DNA of 39,264 bases from NCBI GenBank assembly GCA_900128565.1, contig LT635937.1, positions 1-39,264 on the forward strand, read 5' to 3'. Under the pieces are notes generated by a model. It saw only the letters and a program-made list of their open reading frames with translations, had not been told where the DNA came from and ran no database searches. The position numbers and the translations under genes are program-made. Positions within the stretch are counted from its first letter, which is position 1; each line of letters starts with the position of its first letter. This DNA is from Stramenopiles sp. TOSAG23-6 (taxonomy: Eukaryota > Sar). This document shows, piece after piece, positions 1 to 39,264 of the stretch.

Positions 1-295
1 CTATAACGTTGCATAAAAAGGCAATTGCTCTATACACAAGTGCCGGATACTCTGAGAGCAAACCATCTGTCCAAAACGGTACAGTAAAAATAATACATTT
101 AGAGAAAAATCTGTAACCTTATATAAATTGTGTTGGTAAAATACTTTGTAATTAATAAACACTTCTTCTATTAATTCTTGAAATTATGTTGGTAAAATAT
201 TTAATTTTTTTTTTTTTTCTTTCCATACAAAAGTTCATAACTCTAACAAAAAATCAAAGTATGATCTATATGCAATTATTTAATTTAGAAAAAAA
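1..295. other. AT-rich 3' flank, no gene seen
   Basis: No supportable coding region is present. The stretch is AT-rich with a run of T near 205-220. It holds two copies of a short phrase, TGTTGGTAAAATA, near 130 and 188. It is the 3' side of the minus-strand gene that ends at 296, so it probably holds that gene's 3' UTR and polyadenylation signals. Nothing else is recognisable. Confidence 0.5.
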
Positions 296-1071
296 TTAAG
301 CTGGGAAATAATCAAGAGCTTCAAAATCTGCACCTAAGGAAATGCTAAGTGCTTTGGCTTGTGCTATATTGACTCCGGGTGCTTTTACAGCTGTCGCAGT
401 GACACTAAATTCCTCTTCAACTGCAGCTGCAATAAAAGCACAAACCTGAGGGAAGCCACCTGTACTAGCGTCAGGATTCGCTAATGCTGCATATTGTTTT
501 GGATTTGATGTTAATAATTGAACAGACAATCTTTTAACACCTGACTCTTTCAATTTTGTAATTATATCGGTAGGAAATAGTCCATTCGTCTCGACTCCGA
601 ATGGTATTCCGTGACGATTTTCCTTCACAATTGCGACAGTTTCTAATAGTGTGTCTAATTTTAATAGTGGTTCTCCTTGACCAGCAAAGTACACACCCTC
701 ATCACTCTCTCCCATTGAAAAAAAATGTGTGCAATATGTCAACTATAATCAAATAAAAAAACAGTGATAATACAAAAGAAGGCATTAGTATTATTTCAAG
801 TGAATACAAAATACGAGCCGACTGAGGTCTTCCAACGATCACCATCATATGCATTTTCTACTATTGCTGCTAAATCATCTGGAGTTGGTTCAATTCCATC
901 GGGTAATGGATAAAAAGGAGCATATGAAGCTGGAAATTTAAAACCGGGACCAAAGACATCAAAATGATTTTTACCCCGGTTAGTTCTATTTGTAAGGGAG
1001 AAAAATAAACGATTTCCGATGGTGTATGCAAATCCCTTTTTCGCGCTCTGTGCAGCAGAAGTCGCTGCCAT
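296..1071 (-). CDS. radical-SAM-like protein lacking the Fe-S cysteines (two exons)
   Basis: Two open segments on the minus strand, 1071-815 and 704-296, join in frame across a putative GT..AG intron to give about 221 residues. The first begins at an ATG and contains NRLFFSLTNRTNRG. The second contains FAGQGEPLL and VETNGL. The order matches the small radical SAM family linked to TatD in bacteria: an opening NRLY.NLTNRC..C..C segment, a GxGEP SAM-binding motif, a TNG strand, and a YFP end (here LDYFPA). All three cysteines of the CxxxCxxC cluster motif are replaced (LTNRTNRGKNHF), so a 4Fe-4S cluster bound in the usual way is unlikely. I recall similar degenerate proteins in microalgae, but that is memory and not a search. 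Family assignment is fairly secure; the function of the cluster-less form is unknown. It shares a divergent upstream region with the giant gene. Confidence 0.7.
705..814 (-). other. putative spliceosomal intron in the radical-SAM-like gene
   Basis: Read on the minus strand, the donor is CTC|GTATTT and the acceptor is GGGAGAGAG|T, preceded by a run of T. Removing these 110 bases keeps the frame and joins KTSVGS directly to DEGVYFAGQGEP. Other nearby AGs, including one after TTATAG, are possible, so the exact ends are uncertain. Without splicing, exon 1 ends at a stop near 796. Confidence 0.6.
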
Positions 1072-1532
1072 AATTACAGCACTGTAACTACTTTGTAGTT
1101 TCTTGTGGAATATTTCAGTGAATCCTTAGAATTCAATTCAATCGGCTTTTTCACTGTGCTGTTTTACTCGCGAGTGTGAGTCGAGCGACTGACTGGCCAT
1201 CGACCAGGCCAAAACGGATCATCCATCGGGAGTATTTCCAAATATCGGGGTTTTTTGCTGTAAAATTTTTTTAAAATTGATGCTCCTCGCGTGAGATTAG
1301 TTGAGAACTGAGCATCTTCTCCTCCTCGCGGCCTCCTCGTGATCTCTTCGCTGTGAACTTTCGTCTCTCTATATTGAACGCAAACTATTAGTATACCCTA
1401 AATACTACAAAGGATTCTATCATCGGTCGGTGCCAAGCAAACTTAGATTACAGTTGAAAATACAATGAGGTGTTTACAGATAACCGTGTAATTCAAAAAA
1501 AAAATATTCTCGTGGACAAGACGAAGCATAGT
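1072..1532. promoter_or_regulatory. divergent promoter region of the radical-SAM-like and giant genes
   Basis: This 461-base gap separates the two divergent start codons, so it must hold both promoters. It is richer in G+C and CpG than other intergenic DNA here. It contains a perfect 10-base palindrome, ACTCGCGAGT, at 1166-1175, and close by AGTCG-AG-CGACT at 1179-1190. No clear TATA box is seen. Confidence 0.5.
1465..1491 (+). other. possible upstream ORF of the giant gene
   Basis: An ATG at 1465 opens an eight-codon frame (MRCLQITV) that stops at 1489-1491, 41 bases before the ATG chosen for the giant gene. If transcription starts upstream of 1465, this uORF would need leaky scanning or reinitiation. 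It could be irrelevant if the transcript starts later. Confidence 0.3.
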
Positions 1533-4500
1533 ATGAATATGTTCTTCGTAGTGCTACTTCTTTTTTGTATGAATACTTCAGACTCGATTCAATCAAGAGA
1601 AGGAAATTATGCAAAACGTACCATTGCTATGGAACTATTAGATTTAAAAGGCAAATTGCACAAGAGGGAAACACCCATGAGCAGTATCAGAAAGCAAGCC
1701 ACCTCGCGTGTGAAAGGTACTTGTAAACTGAATAGTTTAATTGCTTGTTCAAAGGATTCGGATTGCATGGATTTAGGCCCCTGTTTAAGTGCAGCGTACT
1801 ATCAGTATTATCTTAATAATACTAAACAACATCAGGATTATCAAACGAATGGTTCTAATAGTACAAATATAACTATGAAAGATGTTGACGACAAAAACGT
1901 AACACTTTTGCGTAATAATGACACCACAGAGGGTATCCCAATTATCCAACACCCAAAAGAAGTAAACCTCACAGATACAGTAAAAAACATCGGAAAAACA
2001 CAATATACAAATTCAGAATCTGGGACAGTACCAGTGTCAATGTATCCGCCTGAGATTCCAAAACTTCCATCAGAAAAGTTTTGCACATTAAATGTCGATA
2101 AAAAATGTGACAGTGACGAAGATTGTGGTAGTAGTGGCCCATGCATGAGTGAAACAAAGGCTGAAAAAATAGAGGGTTTTGTTACTCCAATGAATCAACT
2201 AAATCAGACGAAAAGTAATATGACAAATATAAATTCCGGCAATAAAAATTCTACAAAAATAGATAAAGTTACTTCTGTTAATAGAACTCCGATAAACGAC
2301 ACAAAAAGGCTTGATAATTCTGTTAACAGAAATCCGATAAACGGCACAAAAAGGCTTGATAATTCTGTTAACAGAACTCCGATAAACGGCACAAAAAGGC
2401 CTGTTAATGAAAGCACATTGGAAGAATATTCAGATGTATTAAAGCATCCCATCTTTCGAAATATAAGTGTAGTATCCCATCCTCAATCTCTACTGAACAA
2501 TCAAAATAATCAAACAACAATATTACCCCTTCTAGACAATTCACCAAATGCAACTGCTTGGGGACTAGGGTATACTTTGGATCCACGAGTACAAATGTCG
2601 TCTGATTCTTGGTCCGTCCAACCACACAACAATAATAGTAATGGACCTTTGAGGCGCAGGGATTTAGAACAACGTAACGTACGCAAATCTAATACAATAT
2701 CGCCTAATGATGGTGTTGCAATACGCGCTGCTCTATGGAAAGCTGTACAGATTAATGATATTGTTGAAGTTCGACGGCTCATAGGTCTGTCCACATTATC
2801 TCAAAAAGATCTCAATTTAAAAAATAAAACAAGACATACAAAAGACGGTATCACAACTGAAACTGCTGTGAAAATACCTGTTTTACAGTGGGGTGGGATT
2901 GAACCTAGTGCATCAAGAAGATTAAGCTCATACTTGTATAATGGTGGTGTTTGTAAGTCAAGACCAATGCTTCGATGTTTGAAAGATGACGAATGCCATG
3001 AATATGCTCCATGTGTTACTGGTGTGTGTGCATATGATATAGAATTACGATGCGTTCAAGACGCAGAATGTCGTGAAAAGGGTCCATGTCTTCAACAGAG
3101 TGATCTTGGACATTGTAAACTCAAATGGGACCAACCTTGTATGAATGACCCTGAATGCCAAAAGTTCGGCCCTTGTACCTTTGGGGGTGAAGGAATTTGT
3201 CAAAAGGATGAAAATCGGCCATGTTCCCGAGATCAACATTGTTTCTCCTTTGGACCATGCTCTTTTGATGGAATTGGTCACTGTGTGAAAGATATGTCAA
3301 GAGGATGCTCGAAGAATAGTCATTGCTTTGAGAATGGGCCTTGTGCAATAGAAAATGGTACTGGATATTGCTCGCAGGATCCAGATATTCCATGTCAAAT
3401 AGACTTACATTGTGTTGACAAAGCACCATGCTTATTACCTGGTGCGTGTTATAGAAACGAAAAGATTGGTTGCTCTGGTCCACTTCACTGCAAAGTTGCT
3501 TCGCCGACGGGTGGCAATGATACTGGTCCGTGTTCTCCGACAGGTTGGGTTGGTAAATGTGCTCTTGAACCACAGAGAAAATGTAAACTTCAAAGTCATT
3601 GTGAACCTGGCAATGTTGGTCCATGTCTTGATGGTAGTGACAATAGAAAAGAATCACCTACTGGTGGAAAGGCAACTGCTGATGGTGAATGCTGTCTATG
3701 TTTGCCATTAAATCCGGACGCTCGCTGGCCAGGAGTGAATAGCTCTCCTATTGGAGAAGCCATGGGGCTTAAAGAATATGTGTGGGGTAAGAAGGGTGAT
3801 CCTGAGCCGAAAAATCCTGTTCGGCGGAAGAATCAACCACGATGGGAATGCTGTCCCTGTAGCGATAATCCTGATACTGGAAATGGTGCAGCTAAAACTG
3901 GTAGAGGTGTATGTATTAATTCTAAGGATAAAAATGCATGCAATACTCAAGCAGATTGTGCAGCTGATGAAAAACCTTGTCTGTTTGGTGGCAAAGGTTT
4001 TTGCGATAAAAAAAAAGAAATTACATGTAGTGCTGATATGCACTGTAACCCGGACTTTGGACCTTGTATGATGCCGGGTAAAGGGACTTGTGTGTTGGAT
4101 ACGAGGAAGACGTGTGACTCTGATCAAGATTGTGACAAAGTAGGACCCTGTGGGTTTAAAGGTGAAGGACATTGTGTAAAAAAGTCTTCAAAAAGTTGTG
4201 GTTCTGATAATCATTGTATTGACCGCGATGCAGGTGATTTAGGTCCATGTGCCTTCTTAGGTGCTGGATTTTGCAGGAAAATATGGACCCGGCAGTGTAA
4301 CACGGACAAACATTGCATTCAAATAAAATCAGATGGAACCAGTAATAATCTTGGACCGTGTGATATTGGAACATGCACTCATTCATCTGGTCACTCTTGT
4401 TCTGTGGATAAAGATTGTTTTGTAAAAAGTAAAGATAATCCTAAGAAGACTACAGACGTCGGACCATGCAAAACTGGGGCACACCGGCGAGATACATGTA

Positions 4501-7500
4501 GGCGTGCACCAGATTTACCATGTATATCTGACAAAGAATGTGGTACACGAGGACCTTGCATGTCTGGTCAATGTTCCCTTGATCGACTACGTGGATGTGC
4601 AGTTGACTTAGATTGCGGGAATACAGGACCTTGTCTCACTGGCATTTGTAAAGAATCAACCGATATAGCTTGCCTCACGGATGGTGAATGTAATATCCCG
4701 AACAAAGAAGTTGGTGGTGTTGTAAAGACTGACATTGGTCCATGTGTAAGTGGGTGGTGCGAAAAAGATCAAACCATTGGCTGTGATTTGGATTCTCATT
4801 GTGGAGACTCGGGTCCTTGTTCTATATTGACTCGAGGTTTTATTCCAGCACTACAAAGAGCTATTAAAGCTTCAGAATTGAATCATAAAAATTCCATGAA
4901 AACTTTCCCTCATAGTAAATCAGCAAACATGACACGTATAGAAGCTACAAACGCTGTTGCAAATGCAATGCAAGAAAAATCGTTGCTTACGAAGAGAATG
5001 AGACCGGATCTTCAAGGTCCTGCAATGCAAGCATGTAATTTTCTTGGGATAGAAAGGTGTAAGGAAATGTTAGGTGCTGCATACAACAGTTCGCATGTTG
5101 ATGTGGTAACAGCATTCAAAGTTTTACGGTCTGGTGATGCCACATCAGCATGTCTGGGGTTTGGGTGGTATAAATGCACTGAGAGTTTAAAGGAGGCAAA
5201 AGATAGACAACACGAAGATGTTGTTTTAGCAATTAAAGAATTAACACATAGTAGCAAAAAATTAAAAGAAAGAATTTTACTATCTAAAGAAATGGTCGCC
5301 GATACTCGATTGCGTGATGTTGCTCGATTGCAACGTTTGAATGCCCCACAAAGTGATATCACCGAGGCATCTGTAAAAGCAGCAGTTGCTTTAGAAGAAT
5401 CATTGCGCTCAAATTTACAACTTCTTGGGGTCTCAGCATCAAGCACAAAAGCCTCGATATCACCTCCTGAAATAGTTGCAAAGGCACGAGAAAAACAGGC
5501 CAAGTCATTACTTAGGGATGGTAGCATTACCGAAAGACAATTTGAATATATGCGACGTGATATGCATGCGTGGCTTCTCAATGCAACACGAATCAGAAAC
5601 CCGCAAAATTACACTATCATAGAGTCTCCTGGTTTTGAAAATAACTATGCTGATGTCTTTAAAATAGATGCTGGTTCTGGAACTCGTTTTGGATTTAATG
5701 GTACTACTAACGAACGAGGTGGTCCGCTCAAAGCAATCGGCAACGGTCGGCCCGGTGAGAAACATGGTGGAAAAGACAACATAACAAATTCATTTCGTTT
5801 CCATGAGGATAGTATGAAGTTGAAACGACTATATCAATTAGAGCACTTGGAAATGGGTAGTCAAATGTGGCCAAACCGAACACCAATCGATAGTTATGGT
5901 CCGCCACTTTTCTTTTCCAACTCAACGGGAACACCATTAACACTAGACATGTGCAACGGCGAAAAAGAACAAACAGCTGATTGTTATTGTCGAGTGCTTG
6001 GACCAAAGTTATGTGGTGAAAGTCTATTCCTTGCATACTTACAAGGCCACTCGGAAGTTATAGCTGCCATCCGTTCCACTCTCCGGGGCAATTCTACATC
6101 AATGGCGCTGACAATGTGTCGTGCATTAGGACCAAATAGATGTCGCAAAACATTAGCAGAAGCTGTAAGAAGCAATGACATTGCTGTTGTGGCCGCCTGG
6201 AGATTTCTTGTAAATGGAACGCTAGCCTTCCCTGCAATGAATGTTCTTGGTAACACACTGGCGCCCAATCGATGTAATAATTACACGGACTGCTCTGATA
6301 TAACAACGTGTATTGGTGGTCGCTGTTTAGAGCCTCGTGGCTCGGAATGTATGTCTCATAATGATTGTGTACAAGGTCGAAAGTGTATTGAGAAACGATG
6401 TTTTGCTAAACAACCATGCACAAGAACTTCGATGTGTACTTTTGATGAGAGATGCATTGGCGGACATTGCGCTGAAATTACTCCAGGTGTTCCATGTGCT
6501 CGGCGAGAAGACTGCGGTTTTGCTCAAGAATGTCGTAATTGGAAATGCATGCGAGTTGCGAAGCTCTTATCTTGCAAACGATCAATTGATTGTGGTCATG
6601 GACAAACATGTGGCCTCTTTCAAACATGTATTCCACGTCCTCCCTGGGATTGTGCCTCAGATAATGATTGTCCGTTCAAGACGACTATGTGTAATGTTAC
6701 TGAGGGGAAATGTGTGCCTAAAACCCGCACTGTTACTACTGGTGGTGAGTGTACATCTCCTGCACAATGTACACTTCCCGGGCAAACGTGTAGATATGGA
6801 AAATGTATTATTGTTGCTGAAGGGGCCCCCTGTGTTTCTACTGAAGGTTGTGGAGCTGGTTTTGCTTGTGATTTATCCGGGGGTTCCCCGGGAACTTGTC
6901 GAGGTCCAATTAAGATTGGCAGTTTATGTACAGGCGGACCGGGTACGGGTTCGTGTGCAAGTGGCCAAGTTTGTCGTGACGGAGTTTGTGTACTCGCGCC
7001 TAGTGTGGGTTCTGCATGTAAAGGTCCGGAATGTGGCTCTGGTAAGATGTGCGTGGAAGGATTTTGTGTATATGCGCCAGTTTCTCTGGTAATTCCACCA
7101 TGTAAAAGTGTCCCAAATATTGATCATGGTGGAGTATTTGCCAATCCTGGTAAACGAAATGAAACCGAGAAAGACAGCTTTGATGAAAATAAATGCTCGG
7201 GTGTAATGCCAATGGGTTCGTGTACTTATAATTGTAAAGAAAATTTTGAAATCCCTCCAGGTATATCTAACATTACAAACTGTCGATTAAACTCAACATG
7301 GTCAGAAGAACCACCAAAATGTACTTCCGAATTTACTTGTGCCCCAAACAGAGCTCTTCTGAGAGAAGATACATGCAAAGCGAAAGGTATTTGCAGTTGT
7401 TCGTCTCCTGTTTTACCCGGAACAAAGAAGCCACCCAAAACGTTGGATTCTACGACATGTGTTAACTGTGAAGATGAAGGTACTGGAGATAAATGTACTT

Positions 7501-10500
7501 GGACCTCTGATAATGAATGGCTTCGTGGAAAGGGAAAGATGGCTCTATTTTGGGCAATTCAAGATAGAAATCGGAGAGGTGTCCAATTTCTTTTAGATTC
7601 TGGTGCAGATCCAAATATAAGATTAGGTATAGAAGGTTGTCTTGACCCAACAATGACTTTCAATACTACAGAGGAAAAAGAAACGTATAAAAAAGAAATT
7701 CTTGCATCTCCTTGGTGTGAAAGTGCATCTATGAAAAGAGCAGTTGATGTCGCTGATGAAGTAGGTCCTGAAAGAACAGCAAGCATCATTCGTTCTGCCG
7801 GTGGTATTCCTGGTAATGCTGAAATGGTGTATCCATTTAAATGGGAGTCAGTAGTGGAAGCATGGAATCGTACTGCTGATGAAAAAAACTTTGGTATCCA
7901 TGGACATCTTCAATTCTTACCTTGGTGGCAATGTACGAACAGAAATGATCGCAAACGAGGTAAAGTGGGTTGCTACCCACACGCATATGATTGGGGCGAT
8001 TATAATGATTTGGCTTGTGATCCTGACACAGGTCTTAATTGTGAATGTGACGAAGAAGAACCTCCTGATAGTCCTTATACATGCGAAGTTGGTCAAGATC
8101 CAGATACTGGTGGGAAAACTCGCATAAAGAAGGGAAAATTTAAAAAAGGAAAACATCGAGAAGGAACTAACAGAGAAAGGAAACCAAAAGGATTTAAAAG
8201 ACCAACTGGTGGGAAGATTGGTCAGCCAGGTGATTGTGATTGGAATCCATTTACAAATTTGCCTTATTTTCTGTTTTGTATTATATTGAAGGTTCTCAAA
8301 CCTTTATTTACAATGTCGATGTTAGAGACAGGAGCTTCTTCTAATCAGTTAATGCTACCATATCAACCCCCAGTAGTTTCTAATAGTAGTATATCAGTTC
8401 CTTTTTTTCAAACACCAATGGAGAAAAATGATGTATATAATTCGTATATTGATACACCCATGGTTATAACAGATATATACCCACTTGCAAATAATCATTT
8501 TGCAGACAATTTCAATTCGTATAATGGCAATAAAAGTCAAACAAAAGTTGGTTTCAACCCCGTACTGGTAAAATATCCAGTGGATTTTTCTAACACATGG
8601 AATACGCCCAACTTGACCAATGCATTGTTATCATCAGTCATTGTCATTGAGCCTGAACGGTTTTCAAATTTAATTAGTGTGCTAGAATATCGTAATCGTA
8701 CCAGGAAGGGCAATATTTTACAGTATCACTCATTCACAAATTTGAACATTACCGGAAACAAATCAGCAAATGTGAAATTGAACGATAAGAATATCGATAT
8801 CATCAGAACCAGTGGAATGGGAGCAATGCGAAAATTGCTGCATTTCAATACGAGGAGCACAAAAAGAAGACACCTGCGTGGTGCGTGGGGTGTCAATCCT
8901 TCTAGTGTATTGCCATTAGATGAAACCCTGAGAATTCAAAAGAATGATGAGTCTTCGCGATTTTCTGAATTAAGAAATGAGCAACTTCGAGAAAGCTGGA
9001 ATTCTGGTGCAGTTTCATCGATGGTGAGTGCCACAAGTAGTCGAAATGGTGGGTCAGGTAAATGTGCCAAAAGTAAAGCTACATGTTGGACTAATTTAGA
9101 TTGTCCTACAGGGGACACGTGCTCTAAGATAAATAAAAAAGAAGGTGCTGGTTTTCAAGATCAATCTTGGGATAAATCAGAGAAGGGCGTGGATGCAAAA
9201 GATGCCCTTCAGACGCAAATGGCAACCTCTTTAGAAAACTTTGGCGGTGATAAAAATAAAAGAGGTGGCGGTCGTCAGGATACTTCAGTAGGTGGAAGTA
9301 ACGCAATCAGTGAAAAGGGGAAAGCTAATAAGGGCGAATCCGATAAAAGTAGTAATGACAGTAGTTCAAGTTCAACCATTGCTACTACTCCTAGAACAAA
9401 TTGGAAATGGTCAGGAAAGGAAAACATGAATACACCGGGGATGTCAGATTTCTCGTTCTCTCCCATGGATCATGGCCGTGGTATATTTGTCTTTGGTGGA
9501 ATGCGACACGATTACGACAAATTCACAAGCGGTCAAAATGTCTATTTAGATGAAGCATGGTACTATCGTCTTGGTTGGAATGAGACTACTTCCGAAGTAA
9601 CATGGTATGGTCATTTTTGGTTACCAACAGCTCTTTTGGGAACTAAACCATCCCCTCGAGCAGGACACACTTCTGTTGTTGCAGCAGCATTAGGAAGTGG
9701 AGACAGTGAAATTTGTTTCGAGGACGTCGAACAAATTTCTGCCACAGCCAAACGACAAGCAAGTGACCCGCGCAATAAAGCTCTTGAAGAAGCAAAAGCA
9801 AAAGCCGCTACAATGGATGTGCATGATGAAAAATCGACAAAGAAAGAAGGCGAATGTGTTGCTAGAGTTCCATCAGATACATCTGAGTGCACGCCCATCG
9901 TAGACCTCGACGTATGCAAGGGTAACATTAAATGTAAAGTAAGTTCAGAAAGCTCGTCGTCGGCTCCAGTCGATCAAGCTGATATGTTTAGATTTGAAAA
10001 AAATACTTCTTCAGAAGCAGATGACACAAATGAAATTGAGGGAAACAACAGAGAAGATGAAGATGATGAAGATGATGGCGATGACGAACATCCGAAACCT
10101 TCATACAAGACAATATTAATATTTGGAGGATATAATGGAACTCATTTCTTCAACGATTTATATTCGGTTTTTCCAATTGAAGAGTCCAGTCAACAGTTAG
10201 CAAAACAAATGGATCGACTCAAAATGCCAAATGACACTGATATATTCAAAAAGCGAGCATCAACTTTTGACTACAAACATTTTTTGCAACACGAAGGTTT
10301 TAAACGATGCGTCGGGAAGTTTAATGATACTGATACGGGTAGTATAATCGAAGGGGCAGCTGAGTGGTGCCTCGGGTTCTTTGCTCTACCATGGGAAGGA
10401 GAGCCTTGGGTACGAACTTTAGGTGATCCAAAACGAAATGATTCCCGTGGGAATGAGTGGGCAGACAAACCTCGATTCCGAAAAGTCTTGCCATATTGCA

Positions 10501-13500
10501 TGGATACAAAACACCATAGAGAAAGAAATCCCAATACATTTCAATTTCGACAAAGGCGCACCCGAATTCGAAATAAGCAACCATGTATGCCAACATCTTA
10601 TAGAGGTTGTTATTTAGATTGCAAAAATGGCATGGAAGACAATAACCGTGCTTTACCGACTATGGCGGGAATAATGTCGAAACAAGAATGCGAAGACTCT
10701 GCCAAAAATTCATTCGCAAAATTTTATGGACTCCAAGGTCAAGATTTATCAAGCAATAATACAAGACGCGATCTAAGCCAGTGTTGGATAGGAAATTCAA
10801 CGTATGACACTATGGGGAAAAGCGACGACTGTAATATTTATGGTCTTCAAACAAGAATTGCATATGGTAAGAATTGTACAAATGCTGTATATGAGGTAGA
10901 AGTTAGAAGCACAAAAACCAGTGGAATATTTGAATGCAAAGGATGTGATGAATATGGAGGTCCAGGATTGATAAATTGTAAAGTAGACAAAATCACCGAC
11001 GCTGAGAAGGACATACACGAAACACTAACAAAACAATGTTTCGCAATGGATAATGCGAATATTCAACACAAAGATAATTGCGAAAAACATAAATCAATCG
11101 CAGAATGTGATACACAGTTAGAATGCACTACTGAAAAATGCAGTGCGAGCTCATTTATTGTGTCATATGTTACTAGCAATAATATTGCAAATTGTTCAGT
11201 AAAATATTGCAATGTGGAAGATGATCAGGGTGATGCTGAAAAGGCTCTTTCGTATGAAGTGTGTATGAGTATTTTTGACTGTCATGCATACTCTGAGGGA
11301 GCTACTTCGCCGAGATATGATAGTGGAAATTCACAATGGAGAAGGGGTTCTAAAAAACGTTCATTTTGCCATCCAATTGGTAACGCTTGCGTGGAGCGTG
11401 GTATTGGAGATGATATTATTGAAATATCTAGAGAGGTTTGTAATAGTCGGACACTTCCAGCTCCGAGATACCGACATGCATCTACTGTTATTGGACCTTA
11501 TATGATCATTCATGGAGGCATGGGGGCTACGGGTTTTTTGAATGATACAAGAATATTTGACACAAGGAATTCAACATGGTTAGCTGTATACCCGAGCGGG
11601 AATTCTATTCCACCTTCCCGTGCTGGACACTCAATGACAGGTATAGGTACACGTGTCATAATATTTGGCGGATATTCTGGGAGCGCTGGGTTATTTAACG
11701 ATGTATATGTCTTAGAAACTGGGTGCAAAAAAGTACCACCAAATGAAGGCGGGGGATTCAACTGCGGAGAGTGGCCCAACATGAAGTGGCGAAGCGTAAA
11801 GATTGATGGCCCACGCCCCTCAGCAAGGTTTGGACATCGCAGTGTATCTGCAATAGATTCCTCGATGATGCTTAGTGTAGGTGGCTATGGAGCAGGCTCG
11901 GATAATCAGGACTGGCGCAAGCGAAGGAATATGGAAGGTTTACGAAACGAAATGATACTACTTGATGTTTTAGTTCCTAATGTGACCAGTGTATTTCCTC
12001 GTCAAGGATCACCGTCGGGTTATCAAACTGATAATGTCACATGGTATAAGGGGAAACCATACATTAATGAAGTTATTGACTCGAGTGGCAATGTGCTCAT
12101 AAAAAAACACACTAAACTTGCTGGAAGATTGAAGATGCAAATTAGAGGTCGCAGTCTTGGCAATTGTCCGAAGCCATATGCCACAGTCAATGGGATCCAG
12201 AGATGCAATACTACGTGTACGGATGCTTCCTGCAATGAAAGCGTTTGGCACTCGAACAATAATAATGTTATGGTAACTATCGGGAAAAAGAAATGTGATC
12301 ACATTACTTGGTATAGTCCAAACTATATTGAGTGTGAAGTACCCCCGGGGGTTGGAAAACTTCTTAATGTAGTTGTCTGGGCATTTGGACAGTCAACTTC
12401 GACAGACCCACCGAATCGATTGTGGTCCTATGACCCACCCAAAATACTAGATATCTTACCATCTTTTGTGTTGGACTTTCCTGGTGTCCCGAGAGGTCCA
12501 CTAATTATACAAGGAAAGAATTTTGGTAGCCCAGAACTTGACAAAGATGAGTTAATGATGAAGCTGACTATAGGAGGACAAGCATGCTTGAAGTTCATAC
12601 ATGTGTCTGACACTACTATTATATGCCTATGCGTTGCTCGACGAGACAAAAATCAGCCTATAGGTAGCGAAGCAAAAGGTGGCATGACAGTATCTATTGG
12701 AGGACAAGAAGCGGTTGAAAAAAATAAACCGGCAATAATATCCGCACCAGTGAACTTTGCAAAATTAATGAAGAGGCAACTGAAGCGCAGAGGAAGTCTT
12801 GTAAGGTGCCCAGAAGCCGATGATATGGCTCGATTACTATTTACTCCCGGTATGGAAGCCATTCAGGATGACTTAAAATTGTTTCAAGAAGAATTCAAAG
12901 AAGACGCCGAAAATATTAGCTTTTCTGGAAGCCAGGATGCTTGTAGTGATGAGAGAAGTTCAACAAGAGACGATTGTTTATCGAAAGGTATTTGGGCAGA
13001 CGGTGGGTGTAATCCAGATCAATCAATCAAAACAAAGGAAGAATGTAAAACTAAGAGGAATTGGAAAGTTCAACCGGCAAAGTGTAGCGATGATACCAAA
13101 AAAAATAAAGCCGACTGTGAAAGTTCAGCATCTACGCCGATTACATGGGATTCTGAAACCAAAAGTTGCTCCGATAATAAGTCGGCAACAGAAGGAGAAT
13201 GTGCCGCGAGTCAAGCAGCTGCAGCAAATATTAAATGGATAGAAGAGTCCGAAAGTTGTAGTGACTCAAAATACTCCTCGAATAAAGCGAAATGTACGAA
13301 TGACCTTTGGACCAGTGCACATTGTTTAAATAAAGCCGGGGGTACATGCGAAGAACTACCATCTGGTGGATGTACGTTTTCATTTCAATTTCGAATTAGT
13401 TTTTTTTTTATAGTAAATTTTGTATCTAACAAAAATATCAAATTTTTGAAATAGTTTTTGACAGTACATGTACACCAAAGTACGAGCACTTGAGCTCAGC

Positions 13501-16500
13501 AGACTATAACTGTAAAAAACATGATTGCAATGGGAAGCTGATTTTTCAAGCTGAGCCATTCGATAATGTCACCTGTACAACAATCGGAGAATGGTATGTT
13601 GGGAGTACACAGGCAACGCTTAGAAAAATGGTTGCGAATACTATAGATGCCCAAACTGCAGAACGAAATGCAATAATTAAAGCGACAAATATCACACATA
13701 AGCCACTACTTGAAGCCTACGCTCGTAAAGTTGCCTTTGTACAGACTATGCTTGACGCAAAGATTTCTATCAAAGAAATTCACCGACGGATATTTGCTGG
13801 ACTAGAGAAGCTATCTTTGACAAATGATATCACTGCACGAAACTTTCTCGGTAATATGACTGCTCTAATACGAAAAGACATGAACATTGCTATAAATGCA
13901 ACAAATGTTGTTAATGAAAACAAGATGAAAACAGAGGAGTTGGAGAATGATTTCAGTGCAGCAAATAAAACATTTACTGACGCTAACGAAAAGGCTACTG
14001 TAGCTAAAGCCACATTTGAGAAAGTTCAAAATATAGAAAGAAAAGAAAGGTTAGACCGCTCACGCGTTTGTGCGCTAGAAAATAATCGTGAATTCGATGG
14101 CGAGAGTGCACAGTTTGACACAACAGATCCTTGTATTGTTGATTATTTAGAAAAACGGCGATTTGAGTTAAAAGAGGCTCGTGTTGATATGCTACAACTT
14201 ATCTCTGCAGCAAATGCTACACAAAGTGGGTATACGACAAAATTTTTTGCATTTAATAAATCCCGAAGTCTTCTTGACAAAGTAATACCGATTGCAAACA
14301 AGGCGAAGAGCGCATTGAATATGACTATCAGAACTGCAATAAAAAATATCACAAACGCTGTTACCGATATCAATAGTTTTAAAAATTCATTAACAAATAT
14401 GAGTGGGCGCAAAGAGCTTCTGAACAAGACAGCTGAACTAGGTAAAGATTTGAATAGAACAAGTTCTGTTATTAGCTTCTGGAACAATCTTCCAACTTTG
14501 TTGGATCGTGTATCTGGCGCAACAAATATTTCCAGAGGAGTTTTGCCAGATGACCTTGTGAATGGTTTCCATGACGCCGATTTTTACGACGTAAATAAAG
14601 ACTTGCGTGGTCTTTTAGATGCTGTCGGAAGCAAAGATGTAGTTGGCAACATTTTAATAGATTTACAGAAAAATTTAGACGTTATAAAAAGTAGAAATGC
14701 AACACTAGATGATGTCTTTAATGCATTAAAATCAAACATTTCAGAGAGTCTACATGGAAACATCGATGTAGAACACAATGGAATGAAAAAGATCACAAAA
14801 CTCGCAGGAATGGTATCACAATTGAGCATAATGAAAGCATCAATGGATGCCGCCTCAGCTACAAGATCAAAAGCACAGTCTTCCAATATCACGGATAGTC
14901 TTGTCAGAGAAGTTTCAAAGATGCAAAATTATTTTAATCAACAAGATATATTTAGTGGTGTAATCAAATCCCTCAAAGATGGCACAGCTTCTGCATCAGA
15001 TAAAGAAACAATAGAAACTTTACAGAAGACGATGAATATAGCTAAGGATAATGCAAATCTTAAAGTGGAGGATGAAACAAAATATTACCAGNATCTTCTG
15101 ATTTCTGATCTTGATGATGCATGCAGCGCATACAGGGATAAATATCAACAAGAAAATAGTGGAACACAGGATTCAATTTTATTAGTTGGCGAGCAGTGTA
15201 TTAAGCGCACTCTAGGCCCAGATAATTCATCGACAGAAACAATATTAGATGAAAAGTTGTGGCGGAAGCCCGTTGCAGATAAATCAATCAGTGAAACAGA
15301 AAACACAGATACTTCAAATAATGGGATAATCGGAAGCGTCGTAAAGTACATACAGCCAGATGGAACTGACGAAGGAAAACGGATCACTGCAAAAGTCATA
15401 GGGTTTGAAGACAATGAAGAAAAGTTAAAAGAATCATTTAGTAAGATGCCGTACTATGTCCTGAAACTAGGGGACAGTAAAGAAGTTCATACATTGAGAT
15501 CCCAGTTTTTCATAAAAGGAGAAGAAGGCTACGAAGATCCTGAAGCCGAATCTGAAGTAAGCCCCGAATCCATCGCAGATGCTGAAAATAGTAAAAGCGA
15601 CACGAATGTGTCAGAAGGGGCTAACTCAAATGAAGACGACGCTGGAAATAAATCGGGAGAAAATTCTGAGAATAGTTCAAATTTACTTCATTCTGGGAGT
15701 TCAGATACCGAAACTACAGAGAGAGACACAAATAGTGGAAGTAGAACAACCGAAGTTAAAGTTGGACCCGAAGATACTGAAGATATAATGTTTATTGAAA
15801 CAGGTATAGATACAGCAAATAAAATACATTTGCGTGGCTCTGTATCTACCGTATACTTACAAACGGAGAAGAGCGACACCCCTTCCAGATTTTCAAAGAC
15901 TCCTCCAAATTTGCATACATGGCATGTGTGGTTATCAAAACATAGCATGGGAATATTCAAAAATTTGAAAATTCAAGAAGCTAAACAATCTCAAAATGTA
16001 TTTAATAGTAATTATTCGTTTATCCCATCTGACTTTATGAATGTAAACCAACTTGAAGCACTCATTAAGGGCGATCGAAAGTTTCCTACGTCACGTAGAA
16101 GAATTCCAGAAAACACATTCGCTAATAGTAGTCGGTTCAAACATAATACAGGTACTTCAAATGCACCTATATGCAACTTAGTAATGGATCATGGAAAATC
16201 AATACAACAGATGCAACCCTGTCATTGCGATAAGTTGCAAAGTTTGGCAGATCTAAAAGGTAGTATTGGTATCGAAGATATCCCAGACGATTGTCTGGGT
16301 GATGTCAAACATTTCGCATACTCTCTTGCTTGTAAAAAAATGTGGAATGTATACATGGAAAGTTGTAGCCCAAAGCACATGCGATTGTATCGCACATCAG
16401 GAATACACGTAATCTATAACCAGTGCCACTTACTGAAATTTTCTACTGCTGCTGTGTGTGGAATTGTACCAGGCGAAGATTGGAAATCTCCATTTGTACC

Positions 16501-17191
16501 CAGTAATACTAAATCAGATGCAGAAAGTATGCGTTTTATGAGATCAAAGTTTAGTTGGCAAAGACCTGTTAGTGGAGCATTAGAAAGTAAACTAAAAGAA
16601 ATAGTCAGAAAACTGGAAAGAAGATCACAAGCACCAGCATCATTTATGAGACAGTGGTCAAAGTATGTGGCACATATACAAGACGATAATATTATAGAAT
16701 ACGATTTGTTTAGATTTAGACGAGCGTATGACATTGATGTACCATACGTGTCTGGAAAGACTTATCCAATGACATCTATTCAAATAGAAACTCCCCAAAC
16801 AATTGAGAAACAAATTGATATTGATATTGATTACGCTTTACATATGAGTAACAAGATGGCAAATATGCCGGTTAGTGCTCGATGGATACAACCAAATTTT
16901 CTCTGCTCAGTGGGAAAGCCAATGCTTCCACGCCGATCATTTGGCATAATGAAAGTAGGTATGGGAGACAAGTTTATCCTGTTTTTTGGAGAAGGAATCA
17001 ATGATGGACCTTTGTCAATGAAAGTTGGAGATAAATCATCAATAATGTCAAACAGTACATTTGGAATATTACCACTACCACCGAGAGATTTGAATGATAC
17101 ATTTATTCTGACGGACTTATACAAAGCTTCTGAAGATGAAAAACTCGGTTATGGATTACAGCTGATGTCATGCAATGGTCATCAACTATAG
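1533..17191 (+). CDS. giant secreted multidomain mosaic protein (about 5191 aa, two exons)
   Basis: Exon 1 (1533-13371) and exon 2 (13455-17191) join in frame. The start is the ATG at 1533, because it opens a clear signal peptide (MNMFFVVLLLFCM); the frame upstream has no ATG. Approximate residue order: two GPC cysteine modules and an N-glycosylation-rich spacer (60-400); a weak ankyrin-like helix pair (398-430); a cysteine-repeat array C-x2-D-x2-C-x3-GPC (473-1096); helical CxxLG repeats (1163-1240, 1470-1570); EB/dickkopf-like cysteine modules (1580-1851); a sushi-like module (1855-1931); an ankyrin repeat with GADPN (2000-2035); kelch blades with FGG motifs (2643-2880, 3306-3480) split by a WSC-like domain (3018-3120); IPT/TIG-like segments (3481-3740); C..W..C repeats (3796-3946); helical region (3996-4490); an SH3/Tudor-like strand segment (4575-4634); an acidic linker; an unknown C-terminus. 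A hydrophobic stretch near 8270-8330 might be a membrane segment; no C-terminal anchor is seen. It is probably a secreted or cell-surface adhesive protein (inference). Confidence 0.8.
2271..2405 (+). repeat. three tandem 45-bp units coding 15-residue glycosylation repeats
   Basis: Three in-frame copies at 2271, 2316 and 2361 encode the pattern xSVNRxPINxTKRxx. Each copy has an N-x-T sequon at INGT or INDT, and the first and third have a second at NRT. Copies differ at only a few bases, so the expansion is recent. Confidence 0.85.
2949..4820 (+). repeat. array of about 18 cysteine modules with the GPC signature
   Basis: Within the giant protein, modules of roughly 25-35 residues follow C-x2-D-x2-C-x3-(G/A)PC-x(3-6)-G-x-C. 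Examples are RCVQDAECREKGPC, PCSRDQHCFSFGPC and GCAVDLDCGNTGPC. Two more isolated modules occur near 1770 and 2130, giving about 20. Even cysteine numbers suggest disulfide-bonded units outside the cell. An insert at about 3640-3900 carries paired ECC motifs. I do not recognise this as a named domain. Confidence 0.75.
5020..6240 (+). repeat. paired CxxLG helical repeats in the giant protein
   Basis: Four copies of a segment of about 40 residues occur in two pairs (about 5020-5250 and 5940-6240). The shared pattern is C-x2-(L/F)G-x3-C-x3-L-x2-A-x6-(D/E)VV-x-A-x3-L, for example ACNFLGIERCKEMLGAAYN and MCRALGPNRCRKTLAEAVR. The helix-turn-helix character resembles ankyrin repeats, but the paired cysteines and the LG turn are distinct. 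Confidence 0.6.
9460..11970 (+). other. kelch-type propeller region interrupted by a WSC-like domain
   Basis: Kelch signatures appear at about 9480 (IFVFGGM), 10115 (ILIFGGYNGTHFFNDLY), 11500 (MIIHGGM), 11655 (VIIFGGYSGSAGLFNDVY) and 11870 (MLSVGGYG), with RAGH, RYRH and RFGH turns between blades. Between the second and third signatures lies an insert of about 420 residues. Within it, 10585-10890 has the layout of a WSC-like domain: RGCYLDC, RALP, a C..A helix, FYGLQ, QCWIGN and a closing DDC..YGLQ segment. Confidence 0.65.
11975..12750 (+). other. IPT/TIG-like immunoglobulin-fold segments in the giant protein
   Basis: Two stretches show the start of IPT/TIG domains, VTSVFPRQGSPSG near 11985 and ILDILPSFVLDFPGVPRGP near 12450. 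The second is followed by LIIQGKNFG and a VTIG-like strand (KLTIGGQACLKF). Position directly after kelch blades fits extracellular mosaic proteins in which these folds are adjacent. Confidence 0.55.
13372..13454 (+). other. 83-bp spliceosomal intron in the giant gene
   Basis: The donor T|GTACGT and the acceptor GAAATAG|T give an in-frame join (..PSGG-FFDSTCTPKYEH..). A good branch-point sequence, TCTAAC, lies at 13425-13430, 24 bases before the end of the intron, followed by an AT-rich stretch. Unspliced, exon 1 would end in a hydrophobic tail read from intron bases. The exon 2 frame has no convincing ATG near its start, which supports splicing. Confidence 0.8.
15092..15092. other. single ambiguous base in the giant gene
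   Basis: The base is n, first position of a NAT codon, so the residue is Asn, Asp, His or Tyr. The frame is the same and open on both sides, so this is an uncertain substitution or allele and not an indel. Confidence 0.9.
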
Positions 17192-17740
17192 TCGACGTCT
17201 ATAATGTAAAAAATGAAATGTTTATAGAAGAGAAATCTAGGCGAAAAAATTTCTTGTGTTGAGCCTTGTTGAATATTATATCGTTTATTATTATTCACCT
17301 GTACCAGATTAATCCTCCAAAATATGTAATACATATTTTCATTTTCATTGTTCATAAGGAGATCATAGGTGATTTCAATCGTCTAAAAGGAATCACTATC
17401 TACTGTCTAAAGCACCATTTTAAATATATATATAAAAGAGTTATTGAATTCTAGTAAATTTTTATTAAGTACTAGTTAGTGTTTGGTTAAAAGTCTGGGC
17501 CATCATTCGCATTAGATTTTGAGATCAGCTGCATAAATACGAATAACGCGCGCAGGAGACAGGCGACATGCAGTACTAAGTATTGCTGATTGCTTGAATA
17601 TAGCGAACATCTGTAGATTCTGGATTGCATCAAAAAGAGATTAGTTTAGATAATGCACGCGTGAATTAAGTATAGAAAGTATTTCATGTACTTTTTTATT
17701 GTACTTTTCATTTGACAAAATTTAATTTTGCATAACATCT
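17192..17740. other. convergent intergenic region
   Basis: This 549-base stretch lies between the 3' ends of the giant and LRR genes. It holds no supportable gene. A 62-codon frame at 17266-17454 is low-complexity and AT-rich. The main content is a copy of the RING-CH gene's 5' end at 17570-17660. Confidence 0.6.
17570..17660 (+). repeat. direct repeat, copy 1 (displaced 5' end of the RING-CH gene)
   Basis: From GCAGTACTAAG to ATAATGCACG this stretch is almost identical to 22032-22120. A small block of differences (TATTGCTGAT against TCTTGCGCT) is the only change seen over about 90 bases. The second copy supplies the start codon of the RING-CH gene. Here the same ATGCACG is followed at once by an in-frame stop (GCG TGA), so this copy is non-coding debris. 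Confidence 0.9.
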
Positions 17741-20700
17741 TCAATCTACCGAGAATTTGATATACTTTGGAAAGGACTGTTTTTCTACCATCAGATTCAA
17801 CAAAGTCACAATTTTTGATGCACTCTCAGTTTTTTCTTCTTCTTCTCTCAAGACTCTAAAGCACAACATTTGAAATAGTTCGTCATTCCCGTATGTCCTA
17901 CCTATCCCAATTGGTGTGAACAAGTCACAGTTGACAATGTCCTTTTTATCAGGCTTACTCCAACAAAGTCCCATTTTTGTTGTCTGTATTACTTTACTGC
18001 ATTTTGGAATTCCTTGTGACATGTATATCCTGCGAGCAGCAATATTGCGAATTACATCCTCTGCTTCCTGAGCCATCATTTCCTTATCCAATTCAATACG
18101 TTCCCGACGTTCATCCTCATCTAAATCTTCATATGAAAAATCCAACTCTTGAGGGCGAGATTTGGATTGTTTCTCAGGAACAGCCACTTCATTATATGGA
18201 AGGCAAACATCATCTTTTCTTGGCATTTCACATGCAACCATTGCATATATTTTACGGCCCGGCAAGTATACATCTCTCACCATTAATGATATGTCAAAAT
18301 CTTCATTGTAATCGATACCACCCTTGACCAGTAGTGACGTCATTTTTTCGGCATCTGGTTCAGGTACTAATTCGGTCAATTCTTGTTGCAAGGCACTTAG
18401 ACTACTCAAATGCAGTGCTTCTCTTACATCTCGCTCTGCGGATCTGCTTGCATTTTGACATGCAGTATGAATTACATCTGCTTCCACTCTAACAACATCA
18501 CGCAATAAACCCCAAAATAACTCTTGGTTTGTGTCATGTGTAGCCTTTAGCATACTTAAATCCTCTTTTTTACACTTTAGTGACCAGTGTTTTGAGATCT
18601 GTAGAGAGGAATCAGTTCCATGCCCATTTATACTTACCATATCGAACATTACTTTTTGTGTCTTTAATTCACGCAATTTATTGATTATGTTGTTTATGCC
18701 ACCACCAATTAAAGTATAATTGAATTGATTTTTCTGTAAACATTCAACTTCATTTGTGAAGAGTCTGCTAAATACATTATTATGATCTGCTTCAGGTGTT
18801 GTATAAATGATCAGAACATTTTTGGCTGTTTCAGCATTTTTTGATTCATATTGCTCTTCCCCGCATTTAACATAACGAAAACTGTATGTTGGCAGACTTA
18901 AAGGCCTATAAAATTTAATCAGATGACATTCCTCACATTTTTCACACACATTACGAGCTCTGCAGCGATCTCCTTCTAAAGAATGAACTCTCTTCAAATT
19001 AATTTCTTCATGAGAATCTACACCATTCGGCAACTTAAAGAGTTGTTCATGTAAACGATGAACATATATTTGCAATGTACCGTTTTGAATCTTATCATAT
19101 AATCCTCTTGGGACTTCTCCGCCAATTGGATTTGGATTATGGAGGAAACCAAAAAAAGGGTCAAAGTCTGTACGCATTTTGAATTCTTTCAATGCATGCA
19201 TCTTCCCCATAGTCTCTGGTATCTGACCTTGAAGCCGATTATCATTCAAGTCCAGAATTTTCAGATTATCGAGATTGCCTAAACTTTCAGGTATTTCACA
19301 TCGAAAGTCTTGGTTTATTCTTAAAACTTCAAGATTAAGAAGTGTACCAATTTCAGATGGAATAACCCCATACAAAAGTTCATTATTAGCAATGGATATT
19401 TTCACAAGACTCTTCATTGCACCAATAGACTTTGGTATTTCACCTGTAAACTTTGTGTTTTCCACCAATAACTCTGTAAAATCAACATTGAACTGATCAA
19501 TATCTGGAAATTTGCCCTCGAAATCTGGACCTCGAAGGTGTAAAACTAAAGGTCTCTTATGAGAGACTATTCGTGCCACTTTTCGGATTACTAAAAAATT
19601 GTTGTCTACATGCCCACAAAATTTCTCCAATTCGTTCATGGATTCTTTCTCCAATTCATACAATGGCTTCAATTCAGATTGCTTCAATTCATTAATGGAA
19701 TCTTCATCCAATTCATAAAATGGAGAAAGATCCTTTAATGTTTGAAATGCCTTAATTTTAACATTCTGAATGTCTTCAATGCACTCACCAAGGCCAATCA
19801 TTTTCAAATACTCTTTAATTTTTGCAAATTCAGACTCTGTGCTCTGATATAGTATTTCAAATTCTAGAAGCTCGCGTACTTCTGCACGAGGATAATCTAG
19901 CTCATACCAGCGGTAATCTTTACCAACAATTCTTTCTGGTTCTGGACCATAAAAATGGTTGTGTGAGATAACAAAACTTTCTAGTGCGTTGTGCTGAAGT
20001 GCGGTGGGTGGTAATGTTCCTGACATATTATTATGACTGATATCTAGAACTTCCAATTTTATAGGGAGTGTATTTGGAAATTTTCCTGTGATCTGATTAT
20101 GTGATAAGTTAAGTAGTTCCAAGCTTTTCATATGTAGACCAAATTCTGGCAATTTTCCTCTTAATTTATTGTTTGATAATCTCAACAACGTCATTTTGTC
20201 ATGTTCTAGAAGTCTTTTCCATGGTATCAATCCTGTCAAATTATTACCTCCAAGGTCAAGACGTTCTAAATTTTGCAAAAAAAAGCTAGGAATTGATCCA
20301 GATAGTTTTCTGCCGTATCTGTTGCATAAGGAAATTGATTTCAGTGCTGTGAAAGCTCTGAAGATTTCTTGTGGTAAAATCCCAGAAACATCATCCGAAG
20401 TCAAAGTCACAATTAATTTCTTCCTTGGAAGTTCATAGAAGTTCCATCTATTGGATAAAGTTCCAACGATCTTCAGAGTGCCATAACTATAATTTACTTC
20501 CACTCTTTGAAGTAGACTCCTAAGTCTCTTTTTCTCAGCACTTTCAGCCTCCATAACCTCCCTCCAATTGGTATCACCCTTTCTTTCGGGGATTGTTATT
20601 GCGTTTTCCCTAATAGGCTCACTGTATGCCATTAGTTCAAGTTCTTCTAATTTTTCTAGATTACCTATACCAGATGGAATCACATCACCACTGATTTTGT

Positions 20701-21589
20701 TAAAAGCCAGGTCAAGTTTTTCCAGTTGTGTGAGTTTCTGAAATCCCTCTGGATAACGACCATTAATATTAGTATGAGCAATTCGTAAGTCTTTTAGGTT
20801 TGTCAGAGTCGTTATACCTTCAGGTATTTCTCCACTTAGTTTGTTACCAGTCAACTTGAGAACAGTTAGTTTCTGTAATTCACTGATTGTTGACGGTATA
20901 TGCCCTGAAAGTTCGTTGAATGACAAATCAAGATGCTCCAGATTTGAAAGTTTAGAGACTTCAGGTATTTCTCCGCTTAGCTTGTTGTGTGACAAACTAA
21001 GATACTTCAGATTTGAAAGTTTAAAGACTTCAGGTGGAATTGCTCCAATAAGGGGACAATCTCTGCCAACAAGAAGTACTATTATATCCGTCAAAAATCC
21101 AATTGAAGCTGGGATTTTCACTGGGATTTGTTTTCTGTTCATATATTCGTTGCATATGTAGAAACGAGGTGTTTTGTGTATGTATGCCGTTGCGACGTTT
21201 ACATTTATTCTCATTTCGTAAAATTTCACGGAGTCTTTGTTGTAGTCTATTTCGCATACCACTCCAAATTCTTCATCTGATAATCTGTTCAATTTCCTTA
21301 AATAGTTCCCCCATAGAGTAGTAGTAGTATCAGCATCTCCAAGAAGCTTGCTTCTGTCACATGATTTTAAACCTTCTAAACCAAACTTTTGCTTGAATTC
21401 ATTGCTTAATCTACCCTTTCCATTGAATTCCTCAGGAACCATTCTTTTCGATGGTTCTTTCGCTTCTTGCACTGGTTCACCTGGTTCACTGGGTACTCTG
21501 GGTTGAAGTGTTGTTCCAGCAACATCGCCTCCTTGAGCACATTCCAAGGATAGCACAAAGACGATTAACAGTGGTAGTAAACGTGACAT
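17741..21589 (-). CDS. secreted leucine-rich-repeat protein with C-terminal caspase/CHAT-like domain
   Basis: The 1282-residue product starts at the ATG at 21589, which opens a signal peptide (MSRLLPLLIVFVLSLECAQG). After a cysteine-containing cap come three blocks of plant-type LRRs with the LxxLxLxxNxLxGxIP pattern, at about residues 190-320, 400-550 and 695-800. A short cysteine-rich linker (near 876, CEKCEEC) leads to an alpha/beta domain at 917-1125. That domain has strand NVLIIYTT, strand YTLIGGG, then SINGHG (His990) and, 54 residues later, DVIHTACQNAS (Cys1044). A hydrophobic strand ending in His-Gly, then one ending in Ala-Cys, is the dyad layout of clan CD cysteine peptidases (caspase, CHAT, gingipain, DUF4347-like). 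A second Cys at 1120 (YAMVACEMP) is an alternative nucleophile. No membrane anchor or GPI tail is evident. Assignment of the LRRs is certain; peptidase activity is inferred. Confidence 0.7.
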   Translation of the reverse strand: MSRLLPLLIVFVLSLECAQGGDVAGTTLQPRVPSEPGEPVQEAKEPSKRMVPEEFNGKGRLSNEFKQKFGLEGLKSCDRSKLLGDADTTTTLWGNYLRKLNRLSDEEFGVVCEIDYNKDSVKFYEMRINVNVATAYIHKTPRFYICNEYMNRKQIPVKIPASIGFLTDIIVLLVGRDCPLIGAIPPEVFKLSNLKYLSLSHNKLSGEIPEVSKLSNLEHLDLSFNELSGHIPSTISELQKLTVLKLTGNKLSGEIPEGITTLTNLKDLRIAHTNINGRYPEGFQKLTQLEKLDLAFNKISGDVIPSGIGNLEKLEELELMAYSEPIRENAITIPERKGDTNWREVMEAESAEKKRLRSLLQRVEVNYSYGTLKIVGTLSNRWNFYELPRKKLIVTLTSDDVSGILPQEIFRAFTALKSISLCNRYGRKLSGSIPSFFLQNLERLDLGGNNLTGLIPWKRLLEHDKMTLLRLSNNKLRGKLPEFGLHMKSLELLNLSHNQITGKFPNTLPIKLEVLDISHNNMSGTLPPTALQHNALESFVISHNHFYGPEPERIVGKDYRWYELDYPRAEVRELLEFEILYQSTESEFAKIKEYLKMIGLGECIEDIQNVKIKAFQTLKDLSPFYELDEDSINELKQSELKPLYELEKESMNELEKFCGHVDNNFLVIRKVARIVSHKRPLVLHLRGPDFEGKFPDIDQFNVDFTELLVENTKFTGEIPKSIGAMKSLVKISIANNELLYGVIPSEIGTLLNLEVLRINQDFRCEIPESLGNLDNLKILDLNDNRLQGQIPETMGKMHALKEFKMRTDFDPFFGFLHNPNPIGGEVPRGLYDKIQNGTLQIYVHRLHEQLFKLPNGVDSHEEINLKRVHSLEGDRCRARNVCEKCEECHLIKFYRPLSLPTYSFRYVKCGEEQYESKNAETAKNVLIIYTTPEADHNNVFSRLFTNEVECLQKNQFNYTLIGGGINNIINKLRELKTQKVMFDMVSINGHGTDSSLQISKHWSLKCKKEDLSMLKATHDTNQELFWGLLRDVVRVEADVIHTACQNASRSAERDVREALHLSSLSALQQELTELVPEPDAEKMTSLLVKGGIDYNEDFDISLMVRDVYLPGRKIYAMVACEMPRKDDVCLPYNEVAVPEKQSKSRPQELDFSYEDLDEDERRERIELDKEMMAQEAEDVIRNIAARRIYMSQGIPKCSKVIQTTKMGLCWSKPDKKDIVNCDLFTPIGIGRTYGNDELFQMLCFRVLREEEEKTESASKIVTLLNLMVEKQSFPKYIKFSVD

Positions 21590-21595
21590 TATCAA

Positions 21596-22113
21596 ATTGT
21601 TAATGCGATAGTAATATTATTTGTCTTTTTGCTAGTTCTTGTTGTACACTTAAAATACAGAATATCCGTTATTGAATAAGATTGAATACGTCTATCACCA
21701 AGGCTAACAAATGCGAACAAATGAAGAAAGGTAAAATGGATTTGAAATGCAGCTTTTGGACTGTTCTTCTTTTATGTATATTGGTATGAGAATAATTTGT
21801 TTTTATACAAAGAGTGATGTGATATACTTTTAATGCGTATCTAATTGTAAAGAGATATTTACTAGTAGGTAAAGAGAAAACAGAATAATCCCCCGGATTG
21901 ACGAAAATCACCGGATCGACGAAAATCACCGGATTCTCTCTACCTACTTAAGCTAATAGTATAACACGAAATCGAGGTTTTTTATTGAAAGACGAAATGG
22001 GCAATCATCATTCGCATTTCAAATGGACTTTGCAGTACTAAGTCTTGCGCTTGCTTGAATATAGCGAACATCTGTAGATTCTGGATTGCATCAAAAAGAG
22101 ATTAGTTTAGATA
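21596..22113. promoter_or_regulatory. divergent promoter region of the LRR-protease and RING-CH genes
   Basis: This region separates two divergent starts and must hold both promoters. It contains an inverted repeat enclosing 18-bp tandem units (21864-21948) and most of direct repeat copy 2 (22032-22120). The rest is AT-rich with no other gene. Confidence 0.5.
21864..21948. repeat. inverted repeat enclosing 18-bp tandem units
   Basis: The left arm AGTAGGTAAAGAGAA (21864-21878) pairs with the right arm TTCTCTCTACCTACT (21934-21948), 14 of 15 bases. Between them the unit CCGGATTGACGAAAATCA occurs at 21893-21910, again at 21911-21928 with one change, and partly at 21929-21935. It could form a hairpin or be a tiny mobile-element remnant or a regulator-binding cluster. 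Confidence 0.75.
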
Positions 22114-22120
22114 ATGCACG
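22032..22120 (+). repeat. direct repeat, copy 2 (5' flank and start of the RING-CH gene)
   Basis: Partner of 17570-17660 in the same orientation. It covers about 80 bases of leader plus ATGCACG, the first codons of the RING-CH gene. As this copy leads into an intact gene, it is the likely original. Confidence 0.9.
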
Positions 22121-23163
22121 AAGTGCTTTTTGAGCGATATTTTCGCCAATACTTCACAAAGTTTCGTCAAGATGGCATAGATCCTGCTGATGCTGCTGCT
22201 CTTGCTATTCGCGTCAGTAGACAAAGAATCACGAACGAATTTACAGCAAAAAAAGAACATAAACTTGAACCCACTGTAGAAAATATTGAAGTACCTTCGG
22301 AAGTGACAGAAGCGAAATCTGATATAGATAATGAAATATCCCCTCCTGTTACAACTCAGCAAACGGTTGATGAAATCGATGATGATAGGGTAAGAATATG
22401 TAGAATTTGTTTTGGATTTTCTAATGAAGACGGGCTTGGCAAAGTTATCCGGCCTTGTCATTGCAAAGGTTCAATTCAATACATACATATAGAGTGTTTG
22501 AATGCATGGCGCCGTTCATCAAGTAACCCGAGAAGTTATCATGAGTGTGAACAATGCGGCTACAAATATCGTATTCATAGGACTTCTTTAGCTCTTTTCC
22601 TGTTGAAACCTGAAACTCCTATAATATTAACAATTTTAGTAATCGCGTTGGCTGCGTTTTTTATAGGATGCCTTTTTTGCTTGTTATCCCCATGGCATAT
22701 ACCACAACGTTTGTATCATTTATGCTTTTTTAATCCACCATGGAGACATTGGCATTTTGTGACAGAAAATAGCTTCTTCAGTGGTATGGTTTTAGTTTTT
22801 ATTATTTGGTTGAAAAGTACTATTGCTGTGTGTTTAGATATGTTTGCTGTTGGAGCAGCTTCTCTAGGATTTATAGGATTTGTACTAGTCGTTAGAAGAG
22901 AAACTCTTCGTCATTGGGGAACTAATGAGGGGAGGCGGCATTTATTTATGAGTGGCTTGTGGCTTTCATCTTTAAACAGTAGATGGTCCAGATTTGCTTT
23001 AGGTATAGGTTTAGTGTACGCATATTCTTATCTGTTTCAGCAAAGTACTGTGATTTGTAAGGACAAAGCACAAAAGTGGGGCGAGAGATTACTCCAAATT
23101 GACGAGGATCATTTTGAAGATAGTTCGGTACCTCCTACTGATATTAATAATAAAGAAGATTAA
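22114..23163 (+). CDS. membrane RING-CH (MARCH-type) E3 ubiquitin ligase
   Basis: The 349-residue protein has a C4HC3 RING-CH finger at about residues 95-152: CRIC, then RPCHCKGS, HIECLNAW, and CEQCGYKY. The cysteine in the fourth zinc pair and the Trp after HxxC are typical of RING-CH and not of PHD or classic RING. Hydrophobic segments follow at about 168-195 (TPIILTILVIALAAFFIGCL), 225-275 and 290-310, giving three or four membrane helices. Such proteins ubiquitinate membrane proteins of the endomembrane system or mediate ER quality control. The N-terminal region (FERYFRQYFTKFRQDGIDP) looks helical and its role is unknown. The start codon lies within a repeat also found 4.5 kb upstream. 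Confidence 0.85.
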   Translation: MHEVLFERYFRQYFTKFRQDGIDPADAAALAIRVSRQRITNEFTAKKEHKLEPTVENIEVPSEVTEAKSDIDNEISPPVTTQQTVDEIDDDRVRICRICFGFSNEDGLGKVIRPCHCKGSIQYIHIECLNAWRRSSSNPRSYHECEQCGYKYRIHRTSLALFLLKPETPIILTILVIALAAFFIGCLFCLLSPWHIPQRLYHLCFFNPPWRHWHFVTENSFFSGMVLVFIIWLKSTIAVCLDMFAVGAASLGFIGFVLVVRRETLRHWGTNEGRRHLFMSGLWLSSLNSRWSRFALGIGLVYAYSYLFQQSTVICKDKAQKWGERLLQIDEDHFEDSSVPPTDINNKED

Positions 23164-23485
23164 CTATTGTTTAATTGCTGATGGTATAGCGTAGTGAAGA
23201 ATAAACACGATATAAATATCAAAACCAACACCAATATCATAGAGTCAATCTATGACACAGTTGATTATTTCACGCAAATGCCTAAAAAGCCAATCGAAAT
23301 ATTTTTTGTGTTTCAAAAAGTGTTTTATTGATCGTAGTATAAGAACTATTTCTTCTGATTGCTAGGAGAAATAGTCGTACAAATAATACATTACTCAGCG
23401 AAATTGTCACTGAAATAAAAAATCCCAACAAGAAATTTCAATAAATAGTATGTAAAACAGTTTGTCCGTACATCAAGCGTTGGAT
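23164..23485. other. convergent 3' region of the RING-CH and NTF2 genes
   Basis: No gene is seen. An AATAAA hexamer occurs about 35-45 bases after the RING-CH stop, within GAAGAATAAACACG. On the other strand CAATAAAAC near 23325 could serve NTF2. Confidence 0.4.
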
Positions 23486-23866
23486 TTAAGAATAGTTCAA
23501 GCGGAAAATGCAATTGTGTACGTAAAATTGTCCTGGCCCCGTGCTAACTAATTGAAACATCTCCGAAAATTTAAGTGGGTTGGCACTATCAATGGTCAAA
23601 TCACCACTTACAAAGATAAGCATAGCATTGTTTGTTGTGCTTGGCTGAACATCAATACTTTTAGCTTGGTGTACCACCTTTGCTTGGCCACTAGCGCCAC
23701 CAAGACTCATGAGTTTTCCAGCAATTGCGGCTGGACCTTCGAACATCTGCCCTTCAAAGGTAAGCTTTGAATTTGCCTGATACATAGCTTGAAGACCAGG
23801 ACGATTGGTGTCAAACGTGGTATAATAGTGTCTAACGAATTGTTGAGCAATCTCTTGGGACGACAT
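23486..23866 (-). CDS. NTF2: nuclear transport factor 2
   Basis: The 126-residue protein matches the usual length of NTF2 and its single-domain cone fold throughout. It opens with the helix IAQQFVRHYYTTFDTNR, continues with LQAMYQANSKLTFEGQMFEGPAAI, and ends with FSEMFQLV and FYVHNCIFRLNYS. NTF2 forms homodimers that bind RanGDP and FxFG nucleoporins and return Ran to the nucleus. No odd features. It is divergent from the CCCH helicase gene, sharing the 23867-24094 promoter. Confidence 0.93.
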   Translation of the reverse strand: MSSQEIAQQFVRHYYTTFDTNRPGLQAMYQANSKLTFEGQMFEGPAAIAGKLMSLGGASGQAKVVHQAKSIDVQPSTTNNAMLIFVSGDLTIDSANPLKFSEMFQLVSTGPGQFYVHNCIFRLNYS

Positions 23867-24094
23867 GATGGTAATTTAGAATGAATCGGAGTGCGTGTTA
23901 AATAGCGTGGATCGTAAAAATCAGAGAGAGTCTCTCTGCCCCATCAACAAGCGCAAAACAAGCCAGTTTTTGACCCATCGATAGTTACCCGGTACACTCA
24001 CTAATGCCGATTCAAGTCAGTTTGTTTGTATTACCTATATTATGTTCATAAGCCACAGCACTGGGCAATAAATAGACAAAAGTGCATTCAAAGA
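23867..24094. promoter_or_regulatory. divergent promoter of NTF2 and helicase, with TTACCCGGTA palindrome
   Basis: This 228-base region between divergent starts contains GTTACCCGGTAC at 23984-23995. It is nearly the same as GTTACCGGGTAAC at 33873-33885 in the other short divergent promoter of the window. Confidence 0.5.
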
Positions 24095-26977
24095 ATGCCC
24101 CCCACTGGAGCAATTGAGTGCAGAACATCAAATGTTCGTAAAAATAAGAAACGCAAACGAACAAAGAAGAAAAAGAAAAGGGCAGCAATAGTTAGTGAAG
24201 CTGTACTTAAGTCAGATGTGAAGGTTGCTGCGGCGCTGAATTTGCTTCCAGCGAGTGTTAAAGACACCCAGGAAGTGATACCCCTCCATACTGAACTCAT
24301 CACGTCTATTACATCTAGTAAAAGTAAAAGACGTAAACGTACAAAAAAAACAAAGCTTGGTATTGGTAGTTCTACTGTAAGTGGAGTGTGTTTCGCTTTT
24401 CAAAAGGGTAATTGCAAGCGAGGGGATACATGTTTGTTTTCTCATGAGAGTGGTGAAGTTGGTTTATGTAAACAACTTATTCAAGGAAAGTGTCGTCGTG
24501 GAAATGATTGTCCATTTAGTCACGACATTTCAATGGAAAATAGCAAAGAAAAGTTGTCTTATTCAAAGACGTGTAGTATAGAGTGTTTGGATGGACTTTT
24601 ATCACTATCAGAATCGGAAAACTCCTGGGTCAAACACAACTTACCAACTGCTGGGTCTATGCCATCCAAAACTGTTAAAGCGATTATTACTGCCGCAATT
24701 TCGAGTGCAGCACCAGCAAAAACAATCAATATTATTTCTTCCTCTAAAAAGAATGCTAATCGTATTACTGAAAATAGTTTAAAGAATAGTATGAAAAATA
24801 GTATAAAAAATAGTACAAAGAGTATTGCCGAAGCACAGTTTAAAACAAGAAAAAAATGTACAAATGATAGTATAGCCCCAATTAAAGATACTATGAAATT
24901 TAAAGTTATCAGAGAAGGATTTCAGCATGGTGCTCGTTCTCGACCTGTCAGGCCTACAGTTGAACTTCCACGAATAGATTGGACTTCTGAGAATCTTTCG
25001 TTTCTTCGAAAAGATTTTTATGAGGAGCATAAAGAAGTGTCCTCTTTCACAGAAGCTGATGTGTTGAATTATCGCACAGCAAAAGGTATTACAGTTCATG
25101 GTAATAATGTACCAAATCCTATAACGAAGTTTTCACATGCTTGTTTTCCAGATGCAATTGTCAATCGACTTAATATGGCAATGTTTAGAGAGCCAACCCC
25201 GATTCAAGCCCAGGCATTACCTGTAGTACTTAGTGGATCTGACATGGTTGGTATTGCACAAACCGGTTCTGGTAAGACATGTGCATTTATTCTTCCTGCA
25301 TTAGTCCATTTAGAAGCTGTGACTGATGCGGATGCAACAAAACGTGGCGATGGCCCCATATGTCTTGTGATAGCTCCTACGAGAGAATTAGCATGTCAGA
25401 CGCATACGGAAGCATTGCGTTTTGGAGGAGAAGATTTGAAAGTTTCGTTAATTTATGGAGGAACATCAAAATATCCACAAATGGATGCATGTGCAGCTGG
25501 TGTAGATATAATTGTTGCCACACCTGGACGTTTACTGGACTTTTTATTGAAGGGTTATACTAACTTACGTCGCTGTTCCTATTTAGTTCTAGATGAGGCT
25601 GATCGTATGCTGGACATGGGATTTGAACCTGATGTTCGTGAAATTGTCAGTCAAATCCGTCCTGACCGTCAAATGCTGATGTTTTCTGCAACATGGCCTG
25701 AAGATGTTCGCGAGCTTGCTCATGATTTACGTTCACAATCAAATTTGAATACACCAAGTGAGTGTATACAGGTAAATATTGGTGCAGCGGACGGAGGGCT
25801 TCATTGTAATCATCGTGTCGGGCAACAATTTCGTTTCCCTGGTGATGACCAACAAAAAGATAAACTTCTAGACAAAGATCTTGATGATCTTTTAGCTGGT
25901 CGTTGGGAAAAATACGTTATTTCCGCAGCTGGTGATGCTCCTTCTGATGGTGCATTTGAAGGTGTTGTTAAGAGTGATGTAGGTATTGGATATTCAAATG
26001 ATACGCGTGTGCTTATTTTTGTATCCCGTAAAGATCGCGCAGCTCAATTAGCAAAACGCCTATCGAATGGTGAAACTCTTTCCGGTAGAAGAATATTAGC
26101 TGGAGCAATTCATGGTGATTTATCTCAGTCTGAAAGAACATCCTCACTGTCTGGTTTACGATCGGGTAAATTGCAAGTACTAGTCGCAACTGATGTTGCT
26201 GCTAGAGGACTAGATGTGGATGGACTTCGATTTGTTATAAATTATGATTTTCCTCATACGTGTGAAGACTATGTACATCGTATTGGACGTACCGCGCGCG
26301 CAGGTAAAGCTGGAGTAGCAATGACATATTTCACTGGAAAAGATGCCCGACAAAGCCGAGAACTTGTTGAGCTTTTGACGGAAGCAGACCAAAAAATTCC
26401 AAAGCAACTTGCATCATTTGCAAAACAACCTGTATCTCAAACAAGTAGAGAAAGGTATATTGATTTCTTACATTCAAAACACGAAAAGCGCACCAGAAAC
26501 TGCGTAGGTAGAGGATTAGGTCGTGGTAGAGGATTTGGACGTGGTAGAGGATTAGGTCGTGGTAGAGGATTAGGTCGTGGTAGAGGATTTGGACGTGGTA
26601 GAGGATTTGGACGTGGTAGAGGATTAGGTCGAGGAATGACCAAAGATTCAGCAAAACCAATACGTGTTTGGACAGAAGAACGCCCTGACTTTCGAAAACG
26701 GGGCCAAGGATTTACAAATGCAAAAGGAAAAAGACTCGGGAAAAAAGAACGTCTTGCACAGAAAGCTCTTATAGCTGCTGGTGGCTCAGCATATCCTGTG
26801 AAAGCTACCTTTTCTGCACCAGTAGTTGGAAGTAATTGGTCTAAGATGCAGAGTGCAATAAGTGCTGGCACAGGGCGTGGGAAAGGTCCTGGAGGTCAAG
26901 GGGCAGGGAATAAGATGGGACCCGTGGCATCTATGGCGATCAAAAAGTTTACAGGAAAAAAAATCACATTTGAATAA
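24095..26977 (+). CDS. DEAD-box RNA helicase with two N-terminal CCCH zinc fingers
   Basis: The ATG at 24095 is chosen because the frame upstream has no earlier ATG. The 960-residue product starts with a lysine/arginine-rich tract (RKNKKRKRTKKKKKR), a likely nuclear signal. Two CCCH fingers of the form C-x7-C-x5-C-x3-H follow at about 99-118 and 125-144. The helicase core has all signatures: PTPIQAQ (367), AQTGSGKT (388), PTRELACQ (428), TPGRLLD, DEAD (500), SAT (531), IFVSRK (642), ATDVAARGLD (698) and HRIGRTARAG (728). An extra segment of about 80 residues separates the two RecA lobes. The tail at 804-846 is a run of GRGRG(L/F), an RGG-like RNA-binding region. The core is closest to the DDX5/DBP2 group, so roles in ribosome biogenesis or mRNA metabolism are likely. 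Exact orthology is uncertain because of the fused fingers. Confidence 0.9.
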   Translation: MPPTGAIECRTSNVRKNKKRKRTKKKKKRAAIVSEAVLKSDVKVAAALNLLPASVKDTQEVIPLHTELITSITSSKSKRRKRTKKTKLGIGSSTVSGVCFAFQKGNCKRGDTCLFSHESGEVGLCKQLIQGKCRRGNDCPFSHDISMENSKEKLSYSKTCSIECLDGLLSLSESENSWVKHNLPTAGSMPSKTVKAIITAAISSAAPAKTINIISSSKKNANRITENSLKNSMKNSIKNSTKSIAEAQFKTRKKCTNDSIAPIKDTMKFKVIREGFQHGARSRPVRPTVELPRIDWTSENLSFLRKDFYEEHKEVSSFTEADVLNYRTAKGITVHGNNVPNPITKFSHACFPDAIVNRLNMAMFREPTPIQAQALPVVLSGSDMVGIAQTGSGKTCAFILPALVHLEAVTDADATKRGDGPICLVIAPTRELACQTHTEALRFGGEDLKVSLIYGGTSKYPQMDACAAGVDIIVATPGRLLDFLLKGYTNLRRCSYLVLDEADRMLDMGFEPDVREIVSQIRPDRQMLMFSATWPEDVRELAHDLRSQSNLNTPSECIQVNIGAADGGLHCNHRVGQQFRFPGDDQQKDKLLDKDLDDLLAGRWEKYVISAAGDAPSDGAFEGVVKSDVGIGYSNDTRVLIFVSRKDRAAQLAKRLSNGETLSGRRILAGAIHGDLSQSERTSSLSGLRSGKLQVLVATDVAARGLDVDGLRFVINYDFPHTCEDYVHRIGRTARAGKAGVAMTYFTGKDARQSRELVELLTEADQKIPKQLASFAKQPVSQTSRERYIDFLHSKHEKRTRNCVGRGLGRGRGFGRGRGLGRGRGLGRGRGFGRGRGFGRGRGLGRGMTKDSAKPIRVWTEERPDFRKRGQGFTNAKGKRLGKKERLAQKALIAAGGSAYPVKATFSAPVVGSNWSKMQSAISAGTGRGKGPGGQGAGNKMGPVASMAIKKFTGKKITFE
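26506..26632 (+). repeat. seven 18-bp units coding the GRGRG(L/F) tail
   Basis: The unit GGTAGAGGATTAGGTCGT and its variant with TTTGGA repeat about seven times, giving the order L-F-L-L-F-F-L. The two unit types are mixed, which is expected from slippage or unequal exchange. Copy number probably varies among strains. Confidence 0.85.
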
Positions 26978-27015
26978 TTTTATACTATAAAACCACTATG
27001 TAAAGAACTTTACAG

Positions 27016-28065
27016 TTAACCATTTAAATCAAGTTGAAAGTAATTTGACTCAGTTGTATTTTTGGAGACATTTCTCAATATTATCAAAGCAGCAGCAAGA
27101 TCTTCCACTGCGAGACCGAGACTTTCGAAAATAGTGACTTCATTTGATAAATTAGCGTCAGGTTCATTATTTGATTTTTCAACTTTATTTACTAGTAAAT
27201 GTCCAATTGTTCCCAGAATATGAGAGTTTTCTATAATACCCTCTCTCAATGGGACAACAACATCACCAGGTTCATTAACACAAGAAATTATTGAATCCGT
27301 GTATAATTTACCTCTTTTTATCAAATCGGAGTCAAGTTCTCTCATATTTGGTGTACAAGATCCAACAGCATTGATATGAGCTCCATCTTTGACCCATTCA
27401 GATTTTAGTAAAGGTTCTACAGCAGCAGTGAGTGTACATATAATATCTGCATTTTCCACGGCACTGCACACAGAAGAGCAACATATTACAGAAAGCTGGG
27501 AGTAGCGTTTCAAGACACTTTGAACAAATAATTTCAGACGACTTTCGGTTCTATTCCAAACAGTTAATTTCCGTATGTTAGGTCTAACAATAAGCATAGC
27601 TTCAAGATGAAACATAGCCAAAGCACCACACCCAAGTAAACATAAATGTAGACCACTAGAATCCAGTGGTTTGGACTTATGTAATAGCTTTGTCGCAATT
27701 GCTGAAGCAGCTGCTGTTCGAATCGAAGTTACAGTTGTAGCATCAATCATCAACAGGAGTTTTCCTGACATTGCTTCAAAGAGCATGATAACACCTTGAT
27801 GACTATGTTTCCCTGGGCGATTAGAATTGCTAGGAAATACAGTGATACACTTATTACAGCAATAGGCTTTCTCGTCATCTAACTTTGCAAAACTTGGCAT
27901 GTTTGCTAAAATTGAAAATTCTTCTTGTGGAAGTTTGTAACCAAATCGAAGAGGCTGCTGATAAGTTCCGATCTCAAGACCCTTAAGAGCGTTTTCAACA
28001 CCTTTAATACATTCTTCAAGTGGGAGCAATGATTTCACTTGATCAGCACGTACAATTGTTGTCAT
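27016..28065 (-). CDS. ornithine cyclodeaminase / mu-crystallin family protein
   Basis: The 349-residue protein matches the family's length and order. NKCITVFPSN contains the substrate-binding Lys. GVIMLFEAMSGKLL is followed by DATTVTSIRTAAASA, with the conserved Arg. The NAD(P)-binding turn is LLGCGALAMFHLEA in place of GxGxQAxxHLEA. INAVGSCTPNMRELD follows at about residue 235. Bona fide ornithine cyclodeaminase has a catalytic Asp in GxDxPGK; the equivalent here is Cys in GSCTPN, so the protein is closer to mu-crystallin/ketimine reductase or amino-acid dehydrogenase members. A likely role is NAD(P)H-dependent imine reduction or amino-acid oxidation in the cytosol. The gene converges on the helicase with only 38 bases between stops. 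Confidence 0.85.
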   Translation of the reverse strand: MTTIVRADQVKSLLPLEECIKGVENALKGLEIGTYQQPLRFGYKLPQEEFSILANMPSFAKLDDEKAYCCNKCITVFPSNSNRPGKHSHQGVIMLFEAMSGKLLLMIDATTVTSIRTAAASAIATKLLHKSKPLDSSGLHLCLLGCGALAMFHLEAMLIVRPNIRKLTVWNRTESRLKLFVQSVLKRYSQLSVICCSSVCSAVENADIICTLTAAVEPLLKSEWVKDGAHINAVGSCTPNMRELDSDLIKRGKLYTDSIISCVNEPGDVVVPLREGIIENSHILGTIGHLLVNKVEKSNNEPDANLSNEVTIFESLGLAVEDLAAALIILRNVSKNTTESNYFQLDLNG

Positions 28066-28254
28066 TATACTTGACCCTTCTCAAAGTGGAATGTTCTTTT
28101 CGGTCTTTTTTTCGTCACTCGCTCGGTTCTTTTTTAGAAAATATCTCCGAGTCTGCGTTTGACTTGCGACTTCGACTTCGACATCTTTTGCTTGAAATTA
28201 AAATTTTACAAATAAATTTCAAATTTATAATTTTTAGGAAAAAATATTTCATCT
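28066..28254 (-). promoter_or_regulatory. upstream region of the cyclodeaminase-family gene
   Basis: This short gap lies between the start of this gene and the 3' end of the GT-like gene, both on the minus strand. It contains GAAAATATCTCCGA at 28137-28150 and a CGACTTCGACTTCGAC run near 28167-28182. Related phrases lie upstream of the GT-like gene (30143-30154 and 30095-30114), suggesting a shared element. Confidence 0.4.
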
Positions 28255-29997
28255 CTACAATTCATTATGCGATTGATGTGAATCACACTTTTTCATTTCT
28301 ATATCTAAATCCATTCTAAAATCATTTGGTTTAGCAAAATCTAAATGCTCATTTGATACTCTACATTTTTTCTCTACAAAACGCAAACACGCCTTTGACT
28401 CAATTTCTTTACTAGCTTCAATAATACTACTTTCTAGATGTATTAAATGATCTGGTCGTGTTTCAGGCATATTACCAACAGCAACGATCCAACTATGTAC
28501 AGGCATTAAAGCCAATGCTGGTAACCATTGCCTAGTATAACCAAAAGCAACTTCCAACTCTCCTGGGTGGCTAAAAAAAATATTTCCCCATAATTTTAAT
28601 AGTAACCATCGAGCAATTAAAAGACCATTTACATGAGTTGTCCACCAAAAATGATTCAGAAAAGTTTTCATAGATTTTTCATATTCAAAAGGATCACAAA
28701 CATTTTGCGAAACACTTATAGAATTGTAAAGAATATAACTTTGAAGATTGTTAAACTTATTCTCATCATTGACATTGAAGTTTCTTTTGTCTACAATAAA
28801 TTCAGAGATTGGGTTGCATCCTATTTTTCTTTCTTTTGGTAGAGAACTAAGCTTTTCAAGTTTCCTAAATGCATCCATATGATTTCCCAACCGGAGTTGA
28901 AAGACACCATTTGGCTGTATCACATGCAATACTGCAGCAGCTTCTTGCAAATCATGTGGTCGAATAGCTACGCTTTCACTGACAATGGGAACAAAATGAG
29001 TAGCTTCTGATGAAGATAGAATAAATAATGTTCCTTTTCTAAACCCTCCAACGTCACTTTCATCAACTAATGTTAGACTAAAAGTATCCAAACCGTCTCT
29101 CGATTTTTTGTTTTCTGATTCTATGAGCAAGTATCCTGATTGTGTACATTTTGATGTGGCAGAGTATAATAAGTACACATTAGAAATTCCAGATACATTT
29201 CGCTTCAAAGATTGTATTAGAGAATCAGCCTCTGATGGTCGATCTTTACTAAATATCAATATGTCAATCAAAAAATTTTGAGAGAAATCATGCCAAATGT
29301 TTGACCAGTCCTTTTTATTCTCTAATTTTGCTTTTGATAACTGTCGAAAACGAAGTCTTGAATCCTTCTCTACAACGACATCTACTGTTTTATCTTCTAT
29401 GTCAGTTTTCAAGGTAACTTGACTTAGACGATTAAGAATGTCTGCGTATCCTGAAGCTTTAATCGGATGCGAGGCTAAATCTCCTGCCTTATCAGAAATA
29501 TGAACATCTACGGAGTCAATTGCAAGTGGAAGGCCAGATAAGCGACCTTGGACAAAAGCTCGGAAAACTGCGAAATCTGGTGTTAAATGTGGAGACATTA
29601 TTATACTTCCAGACACTCTTTCTTCTCCAAGTATATTTGAAATGCCATCTGATTTTAATTCACTATCAGAAATACAGTGCACTTCTGGCGTATTTGTGTG
29701 GTGCGTCACAAACGAAATACAAAGTCTGTGGGAAGGTCGTTTGAATTGCTTAGCTTGTAATGTCACAATTAGATCACTATCAGGCGAAAGAATGATGAAA
29801 TCGGTGTTTTCAAAGTCAATACGTTTAGCTCTTTCATTCGATTTATTTAAAGAGCTTATTCTGATTGATACACTGACTCGGTTAATGCCATCTGTGTAAT
29901 CGTTGAAAGTTAAACCCCACGCAACTTGGTGCTCACACAAACCAAGTGTCAGGAATATTAATACAATCAGCCTAGGCATATGTTCTAAATTCCACAT
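28255..29997 (-). CDS. secreted/ER glycosyltransferase-like protein
   Basis: The 580-residue product has an N-terminal signal sequence or signal anchor (MPRLIVLIFLTLGLC). The methionine at residue 7 (29979) is an alternative start just before the hydrophobic core. The first 220 residues resemble a beta-rich region of unknown type. From about residue 243, IDILIFSKDRPSEADSLIQ followed by NVYLLYSATS is typical of the first strand and helix of GT-A glycosyltransferases of the FSKDRP type. Further on, HPGELEVAFGYTRQW and ALALMPVHSW could form the rest of the catalytic lobe. An obvious DxD metal motif is not seen near the expected place, so it may be inactive or very divergent. The fold assignment is inferred from the short FSKDRP segment. 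Shares a divergent promoter with the basic-protein gene. Confidence 0.5.
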   Translation of the reverse strand: MWNLEHMPRLIVLIFLTLGLCEHQVAWGLTFNDYTDGINRVSVSIRISSLNKSNERAKRIDFENTDFIILSPDSDLIVTLQAKQFKRPSHRLCISFVTHHTNTPEVHCISDSELKSDGISNILGEERVSGSIIMSPHLTPDFAVFRAFVQGRLSGLPLAIDSVDVHISDKAGDLASHPIKASGYADILNRLSQVTLKTDIEDKTVDVVVEKDSRLRFRQLSKAKLENKKDWSNIWHDFSQNFLIDILIFSKDRPSEADSLIQSLKRNVSGISNVYLLYSATSKCTQSGYLLIESENKKSRDGLDTFSLTLVDESDVGGFRKGTLFILSSSEATHFVPIVSESVAIRPHDLQEAAAVLHVIQPNGVFQLRLGNHMDAFRKLEKLSSLPKERKIGCNPISEFIVDKRNFNVNDENKFNNLQSYILYNSISVSQNVCDPFEYEKSMKTFLNHFWWTTHVNGLLIARWLLLKLWGNIFFSHPGELEVAFGYTRQWLPALALMPVHSWIVAVGNMPETRPDHLIHLESSIIEASKEIESKACLRFVEKKCRVSNEHLDFAKPNDFRMDLDIEMKKCDSHQSHNEL

Positions 29998-30265
29998 TGC
30001 TCAAAAATTTATTCCAAAAGAAACGTAAAGCAGTTAGGATTCAAATGCATTGAAATAAATTGCAATTCATCCAAGAAAAATCGAGGCTTCCAAGTTCGAC
30101 TTCGGCTTCACTTCACTTTGACTCTTTCGATTTTTGAGAAAAGAAAATCTCCGATGATCAGATCTCAGATCTTCGCGATCTATCTTCAACGGCTACTATA
30201 CGAAACAAAAACAGGTACACATACTATAAAATAGCATCAGTACCTAAAGAGCAGTCCGAAGTGGA
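29998..30265. promoter_or_regulatory. divergent promoter of the GT-like and basic-protein genes
   Basis: It contains TTCGACTTCGGCTTCACTTC at 30095-30114 and GAAAATCTCCGA at 30143-30154. The second is followed by a palindrome-rich stretch with TGATCA and AGATCT repeated twice (30156-30172). Confidence 0.4.
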
Positions 30266-31804
30266 ATGGATACAAAAGAAGACTGCCCTAGCAGCAGCAT
30301 TGAAGATTTGTACTTAGATGAAGAATCTATTCAAGAAGCATTCCGTGGTTTTTCTCCAATACTGAAATTTGGTGAGTTCAAACCCACCGTAGATTTGACA
30401 CAACAGCTCACATCCAGTTGTGTTTCGGATAAAAGTTCAGATACTGGATGCATAAGAGACAACACGTCATTTAATTGTGATCAAAGTGATCATGGAATTG
30501 TCAAAGTAGTAGATGTGTATGATGCTGGAAACCAGCATGAAGGTTTCGACGTGAAACAAGCCTCTGCTAGTGTTCTGGATATTGACTTAGATACAAAGCA
30601 AGAATCTGTTGTTGTTGTTCCAGAGATTATCTCAGATACTTTGCAAGATGCTTCGCCAGTTAAACAGGCAAAATCCGAGAAATCAATTGTAGAATTTTTA
30701 GAATCCAACTTCAAAGAGCATGAAATTCAGAAACAAGAAAGATACACGCCAACGGAACTTATTTTGACTTCAGCTGGTACAGGTAGTACTAAGACATCAG
30801 CTGGTACAGGTAGTACTAAGACCAAAATGAGGCAAAAGAAGTTACCCACAACAGGGACATTAGCACCACGTAAGACAACGCCGATAATTTCACGGGAAAA
30901 AAAGATGGAAAAATCGTCTCCAAAGAATGTAAGAAATAATGGAAAGAAAAAAATGAAAAAAAATAAGAAGAAGTCTCAGAAGAATCTGAAAACTACTCTA
31001 AAACATGGGACAGAACAAACCATACAGCCCCCTAAGAATAAAAAGAAACTTCAAAAGATTATGAAAACTATCCCAGAAAAAATTATACAACCATATATGG
31101 ATCACATCGTAAAACAACGTAGAATAGTCACTTTGGCTGAAAGAGGTGGATGGAATAACTCACCTCCATCCCCTCCACCGAAAAAGATGAATCAAAAACA
31201 TCAGTACAGGAATTCAAAACAAATGCAGCGTGATCAAAAAAATGAACAACGGAACAGAGTTCGTAATATTTCTAAGCGAATACAACAAAATCGACAAAAG
31301 CAACAAGAATTATCCAAACAACGCACAGTTCATTACAATAATAATAACAGACAACAGCAAAGCATAGTTCACCGTAATGTAGATAATAATAACAGACAAC
31401 AACAAAACAGAGTTCGCCATACTACTCCAAATAACAATAACAGACGACAACAACAACATAGCAGAGTTCGCCGTACTTCAAATGATAGTAATAAACAACA
31501 ACCAAGCAGAGTTCGCCATAATACGTCAAATAATAATAGCAGACAACAACAAAACAGAGCTCACAATACTTCAAAGAAGAATAATAAACAACGACCACGC
31601 AGACCTCGCAATACTACTTCTCATAATAATATTGAAACGATTCATAACAGAGTACGAAAAATAAAGCAGATAAAACCACAACTTCAAAATGATACAAATC
31701 ACATAAATAGTAGAAGTATTTTAGAAGCAGCCCGAAGAAAAATTTTGCTTAAAAAACAAAATGACCATCGTCGTGCTCAAAGGAAAAAAAACTTCGCCGA
31801 GTGA
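30266..31804 (+). CDS. basic low-complexity protein of unknown function
   Basis: The 512-residue product starts at a good ATG. Residues 1-165 are acidic and mixed, opening with a helix-like IEDLYLDEESIQEAFRGF. From about 170 the protein is very basic: two copies of TSAGTGSTK, lysine-rich tracts (KKMKKNKKKSQKN), then asparagine- and glutamine-rich units such as NNNRQQQNRVRHTT repeated about seven times. It ends in a helix with arginine and lysine (LEAARRKILLKKQNDHRRAQRKK). No catalytic domain is seen. Composition suggests a nuclear or nucleolar nucleic-acid-binding protein. Codon use and the long open frame support a real gene, but I do not recognise the family. Confidence 0.65.
   Translation: MDTKEDCPSSSIEDLYLDEESIQEAFRGFSPILKFGEFKPTVDLTQQLTSSCVSDKSSDTGCIRDNTSFNCDQSDHGIVKVVDVYDAGNQHEGFDVKQASASVLDIDLDTKQESVVVVPEIISDTLQDASPVKQAKSEKSIVEFLESNFKEHEIQKQERYTPTELILTSAGTGSTKTSAGTGSTKTKMRQKKLPTTGTLAPRKTTPIISREKKMEKSSPKNVRNNGKKKMKKNKKKSQKNLKTTLKHGTEQTIQPPKNKKKLQKIMKTIPEKIIQPYMDHIVKQRRIVTLAERGGWNNSPPSPPPKKMNQKHQYRNSKQMQRDQKNEQRNRVRNISKRIQQNRQKQQELSKQRTVHYNNNNRQQQSIVHRNVDNNNRQQQNRVRHTTPNNNNRRQQQHSRVRRTSNDSNKQQPSRVRHNTSNNNSRQQQNRAHNTSKKNNKQRPRRPRNTTSHNNIETIHNRVRKIKQIKPQLQNDTNHINSRSILEAARRKILLKKQNDHRRAQRKKNFAE
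30767..30820 (+). repeat. two 27-bp tandem units in the basic-protein gene
   Basis: The phrase TCAGCTGGTACAGGTAGTAC recurs exactly in the next unit, encoding SAGTGSTKT twice in a row. Confidence 0.85.
31320..31630 (+). repeat. degenerate Asn/Gln/Arg repeats in the basic-protein gene
   Basis: Units of about 13-18 residues follow NNxNRQQQ..RVRxTT. They drift in both length and sequence, with AAT/CAA-rich codons. The array is coding; it is not a non-coding satellite. Confidence 0.75.
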
Positions 31805-32221
31805 ATAGTCAAGAGTAGAGTGGAGATAAAAATGAAGAATAAAAAAAAATGTGTAATAATCAAGTCTATTTTATATATATTTATTAATTTAATGTACTAT
31901 GACTATAAACGACATTGTAAAGATAAACTGCACTATGATTCGAACATAGAAAATACCCAATTTTATACAGCAAAAAGGTTTAGCTCAAAAGAGCAACGAA
32001 CAGTGCCGTTAAAGAAAAAGTAATGAACAAGTCGAAACTTGCATCTATATATAGTAGTGTAAGTACGTACATACGTACGTAGTGAATAGGGGTGTTACAC
32101 AGAAATTTTTCAAAGGGAAACTAAAAGATCAGAATTAATATTGGGGGAAACTGAAATAAGGAAATAAAAAGAGAAAAATATAGGAAATAATAAATGCAAA
32201 ATTAAAGAGTCTTACCTAGCT
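31805..32221. other. convergent intergenic region, no gene supported
   Basis: The stretch is AT-rich, between the stops of the basic-protein gene and Cdc20. A 67-codon frame at 31820-32023 has low-complexity lysine-rich content and no recognisable domain. Near 32060-32083 there is a simple palindromic run of alternating TACG units. Nothing else is seen. Confidence 0.5.
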
Positions 32222-33724
32222 CTAACGAAGAGACATACCACCAAACATTCTTGAGGCATCTCCAACAACAGACTTCTTTGTACGAGGACGGCTGCGACCA
32301 CCAAAAATATTCCAGAATCTTAGAGTTTCATCAGCACCAGCAGAACATACTGTACTTCCATCTGGAGATGCACAAAGATGTAAAACACGTTTACCGTGAC
32401 CTTTCAGTTCTGTAATCTTTTGCATCTTTGGATAACTCCAGAGGCATAGTTGATTGTCACTGAATCCGTGGGATGATACAATTTCCTTATCACTAGGACT
32501 CCACAAAAGAGCACAAACCTGTGATCCAGTATCCATAGAATTGAGACAAGCACCATTACTAGTATTCCAGAACTTGATACATCTATCAGCAGTACCACCA
32601 CCAGAGGCAAGTACATTTCGTTGAAATGGACACCAAGCAAGTGCTTTGACTGCAGCCTGGTGTGCACCCAAGGTACATCGCGCTACTTGTTGGTGAGTAG
32701 ACAAGCCAAATGAATCACGTGATCTTCCACGACTAGATGCGGATTTGCGAGCATCCCAAAGACAGAGAAGATTATCATTTCCACCAGATGCTAAGGTAGT
32801 GCCATCGGGAGACCATTCAAGACCACAGACTTCTTGCTTGTGTCCTATTAAAGAAGCAACATGGTGGTTGCGCTCACGAACATCATGATTATGAATTGTT
32901 GTATCCCGACTACCAGAAGAAACAATGTGTTGATTCCAGCTCAATGATCCAATTCGTCCACGGTGCCCACTCATTGAGCGGACTTGTTGCAACTTAGAAG
33001 TATCCCAAAGCTGAACGTCGGCGTCGGAAGTGGCTACGGCAAGGTGACACGAAGAACCTTCTTTTACCCACTTCACTGAAGACACATACGATTCATCCTC
33101 AAGACACATAAGCTCTTCTATTTCACCAGTGGTAGCATTCCATAAGTAAACAGCGCAGTTCAATGCAACTGCAAGGATATTTGACGAGTTCCAATCGAGA
33201 AGGTTTAGATAATAATCATCCATTAAATCAGGTGCGTCCAAAACACGTTCAGGAGCGCTAGGAATATGACGTTTGACATTTGCTTGCTTCCTTTCATGTT
33301 GTCCCTGTGAGTAGAGGACCTTGATCGACTCGTGGTATCCATCTTTATTCACTGGGGCTTTCTGTTTAAAAGCAAGAACACGCTGGCCTTTGTCGTCATC
33401 ACCAGAACCAAAGAGTTTAGATGCGAGATCACGCTTGAATATTTCATGATTAGGACTTTTACGTCCAGATTCTTCGTTTTCTTTCAAAAGGAAGGAAGAA
33501 ATATCCATGTTCATCACATTTCGATTCGGAATGAATCTGTCCCCATTGCTTGGGGTCTTGGAAGGCTTTGCAGGTGTCCTTGACGTTTTCGTTGGAGTAT
33601 TTGCCCTTGAAGAAGCTTGGAGTGCTTTGCGCTGCCATCGCGGCACGACGGACGAAGTGGCAGAAGAAAAATTCAAGAGTTCATCTAGTTCAGTTGCATC
33701 GACAGTGCGGGTTGTAGAAGACAT
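32222..33724 (-). CDS. CDC20: Cdc20, activator of the anaphase-promoting complex
   Basis: The 500-residue protein has the full Cdc20 layout. The N-terminus has PRWQRKAL (about 28-35), the C-box DRFIPNR (62-68) that docks on the APC/C, and a KEN box in SFLLKENEES, followed by VLYSQ and DAPDLMDDYYLNLLDW. Seven WD40 repeats follow, with GSLSW, SSGSRD, HEVCGLEW-like, ASGGNDN, AVKALAWCP and SPDGSTVCSAGADETLRFW. Cdc20 binds substrates bearing D and KEN boxes and drives anaphase onset. The last two residues are LR, where most Cdc20 and Cdh1 proteins end in IR, the tail that binds APC3. The retained PRWQRK and KEN elements favour Cdc20 over Cdh1. Confidence 0.95.
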   Translation of the reverse strand: MSSTTRTVDATELDELLNFSSATSSVVPRWQRKALQASSRANTPTKTSRTPAKPSKTPSNGDRFIPNRNVMNMDISSFLLKENEESGRKSPNHEIFKRDLASKLFGSGDDDKGQRVLAFKQKAPVNKDGYHESIKVLYSQGQHERKQANVKRHIPSAPERVLDAPDLMDDYYLNLLDWNSSNILAVALNCAVYLWNATTGEIEELMCLEDESYVSSVKWVKEGSSCHLAVATSDADVQLWDTSKLQQVRSMSGHRGRIGSLSWNQHIVSSGSRDTTIHNHDVRERNHHVASLIGHKQEVCGLEWSPDGTTLASGGNDNLLCLWDARKSASSRGRSRDSFGLSTHQQVARCTLGAHQAAVKALAWCPFQRNVLASGGGTADRCIKFWNTSNGACLNSMDTGSQVCALLWSPSDKEIVSSHGFSDNQLCLWSYPKMQKITELKGHGKRVLHLCASPDGSTVCSAGADETLRFWNIFGGRSRPRTKKSVVGDASRMFGGMSLR

Positions 33725-34018
33725 TGTTTTCAGTTTGTTTTATCGCAGATTTTATTGCTTGAAAGCTTTTACCTATAATATGTTGTTCAAAAAGAGAAAC
33801 AGCAGAGAGACACAGAGAAAAGTCTAAATCTCAAAAAATGCATTTGAAAACTTGAGCGGAATTTTTCTAACAGTTACCGGGTAACTTATTAATACGTTAT
33901 GTTTTGTGAACGTTCATGATATCTAACAAATCTTTCGTATTCCTAAGTGATCTTTTCAGACTCTGTGAACCTCCTTCAATTTTCATCACGGGATTAGTAC
34001 TTCAATTAGATATCCATT
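33725..34018. promoter_or_regulatory. divergent promoter of Cdc20 and calmodulin-like gene, with TTACCGGGTAA palindrome
   Basis: This 294-base region contains the near-perfect palindrome GTTACCGGGTAAC at 33873-33885. A very similar site lies in the divergent promoter at 23984-23995. Confidence 0.5.
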
Positions 34019-34468
34019 ATGCCAAGTGAAGTTACAGCTGATGATAAGGCTCTATTTTCTCAAGCATTTATCATTTTCGACCGCAACGGAGACGGGACTG
34101 TAGATGCTACAGAATTTAAGGAAGCTTTGAAAGTCTTGGGTAGAGAAATTTCGGATGAAGACCTAAAGGCTATAATGGGAGGTGAAAAATGCAACCATGA
34201 GCAATTTGTGACAGCTTTAAGTAATATGAAAAATGGAACTCCAAATCAGAAAGAGGTGTTGGACGCCTTGGCAGTTTTCGACAAAGGAGACGGGACAGTA
34301 TCTGCCTCAGAGCTGAAAAACGCCATGCTAAATATGGGACAAAAACCACTATCCGAGAGCGAATGTGATGCCTTATTGAAACAAGCAGATGTAAATGGCG
34401 ACGGTAGTATACAATATGAATCGTGGGTTACATCCACAATGAATCAAACTTTAAAAGGAACATTATAG
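34019..34468 (+). CDS. calmodulin-like EF-hand protein (divergent)
   Basis: The 149-residue protein has the size and four-hand layout of calmodulin. Hand 1 is canonical (DRNGDGTVDATE). Hand 2 has lost its loop (the segment around MGGEKCNHEQF). Hand 3 reads DKGDGTVSASE, one residue short of the 12-residue loop. Hand 4 reads DVNGDGSIQYES and has Ser where the position-12 Glu normally completes calcium binding. Probably only hand 1 binds calcium well. A myosin essential light chain, calmodulin-like sensor or centrin-like role is possible. The stop overlaps the start of a 59-bp tandem repeat. Confidence 0.85.
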   Translation: MPSEVTADDKALFSQAFIIFDRNGDGTVDATEFKEALKVLGREISDEDLKAIMGGEKCNHEQFVTALSNMKNGTPNQKEVLDALAVFDKGDGTVSASELKNAMLNMGQKPLSESECDALLKQADVNGDGSIQYESWVTSTMNQTLKGTL

Positions 34469-34582
34469 AAATGTATATATATCCTATATTTATAAAGTAA
34501 AGTACTATCTGCTAAGTGTGTTAATAGAAATGTATATATATCCTATATTTGTAAAGTAAAGTACTATCTGCTAAGTGTGTTG
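34465..34582. repeat. tandem 59-bp duplication at the convergent 3' ends
   Basis: Copy 1 (34465-34523) begins within the calmodulin-like stop codon. Copy 2 (34524-34582) carries the last codons and stop of the second helicase on the other strand. The copies differ at one internal base (TATAAAG against TGTAAAG) and at the last base. Confidence 0.9.
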
Positions 34583-36664
34583 AAAGCGGCACATGTCACC
34601 TCGTATACATGTTTTGTCCTTCTGAAAAGAAAAACATGGTCCCCATTCTTTCTTGTTGGGTGTCTTTTTCTCTGTAGTTTGTTTTACATTGCTCTTCCTA
34701 CACTTTTTACTCTTATTATCTTGACTATTCTTGTTGCGCTTTTTACACGCATTATCTTGAATATGACCTTTCATCCTGACTTTTTTTGCTAATTGATTAA
34801 TATTGGGATCAACAGTCTGGCCACATCGCTGTAACAAGCTTACTAAATCGGGCGCAAGGGGTGACATATTTTTCGTGAAATAAGAGTGAGATTCCCCGGC
34901 TCTACCAGCTCTACCAGCTCTGCCTATTCTATGAACATATTGTTCAAGAGTTGGAGGGAAATCATAATTCACTACAAATCTCAGATTCTTAATATGAAGG
35001 CCACGTCCGGCAACATCAGTCGCAACTAATACTGGAGTCTTTCCAAATTTGAAATTTTTCATGGCCTTATCACGCCAATCTTGCTTCATTTGTCCAAATA
35101 TAGCACCGCATCGACAGTTGGCTCTTTTTAAAAACGAGACTAATTCTTTAACTTTTTTTGTAGTATTGCAAAATATTAAAATATTAGCTGCTTGGCGTAC
35201 ACCCTTCTCTTTGTCACTTTTTCGTATTCCGCGGAGAAGTTTCATGAGTTTACCTTGTTTTTTATGCTCCGCACACAAATGTACTATCTGTAATAAATTT
35301 TCCGGGGCAATCAAATTATCTGTTACGTGTTTTGTTGTAGTATTCTTTTCACCATTTGATGATATCTCCAAAATATGTTTTTCTAATGACTTTTCATTGT
35401 TTTCTACATTATTTTGCCCAACATGACAAGAAATATCAGTAGGCTCCTTTTGTGTATCTAAGATATCATTTATTAGGTTTACTTTGCATTTACGTTGTTG
35501 TTTCTCTTGATGTTTTGTACTATCGTGAGTGCTAATTGTAGTACACTTTTCCTGTTCTGGGTTGATTACTTCAAAACGACTCTTTTGTTGGAGTTTCTTC
35601 TTCGATAATGCCAATTTAGATACATGGAAAATGTTAGCCTTTGGTGCCCAAGTACGAGCAGCAATCTCAATTTTTGGAGAGAGTGAAGCCGTAAAAAGCA
35701 TCATTTGCCGATCTGGTCGAAGATATTTAAAGATGGCATCAATTTGCTCACGCATGCCCATTCCAAGCATCCTATCTACTTCATCCACAACACAGTATGT
35801 AACACAAGGTAAGACAAAGTCACCAGATTGCAACAAATCTAAAAGCCGACCAGGTGTTGCAGTGAGGATCGTTACTGGAAGATGCTCTTCAGTAGCTGTC
35901 ATGGAAGATTCTATTGGTACTGTTGTTTGTAGGCTTGCAATTTGAGCAGCTCTATTTACACCTCCATACACTGTGGAAGATCGTAAACCAAATAACCTGC
36001 GAAATCTGTTACAAACAGATTGTACTTGTGTAGCTAATTCTCTTGTAGGTACAAGGATCAAAGCGACAACACTTTCTACAGAATCTGTTCTTGTTTGAGC
36101 TACAATGTGTGCTACAGCTGGGAGTAAATAAGCCAATGTTTTTCCAGAACCAGTTTCTGCAACACCAATTACGTCTCTACCACTCAAAATCGCTGGCCAA
36201 CAAAACTTCTGAATTGGAGTTGGGGCGCTAAATCCACGAAGGGTAATAAATTTCTTGAATAAAGGTGGTACACGTGGATCATCGAAATCCTCCAGGGGTG
36301 TTGCAGTGTTGTTTTCTCCAGTATGATTAGCATAGCCAGAAAGAATATTTCGCACAAACGAATCTGTCCTTGGTAGAGCTGGTGGTACACACAACTTTGC
36401 ACTATTGAATTTATCCGTATAGTCAGATACTTCGCATTTCCTACGCTTAGTAGAATCAACCACAATGGATTTCATACCACTTGTCTTATCACTAGTGCTT
36501 TCAATTATTCGTGGTGCCTCCTTGTACTTAATCTTCTTTCTCTTCTTCTGACTGCGCTGCATTTTATACTTCTCCCACTCGTCAGCCCCATCTCCAGCCA
36601 TTTCAAGAGCAGCCATACCGCTCCAACTAATAGCAACTTTGCGACTTCTTTTCTGATTATCCAT
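34571..36664 (-). CDS. DEAD-box-like RNA helicase with C-terminal CCCH finger and variant motifs
   Basis: The start is the ATG at 36664; the frame before it has only TTG. The 697-residue protein has PTPIQKF (about 150), ETGSGKT (170), PTRELATQ, TPGRLLD, then motif II as DEVD (about 295) and motif III as TAS (about 325) where DEAD and SAT are usual. An insert of about 120 residues rich in K, N and E follows. Lobe 2 has ILIFCNTT, VLVATDVAGRGLHI (about 545) and YVHRIGRAGRAG (577). The C-terminus is basic and ends in one CCCH finger, C-x8-C-x5-C-x3-H (CFSFQKDKT..). Motif I and VI are intact, so ATP hydrolysis is possible; the effect of DEVD/TAS is not known here. It is most like DDX-type helicases acting in ribosome or organelle RNA metabolism. 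Confidence 0.88.
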   Translation of the reverse strand: MDNQKRSRKVAISWSGMAALEMAGDGADEWEKYKMQRSQKKRKKIKYKEAPRIIESTSDKTSGMKSIVVDSTKRRKCEVSDYTDKFNSAKLCVPPALPRTDSFVRNILSGYANHTGENNTATPLEDFDDPRVPPLFKKFITLRGFSAPTPIQKFCWPAILSGRDVIGVAETGSGKTLAYLLPAVAHIVAQTRTDSVESVVALILVPTRELATQVQSVCNRFRRLFGLRSSTVYGGVNRAAQIASLQTTVPIESSMTATEEHLPVTILTATPGRLLDLLQSGDFVLPCVTYCVVDEVDRMLGMGMREQIDAIFKYLRPDRQMMLFTASLSPKIEIAARTWAPKANIFHVSKLALSKKKLQQKSRFEVINPEQEKCTTISTHDSTKHQEKQQRKCKVNLINDILDTQKEPTDISCHVGQNNVENNEKSLEKHILEISSNGEKNTTTKHVTDNLIAPENLLQIVHLCAEHKKQGKLMKLLRGIRKSDKEKGVRQAANILIFCNTTKKVKELVSFLKRANCRCGAIFGQMKQDWRDKAMKNFKFGKTPVLVATDVAGRGLHIKNLRFVVNYDFPPTLEQYVHRIGRAGRAGRAGESHSYFTKNMSPLAPDLVSLLQRCGQTVDPNINQLAKKVRMKGHIQDNACKKRNKNSQDNKSKKCRKSNVKQTTEKKTPNKKEWGPCFSFQKDKTCIRGDMCRFQHT

Positions 36665-36970
36665 ATTTAAGCACAAGATATAATAAAATCTACTCTAATT
36701 CAATGATCTTGGTGATAGAAAATGCATATGAATGTACTTGAATGCAATAGTATATGCCAAAATAAGCCTGGTACCGCGTATCTGACCCGCTTAAGATGCG
36801 TCAACAGCTGACTACATTTAGGGTACGAGTAAGTACGAAATTCTCTATATAAATTTTATCCATTGTAAATTGAGTAATTGAGTATTATTGTCAAAGAAAT
36901 TTGTACTTCAAAAGGGTAAAAGTAGGGTATAAAAAAGGAAGTTGCAATCAATAATTTTATTTTCAATTTT
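36665..36970. other. intergenic region upstream of the second helicase
   Basis: About 300 AT-rich bases lie between the helicase start and the EGF gene's 3' end. A GGTACCGCG phrase at about 36770 loosely recalls the TTACCGGGTAA palindromes elsewhere. A CTATATAAA stretch near 36843 is TATA-like but lies far from a start. No gene is seen. Confidence 0.35.
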
Positions 36971-39264
36971 TTAAAGTACATTCAAAATAGCTATAATCAA
37001 TACGAGAGAAACCGAATGCATTTCAGCTCTGGGGGTAGAATCATTGTTATCAGTCAAAATAACGTCTACTGGTGATTCATCGGATGGTGGTTGTTCCGGT
37101 GGAGTCAAACTGTTTTTTACTGTAGACGGATCACTCACAGTTGTGTTCAATTCTCTCTCTAACGTTACTTTGTCCACATTTGTCTGTTTACTGAGAGCGG
37201 TAATAAAAGAAGTTTTCGAAAAAGATTTTTGAACGTCTGCCAATCCTTGGGCACTTGCAATACCGGATTTCTTGAAAAATAGGGCTGCTGCAGAGTGACC
37301 CTTGGATAAAGAGGCAACAGTAACGGCATCTGTAACAGAAGTATCTGCTCCATTGCTTGCAGAAACTCTAATAATTTCTGTTGGTAATTTTGTGGCTAAA
37401 ATATCTTGTGAAATTTGTGGTTGATTCTGTGCGTATTTAGTAGCTTCAGTTTGTATTATTGGATCAGTTGATTGTACAACATATTCGCGTACAAATTTAT
37501 CAGTGGCACCCGATGCTAAGCGACGCACATTTCCTGTAGTTGAAGAAACAGCGAAAATCTTACAGACGTTTCCTGCATTATTCCCACACATCAATGTAAT
37601 CAATGCTGCCACAATTGCAGATTCTTCTTTGCTACAATCTGCTCTCTTACAATTCACATTCAAATAAATGTAATCAGATTTCGTTACGTTTACTGTAACC
37701 TCACTTGCAGACATTCCACTTGCTTCAAGTGCTGCTGATGACAATACTTTCGCTGGATTTGGTAAGGATAAAATTTCTTTCAAGTTACCCAGTGGAAGCG
37801 TCATTTTTGCCACTACTTGAGTTATAACTGGTGCGGGTGTTTCGGGTACTTTCTCATCTGGTTTTTCTGTGTCTCCAAAGTTGGGTGTCATAGTTTTTTC
37901 GCATTGCAGAGTAGGTGCCTTTAACGTTCCATTGTCACAGGAGAAGTCCCCACTTGTATTAGTAACAGGGGTATATCCACTTTTGCATAATATCTTACAA
38001 GAACCACCGCTTTTCAGTTCTATCTCGCTTATGCAACTTTGGTCAAATATTGTATTCTCTGTAAATTTCTGTGGCAAACTACATGGCGATTTTACCTTCG
38101 ATTCACAATTGGTGCCTTCAAAACCATCCTTGCACTGACAAGTACAGTTTCCAATTAAACCACTTGCAGTTCCTTGATCTTTGACACATTTTTCTCCATT
38201 GCTTCCAACGAGACATTTCTGTGCAGTCTCACAGTGATCGCCTTCATAACCATCCATACATTTACAGGTACAATTTTTACCAGTACCTGCAGGCTCACCT
38301 TGGCCTTTAGTACAGGGATGATTATTTGGTCCTACTGTACATTTCTTTGCAGTCTGGCATTCATCGCCTTCAAATCCAGCTTCACAATCACATTTACAGT
38401 CCCCAGTGAAACCTGATACTTTACCCTGTCCTTCCACACATTGTTTACCGCGTTTGTTAGCAGTACACGCTGCAGCTGTTTGACAATTCAATCCTTCAAA
38501 TCCTGTTCCTTTACAATCACATGAACAATGTCCAATTAAACCAGTTGCAATTGAATTATTAAGACAGGCTTCACCATCTTTTCCAGTTGTACATTTCTTG
38601 GCAGTTTGGCAATGATCACCTTCATAACCATCATTACATTCACATCTACAGTCTCCAGTAAAACCAACTGGATTGCCCTGTCCTTGGACACACTGGGTGC
38701 CGTTTTTATTAGCAGTACACGCGGCAGCTGTTTGACAATACAATCCTTCGAATCCTGTTCCTTTACAATCACATGAACAATTTCCTGTTAGACCAGTTGC
38801 AATTGAATTATTAAGACAAGCTTTACCGTCCTTTCCAGTGGTACATTCCGAAAAATTTTCACACTCGTCTCCTTGAAATCCATCTTTACATTTACATGTA
38901 CAACTTCCAGTAACACCTATGGCTTCACCTTGATCTTTGACACATTCCTTTCCATTCTGACTAAGCAAGCATTTTTTTGCAATTTCACAAAGAAGGCCTT
39001 CATAACCATCGATACATTTACACCCACAATTTCCAGTCACACCAGTGACAACTGAATTGTTCAGACATGCTTTACCATCCTTTCCAGTTGTACATTTCTT
39101 TGCAGTCTGACATTCATCGCCTTCAAATCCAGCTTCACACTCACATTTACAGTCTCCAGTGAAACCTGATACTTTACCCTGTCCTTTTACGCATTGTTTA
39201 CCGCGTTTGTTAGCAGTACACGCGGCAGCTGTTTGACAATACAATCCTTCGAATCCTGTTCCTT
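36971..39264 (-). CDS. EGF-repeat surface protein, N-terminus outside the window
   Basis: The frame is open to the right edge, so the 5' end is missing; an apparent start near 39244 is only an internal TTG codon. About 764 residues are visible. The visible N-terminal part has nine tandem EGF-like units of about 42 residues (C-x8-C-x14-C-x-C-x-C-x(7-9)-C), ending near 38095. A sushi-like segment follows (SCKILCKSGYTPV ... LKAPTLQC). Then comes an SEA-like region of about 200 residues, preceded by a proline-rich linker (PDEKVPETPAP), and a Ser/Thr/Pro tail. The last 15 residues are hydrophobic (SVSLVLIIAILNVL), after a small-residue cleavage site, which fits a GPI anchor. Probably a cell-wall or membrane adhesin (inference). 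Confidence 0.8.
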   Translation of the reverse strand, partial: GTGFEGLYCQTAAACTANKRGKQCVKGQGKVSGFTGDCKCECEAGFEGDECQTAKKCTTGKDGKACLNNSVVTGVTGNCGCKCIDGYEGLLCEIAKKCLLSQNGKECVKDQGEAIGVTGSCTCKCKDGFQGDECENFSECTTGKDGKACLNNSIATGLTGNCSCDCKGTGFEGLYCQTAAACTANKNGTQCVQGQGNPVGFTGDCRCECNDGYEGDHCQTAKKCTTGKDGEACLNNSIATGLIGHCSCDCKGTGFEGLNCQTAAACTANKRGKQCVEGQGKVSGFTGDCKCDCEAGFEGDECQTAKKCTVGPNNHPCTKGQGEPAGTGKNCTCKCMDGYEGDHCETAQKCLVGSNGEKCVKDQGTASGLIGNCTCQCKDGFEGTNCESKVKSPCSLPQKFTENTIFDQSCISEIELKSGGSCKILCKSGYTPVTNTSGDFSCDNGTLKAPTLQCEKTMTPNFGDTEKPDEKVPETPAPVITQVVAKMTLPLGNLKEILSLPNPAKVLSSAALEASGMSASEVTVNVTKSDYIYLNVNCKRADCSKEESAIVAALITLMCGNNAGNVCKIFAVSSTTGNVRRLASGATDKFVREYVVQSTDPIIQTEATKYAQNQPQISQDILATKLPTEIIRVSASNGADTSVTDAVTVASLSKGHSAAALFFKKSGIASAQGLADVQKSFSKTSFITALSKQTNVDKVTLERELNTTVSDPSTVKNSLTPPEQPPSDESPVDVILTDNNDSTPRAEMHSVSLVLIIAILNVL
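38095..39264 (-). repeat. EGF unit array with higher-order repeat
   Basis: The units are not all alike. Alternating types A (TTGKDGxACLNNS) and B (TANKxGxQCVxGQG) form about 84-residue dimers, for example near 38470-38830. The A-B block at 38345-38510 is very close at the DNA level to 39097-39264, which indicates recent duplication or gene conversion. Confidence 0.8.

Follow-up and report, generated by a model that had tools for sequence, protein, structure and literature searches.

The window (the whole stretch of DNA that was analysed, 39,264 nucleotides) carries on its minus strand an open reading frame at 17741-21589 that encodes a protein of 1282 aa, called the window protein from here on. 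Its first ATG lies at 21589 and the frame is open from 21595 to 17741. The EukProt model P0001 represents the same gene and is 65 aa shorter; it skips 20345-20542, which may be intron or coding sequence. The host is a marine single-celled eukaryote and, from its EukProt name GSMAST32, was read as a MAST-3 stramenopile. The following features were assigned:

17741..21589, minus strand: whole coding sequence of the window protein, 1282 aa, stop codon included, read as intronless
21530..21589, minus strand: signal-peptide-like N-terminus, residues 1-20 (sequence inspection and hydropathy scan)
20600..21127, minus strand: LRR block 1, approximately residues 155-330, with three strict GxIP motifs (LRR_1/LRR_8/LRR_14)
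19910..20437, minus strand: LRR block 2, approximately residues 385-560, with three strict motifs (Pfam and motif scan)
19100..19522, minus strand: LRR block 3, approximately residues 690-830, with one strict motif and looser repeats around it (motif scan)
18863..18964, minus strand: cluster of five Cys, residues 876-909, ahead of the peptidase-like domain (protein sequence)
18215..18838, minus strand: DUF4347-like/clan-CD-like core, residues 918-1125 (paralogue alignment, profile comparison and model)
18617..18634, minus strand: SINGHG with the candidate catalytic His990 at 18620-18622, invariant in 4/4 paralogues
18446..18478, minus strand: DVIHTACQNAS with the candidate catalytic Cys1044 at 18458-18460, invariant in 4/4 paralogues
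18254..18328, minus strand: VKGG...VRDVYLPGR block, 3' of Cys1044, residues 1088-1112, the stretch best conserved with the C68 paralogue
17744..18214, minus strand: Cys-containing C-terminal tail, residues 1126-1282, with CLP, CS and GLCWS motifs partly common to the paralogues

The N-terminus of the window protein, MSRLLPLLIVFVLSLECAQG, appeared signal-peptide-like by eye. Its 17-residue Kyte-Doolittle mean of 1.94 ranked second in the protein, after residues 159-175 (2.06), where the LRRs begin, and no obvious membrane anchor was apparent by hydropathy. LRR_1 was matched at 1.3e-34 in Pfam, no kinase was among the Pfam matches, and seven strict plant-type motifs (LxxLxLxxNxLxGxIP-like) could be grouped as three blocks. 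The signal-peptide-like start, three plant-type LRR blocks and cysteine linker of the original prediction were all recovered in the sequence. The C-terminal 405 aa reached the cut-off of no Pfam family, and comparison with NCBIfam and PADLOC resulted in sub-threshold noise only. Within this part, the positions of the two residues proposed as a catalytic dyad, His990 in SINGHG and Cys1044 in DVIHTACQNAS, were confirmed to lie 54 residues apart; the protein also contains Cys1120.

The window protein does not stand alone: the genome encodes at least four paralogues, itself included. The other copies, on C68, C317 and C344, each consist of LRRs and the same domain, and in all four models the order is LRRs, domain and Cys-containing tail. 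Introns are present in three of the four genes, and the LRR type varies. The domains are 19-34% identical to the C317 copy, with 14 invariant columns among the 240 of the four-row alignment. The His and the Cys are kept in 4/4 paralogues, and Cys1120, considered as an alternative nucleophile, was rejected, as its column holds no Cys in the three others. The proposed comparison of conservation, made on paralogues instead of orthologues, thus supports His990/Cys1044 as the candidate dyad (4/4, versus 0/3 others for Cys1120). In local alignments with a same-genome paralogue, in which the dyad residues were in register, the dyad region scored z 8.9 and the part downstream z 12.7. Each alignment was reached by 0/2000 shuffles, so that the dyad region resembles its counterpart beyond chance. 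A third, weak locus was seen on C112 (E 0.147) and discarded because the open reading frame there is, by eye, that of an ABC transporter.

DUF4347 (PF14252) is a domain of unknown function in Pfam that is found in many bacteria. For comparison, 80 sequences were fetched by a prokaryotic genome scan whose bait patterns included the His/Cys motifs. The four-row paralogue profile matched this set in hhalign with a probability of 95.7 and a score of 58.6, the dyad being in register, while 60 column shuffles reached at most 20.4 and the reversed control 13.1. Eight subsets of these rows were also compared with three families, using 25 shuffles per comparison. Taken singly, the C68, C317 and C344 paralogues scored 31.4, 40.3 and 34.6 against DUF4347, each above all 25 of its own shuffles. 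The window protein alone scored 17.9, within its shuffles (maximum 19.5 of 25), and is therefore tied to DUF4347 through the C68 paralogue, together with which it scored 35.9 (shuffle maximum 17.8). MAFFT, run without guidance, aligned His990 with an H and Cys1044 with a C that 80/80 fetched sequences share, the baits having included these motifs. By hmmscan, with a Pfam cut-off of 24.6 bits, the window protein gave no match to DUF4347, and C317 stayed below the cut-off with 16.3 bits for the whole frame and 19.4 bits (E 9e-4) for the domain alone. The GGDW-type motif that follows the Cys in DUF4347 is nearly invariant (at least 90%) in alignment A4; residues 1095-1098 of the window protein read NEDF, in a stretch where the alignment is unreliable. 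Among the families named in the original prediction DUF4347 was the best match by hhalign, and homology of the paralogue family to it is very likely. Through DUF4347, the domain is probably related to the caspase-like (clan CD) peptidase superfamily. Outside the dyad the sequence is very divergent, as it might be in an inactive pseudo-peptidase that retains the fold as a peptide-binding or structural module. The precedent for such a module concerns domains that have lost the dyad, and this reading is unlikely given that His and Cys are kept in all four paralogues and coincide with the H and C columns of the 80 DUF4347 sequences. We consider an active peptidase slightly the more probable state.

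The original assignment to a caspase/CHAT-like domain held in part. Against caspase/metacaspase C14, the window protein with C68 and C344 scored 28.0 (prob 17.6), a weak match with H and C in register. This score was reached by 0/100 shuffles (maximum 20.1), and the 26.2 of the window protein with C68 by 1/100; the 100-shuffle rerun of these two subsets is post hoc, because both had beaten their shuffles earlier. The window protein alone remained within its shuffles, and C14 (PF00656) was matched neither by the paralogue genes in hmmscan nor in a search of the genome. The CHAT part of the assignment was rejected: the four-row profile reached a probability of 0.66 against PF12770, within 60 shuffles, and at most 0.82 across the eight row subsets. 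Two 3-row subsets exceeded their 25-shuffle maxima (18.7 versus 15.4 and 17.6 versus 17.3) at probabilities below 1. By hmmscan CHAT was absent from the window protein and below its cut-off of 24 in the C317 domain (E 0.061, 13.2 bits). The comparison sets covered 25 of 30 CHAT loci and 27 of 30 C14 loci, those with no open frame of at least 150 aa in the central stretch having been dropped. The genome encodes a separate CHAT protein on C47, which adjoins a P-loop-like motif. Peptidase_C80, which comprises self-cleaving cysteine protease domains, was matched below threshold in three of the five bacterial DUF4347 sequences scanned (E 0.013-0.2); in the host genome it was matched nowhere, as was the search control.

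The structure was investigated by AF2 modelling and fold searches. The single-sequence model of residues 915-1130 had a pLDDT of 35.9. A mediocre model built with DUF4347 rows, and hence borrowing from that alignment, showed the order beta-alpha-beta-alpha-beta-[His]-alpha-beta-[Cys]. Its strands at 65-72 and 116-126 are followed by His73 and Cys127, the latter corresponding to Cys1044; block means of pLDDT were 83-93 at model residues 41-70 and 82-90 at 101-120, and values were low beside both residues. In Foldseek and VIA-align, type II dehydroquinase, lumazine synthase and KaiC appeared above or among the caspases, and were taken as generic alpha/beta resemblances of the model. The strand order fits the predicted fold, and the match to solved caspases did not rise above unrelated alpha/beta folds. 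The VIA-align rows stop at model residue 126, opposite residue 284 in three caspase-1 rows and residue 253 in the caspase-11 row, so that Cys1044 (model residue 127) would fall on Cys285 of caspase-1 and on Cys254 of caspase-11, the latter being mutated according to the title of the matched entry. The many unrelated folds, like the failure of the window protein alone to beat its DUF4347 shuffles, might suggest that the motif arose by chance in an alpha/beta domain with no relation to these families. With three paralogues each passing the DUF4347 shuffles and the dyad in register at z 8.9, such a coincidence appears very unlikely. Neither a non-caspase fold nor a loss of His990/Cys1044, the outcomes named beforehand as refuting, appeared, the fold search being ambiguous and the conservation that among paralogues.

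Limited searches found no relatives of the family outside its own genome. In a large protein set one of 4183 candidates was confirmed, a prediction of the window gene itself, and further searches of that set yielded 0/163 and 0/4320. Length windows and shared words restricted these searches, which also left predictions of the three paralogues unlisted; they therefore do not show absence. Viral contigs gave 0/146 and 0/27 confirmed stretches, and plasmids nothing for the C317 domain. No PDB entry was found by sequence for the window protein or C317, and matches of family profiles to the PDB (E 0.16 or worse) were judged spurious.

Two of the four paralogues have a signal-peptide-like start alone, one has in addition a C-terminal hydrophobic segment, and the remaining one has an N-terminal signal anchor. 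All four N-termini look like entry into the secretory pathway, and the LRRs and peptidase would therefore face the extracellular or lumenal side. This supports, at the level of sequence, the originally proposed joining of an apparently secreted LRR protein to a clan-CD-like domain. We consider it fairly likely that the window protein is a secreted LRR binder with a divergent eukaryotic DUF4347-type, clan-CD-like candidate cysteine peptidase and a His990/Cys1044 dyad. The chain would enter the secretory pathway, consistent with 4/4 paralogues, and its LRRs, as a domain class, would bind a ligand, prey or surface protein. The predicted cysteine-peptidase site, supported by conservation and register, would lie where strands 3 and 4 end. 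The domain would then make a limited cut in its own chain or a bound partner, as the caspase-like domains in surface proteins of bacteria suggest by analogy, whereby a surface module may be released or matured. Limited cleavage or self-cleavage is probably its role; self-cleavage as the main act is possible, though less likely than not.

A different reading is an adhesin processing domain whose sole act is a single self-cleavage during export, maturing or releasing the LRR part without sensing. The position of the domain between LRRs and Cys-containing tail and the varying anchoring would suit it. Against it, no conserved cleavage site was noticed (without a systematic search), and we regard it as possible, leaning against it. 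The apparent lumenal or extracellular placement in 4/4 paralogues would also agree with a prey-capture or digestive factor, in which LRRs on the cell surface or in the food vacuole hold the prey, or another substrate, while the peptidase attacks. Ordinary vacuolar peptidases are unlike such large LRR fusions, and we think this reading distinctly unlikely. According to PMC5778133 the host group is heterotrophic, which speaks for it. The same paper describes a reduced number of encoded proteases in MAST-3F, a lineage that perhaps does not feed on bacteria, which counts against this reading if the host is that lineage.

Going beyond the secreted binder with a candidate peptidase, variable LRR ectodomains might recognise an outside ligand and directly switch on the attached DUF4347-related caspase-like peptidase, forming a eukaryotic receptor-protease family. 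We think this improbable; if true, recognition and proteolytic output would be combined in one secreted chain, a device for immunity, allorecognition or prey recognition that has neither kinase nor adaptor. Known fusions of clan CD peptidases to sensor repeats are mainly intracellular. A multi-gene family with a clan-CD-like domain behind LRRs, placed outside the cell in a protist that lives freely, would extend what caspase-like domains are known to do in eukaryotes. DUF4347 would gain a testable dyad and setting, and the family would offer a simple one-chain design from recognition to cleavage.

Compared with known systems, the family resembles CHAT proteins including TPR-CHAT, itself a repeat domain with a caspase-like peptidase, in uniting both parts in a single chain. 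In the weak match to caspases and metacaspases (Peptidase_C14) the GHG and AC motifs align in register, and the family differs from them by its LRRs and apparently extracellular placement. The order helix, strand-HG, strand-C and the His/Cys columns are shared with DUF4347 of bacterial proteins, whereas here the genes are eukaryotic, joined to LRRs and different in sequence after the Cys. Plant-type LRR receptor-like proteins have a signal peptide followed by GxIP LRR blocks, and the window protein likewise carries such blocks behind a signal-peptide-like start; unlike in those proteins, a peptidase-like domain comes after the LRRs.

The minus-strand ORF 17741-21589 encodes a protein of 1282 aa, whose layout was as the original prediction had described: Pfam (for the LRRs), sequence inspection and hydropathy bore out a signal-peptide-like start, three plant-type LRR blocks, a Cys cluster, His990 and Cys1044. 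The window, contig C395, belongs to an assembly of 8.03 Mb in 408 contigs, and eukaryotic genes were identified on it by Pfam (RING-variant, CDC20-type WD40 and CCCH fingers). When the C-terminal part of the protein was compared with a set of 5.8 billion proteins, the sole match was the prediction of its own gene, GSMAST32.ASY1.ANO1.82.1, a EukProt name that we read as a MAST-3 stramenopile single-cell assembly; passages of PMC5778133 describe MAST-3A and MAST-3F assemblies. The EukProt model P0001 is 65 aa shorter than the ORF and leaves out residues around 350-415 (window 20345-20542). By hand this stretch resembles a GT-AG intron, yet its frame is open and its sequence LRR-like, and the omission is probably a prediction error. 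Elsewhere on the window, ORF 36971-39244 showed by eye many similar EGF-like Cys-rich repeats, with no Pfam match above cut-off.

The same genome encodes at least four paralogues, a lower bound because the search with the window protein missed two of them, named C317 and C344 after their contigs. Its C-terminal 405 aa gave a weak second locus on contig C68 (E 0.00125), which an earlier LRR search of the genome had also matched. Removal of a 97-nt and a 132-nt intron, both GT-AG, gave a C68 protein of 1181 aa. It begins with a signal-peptide-like sequence and contains LRRs, a domain in which TGHG and IGCKNA occur, repeats resembling IQ motifs and, at the C-terminus, a hydrophobic segment. The single match of the DUF4347 model (PF14252) to the genome was sub-threshold (18.1 bits) and located on C317, where a gene model of 962 aa begins with a signal-peptide-like sequence, whose hydropathy was only 1.33, and contains LRRs as well as QGHG...NACSTG. 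The C317 protein in turn located C344 (E 1.6e-19), modelled at 1348 aa. This model has a signal anchor at its N-terminus (hydropathy 3.41 over 17 residues) and contains LRRs as well as SAHG...HACLTA, the SAHG motif being interrupted by an intron. Exon ends of both models were set by reading frame, without RNA. A search with C344 returned itself, C317, a 20-residue match elsewhere on contig C344 and nothing else in the genome. IQ-motif-like and Ala/Glu-rich repeats were observed in two paralogues (L022 637-3618 and L012 about 4592-4704, on two stretches of the host genome); the IQ assignment is based on E 1.2 in C68 and on inspection by eye in C344, and the repeats sit in apparently extracellular parts, an odd site for calmodulin-binding motifs.

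Across the four domains, 14 of 240 alignment columns were invariant, namely the dyad His and Cys and 12 further positions. Because these 12 include another Cys (Cys950 of the window protein), conservation alone does not identify the nucleophile. None of the three paralogues has a Cys aligned with Cys1120 of the window protein, which was rejected as the nucleophile. In the alignment of the window protein with C68 (without its IQ insertion), z was 8.9 for the dyad half and 12.7 for the half that follows the Cys, and 0/2000 shuffles attained either score. For comparison with DUF4347, the best 80 of 305 bacterial loci were used, fetched with a hand-composed DUF4347-like bait; all five sequences scanned with PF14252 scored 171-193 bits. 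With hhalign, the four-row family aligned to this set across 81 columns at a probability of 95.7 and a score of 58.6, and HG was paired with HG and C with C (maximum of 60 column shuffles 20.4; reversed alignment 13.1). Single sequences scored 40.3 (C317), 34.6 (C344) and 31.4 (C68), each above all its 25 shuffles. The window protein alone scored 17.9, below the maximum of 19.5 in 25 shuffles, nonetheless in the same register; together with C68 it scored 35.9 (shuffle maximum 17.8), and its placement therefore depends on the link to C68. Unguided MAFFT aligned His990 and Cys1044 with the H and the C present in 80/80 DUF4347 rows, an invariance partly built into the set because two of the six bait patterns include those motifs. 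This register points out the putative nucleophile.

CHAT (PF12770) gave a probability of 0.66 against the four-row profile, within shuffles, and at most 0.82 against eight subsets of the rows, two of which slightly exceeded their 25 shuffles. Peptidase_C14 matched weakly with the dyad in register, both for the window protein with C68 and C344 (probability 17.6; 0/100 shuffles reached the score) and with C68 only (11.7; 1/100). Peptidase_C14 and CHAT matched each other at a probability of 86.3, and the DUF4347 set had no clear profile link to either (1.4 each), so the clan-CD label of DUF4347 rests on motif layout, weak matches to the self-cleaving Peptidase_C80 in 3/5 sequences scanned and the structure model, a strong sequence test not being among them. 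A separate CHAT protein is encoded on contig C47 (L018 1309-2280; 33 bits, above cut-off) and continues into a P-loop-like stretch; it is a candidate intracellular CHAT-NTPase (STAND-like).

The 20-mer TACGAAATTTTGTACCTAAC occurred 1138 + 1029 times in 8.03 Mb with up to 2 mismatches (backward-read pattern 0 + 0) and marks repeated intron-borne, introner-like elements across the whole genome. Three introns were placed.

Introner-like introns placed by reading frame
Window 13372-13469, introner-like intron
L022 (stretch of the host genome) 3565-3656, introner-like intron
L017 (stretch of the host genome) 3155-3261, introner-like intron

Their 3' ends are not AG; the element begins (AT)GTAYG and finishes AC(AT), and the shared AT makes the boundaries compatible with GT-AT, TG-CA or AT-AC alike. 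Both C68 introns are GT-AG, unlike these three, and no fit to the introner pattern was found for a fourth, longer intron of C317 (242 nt). The window intron probably cuts one giant gene into ORFs 1470-13454, with Kelch and TIG domains, and 13490-17191; translated by hand across it, the frame runs on as SGG-C-TPKYEH. Mirror-image duplicate matches on contig C27 and the same spacing of the introner-like element on contigs C13 and C14 suggest amplification chimeras or duplicated contigs in the single-cell assembly. Among the literature matches listed there was no report of introners in MAST; non-canonical introners with direct repeats are known in Amoebophrya, according to passages of PMC7789003.

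By eye and hydropathy, all four N-termini are consistent with a site outside the cell. The retention of both dyad residues despite strong divergence favours a working peptidase, as judged from sequence. We prefer putative limited or self-cleavage by a surface or secreted LRR-bearing protein; a bolder reading would be ligand-controlled cleavage. The main text of PMC8163842, on MAST genomes, contains 'caspase', 'leucine' and 'LRR' zero times. In literature searches on LRRs combined with caspase-like or CHAT domains, titles, abstract beginnings and passages of PMC3482391 did not describe an LRR-DUF4347 family, which is not proof of absence. PMC8262886 mentions DUF4347 as part of a bacterial effector and calls the domain uncharacterised. 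A 'DUF4347 domain-containing protein' is merely tabulated among green-algal proteins (in part of PMC10451321) and among snail proteins (in part of PMC6744689), and eukaryotic proteins named DUF4347 are therefore already in print.
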